DNA of 46,865 nt, taken from positions 1-46,865 of the IMG/VR virus record IMGVR_UViG_3300013131_003615; one strand, written 5' to 3'. Source of the stretch: a virus. Shown piece after piece: positions 1 to 46,865 of this stretch (positions within the stretch are counted from its first letter, which is position 1; every line of letters begins with the position of its first letter). Under the pieces are notes generated by a model. The model was not told the origin of the DNA. It did no database searches and worked only from the letters and a program-made list of their open reading frames with translations. Both the position numbers and the translations under genes were made by a program.

Positions 1-1
1 A

Positions 2-106
2 ACTAGAATTTCTAAGATCACCAGATTAAAAACTAAATCTGATCTATATGATATTCAAGTTGATGAAGTGCAGGAATATTTTGCAAATGGTATTGTATCC
101 CACAAT
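2..106 (+). other. C-terminal segment of an intein in gp46
   Basis: Translation of 2-106 gives an intein block F-like stretch (DLYDIQVDE) and block G ending in the catalytic His-Asn. Ser follows as the +1 nucleophile, and the gp46 extein starts there. At 35 visible residues it has the same length as the complete C-intein half of uvsX at 38926-39030. It could therefore be the C half of a split intein or the end of a contiguous one. The N-terminal blocks are off the window. Confidence 0.9.
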
Positions 107-1699
107 TCTACTATTTTAGATGCTATTTGTTTTGGATTATTTGGTAAAGCATTTAGAAATATTAATAAACCTCAACTAGTTAATTCTATTAATCAAAAGA
201 ACTGTACTGTGGAAGTAGAATTCAGTATAGGTAAAAAAGAATATAGAATAGTTAGAGGTATGAAACCTGGCGTGTTTGAAATATACCAGGATGGTGATAT
301 ACTTAGTCAAGAAGCAGCAAACAGAGATTATCAGAAATATCTTGAGGATAAGATTCTAAAATTAAATTATAAATCTTTTACTCAAATTGTTATACTTGGT
401 TCAGCATCCTTCACTCCTTTTATGCAATTATCACTGGGTAATAGAAGAGAGATCATTGAAGATATTTTAGATATACAAATTTTTACAGTAATGAATTCTA
501 TTCTTAAGAATAGAATGGTAGATTTAAAAGAAGAATTAAGAGCAATAGATGCAGTAATTGAACTAGGTAAACAAAAGGTCAAATTGCAAACAGAATATAT
601 TAAGCAGCTTGAGAATGATCAAAAGAAACGAGAAGAAGATGCTCACCTGGCCATATCAGAATCACAAACAACTATTAATCAGTTACAACAAGAAGCGACG
701 CAGTTGGCTGAAAATCTCCAGACTCTCAAAGAATCAACCCAGGATGAGTCAACTGTCACACAAAGAAGAACTGAACTGGTTACTTTACTTAAATCACTCA
801 CTCAGCGTATCAACTCTGCCAGGGATCAGATTACCTTCTACGAGGAACATGATAATTGTCCAACATGCGCTCAGCTACTTACTGGAGAACTTAAGACTAC
901 AGCGATTGAGAAACACTCGCACAAAATCGAAGAAATCAATGCAGCACTTGACGAGCTTAATCGTAAAATCTCAGAAGTTGAAACAAGAATTGATGAAATA
1001 TCTGCTATCAAAAACTCAATTGCCGATATACAAGATACGATCGTTGATATTAACACCAAAATTATCTCCGAGCAAAACTTTGTCAAAAAGATACAAACAG
1101 AAACAGAAAGATCAGCTGATTCAGAAAACAGTCTGGCTGGTGCTAAGTCAGCCCTCAAGGACCTTGCCAAAGAAGTTGTATCATCGGCAGAAAGTAAAAG
1201 TAAGCTTAAAGAAAACTCGTATTATTTTGAAGCCTGTGCCACGTTACTCAAAGATACTGGAATCAAGACTAGAATTATAAAACAGTATTTACCTGTCATA
1301 AACAAATTAGTAAATAAATATTTAAATGCGATGGACTTTTTTGTTTCTTTTGAACTGGATGAAGCATTCAATGAGACAATTAAATCAAGACATAGAGATG
1401 ATTTTAGTTATGCATCATTTAGTGAAGGTGAAAAACAACGAATAGATTTAGCCTTATTATTTACTTGGCGTACTATAGCAAAAATGAAAAATAGTGCAGC
1501 AACAAATCTATTACTATTAGATGAGATATTTGATAGTAGCCTTGATGCAATGGGAACAGAATTTGTAATGACTTTATTAAACACTATAGGTGATGATATT
1601 AATGTATTTGTAATTTCCCATAAGGGGGATCAGTTAATAGATAAATTTGCCCATCTAATTAAATTTGAGAAACATCAAAATTTTAGTAGGATCGTATAA
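2..1699 (+). CDS. 46: Recombination endonuclease subunit gp46 (SbcC/Rad50-like), 5'-truncated, with intein C-terminus
   Basis: ATPase subunit of the gp46/gp47 nuclease that resects DNA ends for recombination-dependent replication. The frame is open from base 2. Its first 35 residues (2-106) are an intein C-terminus ending ANGIVSHN. The extein resumes at Ser (107) with STILDAICFGLFGK, which aligns to T4 gp46 just after the Walker A GK, so the intein sits inside the P-loop. Further on are a long coiled coil, a CPTC zinc hook (about 857-868), the ABC signature SFSEGEKQR (about 1417-1443), Walker B LLLLDEIFD and the H-loop VISHK. The stop overlaps the next ATG (TAATG). The N-extein and the rest of the intein lie outside the window, so whether the intein is contiguous or split cannot be seen. 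Confidence 0.95.
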   Translation, partial: TRISKITRLKTKSDLYDIQVDEVQEYFANGIVSHNSTILDAICFGLFGKAFRNINKPQLVNSINQKNCTVEVEFSIGKKEYRIVRGMKPGVFEIYQDGDILSQEAANRDYQKYLEDKILKLNYKSFTQIVILGSASFTPFMQLSLGNRREIIEDILDIQIFTVMNSILKNRMVDLKEELRAIDAVIELGKQKVKLQTEYIKQLENDQKKREEDAHLAISESQTTINQLQQEATQLAENLQTLKESTQDESTVTQRRTELVTLLKSLTQRINSARDQITFYEEHDNCPTCAQLLTGELKTTAIEKHSHKIEEINAALDELNRKISEVETRIDEISAIKNSIADIQDTIVDINTKIISEQNFVKKIQTETERSADSENSLAGAKSALKDLAKEVVSSAESKSKLKENSYYFEACATLLKDTGIKTRIIKQYLPVINKLVNKYLNAMDFFVSFELDEAFNETIKSRHRDDFSYASFSEGEKQRIDLALLFTWRTIAKMKNSAATNLLLLDEIFDSSLDAMGTEFVMTLLNTIGDDINVFVISHKGDQLIDKFAHLIKFEKHQNFSRIV

Positions 1700-2292
1700 T
1701 GCTAATTCGTAAAAGTCAACTGCAATTAGTCAAACCCGAAAATCCTATTCTTCACAAAACACCACCCCAGTATGTTTTCGAAGATCATGAAGATACCACA
1801 GAATTATTTGCAAATCTAATGTTTGATAGAATGCAAGAATTAGGAGGTATGGGTTTGGCTGCTAATCAGGTAGGGGTAAACACTCAATTTTTTACTATGG
1901 GTGTAGATGTACTTCGTATAGATGTCTTTAATCCTAAGATTGTAGCCATGGATGGGGAAGTTACTACTGAAGAAGGATGCTTAACTTATCCTGGTATATT
2001 TCTACAAATTAAAAGACCACTAAATATAAGTGTTGAATTTCAAAATGCAAAAGGCGAATTAATTAAAATGAATCTTACTGGTCTTACTGCTAGAATATTT
2101 CTACATGAATATGATCACTTAATGGGTAAAACATTTAAGAAAAAAGTATCTACTCTTAAATGGTCACTTGCTAAAAAGAAACTTAAGAATGTAAGAAGTA
2201 AACTTAAGAAAGAAATAAGACAAAGATACATTGTCGACACTTATAAGGAAATGTCAAATGTCGCAAGTAATATTGCAGGAGTACGAGAATAG
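1699..2292 (+). CDS. def: Peptide deformylase
   Basis: Removes the N-formyl group from nascent proteins in the cytoplasm. All three metal-site motifs are present: GLAANQVG (residues 52-59), EGCLTYPG (92-99, Cys ligand) and HEYDHLMG (from 136, two His ligands and the catalytic Glu). The 197-residue length is typical of bacterial enzymes. After the catalytic core it carries a Lys-rich tail of about 50 residues. The start codon overlaps the gp46 stop, so the two are probably translationally coupled. Deformylase is a recurrent auxiliary gene in marine T4-like phages; its benefit to the phage is inferred. Confidence 0.95.
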   Translation: MLIRKSQLQLVKPENPILHKTPPQYVFEDHEDTTELFANLMFDRMQELGGMGLAANQVGVNTQFFTMGVDVLRIDVFNPKIVAMDGEVTTEEGCLTYPGIFLQIKRPLNISVEFQNAKGELIKMNLTGLTARIFLHEYDHLMGKTFKKKVSTLKWSLAKKKLKNVRSKLKKEIRQRYIVDTYKEMSNVASNIAGVRE

Positions 2293-2671
2293 TTTTGATT
2301 TCGGATTTACTGCAGTTGATTCAGAAGAATCAGTAATAGAGAAACCAGTAGTTAATACTCAGGAAATAGTTCAACCTGTATCTGATGAAATAGCTTTACT
2401 TAAGACAACTGTAGATGCCATTTATGCTAAATTGGACAGTCTTGAGGAAGTCATATTGGCAGGTTCTGGTTCATCGTTTGATATTGACTCTTATAAAGGT
2501 CTTGTTGATAAAGAAGCAGCAACAAAGCTTAAAGCAGTCGAAGGATTAATTATGCCTTTATTGGTAAATCTTATGAAAAACCCATCGAAAGATTACATTA
2601 AGTGGCCTAATAGAGTGCCTGTGATTGAGTCACAGATAGCCAAAATTTTAGCTATAACTAGACCATCTTAG
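2258..2671 (+). CDS. Conserved phage protein of unknown function
   Basis: About 137 residues. The start at 2258 has an AAGGAA ribosome site seven bases upstream; a longer reading frame from 2231 would overlap deformylase further. The N-terminal half is acidic and low-complexity. The middle has a heptad-like helix (VDAIYAKLDSLEEV). The C-terminus carries KNPSKDYIKWPNR followed by IESQIAKILAITRP, a motif I associate with small conserved proteins of T4-like aquatic phages (from memory, not searched). It lies between deformylase and a consensus promoter and is therefore the last gene of the gene 46 transcript. No function can be assigned. Confidence 0.75.
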   Translation: MSQVILQEYENSFDFGFTAVDSEESVIEKPVVNTQEIVQPVSDEIALLKTTVDAIYAKLDSLEEVILAGSGSSFDIDSYKGLVDKEAATKLKAVEGLIMPLLVNLMKNPSKDYIKWPNRVPVIESQIAKILAITRPS

Positions 2672-2723
2672 TAAGTCATTGATAAAAAATGTAATTTTTT
2701 CTGACGTATTTTTACTAAAAGCA

Positions 2724-2752
2724 TTGACACCTGTTACTAACTAATATATAAT
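2724..2752 (+). promoter_or_regulatory. Sigma-70-type promoter for the VWA/CobT-like gene
   Basis: Perfect TTGACA (2724-2729), 17-base spacer, perfect TATAAT (2747-2752). The start codon of the next gene is at 2776, after a GAGGAG ribosome site. It is one of a family of near-identical promoters in the window. Confidence 0.85.
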
Positions 2753-2775
2753 AATGGAAATCGTGAGGAGTCAAG

Positions 2776-4947
2776 ATGTCCATTAAGAATATTTCTAATC
2801 AAAAATCTGTTCTGGCAAAATTGCTAGCACAAGAAAATCTTACAGTAGAGCATAGAAAAGTGCCTACTGCCTATTTCGATCCCAAAAACAGAGTCCTGTG
2901 TCTTCCTATTTGGAAAGATATGAGTGCCGACGTTTATGATTTGTTGGTGGGTCATGAAGTAGGTCATGCATGGGAAACTCCACCTGAAGGTTGGCACACA
3001 GCTATAGAACAAAAAGGTAAAGGATTCAAATCTTTTCTAAATGTAGTAGAAGATGCTCGTATTGAAAAATTAATTAAAAGTCGATATCCTGGTCTTAAAG
3101 CACCTATGTATCGAGGATACAAAGAATTATTTGATCAAGATTTCTTCGGTGTTAGAGATCGTGACCTATCTAAAATGATTCTCATTGATCGTTTGAATGT
3201 ACATTTTAAACTAGGATCACTAATGAACATTCCCTTTAATCCAAACGAGGAGCATTTTGTTCATCGTATGGAAAATTTAAAATCCTGGGAAGATGTCTAT
3301 AATTTAGCTAGCGAACTATATCAATACGAAAAAGAAAATCCTACTACCAATTTTGATGATCTTGAAGCAGGCGAGATGTATTCTGATTATGGTGATGGAG
3401 AAGGTGACGAAGAAGAGTTTAGTGATGATGAGTTTGACGGAGATATTAATCGGTATTCAAAAGGAAGTAAAGGGTTTGAAGATGACAAAGATCCGGAATC
3501 TTTTACAGATAAGACTTTTAGAGAAAAAGAAAAATCATTATTGAACGATTCTATTCATCCTTACGTGTATGTTAATCTAAATACTGTAGATGTAAAAAAG
3601 TTTGTCATTCCTCATAATGTAGTCTACACTAAGATTGATTTTTCTGGTTTTGATAATTATCCTGATTTTCTAAGTAAATCCTTTCATGAACATGAAAAGA
3701 AAGACCAAAAATATATCGATGAGTTAAGTGTATTTAATCCCAATACATTATTCAACGAATATAGAACTCGTAATACTAAATTTATAGCTTACTTGGTGAA
3801 AGAATTCGAATTACGTAGAAATGCTGCACAATATGCACGAGCAAGTATTTCTAAAACTGGTGAATTAGATACTGAAAAAGTATGGTCATATAAACTCAAA
3901 GATGATCTATTCAAACGTGTAACCAAGATTCCTTTGGGCAAGAATCATGCTATGATAATGTTTGTAGATTGGTCTGGTTCTATGTCAAATAATATTGCAA
4001 ACACCATTGAACAATTTCTGGTATTAGCAGATTTTTGCCGTAAGGTTAATATTCCCTTTGAAGTATATGCCTTTACTGACCAAGGCAGTAGATTTTTTAG
4101 AACTGATAGAGAACCAAATATTAATAGGTTTTCTCGTAAATACAAAGATTTATTTTTTGATAACCATAGTTTTGGTTTATTAAATCTGATATCATTTACA
4201 ATGAGTAATTCCCAGTATAGAACTGCTCAGGTAAGATTATTACAATACGCAAAAGCATTTGAAGAAAAGGAAAAACAATACTACGGTATGACTTCCTTCA
4301 GTAGATATCGTTCTATTAATATACCGAAAGCTCTAACATTGGGCGGTACTCCTTTGAATGAAGCTATTCTTTTAGCTAACTATATTGTACCAGAATTTAA
4401 ACGTGTAAATAAGATTGATGTAATTAACACTATCTTTCTAACTGATGGAGATGGCTGTGAAATTACTGGGTTTACAGGTCAAGATTCCAAATTTTCTTCT
4501 TTTAGGTATAGTTCAGGTTCTACGATGTACAATGTAGTTCTTAAGGATACTGAGACAAATATCTCAGTTGTTGCTAAACCTGGAGAACTTATTACTAGTG
4601 CTTTATTGAGAATGTTGAAAGCAAGATCAGGTACTAATTTGATTGGTTATTTCATCACTACAAGGAGTGTAAAAAATACATCTTTGAATCTTGCTGAAAC
4701 TTATGGATGTCATGTTACTCCTGAAAGTATCAGCGAATATATGAAAAAATCTAAATTCTATAGTCTTAAAAATATAGGTTATGATGAGTATTTTGTCGTA
4801 CAAGGTAAAGATTTAGAAATTCAAGACGACAAACTTGAAGTTGAAGGTAATAATAAAAGAGATTACTTAAAAGCTTTTATGAAAAATCAAAAAGCTAAAA
4901 TTATCAACAGAGTACTTTTGAACAAGTTTATTGAACAAATTGCTTGA
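2776..4947 (+). CDS. CobT-like VWA-domain protein with an HExxH motif
   Basis: A 723-residue protein. Near the N-terminus is HEVGH (60-64), the zinc-metallopeptidase HExxH pattern. It is followed by an acidic stretch around residues 200-225 (runs of Asp, Glu and Gly), and a C-terminal von Willebrand A domain with the MIDAS motif DWSGS (398-402), a metal-dependent adhesion site. Acidic-linker plus VWA architecture resembles CobT, the partner of the AAA+ ATPase CobS in cobalt chelatase, and a CobS-like ATPase follows at 5001. MoxR/VWA pairs also act as metal-insertion or protein-remodelling chaperones, so a direct role in cobalamin synthesis is not established. It has its own consensus promoter. 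Confidence 0.75.
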   Translation: MSIKNISNQKSVLAKLLAQENLTVEHRKVPTAYFDPKNRVLCLPIWKDMSADVYDLLVGHEVGHAWETPPEGWHTAIEQKGKGFKSFLNVVEDARIEKLIKSRYPGLKAPMYRGYKELFDQDFFGVRDRDLSKMILIDRLNVHFKLGSLMNIPFNPNEEHFVHRMENLKSWEDVYNLASELYQYEKENPTTNFDDLEAGEMYSDYGDGEGDEEEFSDDEFDGDINRYSKGSKGFEDDKDPESFTDKTFREKEKSLLNDSIHPYVYVNLNTVDVKKFVIPHNVVYTKIDFSGFDNYPDFLSKSFHEHEKKDQKYIDELSVFNPNTLFNEYRTRNTKFIAYLVKEFELRRNAAQYARASISKTGELDTEKVWSYKLKDDLFKRVTKIPLGKNHAMIMFVDWSGSMSNNIANTIEQFLVLADFCRKVNIPFEVYAFTDQGSRFFRTDREPNINRFSRKYKDLFFDNHSFGLLNLISFTMSNSQYRTAQVRLLQYAKAFEEKEKQYYGMTSFSRYRSINIPKALTLGGTPLNEAILLANYIVPEFKRVNKIDVINTIFLTDGDGCEITGFTGQDSKFSSFRYSSGSTMYNVVLKDTETNISVVAKPGELITSALLRMLKARSGTNLIGYFITTRSVKNTSLNLAETYGCHVTPESISEYMKKSKFYSLKNIGYDEYFVVQGKDLEIQDDKLEVEGNNKRDYLKAFMKNQKAKIINRVLLNKFIEQIA

Positions 4948-4972
4948 CAGTATGTTCAATATCATATATAAT
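4944..4972 (+). promoter_or_regulatory. Sigma-70-type promoter for the CobS-like gene
   Basis: TTGACA (4944-4949), 17-base spacer, TATAAT (4967-4972). The -35 box overlaps the last codons of the VWA gene. The downstream ATG is at 5001. Confidence 0.85.
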
Positions 4973-5000
4973 TAGGTTATGATTGAGGAGCAACTTTAAA

Positions 5001-6176
5001 ATGAAACTTTCTGAAATTCAAAAACGCGCAGTAGTATCATATCTTGCTAACATTTTTGGCAAACAGGCATCTCGTAAAGATATTATTGATCATTTCAAGA
5101 ACAAGAATGAATCTGTTCCGAATTGGTTGATCAACGGTGCTTCGCACAGACTAGATAGAGGCCTTATTAACTTGTCGATGCCTATCGACAATAAAATTTC
5201 TGTTCAAGAAGAATCTCAATCTCAAGAATTATTGCCTGCTATGCAAGCACAGGTTGTTCCCATTCGTCAGAAAAAGATGATTCAAGAAGTAGATAATCTT
5301 ATTCCATTAAAAGATGAAACGTATGTTCCATTTGGATTCTACAAAGATTTAGAATCTATTATCAAATCAAGTGCATTTTATCCCTTATTCATTACTGGAT
5401 TAACAGGTAATGGTAAGACTACTATGGTTGAACAAGTTTGTGCTAAACTCAAACGCGAGTGCATTCGAGTAAATATTAGTATTGAAACAGACGAAGATGA
5501 CCTGGTAGGTGGTAACACTTTAGTAGATGGTAATGTAGTATTTCGAGAAGGGCCTGTTATTACTGCGATGCGCCGAGGCGCAATTTTGCTTATTGATGAG
5601 ATTGATCGCGGTAGTAATAAGTTAATGTGTATTCAGGGCATTTTAGAGGGCAAGTCTTTCTTTATTAAGAAAACAGGTGAGGTAGTATCACCGAAGAAAG
5701 GTTTCAATATTATTGCAACGGCAAACACTAAAGGTCGAGGCACAGATGATGGCAAATATATCGCTGCTCAAATTTTAGATGAAGCATTTCTTGAGCGTTT
5801 TCCTGTTACTGTAGAACAAGAATACCCCAATCCAACCATAGAGCGTAGAATTGTAATCAATAATATGACAGCAATTGATTCTGTTGATGAGGATTTTGCT
5901 GACAAATTGGTTGCTTGGGCAGAAATTATTCGTAAGACTTATATGGAAGGTGCTATTGACGAGTTAATTTCCACCAGACGTTTGGTGCACATTGTCAAAG
6001 CATACTCGGTATTCAAGGATAAGCAAAAGGCAATTAACCTGTGTATCAATCGTTTTGATGCTGATACTAAGACAGCCTTCATGGACTTGTATAGTAAAAT
6101 GGAAAATCCTCCAGTAGAAACTAATACCAGTCAAGATAGTGTAGTACAAAATCCTAATGAAGAAATTCCTTTCTAA
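5001..6176 (+). CDS. cobS: MoxR-family AAA+ ATPase, CobS-like
   Basis: 391 residues from the ATG at 5001, preceded by a GAGGA site; an upstream TTG in frame is less likely. Residues 1-60 resemble a small DNA-binding-like helical domain. The AAA+ core has Walker A GLTGNGKTT (133-141), Walker B LLIDEID (near 197) and a sensor-1 stretch IIATANT, as in the CobS/NorQ/MoxR group. Marine T4-like phages commonly carry a gene annotated cobS. The adjacent CobT-like VWA gene supports an ATPase/VWA chaperone pair. Whether it inserts cobalt, another metal, or remodels a protein cannot be told from sequence. Confidence 0.85.
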   Translation: MKLSEIQKRAVVSYLANIFGKQASRKDIIDHFKNKNESVPNWLINGASHRLDRGLINLSMPIDNKISVQEESQSQELLPAMQAQVVPIRQKKMIQEVDNLIPLKDETYVPFGFYKDLESIIKSSAFYPLFITGLTGNGKTTMVEQVCAKLKRECIRVNISIETDEDDLVGGNTLVDGNVVFREGPVITAMRRGAILLIDEIDRGSNKLMCIQGILEGKSFFIKKTGEVVSPKKGFNIIATANTKGRGTDDGKYIAAQILDEAFLERFPVTVEQEYPNPTIERRIVINNMTAIDSVDEDFADKLVAWAEIIRKTYMEGAIDELISTRRLVHIVKAYSVFKDKQKAINLCINRFDADTKTAFMDLYSKMENPPVETNTSQDSVVQNPNEEIPF

Positions 6177-6192
6177 ATAAATTTAAATTGAC

Positions 6193-6225
6193 TACCCCGG
6201 TTAGACTCCGGGGTATCTTACTTTT
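6193..6225 (+). terminator. Intrinsic-type terminator after the CobS-like gene
   Basis: Stem TACCCCGG (6193-6200), loop TTAGACT, stem CCGGGGTA (6208-6215), then TCTTACTTTTC. A second, overlapping possible hairpin pairs GTATCT (6213-6218) with AGATAC (6229-6234) next to the start codon at 6237 and could affect its translation. Confidence 0.75.
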
Positions 6226-6236
6226 CGGAGATACTT

Positions 6237-6761
6237 ATGGGAATGCTAAGTTTAGAACTACTTAGTCAATTTGCTGAAGGTAATACTTTTATTGAAACAG
6301 GTACATATAAAGGTGACGGTGTACAAGTAGCAATTGATTTTGGATTCAAACATATTCATAGTATAGAATTGAATAAAGAGTTGTATGAGGAAAGCACCAA
6401 AAGATTTAATGCAGACCATGTAAAAATTTGGCATGGTGAATCCCCCGATAAAATTAGAGAAATTCTTAAAGGGGTAACTGAGCAAACCACATTTTGGTTG
6501 GATGCACATGCCAGCGGACCTTTGCCCGGAGGTAGTTATGGTGGGTCGCCGTTGGTACATGAAATCAAAGCGATAGGTGAACACCACATCAAGAACCATG
6601 TTATCATCATAGATGATTGCCGATTATTCGGAAGTCAAGAGTGGTCTGGTCTTAGAAAAGAGGAGGTTACAGATGCCTTTCTCGATATAAATAATAGATA
6701 TAGAATTACCTATGTAGATGGTGAAATCCCCGGAGATATTATGATTGCAAGAGTGATCTAA
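6237..6761 (+). CDS. SAM-methyltransferase-fold protein (paralogue of the protein at 16933)
   Basis: 174 residues. The FIETGTYKGDGV stretch near the N-terminus matches the glycine-rich motif I of class I SAM-dependent methyltransferases, followed by an acidic motif II position (HSIELN) and FWLDAHASG, then IIIDDCRLF. The protein at 16933-17508 shares FIETGTY, FWLDAH and ID-D-RLF in the same order, so the two are paralogues. Each stands at the upstream edge of a glycan cassette. The substrate is unknown; a sugar methyltransferase is plausible. Its ribosome site is CGGAG. Confidence 0.65.
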   Translation: MGMLSLELLSQFAEGNTFIETGTYKGDGVQVAIDFGFKHIHSIELNKELYEESTKRFNADHVKIWHGESPDKIREILKGVTEQTTFWLDAHASGPLPGGSYGGSPLVHEIKAIGEHHIKNHVIIIDDCRLFGSQEWSGLRKEEVTDAFLDINNRYRITYVDGEIPGDIMIARVI

Positions 6762-6769
6762 CTTCAACA

Positions 6770-7648
6770 ATGAAGAAATTAAAAATACAATTTGCTGATA
6801 CTTGGGACGCCTGTATTCAATTTTTTGTTGATGTGCTCAGTAATAGATATGATGTGGAAGTAACCAATGATGCCGAGTATCTATTGTTTTGTGATGAGAA
6901 TTTTGGTCAGACAAATATCACATTCAATAAAAAAGATATCACTAAAATATTCTTCACAGGTGAGAACAGAAGACCCGAGCATTATGATTGCCATTATGCC
7001 ATAACATTTGATCATAATCACAATCCCTGGCATTATAGATTACCCTTATATGTGATGGATATGTGGGCAATTGAAGTATTTCATCAGATGTCCAGTAGAC
7101 CTTATGGTTATCTATTTCAAAAAAATTCTATTAATGTTTCTGATAAAACGGATTTTTGTGCCTTTGTCCATAGAAACTCGAATAACCCCATTAGAAATAA
7201 TTTCTTTAAAAAATTAAATGGTATTAGAAAAGTAAATAGCGCAGGAAAACTGTATAACAATACAGGTTTAGATTTACCAGATGTACCATCTAAAATAGAG
7301 TATTTTAGTAAGCATAAGTTTAGTTTATGTTTTGAAAACTCATCAAATCCTGGGTATGTAACCGAAAAAATATTACATGGATTTTATGGAAATACGATTC
7401 CTATATACTGGGGTTCAAGAACTTTAGCCAAAGACTTCAATCCTGGATCATATCTAAATTATTTTGATTTTAGAAATGAGGATGAACTAATACAAAAAAT
7501 TATGGAAATAGATTCTGATGATAATTTGTATAATAAAATAGTAAATGCGCCTAAATTTTTATACAACATTCCTAATGAATGTGTAATACTTAATAATTTT
7601 TTAAATTGGTTTGATTCTATAGTTTATAATAAAATATATGCAAAATAA
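6770..7648 (+). CDS. GT10 family fucosyltransferase-like glycosyltransferase
   Basis: 292 residues. The segment near residues 188-205 reads CFENSSNPGYVTEKI, the signature of alpha-1,3/1,4-fucosyltransferases (GT10), followed by PIYWG and a conserved DF-PGSYLNYFDF stretch. Family members move fucose or a similar sugar from a GDP-sugar to a glycan acceptor. The N-terminal half diverges, as usual for the acceptor-binding domain. It overlaps the next gene by 11 bases. Target (host lipopolysaccharide, phage fibre or other) unknown. Confidence 0.85.
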   Translation: MKKLKIQFADTWDACIQFFVDVLSNRYDVEVTNDAEYLLFCDENFGQTNITFNKKDITKIFFTGENRRPEHYDCHYAITFDHNHNPWHYRLPLYVMDMWAIEVFHQMSSRPYGYLFQKNSINVSDKTDFCAFVHRNSNNPIRNNFFKKLNGIRKVNSAGKLYNNTGLDLPDVPSKIEYFSKHKFSLCFENSSNPGYVTEKILHGFYGNTIPIYWGSRTLAKDFNPGSYLNYFDFRNEDELIQKIMEIDSDDNLYNKIVNAPKFLYNIPNECVILNNFLNWFDSIVYNKIYAK

Positions 7649-8465
7649 AGATTTAGTTATAGGTGGGTTTACCAGATACAATTGGGCACAACTTAAAAAC
7701 TGGGTAGTGTCGCTTAAGGATACTGGGTATACTGGAGATATTATTCTAGTTGCCTTCGAAACAGATCAGTTTACTGTAGATAAACTTACTGAGGCAGGTG
7801 TTGAGGTCATACCTGTCAATAAAGAATTAAATTATAGAAGTAAGGTTCCTATACATGTAGAAAGATTTATTATGATGTATCATCATATTAAAAATAGAAA
7901 GTATAGATATGTTTTAACCACAGATGTTAAAGATGTTATATTTCAAAATAACCCATTTTTATGGTTGGAGCAACATTTAGGCGATAAAAAAATTGTAATA
8001 TCTTCTGAAAGTATTCACTACAAGAATGAACCTTGGGGTGATAATAATCTTATGCAAACCTTTGGGAAGTACATTTATAACGAATTTAGTAGTAAAGAAA
8101 TTTTTAATGTGGGGGTAATAGCAGGTGAGTTTAGTTATGTGAAAGACCTGTTACTGCAGTTGTTTATGATGTCAATTAATCGACCGATACCCATAGTAGA
8201 TCAAGCTACCTTTAATTCTTTAATGCATTTGGAGCCTTGGTTATCTTTAACTAAAAGAGTACGTTCTGAGGATGGCTGGGCGTGTCAATTAGGAACTACT
8301 GCTGATCCAGCAAAAATAGATGCTTTTAGACCATTCCTATTAGAAAATGAACCTAAAATTAAAAATGGTTTGGTATTTACAAGTAAAGACAAAAAATTCT
8401 ATATAGTGCATCAATATGATAGAGTGCCTGTATTAAAGGAAATGATCGATGCCAAGTACACCTAA
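7638..8465 (+). CDS. Putative GT-A-fold glycosyltransferase
   Basis: 275 residues. The order of elements suggests a GT-A nucleotide-diphospho-sugar transferase: an N-terminal IGGFTRYNWAQLKNW strand-helix, a central YVLTTDVKDVIFQNNPF containing a DVKD acidic motif in the DxD position, then FNVGVIAGE and VDQATFNSL (the acidic residue before a catalytic helix). I recognise the pattern but not a named family. It lies between a GT10 gene and another glycosyltransferase-like gene and overlaps both (11 and 17 bases), which supports a glycan role. Confidence 0.6.
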   Translation: MQNKDLVIGGFTRYNWAQLKNWVVSLKDTGYTGDIILVAFETDQFTVDKLTEAGVEVIPVNKELNYRSKVPIHVERFIMMYHHIKNRKYRYVLTTDVKDVIFQNNPFLWLEQHLGDKKIVISSESIHYKNEPWGDNNLMQTFGKYIYNEFSSKEIFNVGVIAGEFSYVKDLLLQLFMMSINRPIPIVDQATFNSLMHLEPWLSLTKRVRSEDGWACQLGTTADPAKIDAFRPFLLENEPKIKNGLVFTSKDKKFYIVHQYDRVPVLKEMIDAKYT

Positions 8466-9165
8466 AATAGCATTATGTATTTCCGGTCAACCTAGATCAT
8501 ATGAAATAGGACATCAATTCATAAAAAAAAATTTATTAGAATTGTACAATGTAGATGTGTTTTTTCATACCTGGAATAATGATCATACTAATTTTAATAA
8601 ACTAATAAAACTATACAACCCTAAAAAATATATTGTAGAACCTGCACTTGAAAATACAATTGATCAAAAATATACTAGGATACCTAGTCAAAAATTTCCT
8701 GCATATTTTACTGTATCTGCATTTTATTCTATTTTCACAGCAAATCAAATTAAAAAAGAATATGAAATAGATAATAACTTTTTATATGATTGGGTTATAA
8801 GAATAAGATTTGATTATGCTTTGAATGCTGAACCTGATTTTTCTATTTTAGATTCAAACAAAATTTATATTCCAAACTGTAGAATGGTTCCAGAAAGAAA
8901 TTTTGGAAATGATCAATTTGCAATAGGATCTTCTAAGGTAATAGATAATTATTCAAGCACATTTCTTTATTTAGATTATTTTTATAGTAATGATATTACT
9001 ATGATAGGTGAAGAAATGCTAAAAGCAAATTTAATCAAACACAATCTCATAGGCGAAAATTTAGTTTACGTCGATATGAATAACCCATTTCCGCCAGGAC
9101 CTCATAACGGAACTTGGCATTCATTGATACGAGAAGATTATGAAAATTGGGCCGCCAAACAATAA
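8449..9165 (+). CDS. Putative glycosyltransferase-like protein
   Basis: 238 residues. It opens with ALCISGQPRSYE, a phrase typical of small viral and bacterial proteins annotated as glycosyltransferases, followed by DVFFHTWN. Later come WVIRIRFDYAL, a possible acidic metal-site segment, and GNDQFAIGSS. No complete catalytic motif set is certain. It overlaps the upstream gene by 17 bases and the downstream gene by 26, as part of one translationally coupled run. Function beyond glycan context is inferred. Confidence 0.5.
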   Translation: MPSTPKIALCISGQPRSYEIGHQFIKKNLLELYNVDVFFHTWNNDHTNFNKLIKLYNPKKYIVEPALENTIDQKYTRIPSQKFPAYFTVSAFYSIFTANQIKKEYEIDNNFLYDWVIRIRFDYALNAEPDFSILDSNKIYIPNCRMVPERNFGNDQFAIGSSKVIDNYSSTFLYLDYFYSNDITMIGEEMLKANLIKHNLIGENLVYVDMNNPFPPGPHNGTWHSLIREDYENWAAKQ

Positions 9166-9841
9166 TTTATTTTTAATAACATCATGTATTAACACGGATT
9201 TTGGAATTTATAAACCACAACAAAGATTTGAACAAACTATAGAAACTATAAATTCTATTAGAAAATTTGCACCTAATAGTAAAATTTTTATAGCAGATAA
9301 TTCTTATATAAAGGAACTTAACGATAAAGTATATAAGTATTTTACTAAAACATGTGATTTTGTAGCAAATTTTAGTAATGAGGAGAATTGTAGAAATTTG
9401 AATGCAGCTAAACTTAAAAGCGCAGCAGATACAGTTCTTTCTCTTAAAATGATAGAATTACTTTTAACACATAAAGATGGAATGAAGTTATTAAACAGTG
9501 CAAAAAATATATTTAGAATTTCAGGTAGATACCAATTAACAGAACAATTTGATGAAAATAAATATAATCATTTTGGAAAATTTGTATTAAAAAGATATGA
9601 TACTTGGCGTGAAGATAAAATTATAGATGGTTTGTATATTACCAGGTTGATGAAATTGTGTCCCTCTCTATGTAGTATTTACCATACTTCTTTATCTAAA
9701 TCTGTTGAAACTATTTTGGAAACAGGTGTGGATATGGAACATGCTGTTTATAAAAATATAGATAAAAAATATGTAATTACTATTGAAGAGCTAGGAGTGA
9801 AAGGCAATGTAGCTCCTAATGGTCAGCTTCATATTGATTGA
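9140..9841 (+). CDS. Protein of unknown function, possibly glycosyltransferase-like
   Basis: 233 residues. The start at 9140 overlaps the upstream gene by 26 bases, with GAGAAG upstream. Its N-terminus (LFLITSCINTDF, then ETINSIRKFAPNSKIFIADNS) resembles the first Rossmann-like strands of GT-A transferases. FRISGRYQLTEQFD and GVDMEHAVYKNI occur later, the last looking like an acidic catalytic region. The assignment rests mainly on this pattern and on its neighbours in the cassette. Confidence 0.45.
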   Translation: MKIGPPNNNLFLITSCINTDFGIYKPQQRFEQTIETINSIRKFAPNSKIFIADNSYIKELNDKVYKYFTKTCDFVANFSNEENCRNLNAAKLKSAADTVLSLKMIELLLTHKDGMKLLNSAKNIFRISGRYQLTEQFDENKYNHFGKFVLKRYDTWREDKIIDGLYITRLMKLCPSLCSIYHTSLSKSVETILETGVDMEHAVYKNIDKKYVITIEELGVKGNVAPNGQLHID

Positions 9842-10575
9842 TGAAACTTGTAAAAGAATTAAGGGGATATTCTGGAAGTAAAATTTACTTAATGAAATCC
9901 AATAATGAGTATTTTGTACGAAAACAAGGCAATGTTACTAGAAATTATGATAGGCTAAGTAAGCTGTATAACGACGGATTTCCTGTTGTAAAAATTTTAA
10001 ATTATGAAGAAGATATTTTAGATTTAGAATATATCTCAGGGATGGATATGGTAACATATCTCAAAAATAGTAATCCTATATTTCTGGCAAATTTTATTGT
10101 CGGTATTATAGATCAGCTTAAAAAAACAGAATCCGGTGAAAAAGATTATACTGAAATATATTTAGCAAAACTTAGTTGGATTAATGAAATACACTATGAT
10201 CATATTAAATTAATAGAAAAATTACCAAAACAATATAATCAATCAAATTATTTTGGTGATCTTACTTTAGAAAATATATTGTTCAATAAGCAAAAAGGCT
10301 TTATAATTATTGATCCTGCAACCATAGAATATGATAATTGGATATTTGATCTGGCAAAGTTAAATCAAGATATAACTTGTAAATGGTTTTTAAGATATAG
10401 CAAAACTAATTTGGATCATAAATTAACATTACTTAAAAAACATATAGAAGAAAAATGTGGGGTATTCTGTAATTATTTAACTATTGCCATGCTTTTTAGA
10501 GTTTATAAACACGCAATAAATGATATAATGACGAGAAATTTTTTAGATAGGCAAATTAATTTACTATGGAAATAA
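9841..10575 (+). CDS. Aminoglycoside-phosphotransferase-like kinase
   Basis: 244 residues from the ATG at 9841, which shares a base with the upstream TGA. The protein-kinase-like (APH) fold is indicated by FVRKQGN (the ATP-binding lysine position), YFGDLTLENILFN (the catalytic loop HGDxxxxN with His replaced by Phe) and IIIDPAT (the DFG-equivalent Mg ligand). Members phosphorylate small molecules or sugars. The next gene is a sugar nucleotidyltransferase fused to a HAD domain, so a sugar 1-kinase feeding that enzyme is a reasonable inference. The catalytic-loop His-to-Phe change is notable. Confidence 0.7.
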   Translation: MKLVKELRGYSGSKIYLMKSNNEYFVRKQGNVTRNYDRLSKLYNDGFPVVKILNYEEDILDLEYISGMDMVTYLKNSNPIFLANFIVGIIDQLKKTESGEKDYTEIYLAKLSWINEIHYDHIKLIEKLPKQYNQSNYFGDLTLENILFNKQKGFIIIDPATIEYDNWIFDLAKLNQDITCKWFLRYSKTNLDHKLTLLKKHIEEKCGVFCNYLTIAMLFRVYKHAINDIMTRNFLDRQINLLWK

Positions 10576-11597
10576 TTGTACCAGCTGCAGGATTATCTAC
10601 ACGTTTCCCGGGTACAAGACCTAAATACTTACTGTATGATTTTGCGGGGGAATTAATGCTTAAAAGGGCATTAGAACCCTTTTTAAATAAGTATAATATA
10701 ACTATAGGAATTTTACATCAACATGCTGTACAATATGATGCAGTAAAAATTATCAACAGAGAGATTGGTGATGTAAAATTGGTTATACTAGACAAACCCA
10801 CAGGTGGTCCTGCAGAAACAGTTTATAAAATATTAGAAAACTTTGATAGCGATATAGAATTTTTAGTTAAAGATTGTGATAACTTTTTTGATATTCAATA
10901 TGAAACAGGAAATGTGGTATATACAAGTAATATTAAATATCATGAAATTCTAAGAAAATTATCGTCGAAATCTTTTGTAACTTTAAACAGCCAAGGATTA
11001 ATACTTGATATTGTTGAAAAAGAAATAGTAAGTAATCATTTTTGTATAGGTGCATATAAATTTGAGTCATCGAAATACTATAAAGATGCATATGAAAATA
11101 TTTCTAAAAATAGCATTAGAGAGATATATGTGTCACATGTTATAAGTTATCTGTTAAACAATAACCATGTTTTTATAAACAAGGATATTAATGATTTTGT
11201 TGATGTCGGGACTCTAGAAGATTGGAATACGCACAATTATAAGCCTACAATTTTTTGTGACATAGATGGAACATTGGTTAAATCTATGCACCGACCTTAT
11301 GATGGGGAATACGAAGTATTGGAGCACAACTATAATGTAATAAAATCAGAATATGAGAGAGGTTGCCAAATTATTTTTACAACTGCCAGACCAAGTTCTG
11401 CTAGAGAAGTTACACTAATGATGTTGATGCAACTAGGATTTACTAAAAATTGCAGATTGATAATGGATTTACACAACGCTCCGCGTATTTTGATAAATGA
11501 TTATCATCCTACAAATAGATATCCTAGTGCTATAAGTTATAATGTTAAACGAGATGGAGATGATTTAAGTGATCTATACTATAGACAAAATAATTAA
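10566..11597 (+). CDS. Sugar nucleotidyltransferase fused to a HAD phosphatase-like domain
   Basis: 343 residues in two domains. The N-terminus, IIVPAAGLSTRF then RPKYLL, is the NTP-binding signature of nucleotide-sugar pyrophosphorylases; VKDCDNFF supplies the metal-site Asp and FVDVGTLEDW closes the domain (to about residue 225). The C-terminal 115 residues begin IFCDIDGTLVKS, a complete HAD DxDGT nucleophile motif, with IIFTTARPS as motif II and LINDYHPTNR as the last acidic motif. Activation and dephosphorylation of a sugar phosphate in one polypeptide is the likely role. Substrate unknown. Confidence 0.8.
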   Translation: MEIIVPAAGLSTRFPGTRPKYLLYDFAGELMLKRALEPFLNKYNITIGILHQHAVQYDAVKIINREIGDVKLVILDKPTGGPAETVYKILENFDSDIEFLVKDCDNFFDIQYETGNVVYTSNIKYHEILRKLSSKSFVTLNSQGLILDIVEKEIVSNHFCIGAYKFESSKYYKDAYENISKNSIREIYVSHVISYLLNNNHVFINKDINDFVDVGTLEDWNTHNYKPTIFCDIDGTLVKSMHRPYDGEYEVLEHNYNVIKSEYERGCQIIFTTARPSSAREVTLMMLMQLGFTKNCRLIMDLHNAPRILINDYHPTNRYPSAISYNVKRDGDDLSDLYYRQNN

Positions 11598-11889
11598 CTA
11601 CAAATACAATGAAGATAATCTTTTAAAGGAACTACATGATTATGTAGATTCAACGTATGGACAACACTATGCCCAGGGAAAAGTACAAACTACAGAATTC
11701 ATTATTGATAATGGTCATGGTATTGGTCATACTGTCGGTAATATAATTAAGTATTCCCAAAGGTATGGGAAAAAAGACGGAAGGAATAGGAAAGATATAC
11801 TAAAGATATTACACTATGCTTTAATAATGCTATATGTACATGATGTTGAAACAGCCAATGAAAAGGAACTAGATGATGCAAATAAGTAA
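11569..11889 (+). CDS. DUF3310-like small protein
   Basis: 106 residues from a GTG at 11569, overlapping the upstream gene by 29 bases. The region QHYAQGKVQTTEFIID, then GNIIKYSQRYGKKDGRNRKD, then HYAL resembles the DUF3310 pattern (HY near the start, GN-IKY-R--KK, D-L-KA--Y) found in many phages next to nucleotide-metabolism or replication genes. No catalytic role is established for the family. It overlaps the start of the clamp gene, so it may belong to the replication block rather than the glycan cassette. Confidence 0.6.
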   Translation: MIYTIDKIINYKYNEDNLLKELHDYVDSTYGQHYAQGKVQTTEFIIDNGHGIGHTVGNIIKYSQRYGKKDGRNRKDILKILHYALIMLYVHDVETANEKELDDANK

Positions 11890-12532
11890 AGAAACAATTG
11901 ACGTAATGAAAAATTTTGCGAGTATTAATAGTAATATTCTTATTCGTAAAGGAAAAGCACTTTCAACTATTAGTACAGCAAAAAGTATTTTTGCTCGTGC
12001 TACGGTATCAGAAGAATTTCCAGTTGAGGTGCCTATTTATGATTTAAATTCTCTATTAGCATTGCTAACACTAATGGAGAACCAAAGTGTAGAGTTTGGT
12101 GATAAGTCTTTAACTATTTCTAAAGATGGCGGTAAGTTTGAATATTTTTATTCTAACCCATCTGTTATTGTTGCAGCACCAGATAAAAGCATTGAATTAG
12201 ATAGTCATTTTCAATTTAAGCTAACCGCTGAAGATGTACAAATGATTATGAAAGCTGCTGCTATTACATCAGCACCTACGATTTCTATTGCATGTAAACA
12301 TCAACAGGTTGTTCTTACTGTAGGCGATAAGAAATTTGATACTGCTAATACCTACAAGAAAATTATTGGACCAGGTATTGAGGATTTCGAATGCCACATC
12401 TCTGTAGAAAACTTTAAAGTTATTCCTGATGCCTATTCTATTACTATTTCTAAAAAGAAATTTTTACATCTAAAGCATGAGACTAAAACTATTGAATACT
12501 TTATTGCGATGGAACCCGATTCTGTGGTATGA
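11873..12532 (+). CDS. 45: DNA polymerase sliding clamp gp45
   Basis: 219 residues, close to the 228 of T4 gp45. The trimeric clamp tethers gp43 to DNA and, in T4, also activates late transcription. Evidence: the opening pattern ISKETIDVMKNFASINSNILI matches phage gp45 N-termini, with a two-domain alternating strand pattern, and its position before 44, 62 and regA is the T4 order. An AAGGA ribosome site precedes the tandem ATG at 11873/11876. Confidence 0.9.
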   Translation: MMQISKETIDVMKNFASINSNILIRKGKALSTISTAKSIFARATVSEEFPVEVPIYDLNSLLALLTLMENQSVEFGDKSLTISKDGGKFEYFYSNPSVIVAAPDKSIELDSHFQFKLTAEDVQMIMKAAAITSAPTISIACKHQQVVLTVGDKKFDTANTYKKIIGPGIEDFECHISVENFKVIPDAYSITISKKKFLHLKHETKTIEYFIAMEPDSVV

Positions 12533-12711
12533 ACGATAAACCATTAAGTAAAGCTGAAGAAAATATTCGTTATGTCGCTCGCATAATTAGTGAGCGAGAA
12601 TGTGGGTCTCAGGATCAATGGGAATTTTATATTTCCCGTGCCTGGGATGTTATATTATTAGTAGAGCAACTGGGATTTTTGAATAAAAAGAGATTCTGGG
12701 GCGAAAAGTAA
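12529..12711 (+). CDS. Small conserved-context protein of unknown function
   Basis: 60 residues, starting at an ATGA overlap with the clamp stop, which argues for real coupled translation. Contains ENIRYVARIISERECG then QWEFYISRAWDVILL. Predicted mostly helical. No family recognised. It is the last gene before the GIY-YIG insertion, so the ancestral order probably ran directly from here to gene 44. Confidence 0.6.
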   Translation: MNDKPLSKAEENIRYVARIISERECGSQDQWEFYISRAWDVILLVEQLGFLNKKRFWGEK

Positions 12712-12736
12712 GTAATGAGGTCAAATAGTCTGTTTT

Positions 12737-12744
12737 TATAAATA
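12737..12744 (+). promoter_or_regulatory. T4-type late promoter octamer TATAAATA before the GIY-YIG gene
   Basis: Exact TATAAATA, the -10 element recognised by the T4 late sigma factor gp55, 22 bases upstream of the start codon at 12767 and its TAGGAG ribosome site. The same octamer stands before the HNH endonuclease gene at 38225. Confidence 0.75.
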
Positions 12745-12766
12745 ATTTTATTTAGGAGCAGATTAA

Positions 12767-13555
12767 ATGAACGCAATTCCTTATACATATTTACTAAAAT
12801 GCGTACCAATTAACAAGTTTTACTATGGTGTAAGATATTCTAAATCATGTCAACCTTCAGATTTTTGGGTATCGTATTTCACTTCAAGCGAAACAGTAAA
12901 AAAGCTAATAAAAAAATATGGCAAAGAAGCTTTCGTATTTGAAATACGAAAGCAATTTTCTAGTGTAGAATGTGCAAAACAATGGGAAAACAGAGTATTA
13001 AAAAAATGTAAAGTTTTGTATAGGCAGAATGTTTGGCTCAATAAAACTGTTGGTATGGCACTACCTGTATTACTAGGTGAAATTAATCCCTCTAAAAGAA
13101 AAGATGTTAGACAAAAAATATCTGAAAAACTTAAAGCAAATAATCCTATGAAGCAACAATTCACTAGAGATAAGTTATCTAAATCTATTAGATTGGGTTT
13201 CGAAAATGGTAGAAAAGTATGGAATGCGAATAAAATTAATTGTTATTCAGAGGAATCAAGGTTAAAAATGTCAAATTCTAGAAAAGGAAAACCTCCCTGG
13301 AATAGAGGTAAAAAGAATATATTCTCAGAAGAAACTTTGAAAATTATGTCGGAGAAAAAATTAGGGTTGACGACTGGACCCATGGACATACAAACAAAAA
13401 ATAAAATATCAAATGCAAGAAAAAATAAAAAATGGTACAAGAATCCGAATACTAGAGAATGTATATGTTGTTTACCGGGCGACCAACCTAAAGATTGGAT
13501 ACCGGGTATGTATAAAAGTATTAAACCTATCCCACCGCATCTAAAAAGAAAGTAA
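12767..13555 (+). CDS. GIY-YIG homing endonuclease with NUMOD3 repeats
   Basis: 262 residues. The N-terminal GIY-YIG nuclease domain reads YTYLLKC then FYYGVRY, with a conserved Tyr/Arg and a downstream Glu. It is followed by NUMOD3-like DNA-binding repeats (RQKISEKLKANNP, RLKMSNSRKGKPPWNRGKK, KNKISNARKNKKW) and a C-terminal CICCLPGDQPKDWIPG segment. It is a free-standing homing endonuclease inserted between the clamp and clamp-loader genes, replacing nothing essential. It carries its own late-type promoter octamer and a strong ribosome site. The likely target is the homologous intergenic region or a neighbouring gene of a related phage. Confidence 0.9.
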   Translation: MNAIPYTYLLKCVPINKFYYGVRYSKSCQPSDFWVSYFTSSETVKKLIKKYGKEAFVFEIRKQFSSVECAKQWENRVLKKCKVLYRQNVWLNKTVGMALPVLLGEINPSKRKDVRQKISEKLKANNPMKQQFTRDKLSKSIRLGFENGRKVWNANKINCYSEESRLKMSNSRKGKPPWNRGKKNIFSEETLKIMSEKKLGLTTGPMDIQTKNKISNARKNKKWYKNPNTRECICCLPGDQPKDWIPGMYKSIKPIPPHLKRK

Positions 13556-13562
13556 ATATATT

Positions 13563-14498
13563 ATGAATAATGATGAGTTTTTGTGGACAGAAAAGTATAG
13601 GCCTTCCACAATTAATGAATGTATATTGCCTGAAGAGCAACGTAGTATTTTCAATGAGTTTGTAAAACAAGGTGAAATACCTAATATGCTTTTGTGCGGA
13701 AGCCCCGGTGTAGGTAAAACTACAATTGCTAAAGCATTAGCTTCACAACTAGAAGCAGACTTTATGTTTATTAATGCATCACTTGAATCTGGCATAGATG
13801 TATTAAGAACAAAAATACAAAGTTTCGCCTCAACTGTTAGTTTTTCTGGGGGGATAAAAATAGTTTTATTAGATGAGGCAGATTATACAAATCCTACTTC
13901 CTTCCAACCTGCGTTAAGAGCATTTATAGAAGAGTTTTCTTCTAATTGTAGATTTATTTTTACTTGTAATTTTAAAAATAGAATCATTCCTCCCCTACAT
14001 TCAAGATGTACTGTAATTGAATTTAAAATAAGCAAGGAAGAAAATCTTAAGATAAAGGCAAAATTCCATAAAAGAGTTATGCAAATTCTTGAGATTGAAA
14101 ATACTGCAGCAGATCCAAAGGTTGTCGCAAGAGTAATTGATAAGCATTTTCCTGACTATAGACGAGTTCTAAATGAGCTACAAAGGTATTCTGTCTCAGG
14201 TAAAATTGATGAAGGTATTCTAGTTGATCTCAGTGATGAGAATATGAATACCCTGAAGAAAACACTTAAAGATAAAGATTGGAAAAAGATGCGAGCTTGG
14301 GTCGTAAATAATTTAGATAATGATCCTGCATCTATGTTTAGAAAAATCTATGACACTTTATTGCCAGAAGTCGTAGAAGTTCCACATATGGTTTTATTAC
14401 TTGCTGACTATCAATATAAAGCTGCCTTTGTTGTAGATCATGAGATTAATTTAGTAGCGTGTTTAACTGATATTATGTCTACGGTGAATTTTAAATGA
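13563..14498 (+). CDS. 44: Clamp loader large subunit gp44
   Basis: 311 residues (T4 gp44: 319). AAA+ ATPase of the gp44/62 clamp loader. Walker A GSPGVGKTT (46-54), Walker B VLLDEAD, and the arginine-finger SRC motif in LHSRCTVIEF. Next gene gp62 starts in a 4-base overlap, fitting their 4:1 complex. Starts seven bases after the homing endonuclease stop, so it depends on read-through or on an internal promoter. Confidence 0.95.
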   Translation: MNNDEFLWTEKYRPSTINECILPEEQRSIFNEFVKQGEIPNMLLCGSPGVGKTTIAKALASQLEADFMFINASLESGIDVLRTKIQSFASTVSFSGGIKIVLLDEADYTNPTSFQPALRAFIEEFSSNCRFIFTCNFKNRIIPPLHSRCTVIEFKISKEENLKIKAKFHKRVMQILEIENTAADPKVVARVIDKHFPDYRRVLNELQRYSVSGKIDEGILVDLSDENMNTLKKTLKDKDWKKMRAWVVNNLDNDPASMFRKIYDTLLPEVVEVPHMVLLLADYQYKAAFVVDHEINLVACLTDIMSTVNFK

Positions 14499-14938
14499 CT
14501 TTATTTGGAGAAAAACCTGTAGAATTCAAAGAGGAGCCATGGAAAACACCAGCAATCTCACCGTTTGATTTTTTAAATGCGATCAATGAAACTAAAGAAA
14601 ATTTAATTATAGATGATTGGTCAGAAAAACAATACAACCCCTTTATAATCAATAAGGGATTATCTTATGGTAGAGATACCATTCATGCCGCGAATGCTAT
14701 GAATGGTAGAGCACATTTGGATAAGGCCCTTCAGTTTTCGTTTTTAATAAATATCATTAGAGCCAAAAAAAGATTCAATAAATGGATCAAGGCCGAAAAA
14801 ATTGATGCGCTAGAAGTAATCAAGGAATACTATGGATATAGCACAGCAAAAGCCCGCCAGGTACTTCCTCTTCTCGACGACTCAAAAATAGATTATTTAA
14901 GAACAAAACTAATAAAAGGTGGAAGAGATGTCCGATGA
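14495..14938 (+). CDS. 62: Clamp loader small subunit gp62
   Basis: 147 residues, shorter than the 187 of T4 gp62. Placement directly after 44 in an ATGA overlap and before regA is the T4 order. Motifs are weak in this family, but FSFLINIIRAKKRFNKWIK and the helical C-terminus agree. Its end overlaps the regA start by 11 bases. In T4, regA represses translation of this block; a similar autoregulatory region is expected here. Confidence 0.85.
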   Translation: MTLFGEKPVEFKEEPWKTPAISPFDFLNAINETKENLIIDDWSEKQYNPFIINKGLSYGRDTIHAANAMNGRAHLDKALQFSFLINIIRAKKRFNKWIKAEKIDALEVIKEYYGYSTAKARQVLPLLDDSKIDYLRTKLIKGGRDVR

Positions 14939-15353
14939 GTTCTTTAAGATAGATTTTCCTGGTTACTCTCCTTTGGAAATAAATCTACTACAACCTGACG
15001 ATTTTTTAAAGGTCAGAGAAACCTTGACGAGAATAGGTGTGGCTTCTAGAAAGGACAAAGTTCTTTATCAATCCTGTCATATACTACACAAACAGGGCCG
15101 TTACTTTATAGTACATTTTAAAGAACTTTTTGCACTAGATGGAAAACAAGCAGATTTAACTGATAATGATTTGCAACGAAGAAATACTATTGCTAAATTA
15201 CTTGTGGATTGGGGTTTGGTTAAAATTATAGATGCATTTAGATATAATGATTTAGCACCATTATCCCAAATTAAAGTTATTGCTTTTAAAGAAAAGGATG
15301 ACTGGGATTTACAAACAAAGTATAATATTGGTAAGAAAAAGCAGTCTGTGTAA
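14928..15353 (+). CDS. regA: RegA translational repressor
   Basis: 141 residues from the ATG at 14928. Strong match to T4 RegA as I recall it: DDFLKVRETLTRIG, KDKVLYQSCHILHKQGRY, IVHFKELF and LLVDWGLVKI all align. RegA binds near start codons of early phage mRNAs (44, 45 and others) and blocks ribosome loading. Compared with T4 it has about 13 extra N-terminal residues and a longer C-terminal basic tail. The gp62 stop lies inside its first codons. Confidence 0.95.
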   Translation: MSDEFFKIDFPGYSPLEINLLQPDDFLKVRETLTRIGVASRKDKVLYQSCHILHKQGRYFIVHFKELFALDGKQADLTDNDLQRRNTIAKLLVDWGLVKIIDAFRYNDLAPLSQIKVIAFKEKDDWDLQTKYNIGKKKQSV

Positions 15354-15359
15354 TAAATA
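15352..15359 (+). promoter_or_regulatory. Late-type promoter octamer AATAAATA before hsp20
   Basis: Fits the NATAAATA pattern known for late promoters of T4-like cyanophages. It overlaps the regA stop and would start a transcript with a structured leader of about 100 bases before hsp20. Confidence 0.5.
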
Positions 15360-15362
15360 ATA

Positions 15363-15448
15363 ATATCCCTGGGATGGGAACTAGCATGCCAGCGAAGGCT
15401 AGTAAAATATCCACTGGTGCCAACGCCATATGGGTTGGCTATATTTTA
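15363..15448 (+). promoter_or_regulatory. Structured 5' leader of the hsp20 mRNA
   Basis: Nested inverted repeats: ACTAGC (15380-15385) with GCTAGT (15398-15403); TAAAATAT (15403-15410) with ATATTTTA (15441-15448), enclosing GCCAAC (15419-15424) with GTTGGC (15434-15439). The first two share a base, so they would stack. The AAGGAG ribosome site (15459-15464) lies just outside. Possible regulatory RNA; no known family recognised. Confidence 0.5.
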
Positions 15449-15470
15449 ACTCGCTTAAAAGGAGAATTAA

Positions 15471-15974
15471 ATGACGCTGTTACTTAAAAACGGACCTTTC
15501 GATATGTTTAAAGATTTTGAAAAATTATTTGTTGGGTTTGATGACACATACAGTCGCATGGCTAAATTTCATGACGATGTGACCAAAAATATTCCTAATT
15601 ATCCTCCATATAATATTCGTAAAGTCGAAGACAACAAATATGTTATTGAATTAGCTGTTGCTGGTTTTGCTAGGCAAGATATTGACATTACCTTTGAAGA
15701 TAATAAACTAATCATCAGTGGTAAATCACAAGATGATGGTGATAATTTTCTATTCAAAGGAATTGCCAATAGGGCATTTACTCGTACATTCTTCTTAGAT
15801 GACACTATTGAAATCAATGATGCTGCTATGATGAATGGTATGCTCAAAATTGCTTTGGAAAAAATTATTCCTGAGCACAAAAAGCCAAAAAAAATTGAAG
15901 TAAAGGATAAAGAATCTACTACAAAATCATCTAAGAAATTTCTTACAGAAAATAATGATGACGTCAATATTTAA
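15471..15974 (+). CDS. Hsp20 / alpha-crystallin small heat-shock protein
   Basis: 167 residues. The alpha-crystallin domain spans about residues 45-130: YPPYNIRKVEDNKYVIELAV, a DIDITFEDNKLIISG strand pair and GMLKIALEKIIPE (the GxL motif). A Lys-rich C-terminal tail follows. It is an ATP-independent chaperone that holds unfolding proteins. Hsp20 is a core-type gene in marine T4-like phages, where it may help virion assembly (inferred). The transcript has a structured leader and a strong AAGGAG site. Confidence 0.92.
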   Translation: MTLLLKNGPFDMFKDFEKLFVGFDDTYSRMAKFHDDVTKNIPNYPPYNIRKVEDNKYVIELAVAGFARQDIDITFEDNKLIISGKSQDDGDNFLFKGIANRAFTRTFFLDDTIEINDAAMMNGMLKIALEKIIPEHKKPKKIEVKDKESTTKSSKKFLTENNDDVNI

Positions 15975-16095
15975 TTGGCTAGAAAAATTTTTTGATCCAA
16001 GATTATCTTATGTAGAGTACATGTTAAAAGATGTAAAGGATTTCGCAGAATTAGAATACAAAATGAAATGCCTTAGAAATAGAGGATACTTATGA
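15958..16095 (+). CDS. Small protein of unknown function (45 aa)
   Basis: Starts at the ATG at 15958 inside the end of hsp20 (17-base overlap) and runs to TGA 16093-16095. The product begins MTSIFNWLEKFFDP and is amphipathic, with a basic end (KMKCLRNRGYL). Its stop overlaps the next small gene as ATGA, supporting translation. No family recognised. Confidence 0.55.
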   Translation: MTSIFNWLEKFFDPRLSYVEYMLKDVKDFAELEYKMKCLRNRGYL

Positions 16096-16202
16096 TAAAG
16101 AAAATTCTTTTAGGTATTTGGCATTTTTTAGAAGCAGTTGGTGAAGGGAGAAGAATGCGAGTCAATAAACATGTAAGGGAATTAACTAAAAACAGACAAT
16201 GA
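16092..16202 (+). CDS. Small basic protein of unknown function (36 aa)
   Basis: ATG at 16092 overlaps the previous stop by four bases. The product opens MIKKILLGIWHFLEAVG and turns strongly basic (RRMRVNKHVRELTKNRQ). Ends five bases before a perfect palindromic terminator. Could bind membrane or nucleic acid; no evidence for either beyond composition. Confidence 0.55.
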   Translation: MIKKILLGIWHFLEAVGEGRRMRVNKHVRELTKNRQ

Positions 16203-16206
16203 AACA

Positions 16207-16234
16207 AGGGGCACTTAAGTGCCCCTACACTTTT
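16207..16234 (+). terminator. Terminator with a perfect 20-base palindrome
   Basis: AGGGGCACTTAAGTGCCCCT (16207-16226) is fully self-complementary and followed by ACACTTTT. Ends the regA-hsp20 block; the next gene starts at 16245. Confidence 0.75.
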
Positions 16235-16244
16235 AAGGTAAAAT

Positions 16245-16529
16245 ATGATTAAAGTGATTAAACTAAGCACTGGTGAAGAACTGATGGGAGAAATTGATAA
16301 TAATTACGTTATTAAAAATCCTTGTATTTTACAAATGGTTCCCAGTCGCTCAGATCCGAATAAAGCTGCTATGGCACTAATACCTTACGCTAATTATTTA
16401 GATGGGTTGACTATAGAAATTTCTACAGAACATATTGTATGGGAAGGTGAACCCGTTGAAGAATTATACAACCAATATAATTCTATTTTTGGTTCTGGTA
16501 TTCAATTAGCATCAAGTATTTTAAGATGA
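16245..16529 (+). CDS. Small conserved phage protein, possibly Sm/SH3-like
   Basis: 94 residues. The N-terminal IKVIKLSTGEELMGEI, then NPCILQMVP, then a strand-rich middle, suggests a small beta-barrel (Sm-like fold), a type common in T4-like aquatic phages. The C-terminus is helical (EELYNQYNSIFGSG). AAGGTAAA ribosome site. Overlaps the next gene by four bases. No biochemical role known. Confidence 0.6.
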   Translation: MIKVIKLSTGEELMGEIDNNYVIKNPCILQMVPSRSDPNKAAMALIPYANYLDGLTIEISTEHIVWEGEPVEELYNQYNSIFGSGIQLASSILR

Positions 16530-16831
16530 GATCTTATAAAAAACCTGGTCCTATAGTTTATATTGATCCTGGTACCGGTCTGCCAAAATGCACTCCTGAA
16601 ACGTGTGTGGATAAACTAGAACAGTTTTTCGAAATAAAAGAAACAAACTATAAATGGGTAGGCGGACCAGTAATTCATAAATTACACTATTCAATATGTA
16701 ATGATTGTAAAACTAGAACTATTACCAATAAGGATAAAAAGCAAACGGATGACTCATATAAAAGAGCCATACAGAATAACGGTTATGATCCAAACATAAA
16801 GGAGCAGATCAGTGGCGGACAAGAAACATGA
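16526..16831 (+). CDS. Small putative zinc-binding protein
   Basis: 101 residues. Four spaced cysteines (PKCTPETC near residues 20-25 and SICNDCKT near 61-65) form a likely CxxxxC...CxxC zinc knuckle; the C-terminus is basic and polar. ATGA overlap with the upstream gene. No named family recognised; nucleic-acid binding is only a guess from the cysteine pattern. Confidence 0.6.
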   Translation: MRSYKKPGPIVYIDPGTGLPKCTPETCVDKLEQFFEIKETNYKWVGGPVIHKLHYSICNDCKTRTITNKDKKQTDDSYKRAIQNNGYDPNIKEQISGGQET

Positions 16832-16931
16832 ACCAATAGTTAAAAATACAAGACAAAATGGTAGTAAAACTGCTACTATGAATAAGCATAAGAAAAAATC
16901 CTATAAAAAGTATAGAGGCCAAGGAAAATAA
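16812..16931 (+). CDS. Very small, highly basic protein (39 aa)
   Basis: GTG start at 16812 with AAGGAG seven bases upstream, ending at TAA 16929-16931. About a third of the residues are Lys or Arg, with the C-terminal run MNKHKKKSYKKYRGQGK. Overlaps the previous gene by 20 bases and ends two bases before the next ATG. Likely binds nucleic acid or ribosomes (inference from charge). Confidence 0.6.
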   Translation: MADKKHEPIVKNTRQNGSKTATMNKHKKKSYKKYRGQGK

Positions 16932-16932
16932 A

Positions 16933-17508
16933 ATGCCAGTATTAAGCTACGATTACTTAGAAAAATGGGGAAAAGGTGACACCTTTATAGAAACAGGCAC
17001 CTATACTGGATTTACAACTATGATGGCTAGAGGCTGGGGTTTTAAAAATATCCATACTGTAGAAATTATGCCTCATCTGTATGAAAAAGCTTTAGAGCGT
17101 TTTAAAGATGAGGATAGAATTACTTGTTGGTTAGGTGATACCCCTGATGTACTAAGAGAAAATATTTTACCTAGATTGCAAGGAGAAGCAACATTTTGGT
17201 TAGATGCTCATATGATGGGTCCAACGAATCATGTACCTAATGGTGTTGCAGGTAGTTCTAAATACGGACCTGCTCCTATACTACATGAATTACAAGCTAT
17301 AGCTGAACATCCAGTTAAAACTCACACTATTTTTATTGATGATCAAAGATTGTTTGATACTCAAGTCTGGAATAATGTAAAAAGATCTGATGCATTAAAG
17401 ATTATTAAACAAATAAATCCAAGTTATGAATTCGAATGGCTAGATGGAGGCGTAGGTGATTGGCAAAGACATCTTACTAACGATATTATTGTAGCCTATA
17501 TTAAGTAA
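16933..17508 (+). CDS. SAM-methyltransferase-fold protein (paralogue of the protein at 6237)
   Basis: 191 residues. DTFIETGTYTGFTT is motif I, HTVEIMPHLYEKALERF a motif II-like region, FWLDAHMMG and IFIDDQRLFD the later acidic motifs, in the same order as the 6237 protein. First gene of the large cassette, as its paralogue is of the small one. The next ATG overlaps its TAA. A methyltransferase acting on a sugar is plausible but no acceptor can be inferred. Confidence 0.65.
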   Translation: MPVLSYDYLEKWGKGDTFIETGTYTGFTTMMARGWGFKNIHTVEIMPHLYEKALERFKDEDRITCWLGDTPDVLRENILPRLQGEATFWLDAHMMGPTNHVPNGVAGSSKYGPAPILHELQAIAEHPVKTHTIFIDDQRLFDTQVWNNVKRSDALKIIKQINPSYEFEWLDGGVGDWQRHLTNDIIVAYIK

Positions 17509-18170
17509 TGGAAAATTTAGATAATGTTGTTGTGAAAAAACCATGGGGGTACGAATATCTTTGTTATAAGAATAAAAATTTAGCTGTGTGGTTTTTACAT
17601 ATAGAAAAAAATAAATCTACGTCCCTACATTGTCATCCTAAAAAACATACCAGTCTAATAGTTTTGAACGGTGAGGTAAATATAAGTTTTATGCGAAGTA
17701 GTACTTATTTAAAAGCATTAGATAAGATTGGTATTTTTAGAAGTAGGTTTCATTCTACTTCTGCTTTAACGGATAATACTTATATTTTAGAGGTGGAAAC
17801 ACCCGAGGATAAACATGATCTTGTTAGGTTAAAGGATTCGTACGGTAGACAAAATATTGGGTATGAAACTTCAGAACATTATTACTCAAAAGATAAAAGT
17901 CATCTATGGGTAAAGGAACCCGAATGGGATATAGTGCAAAATTTTAATTCGGTTAATCTAAATCATTTTATAGCTGACGAAAGAATAAAAACCTTTACCT
18001 CAGATGATTTAATGATAGTTACAGAAGGTGGCGTTGTCACAAAAAATTATGAACAATTAGTTTATCCGGGAGATACGATAGACGGAGAATCTTTAAATAT
18101 TCTGACAGATTCATTCAACCTATTACCATATACTACCCTAATTCATATTAAACATGATACATATTTTTGA
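17508..18170 (+). CDS. Cupin-fold protein, mannose-6-phosphate-isomerase-like
   Basis: 220 residues. KPWGYEYL near the N-terminus is the phrase typical of type II phosphomannose isomerase-like cupins. It is followed by the metal motif SLHCHPKKHTSLIVLNGEV (H-x-H...E-like spacing) and FHSTSA. The second half (SDDLMIVTEGGVVTK) may be a degenerate second cupin. Likely a sugar-phosphate isomerase or epimerase, or a sugar-binding cupin, in the glycan pathway. Overlaps its neighbours at both ends. Confidence 0.65.
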   Translation: MENLDNVVVKKPWGYEYLCYKNKNLAVWFLHIEKNKSTSLHCHPKKHTSLIVLNGEVNISFMRSSTYLKALDKIGIFRSRFHSTSALTDNTYILEVETPEDKHDLVRLKDSYGRQNIGYETSEHYYSKDKSHLWVKEPEWDIVQNFNSVNLNHFIADERIKTFTSDDLMIVTEGGVVTKNYEQLVYPGDTIDGESLNILTDSFNLLPYTTLIHIKHDTYF

Positions 18171-18627
18171 TCTTGATAAAACAATCTGGGATACCCAAGA
18201 TAAGCACGGTAATTCCATTTGGGCAAAACAACTTATTTTTCCTTTAAATTTTCTAAAGGCAAATAAAGTGATAGATGACGTATATTCTCAATGCACTTTA
18301 AGAAATGGTGTAAAGAATTATATTAAAAAATTACATGATGCGGGGCATCAAATAGGTTTCATTTCTAATGCAAGACATCATGATTTTGATGATAAATATC
18401 AACCATCATTAGAATTACTAAAGATGTTTGGGTTATGGGATTATTTTAATAGTATAAAGATCTTACAATATAAATCTATTAGTAAAGCTATTCATTTAGA
18501 AAAATTAGAAGGGCATGTTGTTTTTTATGATGACGACATTAAAATAAGAAGCGAGGTATCCTATCTAAGTAATGTAACAGTGATAGATAGTTCTAATATA
18601 TTTAACTGGGAAAAAATAGATGCTTGA
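18154..18627 (+). CDS. HAD-superfamily phosphatase-like protein
   Basis: 157 residues. IFDLDKTIWDT is the HAD nucleophile motif (DxDxT), IGFISNARHH the motif II Ser/Asn position, and VVFYDDDIKIRSEV the C-terminal acidic motif. Size and motif spacing resemble the magnesium-dependent phosphatase-1 group. In this context it may dephosphorylate a sugar bisphosphate, as the GmhB phosphatase does in heptose synthesis, where a GHMP kinase (here 24176) is also used. Substrate inferred only. Confidence 0.75.
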   Translation: MIHIFDLDKTIWDTQDKHGNSIWAKQLIFPLNFLKANKVIDDVYSQCTLRNGVKNYIKKLHDAGHQIGFISNARHHDFDDKYQPSLELLKMFGLWDYFNSIKILQYKSISKAIHLEKLEGHVVFYDDDIKIRSEVSYLSNVTVIDSSNIFNWEKIDA

Positions 18628-20140
18628 TATTTTATTTGTTCATCCAAATGCTTCAGCTAAAATTTATCAAGGTCTAGCTAATAACCATTCAGCTATAGAA
18701 CCACCTATCTGGGCAGCGATGCTTGCCAACTCTGTAAGAAAACAAGGAAATAGTGTAGCTATTTTTGATGCCGAAGCAGAAAAATGTGATTATATAGAAG
18801 CAGCTAATAGAATCAAAGATTATAAAGCAAGAATAGTTTGTTTTGTAGTATATGGACAACAACCCAGTGCATCCTCTCAGAATATGGAAGGAGCAACTGC
18901 CACAGCTAGATTATTGAAACAAGAATTACCAGAGCAGTTTATTTTATTTGTGGGCGGACATGTAGCAGCATTGCCTGTAGAAACTCTTACTAGAGAAACA
19001 TTTATAAATGCAGTATGTCAAAATGAAGGCGTTTATACTATTAGAGATTTAGTAAAAGTAGAAGATCTCAATGATAGTAATTTATTGAAAAAAGTAAATG
19101 GATTGTGTTTCAGAGCTGATAAATCAGGTTTTATTTATACTAATCCAGCAGCACCTATTGTCCCTAGAGAAAAATTAGAAGAAGATTTACCGGGAATGGC
19201 ATGGGATTTATTACCTTCATTTGATAAGTATAGAACAGCAGGTTGGCATTCATGGTCTAACAATAGTGAGAATGCGCCATTTGCTGCATTGTATACTAGC
19301 CTTGGGTGTCCTTATAGATGTTCTTTTTGTATGATTAATATCATAAACAGAACAGACCCCGGTGAAAATATTTCAAGTGCAGATAGTAACTATTTTAGAT
19401 ATTGGTCTCCAGATTTTATTATAAATCAATTTGATTTATTTGCTAAAGCTGGAGTAAAAAATATTAAGATAGCAGATGAGTTATTTGTATTAAATCCAAA
19501 TCATTTTTTAAAAATTTGCGAATTAATTGCAGAAAGAAGATATGAATTTAATATTTGGGCATATTCTAGAGTAGATACTTGCAAACCTAAATATTTAGAC
19601 GCACTAAAGAAAGCTGGTGTAAATTGGCTTGGTCTTGGAATCGAAAATCCTGATACTGTAATTAGAAAAGAAATCCATAAAGATGGATTTAAAGATGTTA
19701 AGATATTAGATTTAATGAACCTAATACATGAAGCAGGAATAAATGTGGGTGGTAATTACATTTTTGGATTGCCGCATGACACACATGAATCCATGAAAAA
19801 TACTTTAGATTTTGCGTTATCTCATAAAACAGAAATGGTTAACTTTTATTCTGCTATGGCATATCCCGGCAGTCCATTGTATTTACAGGCAAGGCAACAG
19901 AGTGTAAAATTACCTGATACTTATGTTGGTTATAGTCAACATGCATATGAAACATTGAACATGGCTAATGAAAATTTAAGTGCTGCAGAGATACTAAGAT
20001 TTAGGGATTACGCTTGGAATAAGTATAACACAGATAAAGATTATTTAAATTTATTAGAAACAAAATTTGGCTCTGCCGCTAGAGTAAATTTAGAAAATAC
20101 AACCAAAATTAAATTGAATAGAAAATTGCTTGGAGATTAA
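18620..20140 (+). CDS. B12-binding-domain radical SAM protein
   Basis: 506 residues. The N-terminal 150 residues resemble a cobalamin-binding Rossmann domain (DILFVHPNA, a later FVGGHVAALPVETL). The radical SAM domain carries the cluster motif CPYRCSFC (C-x3-C-x2-C, near residue 230), with downstream GLGIENP and NYIFGLPHDT stretches typical of the family. Such enzymes methylate or rearrange unactivated carbon centres. In a glycan cassette a C-methylation or sugar rearrangement is likely. If it does use B12, the CobS/CobT-like genes at 2.8-6.2 kb become more interesting, but no link is shown. Confidence 0.85.
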   Translation: MLDILFVHPNASAKIYQGLANNHSAIEPPIWAAMLANSVRKQGNSVAIFDAEAEKCDYIEAANRIKDYKARIVCFVVYGQQPSASSQNMEGATATARLLKQELPEQFILFVGGHVAALPVETLTRETFINAVCQNEGVYTIRDLVKVEDLNDSNLLKKVNGLCFRADKSGFIYTNPAAPIVPREKLEEDLPGMAWDLLPSFDKYRTAGWHSWSNNSENAPFAALYTSLGCPYRCSFCMINIINRTDPGENISSADSNYFRYWSPDFIINQFDLFAKAGVKNIKIADELFVLNPNHFLKICELIAERRYEFNIWAYSRVDTCKPKYLDALKKAGVNWLGLGIENPDTVIRKEIHKDGFKDVKILDLMNLIHEAGINVGGNYIFGLPHDTHESMKNTLDFALSHKTEMVNFYSAMAYPGSPLYLQARQQSVKLPDTYVGYSQHAYETLNMANENLSAAEILRFRDYAWNKYNTDKDYLNLLETKFGSAARVNLENTTKIKLNRKLLGD

Positions 20141-20141
20141 T

Positions 20142-20714
20142 ATGATAAAGGCATTAATTATTACTTGGGAAAATTTCCAAGACCAGGAAGTAGTGTATCC
20201 GTTTTATAGATTAAAAGAAGAAACCAACGATGTAGTTATCGCTGCTAATGTACTTGGAAAATTTTACGGCATCATGGGTGTGAATATGACATCTCATGTT
20301 CATTTAAATACACTACATAATCTTTCTAATGAAGAAAGTAAATACAATTATTTTATGGATAATTATAATCTATTGGTATTACCTGGCGGCGTAAAATCTT
20401 TAGAAAAATTAAGACAAGAAAAACATATACTTAATTTTATTTCAGACTGGAATAACAAAGGTAAATATATTGCTTCAACATGTCATGGTGCACAATTACT
20501 TATATCTGCAAGAGTGGTGCATGGAAAAAAGGTAAGCGGATATTATAGTATAAAAGACGACATAAATAATGCAGGAGCCATTTATGTAAATGAGCCAGTA
20601 GTTGTAGACGGCAACCTAATTACTTCACCACATTATGATCATATGGGTAAATGGATGAAAACTGCTATTACTATGGTCAAAACTTCAGGATTTAATACTG
20701 CTCATGTTATTTGA
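20142..20714 (+). CDS. DJ-1/PfpI family protein
   Basis: 190 residues from the ATG at 20142 (GGAGA site). Shows the class I amidotransferase-like fold: LLVLPGG then the nucleophile elbow ASTCHGAQLL, with the Cys-His pair, and ITSPHYDH. Members include stress proteases, glyoxalases and hydratases acting on small carbonyl compounds. Placement between a radical SAM gene and a thiamine-diphosphate enzyme suggests metabolism of a small aldehyde or keto compound. Overlaps the next gene by 11 bases. Confidence 0.8.
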   Translation: MIKALIITWENFQDQEVVYPFYRLKEETNDVVIAANVLGKFYGIMGVNMTSHVHLNTLHNLSNEESKYNYFMDNYNLLVLPGGVKSLEKLRQEKHILNFISDWNNKGKYIASTCHGAQLLISARVVHGKKVSGYYSIKDDINNAGAIYVNEPVVVDGNLITSPHYDHMGKWMKTAITMVKTSGFNTAHVI

Positions 20715-21543
20715 AAAAATTTATAATAAGGCATCATTGTGCCGCGAATTTGAGTCAGAAGTATTTAAACAAGTTCAAAATAAAAATATAACTATCCCCG
20801 TTTATCTGTCTGCAGGTCAGGAGTATATCTCTGCCACTATTGCTGCCTTTATAGAAGATATGGGATTTGAAGACAGGCAAATCTTTATTCAGCATAGGGG
20901 ACATTCATCATATCTTTCATTTGGTGGAGATATTAATGAACTTATTTTAGAATTGTTGGGTGATTCTGCAGGGTGTGCTCATGGAATGGGAGGGTCAGCA
21001 TCCATTCAATCTAAAAAAGCTAATATTTATGGACACGATGGTTTAATGGGTTCACACGGACCTATTGCTGTAGGTATGTGCTATGCTAATAAAAAACCTA
21101 CTATAGTTTTTATAGGTGATGCTGCAGCAGAAGAAGATTATTTTCTTGCATCTATCGCATGGGCTGCAACAAAAAATCTTCCTATTCTATTTGTTGTCGA
21201 GGATAATAACTTAAGTATTTTAACTGAAAAGAAAGTAAGAAGATCATGGGAAATGGATGAGGTGGCGCGTGGTTTTGGGATGACTGCTTTAAATATCAAT
21301 GATGATCCTTCAGAAATTATCCCTGCTCTAAAAGGTATTTTTGAAAAACCGATTTTGCTTAATATAAAAACTAATAGAATGTTTTGGCATGCAGGTGCAG
21401 GCATAGACGATCCGAATATTTTTGATAGACATAAAGAATTTGCTAAGGATTTAGATGATTCATATGTTAAATATATCAATTTTGAAAATCAAAATCTTGT
21501 GAGACTTTTATGGAATCAAGCAGTAAACCGCTTAGAGAAGTAA
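20704..21543 (+). CDS. Thiamine-diphosphate enzyme, E1-alpha-like subunit
   Basis: 279 residues, shorter than the usual 320-400 of E1-alpha subunits. It has GHDGLMGSHGPIAVG and the TPP/Mg motif GDAAAEEDYFLASIAW...VVEDNN (GDG-type start, about 28 residues, NN end). The paired beta subunit follows in a 34-base overlap. No E2 or E3 gene is present, so this is not a complete 2-oxoacid dehydrogenase. E1-type pairs without E2 transfer two-carbon units in some sugar pathways; that is the working inference. Confidence 0.88.
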   Translation: MLFEKIYNKASLCREFESEVFKQVQNKNITIPVYLSAGQEYISATIAAFIEDMGFEDRQIFIQHRGHSSYLSFGGDINELILELLGDSAGCAHGMGGSASIQSKKANIYGHDGLMGSHGPIAVGMCYANKKPTIVFIGDAAAEEDYFLASIAWAATKNLPILFVVEDNNLSILTEKKVRRSWEMDEVARGFGMTALNINDDPSEIIPALKGIFEKPILLNIKTNRMFWHAGAGIDDPNIFDRHKEFAKDLDDSYVKYINFENQNLVRLLWNQAVNRLEK

Positions 21544-22421
21544 TTAAAGATACAGTAAAACTTCATCTTACTGAGAATAATGGTATTGCTATGGGGCAAT
21601 GCTTAACAGCTGTGGGTTGGGTAGGTGGAACTTTGCCTGAACTATATGAAGAAGATGGTATGATAGAATTGTCTATGGCTGATGTTGCAGGAAGTGGATT
21701 TGCTGTAGGTGCTGCATTGGCGGGCAAAAGACCTATGTATATAATTAGATATCAAGGATTCAATTGGTATAACGCTGCTATTCCTGTTAATTATGCTGCC
21801 AAATCTAAAGATATTTGGAAGGTGCCTTGCCCTATGTTTATTAGATCTATAGCAATGGAAGGAGGTATAGGACCTGTTGCCGGGTCGTCTCATCATGCTT
21901 TATACTACAGAATGCCTGGTATTAAAATATTTTCTCCAATGACTCCTAAAGAATATGTTCAAACTTATAATAAATTTATGGCAGATGATGATGTTTACTA
22001 TGTTTCGGAGCATAGAGGAGCATATGGTAATACTGAAGAATTACCCGATGTTGTAGTTAGAGAACCCCATTTTACTTTATTTCCAATATCAATAACAAGA
22101 TTTGCTGCGATGAAAGCAGCAGAGGAATTATTAAATGAAGGCATCAGAGTTGCAGTTCATCATATAATGCAAATCAAACCATTTAAACCTTCATTACTTG
22201 CTTTAGATTCTTTAGCTGAATCTAAATATGGTGGCATCGTTTTAGATGATGATTATACTAATGGTATAGCTAAATCTTTAGCTTTTGATTTGGGAAGTAT
22301 CACTGGTTCCAAGATGAATGTTATGGGTCTAGAAGATAAAACTGCCGGATTCTATAAACAAGTAGATAATCTTCCACCTAATAAAGATCAGATTATTAAT
22401 AAGATTAAAAGTATGTTATGA
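21510..22421 (+). CDS. Thiamine-diphosphate enzyme, E1-beta-like (transketolase C-terminal) subunit
   Basis: 303 residues. Begins with the E1-beta pyrimidine-binding domain (MIELSMADVAGSGFAVGAALAGKRP, with a Glu near the start of ELSMAD that could activate the thiamine), then PMFIRS, AGSSHHA and MPGIKIFSP, followed by the transketolase C-terminal domain. With the 20704 protein it would form an alpha2beta2-type enzyme. Stop overlaps the next ATG. Phage-borne E1 pairs are unusual; see findings. Confidence 0.88.
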   Translation: MESSSKPLREVIKDTVKLHLTENNGIAMGQCLTAVGWVGGTLPELYEEDGMIELSMADVAGSGFAVGAALAGKRPMYIIRYQGFNWYNAAIPVNYAAKSKDIWKVPCPMFIRSIAMEGGIGPVAGSSHHALYYRMPGIKIFSPMTPKEYVQTYNKFMADDDVYYVSEHRGAYGNTEELPDVVVREPHFTLFPISITRFAAMKAAEELLNEGIRVAVHHIMQIKPFKPSLLALDSLAESKYGGIVLDDDYTNGIAKSLAFDLGSITGSKMNVMGLEDKTAGFYKQVDNLPPNKDQIINKIKSML

Positions 22422-23266
22422 AATCTGACATTTTAATGTTGTTTCATTTGCACAAAGATTTCGTTTTTGATCATAAAAGCAAATGGATTAAACCTGCATT
22501 TACTGGACACGTTGAAGAATGGGCTCCGACATCTAATGCCGATAATTATATTAATGTATGCAATGCTCCCAGAAATATTTTAGATAAAAAGAAATATTTC
22601 CCAAATCAAACCTTTAAAGAATTCTTTTGGGCTATGGGAGTAGCATCATGTCATTACTATTTAAATTTTAATGATTTTGATTATAATTATTTAGGTATTT
22701 CTTGTTATGGTAGATATCTTCTTATACATAATCCCGAAAATATTCAAGAGAATAAGATTACGGTTCCTATATCTCAAGATACTACTGAGGATTTAAGTTC
22801 TGAAAGACATCTTGCTGAAGCATTAGATATACTTAGTAATTATGATATTATCACTAATCATGACAAAGCAATTAATATGTCGATTCAAGATCAATATTGT
22901 ATGCACCAATCTATTGAGCATTGGAATAAATTTAAAGAAGGTATAGATGCTCTATTTCCTGAGTATAGGCCGTTTATGGATTGGTTTACTAAGTCGAATA
23001 AAGCTAATTTTCAATCTTCTAGTCTTTGCAGAAAAGAAATTTTTAAAAAAATTTATACAGAATATTTTGCCATAATGGAATATGTTTGGCAAAATGTATC
23101 AAATACCTTCCCATTACATGGTAATGGTATAGCTGAAGAATTTCCTTTTAGATATCCTGGATTTCTAGAAGAAAGATTTATTCCCTTTTTCTTATATGCT
23201 AATGATATAAAAAGGTACAACGTACCACTGATAGAATTACGCAGTTACAATAAACAAGTATACTGA
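22418..23266 (+). CDS. DUF4422-like putative glycosyltransferase
   Basis: 282 residues. The segment NFNDFDYNYLGISCYGRYLLI parallels the DUF4422 core (a Trp/Asp-rich stretch before GL-HYRRY), and SSSLCRKEIFKKIYTEYF plus FRYPGFLEERFIPFFLY match the C-terminal Met/Cys-x-KEIF and G-L-ERL-x-I-L positions. DUF4422 proteins occur in capsule and exopolysaccharide loci and are thought to be glycosyltransferases. Match is by eye. ATGA overlap upstream; eight bases before the next gene. Confidence 0.5.
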   Translation: MKSDILMLFHLHKDFVFDHKSKWIKPAFTGHVEEWAPTSNADNYINVCNAPRNILDKKKYFPNQTFKEFFWAMGVASCHYYLNFNDFDYNYLGISCYGRYLLIHNPENIQENKITVPISQDTTEDLSSERHLAEALDILSNYDIITNHDKAINMSIQDQYCMHQSIEHWNKFKEGIDALFPEYRPFMDWFTKSNKANFQSSSLCRKEIFKKIYTEYFAIMEYVWQNVSNTFPLHGNGIAEEFPFRYPGFLEERFIPFFLYANDIKRYNVPLIELRSYNKQVY

Positions 23267-23273
23267 GGAAATA

Positions 23274-24179
23274 ATGAATAGTTTAAGTTTTCGTAAAAAT
23301 AGATTCAACAATTTACAAAATTTTTATGGTATAAACAAGTATAATGATTTTCTTGGAAATTGGGATATACCAGAAGATATATTAATGGAGTTCAAACGTA
23401 GCATTATGCTATATATCTCATCCGCTATGCACTTTGAATTCGTAGATGATGAGAATAGATTTATGCAACGATTAGAAGAAAATAAGAATAATCGATTGAA
23501 TGTTACACCTAACGGAGCAGTTGTTCCCAAAAAAGAATACACATTAGAATACAACTACTTTATTAAAAATTATTGTAAAGTAATTAGTAAACTAATAGAA
23601 AATAAACCAGATTATCTTACTGGATTTAGATTGACTCCTAATGTAAGAATTAAATTTTCTGATGAATTGGAAGAAAATAAAAATAGGCCTCAGAACACAG
23701 CATATCCACATACTGATGCTTGGTTAGAGGGTCCTTGGGGAATAATTTGTCATATACCTTTATTGGGCGACTGTGAGAAGAATTTTTTAAGAATGTACGA
23801 TATAAAAGATGAAAATACATTTAGTGATAATCTGTTGTCTCTATCCGAAAATTTTGAAAATATGCAATGGGTAAAAGAACATTATGTAGTTAGTCAGTAT
23901 AAAACTAAAAAGTATGCATTGAATTTTTGTGATTATGCTTTGTTACATGAAACTTATAGAACTGAGGGTGCAGGTGGAAGAGTATCTGTTGATTCTACAT
24001 TGTATTTTGATGAATTTGAAGTTGTAGAAAGCAGAAAACCTGAGTATATGAATCATATACCAAAAGTGGGCGAAGATATTTTTATTAAAGTGAAAAATAG
24101 TGAAATCGAAAAGTTTTACGAAAGAGAAAATGCCCAATATCACTATACTTTTGATAGTTTAGAACATGTTAATTTATGA
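23274..24179 (+). CDS. Putative non-haem iron / 2-oxoglutarate oxygenase
   Basis: 301 residues. The facial triad is suggested by PHTDAW (HxD) near residue 148 and LLHETYRTEG...GRVSVD (second His plus the Arg that binds 2-oxoglutarate) near residues 225-240, in a predicted double-stranded beta-helix. Such enzymes hydroxylate or epimerise small substrates. GAGGAA ribosome site. Another predicted oxygenase of this type lies at 27283; together they suggest oxidative tailoring of the glycan or its lipid or amino-acid part. Confidence 0.6.
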   Translation: MNSLSFRKNRFNNLQNFYGINKYNDFLGNWDIPEDILMEFKRSIMLYISSAMHFEFVDDENRFMQRLEENKNNRLNVTPNGAVVPKKEYTLEYNYFIKNYCKVISKLIENKPDYLTGFRLTPNVRIKFSDELEENKNRPQNTAYPHTDAWLEGPWGIICHIPLLGDCEKNFLRMYDIKDENTFSDNLLSLSENFENMQWVKEHYVVSQYKTKKYALNFCDYALLHETYRTEGAGGRVSVDSTLYFDEFEVVESRKPEYMNHIPKVGEDIFIKVKNSEIEKFYERENAQYHYTFDSLEHVNL

Positions 24180-25159
24180 TTGTATCTAAAACACCTTTTA
24201 GATTATCTTTGTTTGGGGGTGGTACAGACTATCCTGCTTGGTATGAAAATAATCAATGCAGTTTAATTACTGCAGCAATGAATCAATATACATATATTTC
24301 AATTAAAAATCTACCACCGTTTTTTGATTATAAAACTAGAATAATGTATTCTATAGTTGAAAAGGTAAATTTACTAAATGAAATAAAACATCCTGCAGTA
24401 AAAGCATGTCTTTCATATTTAAGTATAAATGAAGGAATGTCTATTGGTTATGATGGAGATTTACCTGCTAGATCAGGAATAGGATCAAGCTCCTCATTCA
24501 CTGTTGGGTTATTAAATGCGTTATATGCTTATAAAGGTACAAAACTAGGCAAACGACAATTAGCAGAAGAAGCTATTAACGTAGAACATAATATAATAAA
24601 AGAATCAGTAGGTATTCAAGATCAAATTGCTGCTGCTTATGGTGGTATTAATCTTGTAAAGATGGGGCAAAGTTGGTCTGTTAAAAATTTATCTTTGAGT
24701 GAAGAATACATAAGAGAATTAGAATCACATATATTATTAGGCTATTCCAATATAAGCAGATTTGCTGAAACACAAGCAAAAAAGAAAATAGATAATATAA
24801 AAGAAGGCAAATCCGAAAACGAACTTAAAGAAATTTCCGCAATAGCTTATGATGCTATAAATACAATGATCCATGAGGATGAAATATCTAAATTAGGTGA
24901 TTATTTGAAACAAAGCTGGGAAATAAAAAAGAAACTTGCCGAGGGTATTACAACTGATTGGATAGATGAAATATATAAAACAGGCATCAAGTATGGTGCT
25001 TATGGTGGCAAACTTATGGGAGCAGGCGGAGGGGGATTCTTTTATTTCCTAGCACCACCTAAACTACATAAGAAAATAAAAGATGAATTGATAAGTATTA
25101 ATATTTGGGTACCTTTTAAATTTGATTTTGAGGGCAGTAGACTTTTAACTTTAGGATGA
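24176..25159 (+). CDS. GHMP-family sugar kinase (HddA-like)
   Basis: 327 residues. N-terminal SKTPFRLSLFGGGTDYPAWY is the hallmark of D-glycero-D-manno-heptose 7-phosphate kinases and related fucose kinases; the ATP loop is LPARSGIGSSSSFTVG (PxxxGLGSSxx type), and KLMGAGGGGFF is the third motif. It phosphorylates the anomeric position of a sugar phosphate before nucleotide activation. The NTP transferase at 10566 and the HAD proteins could complete a GDP- or ADP-heptose-like route. No isomerase (GmhA) seen in the window. Confidence 0.85.
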   Translation: MIVSKTPFRLSLFGGGTDYPAWYENNQCSLITAAMNQYTYISIKNLPPFFDYKTRIMYSIVEKVNLLNEIKHPAVKACLSYLSINEGMSIGYDGDLPARSGIGSSSSFTVGLLNALYAYKGTKLGKRQLAEEAINVEHNIIKESVGIQDQIAAAYGGINLVKMGQSWSVKNLSLSEEYIRELESHILLGYSNISRFAETQAKKKIDNIKEGKSENELKEISAIAYDAINTMIHEDEISKLGDYLKQSWEIKKKLAEGITTDWIDEIYKTGIKYGAYGGKLMGAGGGGFFYFLAPPKLHKKIKDELISINIWVPFKFDFEGSRLLTLG

Positions 25160-26337
25160 TTATGAAATATCCATTGATGAGAAACAACATTACCAGAGAA
25201 GATCTTGATTTAGTAATCGAGCATCTCAAGCAGGACAATCCTATTTTAACTAATGGTCCTCATATTAGAGAGTTCGAGGAAGAATGGTCTAAATGGTTAG
25301 GTTGTAGGTATAGTGTGTTTGTAAATTCTGGTGCTTCTGCTAATCTCTTAACTATGGCTATGTTAAAGATTAAGCATCCGGAGGGAGGCGAAGTGATCGT
25401 CCCTCCGTTTACTTGGGTATCTGATATAGCATCTGTTATTCAATGTGGATTTACTCCAGTGTTTGTTGATATAAATCCGAACACTTTGGCGATGGATACT
25501 GATCTTATTTTAAAAGCTATAACACCAAGAACAAGAGCAGTTTTTATGACTCATGCTCAAGGGTTTGTTGGACTAACTTATAAGTTATTGTATTGGTTAC
25601 ATCAAAGAAAAATACCTCTTATTGAAGATGTTTGCGAATCCCATGGCGCAAAATTTAATGGTAATACACAAAAACTAGGTACATTTGGCTGGGTGTCTAA
25701 TTTTTCCTTTTACTACGCACATCATATGTCTACTATTGAAGGCGGCATGGTATGTACTGATGATAAAGATGTTTATCATACAGTCAGAATGTTAAGATCA
25801 CATGGTATGGTTAGAGAATGTAATAATGATAATTTAAAAGATCAATATATTGCAAATCATCCTGATCTAAATCCCAGCTTTATTTTTGCCCATCCTGCGT
25901 ATAACATGCGGGGCACCGAAATAGGTGGTATTTTAGGTAAGAGTCAACTAAAAAGATTAGATGAAAATATTGAAAAGCGTAATAGAAATCATGAATATTT
26001 TTTAGATAAACTTGATCCTGTAAAGTATAAAACTGATTTTTATCTTGATGGTGCAAGTAATTATGCTTTTAATCTTGTTCTTAATTCTCCGGATTTTGTT
26101 TTTGTAGAGAAACTGATGAGGGCAATGGACGACCATGGTATAGAATACAGACGAGGAAGTGCTGGTGGTGGTAATCAATTAAGGCAACCATATTTAAAGG
26201 GGTATGTTCCCGAGGGATTTGCTGAGCAATTTCCTGAGACAGATCATATGCATTTCTTCGGATTTTATATTGGCAATTATCCAGAACTTACGTTTGAAGA
26301 AATTGATGAAATTGTTGGAGTTTTAAATAATGCGTAA
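25156..26337 (+). CDS. DegT-fold PLP enzyme with His in place of the catalytic lysine (ColD/E1 3-dehydrase-like)
   Basis: 393 residues from an ATGA overlap; an ATG six bases later is also possible. Fold type I PLP family: VNSGASANLL (phosphate loop), PLIEDVCESHGA (the Asp that binds the PLP nitrogen), then SFYYAHHMSTIEGG. Aminotransferases of this family have Lys where this has the second His. The same change marks ColD and the CDP-glucose 3-dehydrase E1/RfbH, which remove the 3-hydroxyl from 4-keto-6-deoxy sugars using PMP. A 3-deoxysugar is therefore the likely product. I do not see the E1-type iron-sulphur cysteine set, so ColD-like is favoured. Confidence 0.8.
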   Translation: MIMKYPLMRNNITREDLDLVIEHLKQDNPILTNGPHIREFEEEWSKWLGCRYSVFVNSGASANLLTMAMLKIKHPEGGEVIVPPFTWVSDIASVIQCGFTPVFVDINPNTLAMDTDLILKAITPRTRAVFMTHAQGFVGLTYKLLYWLHQRKIPLIEDVCESHGAKFNGNTQKLGTFGWVSNFSFYYAHHMSTIEGGMVCTDDKDVYHTVRMLRSHGMVRECNNDNLKDQYIANHPDLNPSFIFAHPAYNMRGTEIGGILGKSQLKRLDENIEKRNRNHEYFLDKLDPVKYKTDFYLDGASNYAFNLVLNSPDFVFVEKLMRAMDDHGIEYRRGSAGGGNQLRQPYLKGYVPEGFAEQFPETDHMHFFGFYIGNYPELTFEEIDEIVGVLNNA

Positions 26338-27286
26338 AATTTTAGTGACAGGTGGTGCTGGTTATATTGGGTCAATATTATCACACATGCTGCTTACTTA
26401 TAACTATGAAGTAATCATACTCGATGATTTTAGATATAAGCAAAATGTAAATCATCTTTGTTATTCGGATGCTTGTGAAATTATTAAGGGCGACGTTAGA
26501 GACGAATCATTAATGCGATCTTTAATGAAAAAAGCCGATGTGATAATTCCGCTTGCTGCACTTGTAGGCGCGCCGATATGCAAGGCGGATCCTATTAATG
26601 CTGACTCTATTAATAAAGATGCTATACTTAAAATGTTAGAAATGAAGGCAAAGGAACAGATTATACTAATGCCTACTACTAATAGTGCTTATGGGTCAGG
26701 GCATGCTTTGAATGGTGATTCAACAATTAATAATTATTGTGATGAAAATTCGCCATTGAATCCTATATCTAAATATGCTGTGGATAAGGTGATGATTGAA
26801 AAAGAATTAATGCAGCATGAAAATGTGATAAGTTTTAGGTTAGCTACTGTTATGGGTATGTCTCCAAGAATGAGATTGGATTTATTAGTAAATCAATTTG
26901 TTTATAGAGCATTGACAGATAAAACAATAGTAATGTTTGAAGGACATTTCAAACGTAATTATATTCATGTTAGAGATGTTGCATTCGTTATGTTACATAC
27001 ATTAAGTATGTTTGATAAAATGAAAAATAATATTTACAATGTGGGGTTGTCTGAGGCTAATATTTCTAAAATGGAACTTGCTAATTTAATAAAAACACAT
27101 ATATCTGATTTTGTAATTATGGAAGCTGAGTATGTTAAAGATCCAGATCAAAGAAATTATATAGTTTCAAATGAAAAATTAGAAAAGACTGGTTGGAGAC
27201 CAATGTTTAATTTAGATAGATCAATAAAAGAATTAATAAAAGGCATTTCAACGCTTAAGAATACTGTATATGACAATCTGTTATGA
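26330..27286 (+). CDS. NAD(P)-dependent sugar epimerase/dehydratase
   Basis: 318 residues. Extended short-chain dehydrogenase: TGGAGYIGSILSHML is the nucleotide-binding loop, GDVRDESLM the adenine pocket, and YAVDK the catalytic YxxxK with TTNSAYGSG supplying the Ser/Thr. Typical of nucleotide-sugar 4-epimerases, reductases or 4,6-dehydratases. Beside the 3-dehydrase, a 4-ketoreductase or epimerase such as ColC is the most economical guess. Overlaps both neighbours by a few bases. Confidence 0.88.
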   Translation: MRKILVTGGAGYIGSILSHMLLTYNYEVIILDDFRYKQNVNHLCYSDACEIIKGDVRDESLMRSLMKKADVIIPLAALVGAPICKADPINADSINKDAILKMLEMKAKEQIILMPTTNSAYGSGHALNGDSTINNYCDENSPLNPISKYAVDKVMIEKELMQHENVISFRLATVMGMSPRMRLDLLVNQFVYRALTDKTIVMFEGHFKRNYIHVRDVAFVMLHTLSMFDKMKNNIYNVGLSEANISKMELANLIKTHISDFVIMEAEYVKDPDQRNYIVSNEKLEKTGWRPMFNLDRSIKELIKGISTLKNTVYDNLL

Positions 27287-28038
27287 TCAATGAGAAAAAT
27301 TTTTACGATGTGGATAAATTAAAGAATGCATTTTTATCTGCCAAGCCCTTCAATTATATCGTACTAGATAATTTTTTAGAAGAATGGGCTGCCGAAAAAA
27401 TTTATGAGGAAATACCTAATTGGGACGATGAAAAGGCATGGGGAGTATTTTATAATAATCCCATTGAAGTAAAGAAAACTACTAATCATTGGGATAAATT
27501 CAAAGAACAAACCTACAAATTATTTCATCATCTGAATTCTAATAAATTTTTGGATGAGATACGTTATATCACAGACTGTAAAAATTTAGTAGCAGATGAA
27601 GGATTACATGGAGGTGGTTATCATTGCCATGGCAATGGCGGTAAATTAAATGTTCATTTAGATTATAATATACACCCTAAACTTAAATTACAAAGAAAAC
27701 TGAATATTATCATTTACTTAGCTAAAAATTGGAAAAAAGAATATGGCGGTGAGTTACAACTATGGCAAGGTGATAATGAAAAAGCTATTAGTTGTGAGCA
27801 AGTAATAGATATAAAATTTAATAGAGCAATACTTTTTGACACAACACAAAATTCTTGGCATGGATTTCCTGGATCAATTAATTGCCCCGAAGAAATAAGT
27901 AGAAAAAGTTTAGCAGTATACTATTTACAACCACCTAAAGATAGTAATAATAGATATAGAGCACTTTTTGTTCCATCAAAAGAACAAGAAAATAATCCCA
28001 ACATTGTAGAATTCTGTAAAGAGAGAAGTAAATTATGA
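27283..28038 (+). CDS. 2-oxoglutarate/Fe(II) oxygenase, prolyl-4-hydroxylase-like
   Basis: 251 residues. The triad reads HLDYN (HxD, near residue 125), SWHGFPG (distal His) and RKSLAVYYLQPP (the Arg/Lys that binds 2-oxoglutarate), with GGELQLW between, all matching the P4H-like group often found beside bacterial glycosyltransferases. It would hydroxylate a peptide, sugar or lipid substrate; which one is not visible. ATGA overlaps at both ends. Confidence 0.8.
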   Translation: MINEKNFYDVDKLKNAFLSAKPFNYIVLDNFLEEWAAEKIYEEIPNWDDEKAWGVFYNNPIEVKKTTNHWDKFKEQTYKLFHHLNSNKFLDEIRYITDCKNLVADEGLHGGGYHCHGNGGKLNVHLDYNIHPKLKLQRKLNIIIYLAKNWKKEYGGELQLWQGDNEKAISCEQVIDIKFNRAILFDTTQNSWHGFPGSINCPEEISRKSLAVYYLQPPKDSNNRYRALFVPSKEQENNPNIVEFCKERSKL

Positions 28039-28682
28039 ATTTGTGGAATGAATTTAAAACTAATCAACATAAGATTATACATAAATGGTCGCACTATTTT
28101 CCTGTATATGATAAAATATTATCGAGTTATAGAAACAAAAACATAAATGTACTAGAGATAGGTGTTCTTGATGGTGGTTCTTTAGAACTATGGCATAGAT
28201 ATTTTGGTTCTAATGCTCTTATTGTCGGAATAGATAATCACTTTCAACCCAATAGTAAAGGATTATCTTTTGATAGTCCTATGATACAATTTAGAAAAGG
28301 CGATCAATCTGATACTAATTTTTTAAATGAAGTTGTGAAAGAGTTTGGCGAATTTGATATTATTATAGATGATGGTTCTCATATATCGGAACATGTAATA
28401 AAATCATTTAATGCTTTATATCCATATGTTACAAAGAATGGTATGTATATAATCGAGGATACTCATACTTCATATTGGGGATCGCATGGCGGCGGATTAA
28501 AACTACCCAACACCACAATAGAATTTGCTAAAGAATTAGTAGATGAACTTAATGCAGTACATACTAAAATTTTACCAATAACAGATTTTACAGAGCAAAC
28601 TCATAGTATTACTTTTTATGATAGTATGATTGTAGTACAAAAAGGTGGCTCACGTTGGAAACAGGCGGTAAGTAGTTCATGA
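28035..28682 (+). CDS. Class I SAM methyltransferase (macrocin-O-methyltransferase-like)
   Basis: 215 residues. VLEIGVLDGGSLELW is motif I, IVGIDNH motif II, and IIIDDGSHISEHVIKSF then MYIIEDTHTSYW the metal/active-site part typical of TylF-like sugar O-methyltransferases, which are common in O-antigen and macrolide clusters. Suggests O-methylation of the deoxysugar. Stop overlaps the next ATG. Confidence 0.82.
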   Translation: MNLWNEFKTNQHKIIHKWSHYFPVYDKILSSYRNKNINVLEIGVLDGGSLELWHRYFGSNALIVGIDNHFQPNSKGLSFDSPMIQFRKGDQSDTNFLNEVVKEFGEFDIIIDDGSHISEHVIKSFNALYPYVTKNGMYIIEDTHTSYWGSHGGGLKLPNTTIEFAKELVDELNAVHTKILPITDFTEQTHSITFYDSMIVVQKGGSRWKQAVSSS

Positions 28683-29422
28683 AATCAGCTTTAGTAATTA
28701 CACCCACAACAGGAGCATCTGTACTTAAGGATGCTATACAATCAGTACAGAATCAAGACTATGGTAATGTGGAACACTTGATAGTAATTGATGGAGAAAA
28801 ATTTGCTGATAAAGCATATGATACTATAAAAGAAACTAAATTAGATTCTAGAAAATGTAAGACCCAAGTATCTCTTGTGCCTTATAATACTGGCGGTGAA
28901 GGCTACTATGGTCATCGAATAATGGCAGCTTATAGTCACCTTTGTCCCCATGATTATATACTATTTTTAGATCAAGATAATTGGTATGAACCAAATCATG
29001 TATCAAGTTTAATAAAAGAAATCGAAGAATTTAATTTTGAATGGGTACATAGTTTAAGAAATATATATACTGAAGACAAAGAATTTATTTGTAGAGACGA
29101 TTGTGAATCTTTGGGTAGATGGCCTGTTTGGGTTAGACAAGATCAATTCCTTGTAGATTCTAGTTCATATTGTTTTACTAATAAATTTTTACGAATGGTT
29201 GGACATATTTGGGATCATGGTTGGGGTGCAGACAGAAGATTTTACATGATATTAAAAAATGATATGAATCATAAAAATTACGGATGTACCGGTAATTATA
29301 CTATGAATTATAGATTAGGTGGCAATGAGGGATCAGTAACACCCGATTTCTTTATTAAAGGTAATGAAATATCTAAGCAAAGATACGGTGATAAATATCC
29401 ATGGTCTACAGAATTAAAGTAA
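28679..29422 (+). CDS. Family 2 glycosyltransferase
   Basis: 247 residues, compact GT-A: ALVITPTTGASVLKDAIQSV, HLIVIDGE, then LFLDQDNWYEPNHV with the DxD-type metal site. The HDYILFLDQD strand is the strongest marker. Ends the large cassette; an initiator-like tRNA follows five bases later. The GT2, GT10 and other transferases together imply a multi-sugar product. Confidence 0.85.
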   Translation: MKSALVITPTTGASVLKDAIQSVQNQDYGNVEHLIVIDGEKFADKAYDTIKETKLDSRKCKTQVSLVPYNTGGEGYYGHRIMAAYSHLCPHDYILFLDQDNWYEPNHVSSLIKEIEEFNFEWVHSLRNIYTEDKEFICRDDCESLGRWPVWVRQDQFLVDSSSYCFTNKFLRMVGHIWDHGWGADRRFYMILKNDMNHKNYGCTGNYTMNYRLGGNEGSVTPDFFIKGNEISKQRYGDKYPWSTELK

Positions 29423-29426
29423 CAAG

Positions 29427-29501
29427 CGCGGGGTAGTTCAGTAGGAGAACGGTGGACTCATAATCCACAGGTCGGAGGTGCGAATCCTTCCCCCGCATCC
29501 A
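29427..29501 (+). tRNA. tRNA-Met(CAT), initiator-like
   Basis: Acceptor CGCGGGG pairs with CCCCGCA except for a C1-A72 mismatch, the bacterial initiator hallmark. Anticodon loop CTCATAA, stem GTGGA/TCCAC, T-loop TGCGAAT, CCA encoded. The three G-C pairs usual in the initiator anticodon stem are incomplete and position 73 is T. It is isolated from the other 21 tRNAs. Confidence 0.9.
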
Positions 29502-29601
29502 TCACTTTTTGCAGATAGATTCTGCTATATCTTTATTTCCTATCATAAAATAGGGAGCATACCAGAGCATTATCCAGTATGCTGCCCAAACATCAAGAAT
29601 A
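29502..29601. other. Convergent intergenic region with a hairpin
   Basis: Contains AGCATAC (29553-29559) and GTATGCT (29577-29583) separated by 17 bases, with GGG and CCC flanks. On the minus strand the hairpin is followed by a T-rich CTATTTTAT, so it may terminate the minus-strand operon that ends at 29602. A weaker GCAGA/TCTGC hairpin follows the tRNA on the plus strand. No gene seen. Confidence 0.45.
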
Positions 29602-29988
29602 CTATTTACCATCTTCTTTCTTATCTTTGGCATCCTTATCTGCTTGCCTTTGCGCAGCTGCACCCGCCATAGCTGCTTCTTTACCTGTCCCTGCTAACAT
29701 TATACCTGATAATGTACCACATAAAAATGTTGCTACAGGAATAATTAACTCAAAAAACTTCTGGTCAATTGGACTAATAGCATTGAGAGGCTGAGTGACA
29801 AACATAATGCTGTAAAGCACCGTAAACACAATGCCAATAAGAGTGAAGGCCAAACAGCACCCGATGATGAATTTAAGCCGTACCATAAGTTCATTTTCAG
29901 TATACCTTTCCCCTTTTTTACTTCTATTAGAATCCATTTTAGGTTCTTCGGTTTTAGACATGACTTTATCTACGATATTATCTAACAT
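29602..29988 (-). CDS. Two-helix membrane protein, possibly holin-like
   Basis: 128 residues. A polar N-terminal 37 residues, then hydrophobic segments LKFIIGCCLAFTLIGIVFTV and FELIIPVATFLCGTLSGIML, then a charged, Ala/Lys/Asp-rich tail. Two helices with both ends in the cytoplasm fits class II holins, but many small phage membrane proteins look similar. Last gene of the minus-strand block; its start shares a base with the upstream stop. Confidence 0.6.
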   Translation of the reverse strand: MLDNIVDKVMSKTEEPKMDSNRSKKGERYTENELMVRLKFIIGCCLAFTLIGIVFTVLYSIMFVTQPLNAISPIDQKFFELIIPVATFLCGTLSGIMLAGTGKEAAMAGAAAQRQADKDAKDKKEDGK

Positions 29989-30170
29989 TATTTACACTCC
30001 TTCTTGGCTTCTTCTTTAAAGATATGTTCTGGGCATGATTTGCTAATCTCACACCATGGTTTCTTACAGATATCTTTGTCCCAGTTATCTGGATTTTGAC
30101 ATGGATACCTATAATAGTCAGAACATCCAACCATACACACAACACCAAGTATTATTATTAACTTAACCAT
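29988..30170 (-). CDS. Small lipoprotein with six cysteines after the lipobox
   Basis: 60 residues from the ATG at 30170 (a start at 30185 is possible). Starts MVKLIIILGVVCMVGC, a signal II sequence ending in a lipobox Cys, then RYPCQNPDNWDKDICKKPWCEISKSCPEHIF with regularly spaced cysteines. I associate the RYPCQ-P--W phrase with conserved proteins of T4-like marine phages (memory, not searched). Small phage lipoproteins can be outer spanins, but this one's cysteine-rich body is unlike a typical spanin. Confidence 0.65.
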   Translation of the reverse strand: MVKLIIILGVVCMVGCSDYYRYPCQNPDNWDKDICKKPWCEISKSCPEHIFKEEAKKECK

Positions 30171-30688
30171 GGTATCCACATCCACAGAGCTTGGCTTACA
30201 AGTACAGCACCAACAGCACCTACCACAGTACTAATATAGAACATGGGCATACTCACTGCTAATATGCTTGCAGTTAAAAGAACAATAGCAATCTGTAACA
30301 CTGAACCACTCCAGGTGAACCAAGGACTTTTAAGTTTAGCAGCATCACGTTCAGCTTCGAGAATCTTAGCCTTTTCCATGATTTCTTTCTTGTCTTTATC
30401 CATGCGTTCTTTTTCTGCCATGAAACGCTCTTTGTTATCCTTGTTGGTAGTTTCAACAGCATTGATTTCGTATAGAACACCTCGAACATTTTTTGCCTGA
30501 TACCAGGCCCACATATTATTAGCTTGAATAGTATTGTTTTGAATTTTGCTAGAATTACTACCACCTATCATGGTATTAATCGCCAGCAAAGCTGCTAAAA
30601 AGACAATTATAAATCCTGCTTTGTCTTTAATCTTAGCTTCACGTTCACTACGTGATAAAGGTTTTACTTCAGGTTTAGTATCTGACAT
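30158..30688 (-). CDS. DUF4337-like membrane protein
   Basis: 176 residues from the ATG at 30688, which has a GAGGAG site; a longer frame from 30724 lacks one. One N-terminal helix (AGFIIVFLAALLAINTMIGG), then ANNMWAWYQAKN, which matches the DUF4337 core (N-x-W-x-x-YQAK), a charged coiled coil, and two C-terminal helices. Function of DUF4337 unknown. Overlaps the lipoprotein start. Confidence 0.7.
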   Translation of the reverse strand: MSDTKPEVKPLSRSEREAKIKDKAGFIIVFLAALLAINTMIGGSNSSKIQNNTIQANNMWAWYQAKNVRGVLYEINAVETTNKDNKERFMAEKERMDKDKKEIMEKAKILEAERDAAKLKSPWFTWSGSVLQIAIVLLTASILAVSMPMFYISTVVGAVGAVLVSQALWMWIPWLS

Positions 30689-30698
30689 ATTATTCTCC

Positions 30699-31352
30699 TC
30701 ATTTATTTGCCAATGGGTTATCAAGTGCTTTCTTTAGATCTTCATTGATCTTTTTATCTAGTGTTTTCAATTTTGCATCAACTTCTTTGTTATTTGCAGC
30801 AATTGCTTTGGTATTTTCTGCTGACATACGATTGATTTCTTTAGTCGCAGCATTAATCGAAGCGTCTGCTTGCTTTTGAATATTACGTACGTCTGTCTTT
30901 ACTTCTGCAACTGTTTTATCAATCTCTCTTTGTTGAGTTTTATTGCCTCGCTCTACATCCTCAACTGTTTTCTCTAGACGACGAATATCGTTCTTTAGAT
31001 CATTCTTTATGTCACGGGTATATTCAGCAGTCTTATCAGATCCTTCTTGAACTGCTTTTTGTGTCTTGCTAGCATTTTCTTCTATTAGGGCCAGACGTTT
31101 ATCAAACTCCGAAAAGTCTGGAGAAACATATTCAGCGATTTTTTTCTTCATACCCATATAATCTTTATACACTTCGAATACACCATATAGTCCACCTAGT
31201 GTGCTTGACACAATAGTTGCAGCAATCATAAGTTTAGCTGGTGTAAATTCATAACCACCAATACTAATCACAGTATCTTTACTAGCATATTTTTTAGCTG
31301 CTGCTTCTAATTCATCAACCTTTTTATTTAGGTCTACTTTTTCTTCTGACAT
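30699..31352 (-). CDS. Membrane-anchored coiled-coil protein
   Basis: 217 residues. A short charged start, one hydrophobic helix (AKLMIAATIVSSTLGGLYGVFEV), then about 140 residues of continuous heptad-like coiled coil rich in Lys, Glu, Asp and Ala, with KTQQREIDKTVAEVKTDVRN as an example. GAGGTAAAA site. Shape suits an inner-membrane-anchored periplasmic spacer (inner-spanin-like) or a scaffold; not assignable further. Confidence 0.65.
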   Translation of the reverse strand: MSEEKVDLNKKVDELEAAAKKYASKDTVISIGGYEFTPAKLMIAATIVSSTLGGLYGVFEVYKDYMGMKKKIAEYVSPDFSEFDKRLALIEENASKTQKAVQEGSDKTAEYTRDIKNDLKNDIRRLEKTVEDVERGNKTQQREIDKTVAEVKTDVRNIQKQADASINAATKEINRMSAENTKAIAANNKEVDAKLKTLDKKINEDLKKALDNPLANK

Positions 31353-31354
31353 TT

Positions 31355-33217
31355 TTACCTCGGTAAGTATTGTTGGTCCACCATTTGCTGATGAAGTCTA
31401 TCACTTGCCAATTGTCTTAATGCTCTAGCATTGTCTACTGTCTTTTGATTTCTATAAATTTCTTTTGGTGCATAAAATGCTGCATCAGTTAAAGCCACCA
31501 TATAACTGTTAAACCCAACAGGAGCTCTAGCAATATTCGCAATAGAAACTCCTGCAGCTGCATCGTTGTCTTGAACATTGGATTTAACCTGTTGTGTGTT
31601 TGTATCTTGTTTCTTTTCTTCTGTTGGCGGTTTATTTTCTATGACGCTATTTATTGGGTCGGCCTTGTTTGTCAAAAAGTTGGATTGTAATGTTGGTATT
31701 TCTTGTATTTGTCCAACTAAATGATTGAGTGATGCTATTTGTAATGGATTTGTAACCACTATACTATTTTGTGATTGTTGTACATTATTCTGTTGTATCG
31801 AAGATACCGATACTGGCGTTTGTTGTTGAACCACATTTAATAAATTTATATTCACAACCGAAGTATTTTGAATTCTAGCTGTATTTTCTTGAGTCAAAGC
31901 TATTGATGACGACGATGAACCACCTGGCGCTTGTAACACACTAAATTGTTGTTGTGAATTTGGTAGTTGAAAAGTTCCAGTAACCACTGTAGTTGGAGTT
32001 TGAAATAAAGACATAGATTGTTGTGAATTTGGTAGTTGAAAAGTTCCAGTAACCACTGTAGTTGGAGTTTGAAATAAAGACATAGATTGTTGTGACTTGT
32101 TTTCTTTATTTGTTTGTTCAGTATTTACTTGTTGTTGTGATGATGAAGCACTTTCAATACTTTGTCTAACAGCTTTCGCTGCAACTTGTTCAGCTAGTCT
32201 TGTTGTTTGTTGTGATAAATTTTCAGTTTCTCTTATTGCGTTTGTTGAAGCTTCTTGTGTAAGTTTTTGTTCTTTTTCTAGATTATTTTCTATTTTGAAG
32301 AGTGTGTCAATTAGTCTATCCATATCAACATAAAGCGGATCTCCTTCATAGACACCAGGTTCTTTTTCACCCATCATAGGGCCATCTGATTGTTTTGGTT
32401 TATTTGCAGAATGTGTTTGTTGTGTATCAAATTCTGATGGAGGCGGTTCAATTTTATCTGTTGTTGTCGTTGTTGATGCTAAATTTTTTTGTAAAGTTTC
32501 TTGAAACTTAGGACAATCTGGACTATAAAGTGGATTGTTTACACAAGGATCTGGTTTGTACTTTAGTTGAAAACTTACATTATAAATTTCTGGCCCGTAT
32601 GGTCCTGCCCAATAATTTGAATCCCTTCCAACAAAACCAAATCGAACATTACTTACTTCATTGGGTCTTCTTAATTTACTCCAATCTTGTTCCCAATTAA
32701 AGGATGTCCAATTATGAAGAAATGTTAAATTATAATTATAACTTTCTAGTATATTACTTCCGCCCTTATCATATAGATTAACATACGCCGATAATTGATC
32801 TAGTTGGCCATTGTCCCAACCATTACCGTTTTTACTGGTCCATTGAAATCTATAACCTGTTGTCACAAGATTTGTACCACTATATGGAAGTGCTTTAGCA
32901 ACATTTACATTTTGATATAGATTAGTTAATCCATAACTGAAGTTTATATTACCGCCTGGACGAATCATAGCGTTTGGACCGCAATATCCAGGATCACCAG
33001 GAGCCCAACAAGTTAAACTGTTAACAAAAGTTCCACCTTGCCAAGTTGATGTAGTTGTGTTGGCCGTCTGAGTATTGTTTACTAAATTTCCCGTAATATC
33101 AACCGTAGCGGTTTGTGAAAAGGCTGCAGCGCTAAGTAACAACAATAGCATACAAATGGCTAAAATAAATCCCTTAGTCCACTTGTAATTATAATGCTTG
33201 TGATTAAATTCTTCCAT
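31355..33217 (-). CDS. Secreted or surface protein with Gln/Thr-rich region and a 23-residue duplication
   Basis: 620 residues. Signal peptide-like start (a basic Tyr/His-rich lead, then FILAICMLLLLLSAAAFSQ). Residues 30-230 are a likely beta-sandwich domain with aromatic strands and paired cysteines (TCWAPGDPGYCGP, PDCPKF). From about 240 the chain is Gln/Ser/Asn/Thr-rich and low complexity, with an exact 23-residue tandem duplication (SQQSMSLFQTPTTVVTGTFQ..., two copies, 69 bases each), then a conserved-looking end. Its stop abuts its neighbour. Envelope or virion-surface role likely; family not recognised. Confidence 0.7.
   Translation of the reverse strand: MEEFNHKHYNYKWTKGFILAICMLLLLLSAAAFSQTATVDITGNLVNNTQTANTTTSTWQGGTFVNSLTCWAPGDPGYCGPNAMIRPGGNINFSYGLTNLYQNVNVAKALPYSGTNLVTTGYRFQWTSKNGNGWDNGQLDQLSAYVNLYDKGGSNILESYNYNLTFLHNWTSFNWEQDWSKLRRPNEVSNVRFGFVGRDSNYWAGPYGPEIYNVSFQLKYKPDPCVNNPLYSPDCPKFQETLQKNLASTTTTTDKIEPPPSEFDTQQTHSANKPKQSDGPMMGEKEPGVYEGDPLYVDMDRLIDTLFKIENNLEKEQKLTQEASTNAIRETENLSQQTTRLAEQVAAKAVRQSIESASSSQQQVNTEQTNKENKSQQSMSLFQTPTTVVTGTFQLPNSQQSMSLFQTPTTVVTGTFQLPNSQQQFSVLQAPGGSSSSSIALTQENTARIQNTSVVNINLLNVVQQQTPVSVSSIQQNNVQQSQNSIVVTNPLQIASLNHLVGQIQEIPTLQSNFLTNKADPINSVIENKPPTEEKKQDTNTQQVKSNVQDNDAAAGVSIANIARAPVGFNSYMVALTDAAFYAPKEIYRNQKTVDNARALRQLASDRLHQQMVDQQYLPR
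31956..32093 (-). repeat. Exact tandem duplication, 2 x 69 bp, inside the secreted protein gene
   Basis: Two copies (31956-32024 and 32025-32093) with the same sequence. Keeps the frame (23 codons per unit). The lack of divergence suggests a recent slippage or recombination event. Confidence 0.9.
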
Positions 33218-34549
33218 TTAGCCTTCTTTAACTAGTTTTGGCATTTTATCGGGGTTCTTCAACCATGCTTCTTTTGCTTGTTCGCCAATCAATCCTTCAA
33301 ATGGGCATGGTGTGCCAGCCATCATCATAGCATCAAATACACGGCGATCCTGACACATCGTAGCAACCGCTGCAACTTTCATACCCATATCATAAAGAGT
33401 TTTGGAAAGTTTTAATCTTTCACAATTCATATCACGCTGTGTTCCACCAAGAGCGAAACCTAAGAATTGAGTTTGTGCTGCACCCGAAACACCGGTAGTA
33501 CATAAGTCTGGACTTCCCCCACTCATCATTGCTGGCGCTATTGCTGTTGGTGGAGGTTGAATAACTCTTTGTGTAATATTCGTATCGTTAATATTACGAT
33601 TCGTCATGTCACCTGTTTGGACATTTTGATTGACATTAGTGCTAGTACTAACATTATTGTTTGTATTTACATTATTACTAGCAGATACATTTTGATTAAA
33701 ATTTCTATTAGTCATATCTCCAGTTTGATTGTTGTTTATTGTACTTGTGCTATTGTTTACATTATTGTTATTGTATGTCATTGTACCTGTGTTGATATTT
33801 TCATTTTTTGAGGTACTTACATTGTTGTTGTTAAGTGTTTGGGTACCAGAATTTATATTTTCGTTTCTATTGGTGATGGTAGACACATTGTTGTTGTTAT
33901 ATGTCATTGTACCCGTATTGACATTGTTGTTGTTAAGTGTTTGGGTACCAGAATTAATATTTTCGTTTCTGTTTGTACTAGTCGTCACATTGTTGTTATT
34001 GTAAGTCATTGTACCAGTATTAACATTGTTATTGTTGAATGTTTGTGTTCCAGAATTAATATTTTCGTTTCTGTTTGTACTAGTCGTCACATTGTTGTTG
34101 TTATATGTCATTGTACCAGTATTAACATTGTTATTGTTGTTGGTAACCGAACCGCTCATATTGTTGTTATTGTTGTATGTTACTGATCCAGACATACGAT
34201 TATCATTTATATTTGTAGCTGTACCACTCTGAACATTATTGTTGGTATTCACATTCGTACTGGTGCTAGTATTGTTATTCGTATTTACCGAATTACTGTT
34301 AACAGTACTTGTTGAAGTGGATGTAGATGTGCTAGTACTCATGTTATTTGTAGTAACAGTACTAGTGCTATTTGATGTAGAATTCGTATCAACTAAGCTT
34401 TTGCCACCATCATAACCACCCTGATTGATTAAAGAAGTACTATTTGTGGTAGTGCCATTAGTAGTACTACTTGTACTCGTATTGGTTGTCTGCGCTATAA
34501 GGCTAGTTGAGAAAACTAAGAAAAGCGCCGCTATCGCCGCTTTTAGCAT
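33218..34549 (-). CDS. Secreted Asn/Thr/Ser-rich repeat protein
   Basis: 443 residues. Signal peptide MLKAAIAALFLVFSTSLIAQ, then about 320 residues of Asn, Thr, Ser and Gly repeats; the clearest unit is 34 residues (NVNTGTMTYNNNNVTTSTN plus RNENINSGTQT...), present about three times with partial units around it. The C-terminal 100 residues are non-repetitive with four cysteines (DLCTTG, DMNCERLKL, ATMCQDRR, TPCPFEG). Architecture suggests an extended beta-solenoid or amyloid-like stalk with a globular end domain, exported to the periplasm or beyond. First gene of the operon; late-type promoter at 34680-34687. Confidence 0.7.
   Translation of the reverse strand: MLKAAIAALFLVFSTSLIAQTTNTSTSSTTNGTTTNSTSLINQGGYDGGKSLVDTNSTSNSTSTVTTNNMSTSTSTSTSTSTVNSNSVNTNNNTSTSTNVNTNNNVQSGTATNINDNRMSGSVTYNNNNNMSGSVTNNNNNVNTGTMTYNNNNVTTSTNRNENINSGTQTFNNNNVNTGTMTYNNNNVTTSTNRNENINSGTQTLNNNNVNTGTMTYNNNNVSTITNRNENINSGTQTLNNNNVSTSKNENINTGTMTYNNNNVNNSTSTINNNQTGDMTNRNFNQNVSASNNVNTNNNVSTSTNVNQNVQTGDMTNRNINDTNITQRVIQPPPTAIAPAMMSGGSPDLCTTGVSGAAQTQFLGFALGGTQRDMNCERLKLSKTLYDMGMKVAAVATMCQDRRVFDAMMMAGTPCPFEGLIGEQAKEAWLKNPDKMPKLVKEG
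33780..34140 (-). repeat. 102-bp coding tandem repeats of the Asn-rich protein
   Basis: Corresponding positions recur at 33833, 33935 and 34037, i.e. exactly 102 bp apart (34 codons), with a few substitutions between copies. Flanked by shorter degenerate units. Confidence 0.85.
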
Positions 34550-34660
34550 GAGAATCTCCTAATTTCGTTTAAAAGAATAAATTCACTATCTCGAAATCAA
34601 GAAAATCTCATAAATATTATATGCTCAAGCATATTATGATTTAATTGATCAAAATTCTTA

Positions 34661-34689
34661 TTGACCTTTCATCCAATATTATTTATAAT
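34661..34689 (+). promoter_or_regulatory. Sigma-70-type promoter for DNA polymerase gene 43
   Basis: TTGACC (34661-34666), 17-base spacer, TATAAT (34684-34689), followed by a TGGAGA ribosome site and the ATG at 34713. The -10 box overlaps a late-type octamer on the other strand. Confidence 0.8.
34680..34687 (-). promoter_or_regulatory. Minus-strand late promoter octamer TATAAATA for the envelope-protein operon
   Basis: The plus strand reads TATTTATA, so the minus strand carries the exact late octamer, about 130 bases before the first minus-strand start codon at 34549. No good minus-strand -35 box was found. Confidence 0.65.
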
Positions 34690-34712
34690 TTAGAATCCAA
34701 TGGAGATTCTTG

Positions 34713-37202
34713 ATGCGCTTTTACACTAATGTAGTACAATATGGTAACAGAATCCTCGTCAGAGGAATAAATAATGGCAAACATGTACAAGATCGTGTTG
34801 ATTTCAGCCCTTGTCTTTTTGTTAGAAGTCCAAAACCCTCTAAATACAAATCACTTTTTGGTCAAAATCTAGAACAAATTGATTTTGAATCGATCAACGA
34901 AGCAAAAGATTTTGTCAAAAAATATAAGGAAGTTCAAGACTTTCCAATATTTGGCAACACTAATTTTGCCTATCAGTATATAACCAGATCATTCCCCAAC
35001 GATATTGATTTTGATATTAGCCAGATTAAAATCTGGACGATAGATATCGAGACATCTGCAGAATTAGGATTCCCGGATGTTAACGATCCTCTGGAAGAAG
35101 TTCTATTGATCACCATTCAAGATTATAATACGAAGGATATTATTTCCTGGGGATCCAAACATTGTGAAGCAATAAAGAAAAATCATAAGTATATTCGTTG
35201 TAAAGATGAATATGATCTATTGAAAAAGTTTATCGAATACACTGCCTTGGATCATCCCCATATTATTACTGGCTGGAATATAGAGTTTTTCGATATTCCT
35301 TATCTTTGTAATCGAATAAGAAAAATACTCGGCGAGGATTCAATGAAACAATTGTCGCCCTGGAATGTTGTTAACCAAAGAGAAATATCTCGTTTCAAGA
35401 ATTTAGAAACGGTATTTGATATTATGGGTGTATCTGTATTAGATTATCTAGACTTGTATAAGAAGTTTACATATACAGCGCAGGAATCCTACAAGTTAGA
35501 TCATATTGCAAAGGTAGAACTTGGTAAAGAAAAATTATCATATGCTGAGTATGAATCCTTTAGAATGTTTTATAAGAACAATTGGCAAAAGTTTGTCGAG
35601 TATAACGTAGTTGACGTTGAGCTTGTAGATCAACTTGAAGATAAAATGAAGTTGATTGAACTTATTCTCACAATGGCTTATGATGCTAAATGTAATTACG
35701 TCGATGTATTTTCTGCAGTACGAACCTGGGATTGTATTCTGTGGAATCACTTATGGAAAAAAGACATTGTGGTGCATCAGAGAGATGAATCTCGTAGGGG
35801 TCGGCAAATTGAAGGGGCATTTGTTCAAGAACCAGTACCAGGAAAATATGATTGGGTAGTTTCCTTTGATGCAACTAGTCTTTATCCAAGTATCATTATG
35901 CAGTATAATTTGTCACCGGAGACAATGCTACCAGGTGGAGTAGATGTTACTGTTGATTCTTTAATAAGAAAAGAACATTTACTTGATACATTAAAAGAGG
36001 ATAAGTTATGTATGACGGCAAATGGATACACATTTAAAACAGATAAACAAGGAATTTTTCCGGAGATAGTACAAAAGTTATTTGATGACCGACAAAAGTA
36101 TAAGAAGTTGATGATTTCTGCTCAAAAGAAATATGAGGAAACTAAGGATAAAGAATATCAAAAACAGATTGCCAAGTATAATAATTTTCAGATGGCGCGA
36201 AAGATTCAATTAAATTCTCTCTTTGGTGCTTGGGGTAATGAATTCTTTAGATTTTACGATGACCGAATAGCAGAAGGCATTACGATAACAGGGCAGTACA
36301 TCATTAGAACTGTAGGTAAAGCTCTCAATGAATACCTTAATAAGATATGTTCTAGTAACGACTATATTTATTCTTTTTATTCAGATACTGATGCATGTTA
36401 TATTACGCTTAATCCCTTAGTGCAAAAATTCTATAAAGATATGCCAAGGGAAAAGGTAGTAGAAATACTCGATAAAATCTGCGATGAAAAAATAGAGAAA
36501 GCAATTAATAAGGCATGTGATGATCTCATGTCTTATACCAACGCCTTTGAACGAAAGGTGTATTTTAAGCGTGAGGTGATTGCTGATAGAGGTATTTGGG
36601 TAGCAAAGAAAAGATACGCTTTAAACGTATACAATAATGAGGGTGTTCAATATGCTGAACCTAAACTTAAGGTTATGGGATTAGAAATCGTCAGATCATC
36701 TACACCCGAACCTATTAGAGATGCATTAAGAGAAGCAGTGAAATTGGCATTGACAAAAACAGAATTACATCTGCAAAAGTATGTAAGTGATTTTGAGCAG
36801 AAGTTTCGTGAGTTTAAACCCGAGGAGATTGCTTTTCCCAGAGGTGTTAATGGGGTAGAAAAGTATACTGACAGAGCATCAATTTACAAGCAAGGAACTC
36901 CGATGCACGTCCGAGGGTCATTATTGTACAATTATTATCTAAAGCAAATGAAATTAGATAAGAAATATGAATTGATTAGAGAAGGTGATAAGATTAAGTT
37001 CTTATATTTACGTGAACCGAACACTATCGGTGAGAACTGCATCGCATTTGTATCATCCATCCCCGAAGAATTCAATTTGAAGAAGTATGCTGATTATGAT
37101 ACCATGTTCGAGAAAGCATTTCTCGAACCAATGACAACTATTCTAAATGGTATTGGTTGGTCGGCAAAACCCAAAGCATCATTGGAAAGTTTGTTTGCAT
37201 AA
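34713..37202 (+). CDS. 43: Family B DNA polymerase gp43
   Basis: 829 residues from the ATG at 34713 (T4: 898). Exonuclease motif I TIDIETS (about 110-117), polymerase motif A DATSLYPSIIMQYN, motif B KIQLNSLFGAWGNE and motif C YSDTDACY are intact, so both proofreading and synthesis should be active. The C-terminus keeps conserved segments (KVMGLEIVRSSTPEPIRDAL, YTDRASIYKQGTPMHVRG). Works with gp45, gp44/62 and gp41 from this window. No intein or intron is visible in it. Confidence 0.97.
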   Translation: MRFYTNVVQYGNRILVRGINNGKHVQDRVDFSPCLFVRSPKPSKYKSLFGQNLEQIDFESINEAKDFVKKYKEVQDFPIFGNTNFAYQYITRSFPNDIDFDISQIKIWTIDIETSAELGFPDVNDPLEEVLLITIQDYNTKDIISWGSKHCEAIKKNHKYIRCKDEYDLLKKFIEYTALDHPHIITGWNIEFFDIPYLCNRIRKILGEDSMKQLSPWNVVNQREISRFKNLETVFDIMGVSVLDYLDLYKKFTYTAQESYKLDHIAKVELGKEKLSYAEYESFRMFYKNNWQKFVEYNVVDVELVDQLEDKMKLIELILTMAYDAKCNYVDVFSAVRTWDCILWNHLWKKDIVVHQRDESRRGRQIEGAFVQEPVPGKYDWVVSFDATSLYPSIIMQYNLSPETMLPGGVDVTVDSLIRKEHLLDTLKEDKLCMTANGYTFKTDKQGIFPEIVQKLFDDRQKYKKLMISAQKKYEETKDKEYQKQIAKYNNFQMARKIQLNSLFGAWGNEFFRFYDDRIAEGITITGQYIIRTVGKALNEYLNKICSSNDYIYSFYSDTDACYITLNPLVQKFYKDMPREKVVEILDKICDEKIEKAINKACDDLMSYTNAFERKVYFKREVIADRGIWVAKKRYALNVYNNEGVQYAEPKLKVMGLEIVRSSTPEPIRDALREAVKLALTKTELHLQKYVSDFEQKFREFKPEEIAFPRGVNGVEKYTDRASIYKQGTPMHVRGSLLYNYYLKQMKLDKKYELIREGDKIKFLYLREPNTIGENCIAFVSSIPEEFNLKKYADYDTMFEKAFLEPMTTILNGIGWSAKPKASLESLFA

Positions 37203-37206
37203 ACTA

Positions 37207-37235
37207 TAGACAAAACAACGTAAACATATTAAAAT
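37207..37235 (+). promoter_or_regulatory. Promoter for uvsX
   Basis: TAGACA (37207-37212), 17-base spacer, TAAAAT (37230-37235). Ribosome site ACGGAGA precedes the ATG at 37261. A late-like CTAAATA also occurs at 37243-37249. Confidence 0.55.
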
Positions 37236-37260
37236 AATATATCTAAATACGGAGAAAAAT

Positions 37261-38187
37261 ATGTCGCTACTAGATAAACTAAAGAAAAATTCTACAATTA
37301 AAGAAACAGAAATACTGAGTAAATCCAAATTCTTCTCCAAGAAGGATATGATTCAAACTTCGGTGCCAATGATGAACGTGGCACTATCAGGTAGTTTGGA
37401 AGGAGGATTGACTCCGGGTCTCACAGTATTTGCCGGTCCATCGAAACATTTTAAAACTGCTTTCTCATTACTTTGCGCTAAGGCGTATCTGGACAAATAT
37501 GAAGATGCTATTGTATTGTTTTATGATTCTGAGTTTGGTAGCCCTCAGTCTTACTTTGATAATTTCGGTATCGACCCAGCCCGTGTTCTTCATACGCCCA
37601 TAACTGATATTGAACAATTGAAGTTTGATAGTATGCAACAGATCAATAATATTGAACGCGGCGATCATGTTATGATTGTGGTTGATTCAGTTGGTAACCT
37701 TGCATCCAAGAAAGAAGTAGAAGATGCTTTAGAAGGTAAATCGGTTGCAGATATGACTCGTGCTAAACAAATGAAGTCATTGTTTAGAATGGTCACACCT
37801 CATCTAACAATTAAAGATATTCCAATGATTGTTGTCAATCACACCTATGCTGAAATAGGATTATTTCCTAAACAGATTGTTTCTGGAGGATGTGTTGTTG
37901 CTGGAACTAATATCATGTTGGCAAATGGATCTTTTAAGGCGGTTGAGGACTTTGAGGTGGGTGATATGGTAAGTACATTGATTGGTCCTAAGGAAGTGAC
38001 ACATATATGGAATCCAGATACACTAGAAAATGGTGAACCAGAATGCTTTGAAATTGAGTTTGATGATGGATATAAGGTAATTTGTTCAGATAAACACAAA
38101 TTCCTAATAGATAATAAATGGGTAGAAGCAAAAAATTTGTCAATCGGTATGAATGCCATAGAGTTAGAGGAGTCGGCAGTATATTAA
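37261..38187 (+). CDS. uvsX: UvsX recombinase, N-terminal half, ending in the N-half of a split intein
   Basis: 308 residues. 1-210 are the N-extein of the RecA-like strand-exchange protein: ATP loop GPSKHFKT (59-66, the UvsX form of Walker A), VDSVGNL and IVVNHTY. The extein stops at VSGG. From Cys211 the chain is an intein N-part: CVVAGTNIML, GDMVSTLIG, then VICSDKHKFLI (block B-type TxxH-like) and ENLSIGM-like end, terminating at TAA after 98 intein residues. The missing C half lies beyond an HNH gene. UvsX activity should require protein trans-splicing. Confidence 0.93.
   Translation: MSLLDKLKKNSTIKETEILSKSKFFSKKDMIQTSVPMMNVALSGSLEGGLTPGLTVFAGPSKHFKTAFSLLCAKAYLDKYEDAIVLFYDSEFGSPQSYFDNFGIDPARVLHTPITDIEQLKFDSMQQINNIERGDHVMIVVDSVGNLASKKEVEDALEGKSVADMTRAKQMKSLFRMVTPHLTIKDIPMIVVNHTYAEIGLFPKQIVSGGCVVAGTNIMLANGSFKAVEDFEVGDMVSTLIGPKEVTHIWNPDTLENGEPECFEIEFDDGYKVICSDKHKFLIDNKWVEAKNLSIGMNAIELEESAVY
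37891..38184 (+). other. N-half of the split intein in UvsX (98 residues)
   Basis: Begins at the catalytic Cys codon 37891-37893 immediately after the extein Gly-Gly and stops without an endonuclease domain or intein C-terminal blocks. It is too short to be a whole intein. Confidence 0.9.
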
Positions 38188-38199
38188 AATTCAGATTTT

Positions 38200-38207
38200 T
38201 ATAAATA
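38200..38207 (+). promoter_or_regulatory. T4-type late promoter octamer TATAAATA before the HNH gene
   Basis: Exact octamer 17 bases upstream of the ATG at 38225, with an AAGGAGA ribosome site between. It lies between the two halves of uvsX. Confidence 0.75.
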
Positions 38208-38224
38208 GTCCATAAGGAGAAATT

Positions 38225-38929
38225 ATGGACTATTCTAAAATATATGAACAATTAATACAAAACGCTATTGATTTTCCTAAAGACGAAAAATATAAGGAAT
38301 TACACCATATTGTCCCTAGGTGCATGGGTGGTTCTGATGATAAAAACAATCTAGTAAGATTAACAGCCCGTCAACATTTTTTAGCACATTGGCTATTATA
38401 TAAAATATACAGAACATCTGCACTTATTCACGCATGGCATAATATGAGCAGAATAGGCGCAGGTCAAGAATATCGAAAAATTAATTCCCATTTATTTGAA
38501 TATTGTAAAAAACACAGAAGTTGGCATTTGTCCGAATCTTGTAAAGGTGAAAAAAATAACTTTTATGGTAAACACCACACAGATGAGGTTAAGTTTAAAC
38601 TGAGCAAATTGCATAAAGAATTAAAATTATGGGAAAAGAGAAGCGACTCTCATAGTAAAAATTTGTTAGCTTCCCAGAAAAAACCAAAAACATCTGAGCA
38701 TAAATCAAAGATAGGTAGGCGCGGGAACATTATGTTGCAACATATAGAAACACTTGAGATAATTCGAGTTTCTAAAACCGATATTAGAACAACAATGCCA
38801 GAATGGGTTAATCCAAGAAGAATATCACCTGAGAAAAAATACAAATGTGCTTATTGTGATGTTGTAACGATCGCAGGAAATTTGAAAAGATGGCATAACG
38901 ATAATTGCAAAAAAAGGAAATTATTATGA
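38225..38929 (+). CDS. Free-standing HNH homing endonuclease between the two uvsX halves
   Basis: 234 residues. HNH domain: ELHHIVPRCMGGSDDKNNLV (HH, then N, with a final His in ARQHFLAHW), followed by a NUMOD3-like stretch (NNFYGKHHTDEVKFKLSKLH) and a C-terminal zinc-finger-like CAYCDVVTIAGNLKRWHNDNC. It has its own late octamer and ribosome site; its stop overlaps the start of the uvsX C-half as ATGA. The likely role is to cut uvsX alleles that lack the insertion and so spread the split-intein arrangement. Confidence 0.92.
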   Translation: MDYSKIYEQLIQNAIDFPKDEKYKELHHIVPRCMGGSDDKNNLVRLTARQHFLAHWLLYKIYRTSALIHAWHNMSRIGAGQEYRKINSHLFEYCKKHRSWHLSESCKGEKNNFYGKHHTDEVKFKLSKLHKELKLWEKRSDSHSKNLLASQKKPKTSEHKSKIGRRGNIMLQHIETLEIIRVSKTDIRTTMPEWVNPRRISPEKKYKCAYCDVVTIAGNLKRWHNDNCKKRKLL

Positions 38930-39030
38930 AAATTAAACACATTAGTAAGGTTGGTACAAGAAAAGTATATGATCTATCGGTAAAAGATGCAGAACATTAT
39001 GTTTTAGAAAACGGCGTGGTAACTCATAAC
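38926..39030 (+). other. C-half of the split intein in UvsX (35 residues)
   Basis: Starts with its own Met, contains the block F-like VYDLSVKDAEHYVLENGVV and ends in the catalytic His-Asn, followed by Thr as the +1 nucleophile. Confidence 0.9.
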
Positions 39031-39465
39031 ACTGGCATTTACTATTCAGCAGATAATATTTTTATTATTGGTCGCCAACAAGAAAAAGAAGGCACTGAAG
39101 TAGTAGGATTTAATTTTATTATGAATGTGGAGAAGTCTAGATTCGTAAGAGAAAAATCTAAGATTCCTATTGAAGTTTCTTTTGAAGGCGGGATTAGCAC
39201 TTGGTCTGGCCTGTTGGATGTAGCAATGGAAGGTGGTTTTGTAGTTAAGCCAAGTAATGGTTGGTATAGTGGACCCACAACAACTAATAATAAATTTAGA
39301 TTAAAAGATACTTATACTAAAGAGTTTTGGATGCCTATCTTAAAAAATCCTGCGTTCCGAGAATATATAGAATCAAAATATAAAATTGCAGGCACAGATA
39401 TGCTACAAAAGCAAATGACTGCCGAAGAACTAGATGAGGAGTACGCAAATGCTAGTGAAGTATGA
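38926..39465 (+). CDS. uvsX: UvsX recombinase, C-terminal half, beginning with the C-half of a split intein
   Basis: 179 residues from the ATG at 38926 (AAAGGAA site). Residues 1-35 are the intein C-part (VYDLSVKDAEHYVLENGVVTHN); splicing Asn codon 39028-39030. The C-extein starts at Thr (39031) with TGIYYSADNIFIIGRQQEKEG, the direct continuation of T4 UvsX after its Gly-Gly. Joined exteins give 210 + 144 = 354 residues, a normal UvsX length. Translation is probably coupled to the HNH stop, or uses read-through transcripts from upstream. Confidence 0.93.
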   Translation: MKIKHISKVGTRKVYDLSVKDAEHYVLENGVVTHNTGIYYSADNIFIIGRQQEKEGTEVVGFNFIMNVEKSRFVREKSKIPIEVSFEGGISTWSGLLDVAMEGGFVVKPSNGWYSGPTTTNNKFRLKDTYTKEFWMPILKNPAFREYIESKYKIAGTDMLQKQMTAEELDEEYANASEV

Positions 39466-39748
39466 ACCTTGGAGTGTACAAAATGAAAAACTTGACCAAT
39501 GGGGATTTAAAATTACTGAGGGTAAATTTGATGGTACATTAATTAGTATAACCTCAGTACAACTTGAAGATAACTCCAACGAATTAAAATTAGATTTTGG
39601 ATTTGTTGAAAAACCCGCAGGAGTTAAAGATGTAGAATATGACTCCAAAGAATTTAATAGTATTATGGAAAATATCATTAACGATATTCTTTTAAAGGCA
39701 ATGGATGAATATAAAAATAGAAACAGTGATTCTGCAGAGTCTAGTTAA
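39449..39748 (+). CDS. Conserved-context protein of unknown function between uvsX and 41
   Basis: 99 residues from the ATG at 39449, which follows GAGGAG; a longer frame from 39434 starts inside the ribosome site. Strand-rich N-terminal two thirds (YEPWSVQNEKLDQWGFKITEG, LISITSVQLED) and a helical C-terminus (IMENIINDILLKAMDEY). It overlaps the start of gene 41 by 44 bases. The order uvsX, small gene, 41 is seen in related phages from memory; function unknown. Confidence 0.65.
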   Translation: MLVKYEPWSVQNEKLDQWGFKITEGKFDGTLISITSVQLEDNSNELKLDFGFVEKPAGVKDVEYDSKEFNSIMENIINDILLKAMDEYKNRNSDSAESS

Positions 39749-41108
39749 TGATGATGATTATATGAGAAAAGTAATCCCGTTTTTGAGGCGGGATTATTTT
39801 ACTGATAACGCAGAACAGAAAATATTTGACCATGTTAAGAATTTTATAGATCAGTATAATAGTACACCCAATAAAGATGCTTTGGTAGTAGCAATCCAAA
39901 ATGATAAGAGTTTATCTGAAGAACAGTATAAAGATGTAGTGGAATATGTATTGGCATTTGATAAATCTGATCATAATAAAGATTGGTTATTAAATGAGAC
40001 TGAAAAATTTTGTAAAGACAAGGCAATTTATAATGCGATACTTAGTTCTATTTCTATTATTGATGGTAGGAATAAAAGCCTGTCAACCGACGGAATCCCA
40101 CAGCTACTCCAAGACGCGCTTGGAGTATGTTTTGACAATAACGTAGGACATGATTATATTGACAATGCCGAAAGCAGATATGATTTCTATCACAGAGTAG
40201 AATCACGACTTCCTTTTGATCTAGACTATTTTAATAAGATTACTAACGGTGGATTGCCTAATAAGACATTAAATGTAGTGTTGGCAGGCACTGGTGTTGG
40301 TAAGTCTTTATTCATGTGTCATGTTGCAGCATCTACTTTATCTCAAGGTAAAAACGTATTGTATATTACTATGGAGATGGCGGAAGAGAGAATAGCTGAA
40401 AGAATAGATGCTAATTTAATGAATGTTACTTTAGATCAACTTAAAGATTTACCAAAGGCTATGTTTGATAGCAGAATTAAAAAGATACAGGAAAAGACTC
40501 ACGGCAAACTTATAATAAAAGAATATCCTACAGCAGGAGCACATGTAGGACATTTTAAATCTTTGCTAAATGAATTGAAGCTTAAAAGACAATTCAAGCC
40601 AGATATGATTATTGTAGACTATTTGAACATATGCGCATCCTCAAGATTCAAGGCAGGAGCCAATATCAATTCATATACTTTAGTTAAAAGTATTGCAGAA
40701 GAATTAAGAGGTTTGGCAGTAGAAGAAGCTGTTCCTATTTTGTCAGCTACTCAGACTACAAGAGGAGGTTATGGTAACACGGATGTTGAACTTACAGATA
40801 CTTCAGAATCATTTGGTCTTCCTGCTACAGTTGATCTCATGTTTGCTCTAATTGCTACAGAAGAACTAGATCAGATGAATCAGATTATGGTGAAGCAACT
40901 AAAGAATAGATACAATGATCCAACCATAAATAAAAGATTCGTAGTGGGTATAGATCGCGCAAAGATGAAACTATATGACCTTGAGCAGACTGCTCAAAGG
41001 GGATTATCTGATTCAGGAATTAAATTAGATGAGAAAGACTTTGACAACTATGACGTAAGTAGTATTATTAAAAAAGGTGCAAGAGATTTCTCAGGCATAA
41101 AACTATAG
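39705..41108 (+). CDS. 41: Replicative DNA helicase gp41 (DnaB family)
   Basis: 467 residues (T4: 475). RecA-fold helicase core with Walker A GTGVGKSLF (about 198-206), MEMAEERIAERIDAN (H1a-type motif), Walker B MIIVDYLNI, and SATQTTRGGYGNT (H3-type motif). The N-terminal 150 residues are the helical hexamerisation domain. Hexameric 5'-3' helicase that recruits primase at the fork. The 44-base overlap with the previous gene is long but the N-terminus aligns with gp41 only if this start is used. Confidence 0.93.
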   Translation: MNIKIETVILQSLVNDDDYMRKVIPFLRRDYFTDNAEQKIFDHVKNFIDQYNSTPNKDALVVAIQNDKSLSEEQYKDVVEYVLAFDKSDHNKDWLLNETEKFCKDKAIYNAILSSISIIDGRNKSLSTDGIPQLLQDALGVCFDNNVGHDYIDNAESRYDFYHRVESRLPFDLDYFNKITNGGLPNKTLNVVLAGTGVGKSLFMCHVAASTLSQGKNVLYITMEMAEERIAERIDANLMNVTLDQLKDLPKAMFDSRIKKIQEKTHGKLIIKEYPTAGAHVGHFKSLLNELKLKRQFKPDMIIVDYLNICASSRFKAGANINSYTLVKSIAEELRGLAVEEAVPILSATQTTRGGYGNTDVELTDTSESFGLPATVDLMFALIATEELDQMNQIMVKQLKNRYNDPTINKRFVVGIDRAKMKLYDLEQTAQRGLSDSGIKLDEKDFDNYDVSSIIKKGARDFSGIKL

Positions 41109-41116
41109 GAGGCACT

Positions 41117-41266
41117 ATGCTTTTCCCTAATCCAAATAAAGAAAAAATTGAAGAACAAGTAACAGATCAAAAGGTTCTTCTACAAGAAGTACTTAACGAT
41201 AAACCTAAAAAGATTGAAAAGATAGACGAATTATTTAATCACGAACCACCAGCATTTACAGACTAA
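41117..41266 (+). CDS. Small acidic/basic mixed-charge protein (49 aa)
   Basis: ATG at 41117 with an excellent AGGAGG site; TAA at 41264-41266 shares bases with the next ATG. Mixed-charge, helical sequence beginning MLFPNPNKEKIEEQV, ending with NHEPPAFTD. No family recognised. The ribosome site and coupled end make it a likely real gene. Confidence 0.65.
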   Translation: MLFPNPNKEKIEEQVTDQKVLLQEVLNDKPKKIEKIDELFNHEPPAFTD

Positions 41267-41754
41267 TGCGACTATCTGTTAGAAACGCTAAAGATAAGAA
41301 TCTAACTAAAAATATAAAATTGGCATCTAACTTTTTTGCCAACACATTATTGTCTAAAAGAATAGTATTAAATTTAGACATACAAATAATTATTCAAGAT
41401 AAATTAAAAGCAGGCGGATTTTGCTTCTGCGAGGATGATGGCAGAAATCCTAAAAGCTTTACTATCGAAATAGCAAGAAACAAACGTGAAATACAAATGA
41501 TTAAAATTCTTGCACATGAGATGGTGCATGTTAAACAATATGCTAGAAATGAGATGAAAGAAACATCTTATAAAAAGAAAGCTGTAACTTATTGGTTAGG
41601 TGAATTTCATTATGATACCATGTACTGGGATAGACCTTGGGAAATTGAGGCATATGGACTAGAGAATGGTTTACTGGTCAAATTTTTATCAGAATATCAA
41701 CTATTCAAATATTTTAAGGAAAGGGAACAGGACTGGATACCTAATAACTTATAA
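41266..41754 (+). CDS. SprT-like metallopeptidase-fold protein
   Basis: 162 residues. ILAHEMVHVKQYA holds a complete HExxH motif, followed by a downstream acidic Trp-rich region (YWDRPWEIEAYGLEN) that supplies the third ligand position. SprT/Spartan-like proteins act on DNA-protein complexes; a repair or replisome-linked role would suit its place after helicase 41. Start overlaps the previous stop. Confidence 0.8.
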   Translation: MRLSVRNAKDKNLTKNIKLASNFFANTLLSKRIVLNLDIQIIIQDKLKAGGFCFCEDDGRNPKSFTIEIARNKREIQMIKILAHEMVHVKQYARNEMKETSYKKKAVTYWLGEFHYDTMYWDRPWEIEAYGLENGLLVKFLSEYQLFKYFKEREQDWIPNNL

Positions 41755-41768
41755 TAAAAAGGAATACC

Positions 41769-41918
41769 ATGGAAATAACACTTACATTGTGGGATTTGGG
41801 ACAAGTAGGACTATTGGTTGCAGCTTGTTACGGATGCTATCTCAAGGGTTTAAACAAAGGAATCGGCGACACTTTGGAGTTTTTTGAAGAGCAAGGATTA
41901 ATAGAAAAAGAAGAATAG
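41769..41918 (+). CDS. Small single-helix membrane protein (49 aa)
   Basis: ATG at 41769 after AAAAAGGA; TAG at 41916-41918. MEITLTLWDLGQVGLLVAACYGCYLKG gives one hydrophobic segment, followed by an acidic tail (FEEQGLIEKEE). No family recognised. Its stop codon forms the left edge of a perfect 24-base palindrome. Confidence 0.6.
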   Translation: MEITLTLWDLGQVGLLVAACYGCYLKGLNKGIGDTLEFFEEQGLIEKEE

Positions 41919-41975
41919 GTGTTGTTCTAGAACAACACCTTAATACCCGAGCATTTGACTCGGGTTACTTTTTCT
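41917..41975 (+). terminator. Double hairpin: 24-base palindrome plus terminator
   Basis: 41917-41940 is a perfect 24-base palindrome (core GTTGTTCTAGAACAAC). Four bases on, ACCCGAG (41945-41951), loop, CTCGGGT (41959-41965) is followed by TACTTTTTC, an intrinsic terminator. The -35 box of the next promoter lies in the second hairpin. Confidence 0.75.
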
Positions 41976-41983
41976 TATATAAT
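41955..41983 (+). promoter_or_regulatory. Sigma-70-type promoter overlapping the terminator
   Basis: TTGACT (41955-41960), 17-base spacer, TATAAT (41978-41983). The ATG of the following gene at 41990 is only seven bases downstream of the -10 box, so the mRNA may be leaderless. Confidence 0.7.
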
Positions 41984-41989
41984 TATGAC

Positions 41990-42370
41990 ATGAACTTAGA
42001 AATCGGACAATTTGTAGAGCTCAAGACACGCCGTTATTCTTATCTTTATAAGAACGAGGGCTGGGTTGAGAATACTCTAAAAGGGCAAGTCGTTCCTAAC
42101 CCTAAATGGTTAGATGACGACTATGTCAGTATTTTGACTGACAATCCTATGCATCCAATATCGATGGTCTTTAGGCAAAATATTGTCGGATTGGATATGG
42201 CTAAAGGACGTTCTGCTAGCAGAATCTTCAAAGTCAGTTCTAAGAAAACTGGTAAGCAGTATCAAGTGATCTCCAGAAATGGTTCAGTCACTTGTGATTG
42301 TATCGGTTATCAGTATCGTAAAGCGTGCAAGCATTCATCTGCAGTAAAGAAATTTATTCAAAATGCTTGA
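41990..42370 (+). CDS. SWIM-zinc-finger-like small protein
   Basis: 126 residues. C-terminal TCDCIGYQYRKACKHSSAVKKF fits the SWIM zinc finger (CxC, then CxH about ten residues later), a nucleic-acid or protein-binding fold. The N-terminal 90 residues look strand-rich. No ribosome site and the start is within seven bases of a -10 box, so leaderless translation is likely. Role unknown; DNA binding plausible. Confidence 0.7.
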   Translation: MNLEIGQFVELKTRRYSYLYKNEGWVENTLKGQVVPNPKWLDDDYVSILTDNPMHPISMVFRQNIVGLDMAKGRSASRIFKVSSKKTGKQYQVISRNGSVTCDCIGYQYRKACKHSSAVKKFIQNA

Positions 42371-42395
42371 CAAGGTATTCAGTTGGTTATAAAAT
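42367..42395 (+). promoter_or_regulatory. Promoter for the Lys/Ala-rich tail protein
   Basis: TTGACA (42367-42372), 17-base spacer, TAAAAT (42390-42395). The -35 box overlaps the end of the SWIM-like gene. Confidence 0.7.
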
Positions 42396-42444
42396 TATGG
42401 TATGGTAGTTAATTAATTCAAAAATTATGAGAGGTAATTTTATT

Positions 42445-42855
42445 ATGTCAGAAGGTATTTTTACAGTTGCCGGTGTTTCCACTCAACATGGTATCACCAA
42501 AGTTCGCTTTGCTAATGATCTTGCTTCAAGGGTCAAGTTGCTTGCCAAAGGTGGCCACAATCCGCTGGAGCTAGTTCAACTGCCTAAGGCTATGACTAAA
42601 GCAGAAGCATGTCAGTATTTGCTATCTGTAGGTGGCGTATTCGAGCAGTGGACATCCTTAATCAATGAGACTATGGGTAAGAAATCCGGTGCTCCCGCAA
42701 TGCAGAAAGTGAAAGCGCCGAAGCAGGCTAAGGCGCCCGCACAAGCGGCCAAAGCTAAGGTCGTGAAACCTAAGCAGCCTAAGGTTGTAGTTGCTCCCAA
42801 AGCAGAAGACGAAGACCTTGAGATTGAAGAGCTGAAGCAAATCGCTAACGGCTAA
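42445..42855 (+). CDS. Protein with a histone-H1-like Lys/Ala/Pro tail
   Basis: 136 residues from the ATG at 42445 (GAGG site); an in-frame ATG at 42427 is less likely. The first 80 residues are folded-looking (GIFTVAGVSTQHGITKVRF, then KAMTKAEACQYLLSVGG). Residues 85-118 are a disordered basic tail of repeated K-A-P-K-Q-A-K elements, then an acidic end (EDEDLEIEEL). The gene is visibly richer in G and C than its neighbours. Such tails bind nucleic acid non-specifically. Function unknown. Confidence 0.7.
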   Translation: MSEGIFTVAGVSTQHGITKVRFANDLASRVKLLAKGGHNPLELVQLPKAMTKAEACQYLLSVGGVFEQWTSLINETMGKKSGAPAMQKVKAPKQAKAPAQAAKAKVVKPKQPKVVVAPKAEDEDLEIEELKQIANG

Positions 42856-42994
42856 ACGTCGGGAGACGAATAACGGGGGAGTAGCAAGAGACCTGTCTAA
42901 AATAAGGTCAGGATTGTGCTTATTCTTAAACGACTATGTGAAGCGCCCCTTAGTAGTAACGAGGATGTTTAGTGTATAAATAATTATACAACAG
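42856..42994 (+). other. Non-coding stretch with several inverted repeats
   Basis: No convincing gene. CGTC/GACG around a GGGA loop (about 42857-42868), GACCT...AGGTC (from about 42889), AATAAG...CTTATT, and TGTATAA/TTATACA around an ATAA loop (about 42974-42991). The last includes the TATAAATA octamer at 42975, so it may be a hairpin rather than a promoter. May be a structured RNA or a region of termination. Confidence 0.4.
42975..42982 (+). promoter_or_regulatory. Possible late promoter octamer TATAAATA
   Basis: Exact octamer 20 bases before the start codon of a 33-codon reading frame with a good ribosome site. It also forms half of a hairpin stem, so the assignment is uncertain. Confidence 0.45.
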
Positions 42995-43002
42995 GAGAAG
43001 TT

Positions 43003-43104
43003 ATGTTTTGTATGTTACATTCCTTTAGAGTTAGTACGGTATCAGGCTATATTAAGCCAGAGTGCCGTGCCACACAAAATCCATGGAGTGTGCTAGAGGG
43101 CTAG
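43003..43104 (+). CDS. Mini reading frame of 33 codons (possible leader peptide)
   Basis: ATG at 43003 after ACAGGAG, TAG at 43102-43104. The frame starts within the 5' arm of a 15-bp stem and stops one base before the 3' arm. The peptide (MFCMLHSFRVSTVSG...) contains 19 of the 20 amino acids, lacking only Asp. It stands between a late-type octamer and a terminator, just upstream of a tRNA cluster. Could be a leader peptide; could equally be a chance frame within a structured RNA. Confidence 0.35.
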   Translation: MFCMLHSFRVSTVSGYIKPECRATQNPWSVLEG

Positions 43105-43119
43105 GTAACATACAAAACA
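43003..43119 (+). ncRNA. Candidate structured leader RNA with a long closing stem
   Basis: TGTTTTGTATGTTAC (43004-43018) pairs perfectly with GTAACATACAAAACA (43105-43119), 15 bp. Inside lie two hairpins: an ACGG/CCGT stem carrying a GGCT/AGCC tip, and CACAC/GTGTG. A TATAAATA octamer lies upstream and an intrinsic terminator follows at 43133. No RNA family recognised. Confidence 0.5.
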
Positions 43120-43132
43120 CAGTTTTTACCTG

Positions 43133-43170
43133 AAACCCTCGTAGCAGAAATGTTCCGAGGGTTTTTTTAT
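43133..43170 (+). terminator. Intrinsic terminator before the tRNA cluster
   Basis: AAACCCTCG (43133-43141), 14-base loop, CGAGGGTTT (43156-43164) followed by a T run. Strong stem plus T tract. Confidence 0.85.
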
Positions 43171-43193
43171 TTTAGAATTGAATATCCTTACAG

Positions 43194-43222
43194 TTGACTC
43201 GGGTATCATTAGATGTTAATAT
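43194..43222 (+). promoter_or_regulatory. Probable promoter of the main tRNA cluster
   Basis: TTGACT (43194-43199), 17-base spacer, TAATAT (43217-43222). A GAACGA-TACG-TCGTTC hairpin (43237-43252) follows before the first tRNA. Confidence 0.6.
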
Positions 43223-43291
43223 AAGGGTATGGTGAAGAACGATACGTCGTTCGAAGATGCAAAAAGTTCATTAACAAATTAGCGTACCAGT

Positions 43292-43366
43292 ACCAGGTTA
43301 GCTCAGCGATAGAGCACTCGACTGATAATCGAGAGGTCAGTGGTTTGATCCCACTACCTGGTACCA
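43292..43366 (+). tRNA. tRNA-Ile(GAT)
   Basis: Acceptor ACCAGGT/ACCTGGT, anticodon loop CTGATAA, T-loop TTTGATC, A73, CCA encoded. The CCA end lies inside an inverted repeat shared with the next element. Confidence 0.95.
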
Positions 43367-43370
43367 TATT

Positions 43371-43451
43371 AGAGCACCGCGTGAGACGGTATTGGTGTGC
43401 TGGAACCCTGCGAAGGGTATCGCTATTCTGGTTCGAATCCAGAGTGCTCTA
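43371..43451 (+). ncRNA. tRNA-like element with an extended acceptor stem
   Basis: AGAGCAC/GTGCTCT acceptor and a perfect T-arm (TCTGG, TTCGAAT, CCAGA). The middle does not form normal D and anticodon arms; instead ACCCT-GCGA-AGGGT makes a GNRA-tetraloop hairpin. The acceptor stem extends outward to 16 bp (43362-43377 with 43444-43459) and no CCA is encoded. Not a normal tRNA; may be a degenerate tRNA or a tRNA-like regulatory RNA. Confidence 0.6.
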
Positions 43452-43463
43452 ATATGGTAATTT

Positions 43464-43543
43464 GGGGGATGGGACTGCTTGGGGTGGTCGCTGCACTTGC
43501 AATGCAGATATTCAGATCGGTTCGATGCCGTTATCCTCCACCA
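43464..43543 (+). tRNA. tRNA-Ala(TGC)
   Basis: Anticodon loop CTTGCAA, acceptor GGGGGAT/ATCCTCC with the G3-U70 alanine identity wobble, CCA encoded. Slightly long. Confidence 0.95.
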
Positions 43544-43551
43544 AAGAATTT

Positions 43552-43626
43552 GGTTCCATAGTATATCGGCGAGTATAGCGCCCTGTCACGGCGCAGGAAC
43601 GGGTTCGAATCCCGTTGGGACCGCCA
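43552..43626 (+). tRNA. tRNA-Asp(GTC)
   Basis: Anticodon loop CTGTCAC on a GCGCC/GGCGC stem, acceptor GGTTCCA/TGGGACC, G73 as expected, CCA encoded. Confidence 0.95.
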
Positions 43627-43632
43627 GTATTT

Positions 43633-43707
43633 GCGGGTATAGCTCAGCGATAGAGCAAGATGCTTTTAACATCGAGGTCGCAGGTTTGATCCCTGCTGCC
43701 CGCACCA
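43633..43707 (+). tRNA. tRNA-Lys(TTT)
   Basis: Acceptor GCGGGTA/TGCCCGC, anticodon loop CTTTTAA, A73, CCA encoded. Confidence 0.95.
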
Positions 43708-43712
43708 GTATT

Positions 43713-43787
43713 GCACCGTTCGACTATCGGGAAGGTCGCCACCCTTTCAAGGTGGAAAGATGGGTTCGATTCCCATACGGTGTACCA
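43713..43787 (+). tRNA. tRNA-Glu(TTC)
   Basis: Anticodon loop CTTTCAA on CCACC/GGTGG, acceptor GCACCGT/ACGGTGT, CCA encoded. Confidence 0.95.
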
Positions 43788-43795
43788 AGTTTTAT

Positions 43796-43867
43796 GCGGG
43801 TTGTTAGAGGAATACGTTTGGCCTTCCAAGCCGAAAGATGCAGGTTCGATGCCTGTAGCCCGCTCCA
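43796..43867 (+). tRNA. tRNA-Gly(TCC)
   Basis: Acceptor GCGGGTT/AGCCCGC, anticodon loop CTTCCAA, T73, CCA encoded. Confidence 0.95.
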
Positions 43868-43875
43868 AGTATTAT

Positions 43876-43953
43876 CCGTCATTAGCTCAGCGGACTTAGA
43901 GCATTCGGCTACGAACTGAAAGGTCAGAGGTTCAAATCCTCTATGACGGTCCA
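43876..43953 (+). tRNA. tRNA-Arg(ACG)
   Basis: Acceptor CCGTCAT/ATGACGG, anticodon loop CTACGAA, T73, CCA encoded. Needs A34-to-inosine editing by a host TadA-type enzyme to read CGC and CGA. Confidence 0.93.
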
Positions 43954-43959
43954 AAGTAT

Positions 43960-44034
43960 CTCGGTGTAGTGTCAACGGCAGCACGGCAGCTTCCAAACCT
44001 GCTTGTGGCAGTTCGAATCTGTCCACCGAGGCCA
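43960..44034 (+). tRNA. tRNA-Trp(CCA)
   Basis: Acceptor CTCGGTG/CACCGAG, loop TTCCAAA, G73 as in bacterial Trp tRNAs, CCA encoded. Positions 31 and 39 are C-C, a mismatch closing the anticodon loop. Confidence 0.85.
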
Positions 44035-44040
44035 GTATGT

Positions 44041-44118
44041 TGGGGGTTAGCTTAGTTAGGTCTAAAGCACTAGTCTTTGAAATTAGGATCACTGGTTCGA
44101 ATCCAGTACCCCTTGCCA
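44041..44118 (+). tRNA. tRNA-Gln(TTG)
   Basis: Anticodon loop CTTTGAA, G73, CCA encoded. The first acceptor pair is T1-T72, a mismatch; Gln tRNAs typically have a weak first pair. Confidence 0.92.
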
Positions 44119-44124
44119 ATCAAT

Positions 44125-44200
44125 GGTGGTTGTAGCACAATGGCAGTGCCCCGGTTTGTGAGACCGTTAAGTGTGAGTTCGAATCTCATCAACCACCCCA
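44125..44200 (+). tRNA. tRNA-His(GTG)
   Basis: Acceptor GTGGTTG/CAACCAC with an extra G at -1 opposite C73, the histidine identity feature; loop TTGTGAG; CCA encoded. Confidence 0.95.
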
Positions 44201-44206
44201 GTATTT

Positions 44207-44282
44207 GCGGGATTAGCTCAGTTGGTAGAGCGGCACGTTTACACCGTGTAGGTCGGCAGTTCGAGACTGTCATTCCGCACCA
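44207..44282 (+). tRNA. tRNA-Val(TAC)
   Basis: Acceptor GCGGGAT/ATTCCGC, anticodon loop TTTACAC on GCACG/CGTGT, A73, CCA encoded. Confidence 0.95.
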
Positions 44283-44287
44283 GTTAT

Positions 44288-44358
44288 GCCTTCGTCGGTT
44301 AGTGGTAAACCAACGGTTTTGTAATCCGTGACTGTCTGTTCGATTCAGACCGAAGGCA
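44288..44358 (+). tRNA. tRNA-Thr(TGT)
   Basis: Acceptor GCCTTCG/CGAAGGC, loop TTTGTAA, A73. The next bases are CCG, so the CCA end is not encoded, unlike its neighbours. Positions 31 and 39 are T-T. Confidence 0.92.
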
Positions 44359-44366
44359 CCGAATAT

Positions 44367-44443
44367 CTGACCGTAGCTCAGCAGGATAGAGCAACGGATT
44401 TCTAATCCGTTGGTCGGGGGTTCGAATCCCTCCGGTCAGGCCA
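44367..44443 (+). tRNA. tRNA-Arg(TCT)
   Basis: Acceptor CTGACCG/CGGTCAG, loop TTTCTAA on ACGGA/TCCGT, G73, CCA encoded. Confidence 0.95.
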
Positions 44444-44458
44444 ATTAAGGAGTTTAAA

Positions 44459-45022
44459 ATGTCAGCAACATGGTTTATTAGTGATACACATTTCGGTCAT
44501 GAAAAAACATGTACCGTATTTAAAAGAGATGATGGGTCTCCGCTTAGACCATTTGCTAGTGCAGAAGAAATGGATGAGGAGATGGTCAAAAGATGGAATG
44601 ACCGTGTATCCAAGAAAGACAAAATATATCACTGCGGCGATGTAGTCATTGCAAGAAAATCACTTGCTATTCTTGATCGTCTTAATGGTGATAAGGTTCT
44701 CATCAAAGGCAATCATGATATCTTTAAACTTGAGGATTACACCAAGCACTTTAGAGATATCAGAGGATACCATGTGATGTCTGGTCTTATTATTAGTCAT
44801 GTTCCAGTACATCCTGATAGCATTGAACGATTCGGATGTAATGTTCATGGACATCTTCATTTCCGAAGAGTGATGAAAGATGATAAGATTGATCCCAGGT
44901 ATTACAATGTAAGCGTAGAGTGTACTAACTTTGCTCCTATTTCGCTCGAAGAACTCAAAGCTAAAATTATAGAGCAAGGTGGTGGTGTCGATATGAAAAA
45001 GTCTCGACACGAAGTAGATTAG
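44459..45022 (+). CDS. Calcineurin-like metallophosphoesterase
   Basis: 187 residues. All metal-site motifs are present: FISDTHFGH (DxH), HCGDVV (GD), IKGNHD (GNHD) and VHGHLHF (GHxH). Prokaryotic members hydrolyse phosphomonoesters or cyclic or dinucleotide phosphates; which substrate is unknown, though a position inside a tRNA cluster raises the possibility of RNA-end chemistry. AAGGAG site after tRNA-Arg. Its stop codon shares its last G with the first base of tRNA-Ser. Confidence 0.88.
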   Translation: MSATWFISDTHFGHEKTCTVFKRDDGSPLRPFASAEEMDEEMVKRWNDRVSKKDKIYHCGDVVIARKSLAILDRLNGDKVLIKGNHDIFKLEDYTKHFRDIRGYHVMSGLIISHVPVHPDSIERFGCNVHGHLHFRRVMKDDKIDPRYYNVSVECTNFAPISLEELKAKIIEQGGGVDMKKSRHEVD

Positions 45023-45113
45023 GAAGGTTGGCAGAGTGGTCTATTGCAGCGGTTTGCTAAACCGTAGGCTGGCAAAAGCTGGCCCATGGGTTCGAATCCC
45101 ATACTTTCCTCCA
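45022..45113 (+). tRNA. tRNA-Ser(GCT)
   Basis: Class II with a long variable arm (AGGCTGGCAAAAGCTGGCC region). Acceptor GGAAGGT/ACTTTCC, loop TTGCTAA, CCA encoded. Overlaps the upstream stop codon by one base. Confidence 0.95.
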
Positions 45114-45114
45114 A

Positions 45115-45189
45115 GGTGATATGACGTAGATGGATGCGTACAGGCATCATAAGCCTAGGAGGTTGGATCGTTACCAACTATCACCTCCA
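45115..45189 (+). tRNA. tRNA-Met(CAT), elongator or Ile2 type
   Basis: Acceptor GGTGATA/TATCACC, loop ATCATAA, CCA encoded. The T-loop is ATCGTTA rather than TTCGANN, and the 27-43 pair is C-A. Could read AUG or, if lysidine-modified, AUA; sequence does not settle it. Confidence 0.8.
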
Positions 45190-45194
45190 TATAA

Positions 45195-45286
45195 GGAAGC
45201 GTGGCAGAGCCCGGTTTATTGCGTTAGTCTTGAAAACTAAAGGATCAGAAATGGTTCCGTGAGTTCGAATCTCACCGTTTCCTCCA
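45195..45286 (+). tRNA. tRNA-Ser(TGA)
   Basis: Class II, acceptor GGAAGCG/CGTTTCC, loop CTTGAAA on TTAGT/ACTAA, CCA encoded. Confidence 0.95.
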
Positions 45287-45294
45287 TAAAATGC

Positions 45295-45323
45295 TTGACA
45301 TTAAATACAAATGCTTATATAAT
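45295..45323 (+). promoter_or_regulatory. Promoter inside the tRNA cluster
   Basis: TTGACA (45295-45300), 17-base spacer, TATAAT (45318-45323), just before tRNA-Asn. It would transcribe Asn, Cys, Tyr and the RNA beyond. Confidence 0.8.
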
Positions 45324-45345
45324 TAAGAAAATGTAGAAAAAATAT

Positions 45346-45421
45346 TCACCAGTAGCTCAGTCGGTAGAGCAGCAGACTGTTAATCTGTTGGTCCGTGGTT
45401 CAACCCCACGCTGGTGAGCCA
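45346..45421 (+). tRNA. tRNA-Asn(GTT)
   Basis: Acceptor TCACCAG/CTGGTGA, loop CTGTTAA, G73 as usual for Asn, CCA encoded. Confidence 0.95.
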
Positions 45422-45428
45422 GTATTAA

Positions 45429-45506
45429 GTGAGGGTGCCTGAGCGGTCCAAAGGAACAGTCTGCAAAACTGTAAAGCCATCGGTTCAAATCCGATCCCTC
45501 ATTCCA
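45429..45506 (+). tRNA. tRNA-Cys(GCA)
   Basis: Acceptor GTGAGGG/CCCTCAT, loop CTGCAAA on ACAGT/ACTGT, T73 (cysteine identity), CCA encoded. Confidence 0.95.
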
Positions 45507-45512
45507 AAATAT

Positions 45513-45601
45513 GGGTGCTGTTCCCTACGGCGGACTGTAAATCCGTTGCCATAATATGTAGGGTGGTTGGCAGTTAGGTTCAATTCCTTCAGTACCCACC
45601 A
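45513..45601 (+). tRNA. tRNA-Tyr(GTA)
   Basis: Class II with long variable arm. Acceptor GGGTGCT/AGTACCC, loop CTGTAAA, A73, CCA encoded. Confidence 0.95.
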
Positions 45602-45795
45602 TAATCCCCGGTCCTACGCCGGTTATCAAGTAGGCGCAATTAGACTAGCGTTAGGGGTCTTAGGTTAGCTATGCGACCTCCCTCCGGGCCACATCCGGTA
45701 GGGTAAAAGACTGTAGCAGGGTCTTACCAGCCCGAAGATGGTACGGACAGGGTAACAACTCAAATCGGGGCTCTTGGGAAAGAGTAGCCGATACC
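45602..45795 (+). ncRNA. Candidate structured RNA between tRNA-Tyr and the amidotransferase-like gene
   Basis: About 190 bases, G+C-rich relative to the genome, without a coding frame. Helices seen: CCCTCCGG...CCGGTAGGG (8 bp, one bulge), GGTAAAAGAC...GTCTTACC (8 bp, bulged), CCTAC...GTAGG, TACCA...TGGTA, a 3' GGCTCT...AGAGTAGCC hairpin and a possible outer CCCCG...CGGGG. It fits neither tRNA, RNase P, tmRNA nor a riboswitch that I recognise. Confidence 0.55.
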
Positions 45796-45824
45796 ATATT
45801 GAAGCATTAACCATAAATATGGTA

Positions 45825-46466
45825 ATGAAAAAACAACGTATAGCATTATTTCACAATCATCCTGAGTGCAGTGTAGAGTGTGCTCATGGCATTCTGAGAG
45901 CATTAAGCTTGGCATTCGATGTCGACGTAATTAATAGAGATGAATTATCTGATGCTGTACTGAGTAAGTATAAGATGATAGCGTTTCCTGGAGGCATAGG
46001 TGATAGTGATAGGTATTATAAGTTGCTAGCTAATAAGCAAGATGTAATACAAAATCAAATTGCTAAGGGTAAACGATATCTTGGTATTTGTATGGGCGCT
46101 TATTGGGCAGGACCACATTACTTTAACATACTTGATAATGTTAATCCTGTTCAATACATTAAAAGACCTAATGCAGAAACGAATAGAAGTTATGGTACGG
46201 TTGTTAATGTTACTTGGAATGGTCATGATGAACTAATGTATTTCTATGATGGATGTAGTTTAATCGGTGATGCAAATACTTTTGAAACTATTGCTACTTA
46301 TAGTAATGGTGACCCTGCAGCAATTATACAAAATAATATCGGAGTCATTGGACCTCATCCAGAGAGTGATATTTACTGGTATAAGAAAAAGTATTTAAAG
46401 CCTTATTGGCATGAATATAGACATCATCAATTATTACTTAAATTTGTTAAACGATTAATGAGATAG
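45825..46466 (+). CDS. BPL_N-like class I glutamine-amidotransferase-fold protein
   Basis: 213 residues from the ATG at 45825; one at 45819 is possible, and neither has a clear ribosome site. RIALFHNHPECSVECAHG opens the fold; MIAFPGGIGDSDRYY and RYLGICMGAYWAG are the oxyanion and nucleophile-elbow regions (Cys in GICMG); IGPHPESD holds the His. Closest family by motif is the biotin-protein-ligase N-terminal type. Role in a phage unknown. An ACCATATT...AATATGGT inverted repeat (from 45793) spans the start. Its stop shares a base with tRNA-Phe. Confidence 0.75.
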   Translation: MKKQRIALFHNHPECSVECAHGILRALSLAFDVDVINRDELSDAVLSKYKMIAFPGGIGDSDRYYKLLANKQDVIQNQIAKGKRYLGICMGAYWAGPHYFNILDNVNPVQYIKRPNAETNRSYGTVVNVTWNGHDELMYFYDGCSLIGDANTFETIATYSNGDPAAIIQNNIGVIGPHPESDIYWYKKKYLKPYWHEYRHHQLLLKFVKRLMR

Positions 46467-46541
46467 CCGCTCTGGTGAAGGAGGTCCTCACGCTAGTCTG
46501 AAGAACTAGAGAACGCGGTTCGATACCGTGGGGCGGCACCA
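46466..46541 (+). tRNA. tRNA-Phe(GAA)
   Basis: Acceptor GCCGCTC/GGGCGGC, loop CTGAAGA on CTAGT/ACTAG, A73, CCA encoded. First base is the last base of the upstream stop codon. Confidence 0.95.
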
Positions 46542-46546
46542 AACAT

Positions 46547-46672
46547 ATGAACAAGTATTTTATCTTTTTTAATAACTTATATTCAAGCACTAAGTTTACT
46601 ATTGTAGAGCTTTTGTCTATCGTGGGCTTGATTTCCTACACATTATATTATATAATTGAATATTATAGATAA
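46547..46672 (+). CDS. Possible small membrane protein (41 aa)
   Basis: ATG at 46547 to TAA 46670-46672. Hydrophobic FTIVELLSIVGLISYTLYYII segment flanked by a polar start and an EYYR end. No clear ribosome site, and it contains a promoter-like element for tRNA-Pro, so it may be a chance frame. Confidence 0.35.
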   Translation: MNKYFIFFNNLYSSTKFTIVELLSIVGLISYTLYYIIEYYR

Positions 46673-46865
46673 CTCGGACAGGTGTTGATGGCGACATACG
46701 TGTTTTGGGAACATGAGTGCCCGATTCGAGCTCGGGGTTCGAGACCACCTCTTTTATATGTTCTACACTACCATATACTAGAGGAATAAGTTTTTCTACG
46801 GTATTCATTTTATTTAATGACAATGCAAGAGCAGTCGGATTTTTAGGATCTAGATACAAATTCTT
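46617..46865 (-). CDS. 3' end of a possible minus-strand gene entering from outside the window
   Basis: The minus-strand frame is open from the window edge. The part before the tRNA (NLYLDPKNPTALALSLNKM, then NTVEKLIPLVYGSVEHIKEVV) reads like real protein. The rest runs antisense through tRNA-Pro and is unlikely to be native. Either the gene ends in a tRNA-derived tail or the frame is partly spurious. Confidence 0.35.
   Translation of the reverse strand, partial: KNLYLDPKNPTALALSLNKMNTVEKLIPLVYGSVEHIKEVVSNPELESGTHVPKTRMSPSTPVRVIYNIQLYNIMCRKSSPR
46628..46656 (+). promoter_or_regulatory. Possible promoter for tRNA-Pro
   Basis: TTGATT (46628-46633), 17-base spacer, TATAAT (46651-46656), 16 bases before the tRNA. 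Confidence 0.55.
46673..46747 (+). tRNA. tRNA-Pro(TGG)
   Basis: Acceptor CTCGGAC/GTTCGAG, anticodon loop TTTGGGA on CGTGT/ACATG, T-arm CCCGA-TTCGAGC-TCGGG, A73, CCA encoded. Position 8 is A instead of T. Confidence 0.9.

What the first reader, a model, noticed from the sequence alone, without database searches (positions are those of the whole stretch)
37261..39465. Fractured uvsX: split intein halves separated by a free-standing HNH homing endonuclease gene
UvsX is encoded as two open reading frames. The first ends with 98 intein residues after Cys211; the second begins with its own Met and 35 intein residues ending His-Asn, then Thr. Between them, in the same direction, is an HNH gene with its own late octamer and ribosome site. 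The exteins join exactly at the Gly-Gly/Thr-Gly point of T4 UvsX to give 354 residues. Split inteins with an endonuclease gene between the halves are known as 'fractured genes' from environmental T4-like phage sequences. I do not know of uvsX with this HNH type being described. The phage's main recombinase, which a homing element needs to copy itself, would depend on the element's own trans-splicing.
Basis: partly seen in the sequence, partly recalled or inferred. Interest (0 to 1): 0.92.

Follow-up and report, generated by a model that had tools for sequence, protein, structure and literature searches.

The report
Split-intein uvsX with nested endonuclease
A T4-like virus makes its DNA-repair protein UvsX in two pieces that a self-splicing "split intein" should join, with a selfish DNA-cutting gene between them; the arrangement is widespread in public phage sequences, and comparing its copies shows the element moving, swapping cutting domains, losing its nuclease and even healing back into one gene.

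Summary
uvsX is two ORFs: a 210-aa N-extein plus a 98-aa intein N-half, then a 35-aa intein C-half plus a 144-aa C-extein. An HNH/NUMOD3 homing-endonuclease gene (HEG) lies between, with its own late-promoter octamer. The nearest uvsX relatives (97 and 96% aa in the N-extein) are uninterrupted at exactly this point, so this is a precise insertion, not an assembly error.

It is not unique. The same split intein sits at the same codon in 19 cultured T4-like phages and in about 75 IMG/VR contigs. It belongs to the known "fractured gene" class (Dassa 2009, not held). I found no paper describing it in uvsX.

(1) The intein is mobile: exteins 78% identical can carry inteins 97% and HEGs 98.5% identical.
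(2) The HEG is a mosaic: a MobE-like HNH head on a DNA-binding tail whose best matches among 50,697 phage records are GIY-YIG enzymes from fractured uvsX. Heads were swapped; the tail stayed with the site.
(3) HEGs decay or are deleted. In one 99.9/98.5%-identical genome pair, a clean 726-nt deletion heals the split gene into one ORF with a contiguous mini-intein.

Trans-splicing and cleavage are inferred, not shown.

The parts
37261..37890 (+). UvsX N-extein, 210 aa (RecA core, ends Val-Ser-Gly-Gly)
   Evidence: phrog_97 UvsX 5.8e-71 and phrog_8337 2e-84; Pfam RecA; 97 and 96% aa identical to the same stretch of uninterrupted uvsX in L112 and L113
37891..38187 (+). Intein N-half (98 aa, Cys1, block B C-S-D-K-H) and stop codon
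   Evidence: Cys1 invariant in all 93 loci; Pfam/TIGR intein matches, just under the curated cutoffs; at least 51% identical to fractured-uvsX N-halves in 25 phage records
38200..38207 (+). T4-type late promoter octamer TATAAATA, 17 nt before the HEG start
   Evidence: the same octamer within 60 nt upstream in 47 of 67 HEGs, 18 of 21 distinct HNH-class HEGs
38225..38524 (+). HEG catalytic head, HNH (MobE-like, aa 1-100)
   Evidence: phrog_655 homing endonuclease 1.7e-50 for the whole HEG; best phage matches are MobE genes between nrdA and nrdB, 52.5% identity; Glu25 and His27-His28 invariant in 18 relatives
38525..38929 (+). HEG DNA-binding tail (NUMOD3, then CxxC...RWHxDNC zinc-finger-like end; aa 101-234) and stop
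   Evidence: NUMOD3 above cutoff; best matches among 50,697 phage records are GIY-YIG HEGs of fractured uvsX
38926..39030 (+). Intein C-half, 35 aa, own ATG (overlaps the HEG stop as ATGA, Shine-Dalgarno AAAGGA 38913-38918), ends His-Asn
   Evidence: TIGR01443 above cutoff; His-Asn then Thr in every complete locus; ATGA overlap in 19 of 49 distinct HEGs
39031..39465 (+). UvsX C-extein, 144 aa, starts Thr-Gly, and stop codon
   Evidence: Pfam T4_UVSX_C 1e-14; phrog_18112 2.1e-69; contiguous with the N-extein in L112 and L113

Best explanation
This is a fractured-gene homing element in uvsX. The two uvsX ORFs are translated separately. The intein halves (98 + 35 aa) should associate, fold as one Hint domain and trans-splice the exteins into a 354-aa UvsX with no scar. 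The free-standing HNH endonuclease, expressed at least in part from its own late promoter, should cut uvsX alleles that lack the insert at or near the GG/TG codons. Repair on the occupied copy then spreads intein halves and HEG together, with some flanking DNA. Shown by sequence: the parts, exact insertion and empty allele, conservation of splice residues, horizontal spread, HEG turnover and loss. Inferred: splicing activity, the cleavage site and its sensitivity to the insert. In this family the nuclease head is exchangeable while the DNA-binding tail is kept with the site, and loss of the HEG can leave a HEG-less split intein or a healed contiguous mini-intein.
For: Empty alleles in the nearest relatives, joined exactly at GGA|ACA (L112, L113). 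Cys1, His-Asn and Thr+1 conserved in all complete loci of 93. The extein tree puts the window inside an all-empty clade (support 98) while the intein tree puts it among other HNH-class inteins. Recent transfer: L050 vs L052 exteins 77.9% nt, intein N-half 97.3%, HEG insert 98.5%. HEG swap with a co-conversion-like gradient: L065 vs L071 identity falls 100 to 91% towards the insert, with different HEGs between the halves. Tail/head mosaic. Late promoter conserved. Healed allele: L048 vs L056, 99.9% and 98.5% flanks, one 726-nt deletion. The healed intein is predicted with high confidence (pLDDT 90.5) and its best structural match is the gp41-1 intein.
Against: No splicing, expression or cleavage data. 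The intein N-half scores just below the curated cutoffs on its own (21.3 vs 24.5 for TIGR01445). The block B Thr is Ser, though gp41-1 also has Ser there. The HEG model is only moderate (pLDDT 77.7) and gave no significant fold match. The window record is a fragment, so a second uvsX elsewhere is not strictly excluded.
Confidence: 0.9

Rival explanations
1. The two UvsX pieces work as a non-covalent complex without splicing, as described for split NrdA of phage Aeh1 and split gp43 of phage 25; the intein halves are relics.
For: Split T4-like enzymes that function without splicing are described (PMC2988022).
Against: Catalytic splice residues (Cys1, His-Asn, Thr+1) conserved without exception across loci down to about 50% intein identity; intein N-half still 51-63% identical between distant phages; healed alleles keep a full intein rather than losing it.
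Confidence: 0.05
2. A sequencing or assembly artefact, or a frameshifted continuous intein-HEG protein (HEG nested in frame as in ordinary inteins).
For: Records are metagenomic; inteins with in-frame endonucleases are common.
Against: Own start codons and Shine-Dalgarno sites; the same architecture in 19 cultured phages from different laboratories and a second contig of this virus; HEG in different frames and classes relative to the halves in different relatives.
Confidence: 0.01
3. The HEG is an independent free-standing gene that merely landed in a pre-existing split or contiguous uvsX intein and homes on its own (intronless homing), so the intein halves are passive passengers.
For: HEG classes change while the intein is kept (L065 vs L071); HEG-less split and contiguous uvsX inteins exist; free-standing HEGs that target neighbouring genes are known in T4 (PMC2988022).
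Against: Intein and HEG have moved together into diverged exteins (L050 vs L052); the tail is specific to this locus across head types, as expected if it reads the shared uvsX site.
Confidence: 0.2

Closest known systems
Fractured genes of Dassa et al. 2009 (NAR 37:2560; cited in PMC10448857 and PMC7090010, itself not held)
   Same: Conserved phage enzyme broken by a split intein with a free-standing endonuclease gene between the halves (from the title and my own knowledge of the paper).
   Different: Host gene here is uvsX; I could not check whether uvsX was among their enzyme types. As I remember, about half of their loci had Vsr-like nucleases; here HNH, with GIY-YIG in many relatives and Vsr-like in two (L090, L091).
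Split PolB intein with an HNH endonuclease gene in jumbo phage MIJ3 (PMC6892783)
   Same: Split intein halves with an HNH homing-endonuclease gene between them in a phage replication gene.
   Different: Gene (polB vs uvsX). The paper itself likens that intein to the PolB mini-intein of phage SCTP-2; the window intein N-half has only a distant hit in SCTP-2 (40.5%).
Fractured uvsX of cultured T4-like phages (PspYZU05, TG1, HY03, Thanatos-1, PM2, Pm5461, EniLVp02 and others)
   Same: Same insertion codon, same intein family (window N-half 51-62% identical), same order of genes.
   Different: Their HEGs carry GIY-YIG-type heads; annotated only as two recombination proteins and an endonuclease or hypothetical protein.
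MobE of T6 and relatives (nrdA/nrdB spacer)
   Same: HNH head 52.5% identical.
   Different: Tail differs (25%, 28.5 bits); free-standing between genes, no intein.
gp41-1 split intein (PDB 6qaz)
   Same: Closest solved intein by sequence (E 2e-6) and by predicted fold of a healed relative.
   Different: 24% identity; a different host gene by name (gp41 helicase).

Membership tests
Fractured gene (split intein + free-standing HEG) | Conserved gene broken into two ORFs, each with an intein half | tested here: met
Fractured gene (split intein + free-standing HEG) | Free-standing endonuclease gene between the halves | tested here: met
   phrog_655 1.7e-50, NUMOD3 above cutoff
Fractured gene (split intein + free-standing HEG) | Insertion precise; uninterrupted alleles exist | tested here: met
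   L112, L113
Fractured gene (split intein + free-standing HEG) | Trans-splicing activity | not testable with these tools
   needs co-expression
Split intein (class 1) | Cys1 nucleophile, C-terminal His-Asn, Cys/Ser/Thr +1 | tested here: met
   Cys1, His-Asn, Thr
Split intein (class 1) | Block B TxxH | tested here: inconclusive
   SxxH; gp41-1 also has Ser; Ser and His invariant in the family
Split intein (class 1) | Hint fold | tested here: met
   for a healed contiguous relative, not for the window halves: pLDDT 90.5, best match 6qaz
HNH homing endonuclease | HNH motif and a DNA-binding NUMOD region | tested here: met
   Pfam HNH 18.4 bits (cutoff 21.4, slightly below), NUMOD3 above cutoff, phrog_655
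HNH homing endonuclease | Cuts the empty allele, not the occupied one | not testable with these tools
   needs protein
UvsX | RecA/UvsX core and C-terminal domain, complete after joining | tested here: met
   3io5 E 4e-106 over residues 27-345

The most novel reading that the evidence does not exclude
Fractured uvsX is a modular and reversible homing system. The DNA-recognition tail stays with the target site while the catalytic head (HNH or GIY-YIG) is exchanged, whole HEGs are replaced, and the split itself is a transient state that natural HEG deletion can heal into a contiguous mini-intein. Fractured genes would thus be stages of a cycle rather than an end point.
Probability: 0.7. Interest if true: 0.72.

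Novelty: new member of a known kind. Interest (0 to 1): 0.58.

Why it matters
UvsX is the strand-exchange protein that T4-type homing itself uses, so the element sits in the machine that copies it. Because empty, occupied, nuclease-swapped, nuclease-less and healed alleles of one gene are all in hand, some as near-identical genome pairs, the questions of how split inteins arise, whether they revert, and how homing nucleases change their catalytic domain without losing their target become directly testable. The family also offers many natural split inteins, contiguous sister inteins and cultured phages to work with.

Tried and rejected
Late promoter in this window alone: not above chance; accepted only after comparison with relatives. 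Fold search with the HEG model: nothing significant. Literature for uvsX with an intein: 7 papers hold both words; passages were read in one of them (PMC2988022), which does not describe a uvsX intein, and the others were judged by title and abstract only. The Thanatos paper does not mention it. Dassa 2009 and the 2012 follow-up are not held. The idea that HEG-less contiguous inteins are always healed split inteins: rejected. L086/L088 carry a different intein (63% identical to that of L083, whose flanking genome is 98-99% identical), and L206, L207, L213, L214 are contiguous with no clear relic of a split; only L046-L048 (and probably L084/L085) show relics of a former split. Single ancestry of HNH vs GIY heads on the tail tree: not supported (3 changes, at least 2 forced).

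Full report
What is there. The window holds a T4-like replication block: DNA polymerase (34710-37202), uvsX, a 104-aa ORF of unknown function, and a DnaB-like replicative helicase. uvsX is broken in two. ORF 1 (37261-38187) has 210 residues of UvsX ending ...Val-Ser-Gly-Gly, then Cys and 97 further intein residues. ORF 3 (38926-39465) starts with Met and 35 intein residues ending His-Asn, then Thr-Gly and the UvsX C-terminal domain. Between them, on the same strand, is a 234-aa gene with an HNH motif, NUMOD3 and a CxxC...RWHxDNC end; its stop overlaps the ATG of ORF 3. The joined exteins (354 aa) align to T4 UvsX without a gap at the junction. The record holds no second uvsX, though it is a 46.9-kb fragment.

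It is an exact insertion. The two nearest uvsX genes in IMG/VR, L112 and L113 (97 and 96% aa identity in the N-extein, 85 and 83% nt over the joined gene, same neighbouring genes), are uninterrupted and read GG|TG straight through. No base of the host gene is lost or duplicated. Assembly error is excluded by these alleles, by a second contig of the same virus (99.99% over 9.5 kb), and by cultured phages.

It is widespread. Protein searches found the same intein at the same codon in 25 phage records (19 phages) across T4-like genera, always annotated as two recombination proteins with an endonuclease or hypothetical gene between. An alignment search of IMG/VR found 148 relatives of the N-half; the best 80 loci were mapped with purpose-built HMMs. 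In 93 loci with both halves (near-duplicates included) Cys1 and the preceding Gly-Gly are invariant, and His-Asn and Thr+1 hold in every complete one. PHROG 8337 and 18112 are in effect the two halves.

It moves. In the extein tree the window lies inside a clade of empty alleles (support 98), while its intein groups with other HNH-class inteins. In one set, exteins only 78% identical in DNA carry inteins 97.3% and HEG inserts 98.5% identical (L050 vs L052). L065 and L071 are near-identical genomes (100% falling to 91% towards the insert) that carry the same split intein family but different HEGs, the gradient expected from co-conversion.

The nuclease is exchangeable; the tail is not. Classes between the halves are HNH head + NUMOD3/zinc tail (29 loci, including the window), GIY-YIG-type head with the same kind of tail or another (32), a second GIY-YIG-like class, mostly with an I-TevI-type tail (7), Vsr-like (2), none (16), and contiguous intein (7). 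The head of the window HEG is nearest to MobE (52.5%), its tail is not (25%). The tail alone (aa 101-234) was searched against 50,697 phage records: the best hits are the GIY-YIG HEGs of fractured uvsX in PspYZU05 (76 bits) and EniLVp02 (72), also TG1 (53), ahead of any HEG elsewhere (50). Tails of two other HNH-class HEGs gave the same top hits. The tail tree needs three head changes, at least two forced by strong branches. The simplest reading is that the tail reads the shared uvsX site and the cutting head was replaced.

The cycle turns back. HEGs decay in place: TG1 is frameshifted, VmeM-32 is internally deleted, L080 is a deleted copy of L083 in a 99.4% identical genome. In one clade L050/L052/L056/L057 keep the HEG, L053-L055 and L044 are two different HEG deletions that leave the gene split, and L046-L048 carry a third deletion that joins the halves in frame. 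L048 and L056 match at 99.9% and 98.5% on either side of a single 726-nt deletion. The healed gene still contains the former GAGGAAATTATG ribosome site and start codon inside the intein, so the direction is split to contiguous. Its intein is predicted with high confidence (pLDDT 90.5) and matches gp41-1 best. Identical healed inteins sit in two extein backgrounds 79% identical (L046 vs L048), so the healed form has itself moved. Other contiguous uvsX inteins (L086/L088, L206, L207, L213, L214) show no clear relic and may have other origins.

Expression. The C-half start overlaps the HEG end in 32 of 49 distinct cases; translational coupling between HEG and UvsX-C is possible but untested.

Mechanism and confidence. 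Trans-splicing of UvsX and HEG-driven homing into empty uvsX are inferred from anatomy and population evidence (0.9 for the whole reading). Not shown: splicing, cleavage, and that uninserted uvsX is the cut target. Verdict: a new member of the fractured-gene class; the value lies in the allele series that shows gain, nuclease exchange, loss and healing at one codon.

Noticed in passing
window 2-1696 (+): gp46 (SbcC-like, phrog_77) begins at the window edge with an intein C-half (...GIVSHN | Ser, nt 2-106) just before the STILDAI stretch, apparently at the P-loop: a second intein in a recombination gene of the same virus; its N-half is off the window.
   Followed up: partly
window 12767-13552 (+): Another homing-endonuclease-like gene (phrog_314), with a TATAAATA octamer at 12737-12744.
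   Followed up: no
window 33819-34138 and 31949-32095: 102-bp and 69-bp tandem repeats within two large minus-strand ORFs (33221-34549, 31358-33217); no Pfam match for the first and no PHROG match for the second.
   Followed up: no
window 43292-46747: Cluster of 19 tRNA genes, plus a lone tRNA-Met at 29427.
   Followed up: no
L002:4794-4979, L005:4560-4727, L006:4738-4920: A 55-61-aa ORF of unknown function lies between the HEG and the intein C-half in phages PspYZU05, Thanatos-1 and PM2; the three look alike.
   Followed up: no
L088 vs L083: Genomes 98-99% identical carry quite different uvsX inteins (63% nt) at the same codon, one contiguous, one split with a HEG: intein replacement at one site.
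   Followed up: partly
L090:1206-2663 and L091:3133-4431: Large Vsr-like HEGs (phrog_3339; MTES_1575 / DUF559, weak Pfam matches) between uvsX intein halves, possibly the nuclease type of the original fractured genes.
   Followed up: partly
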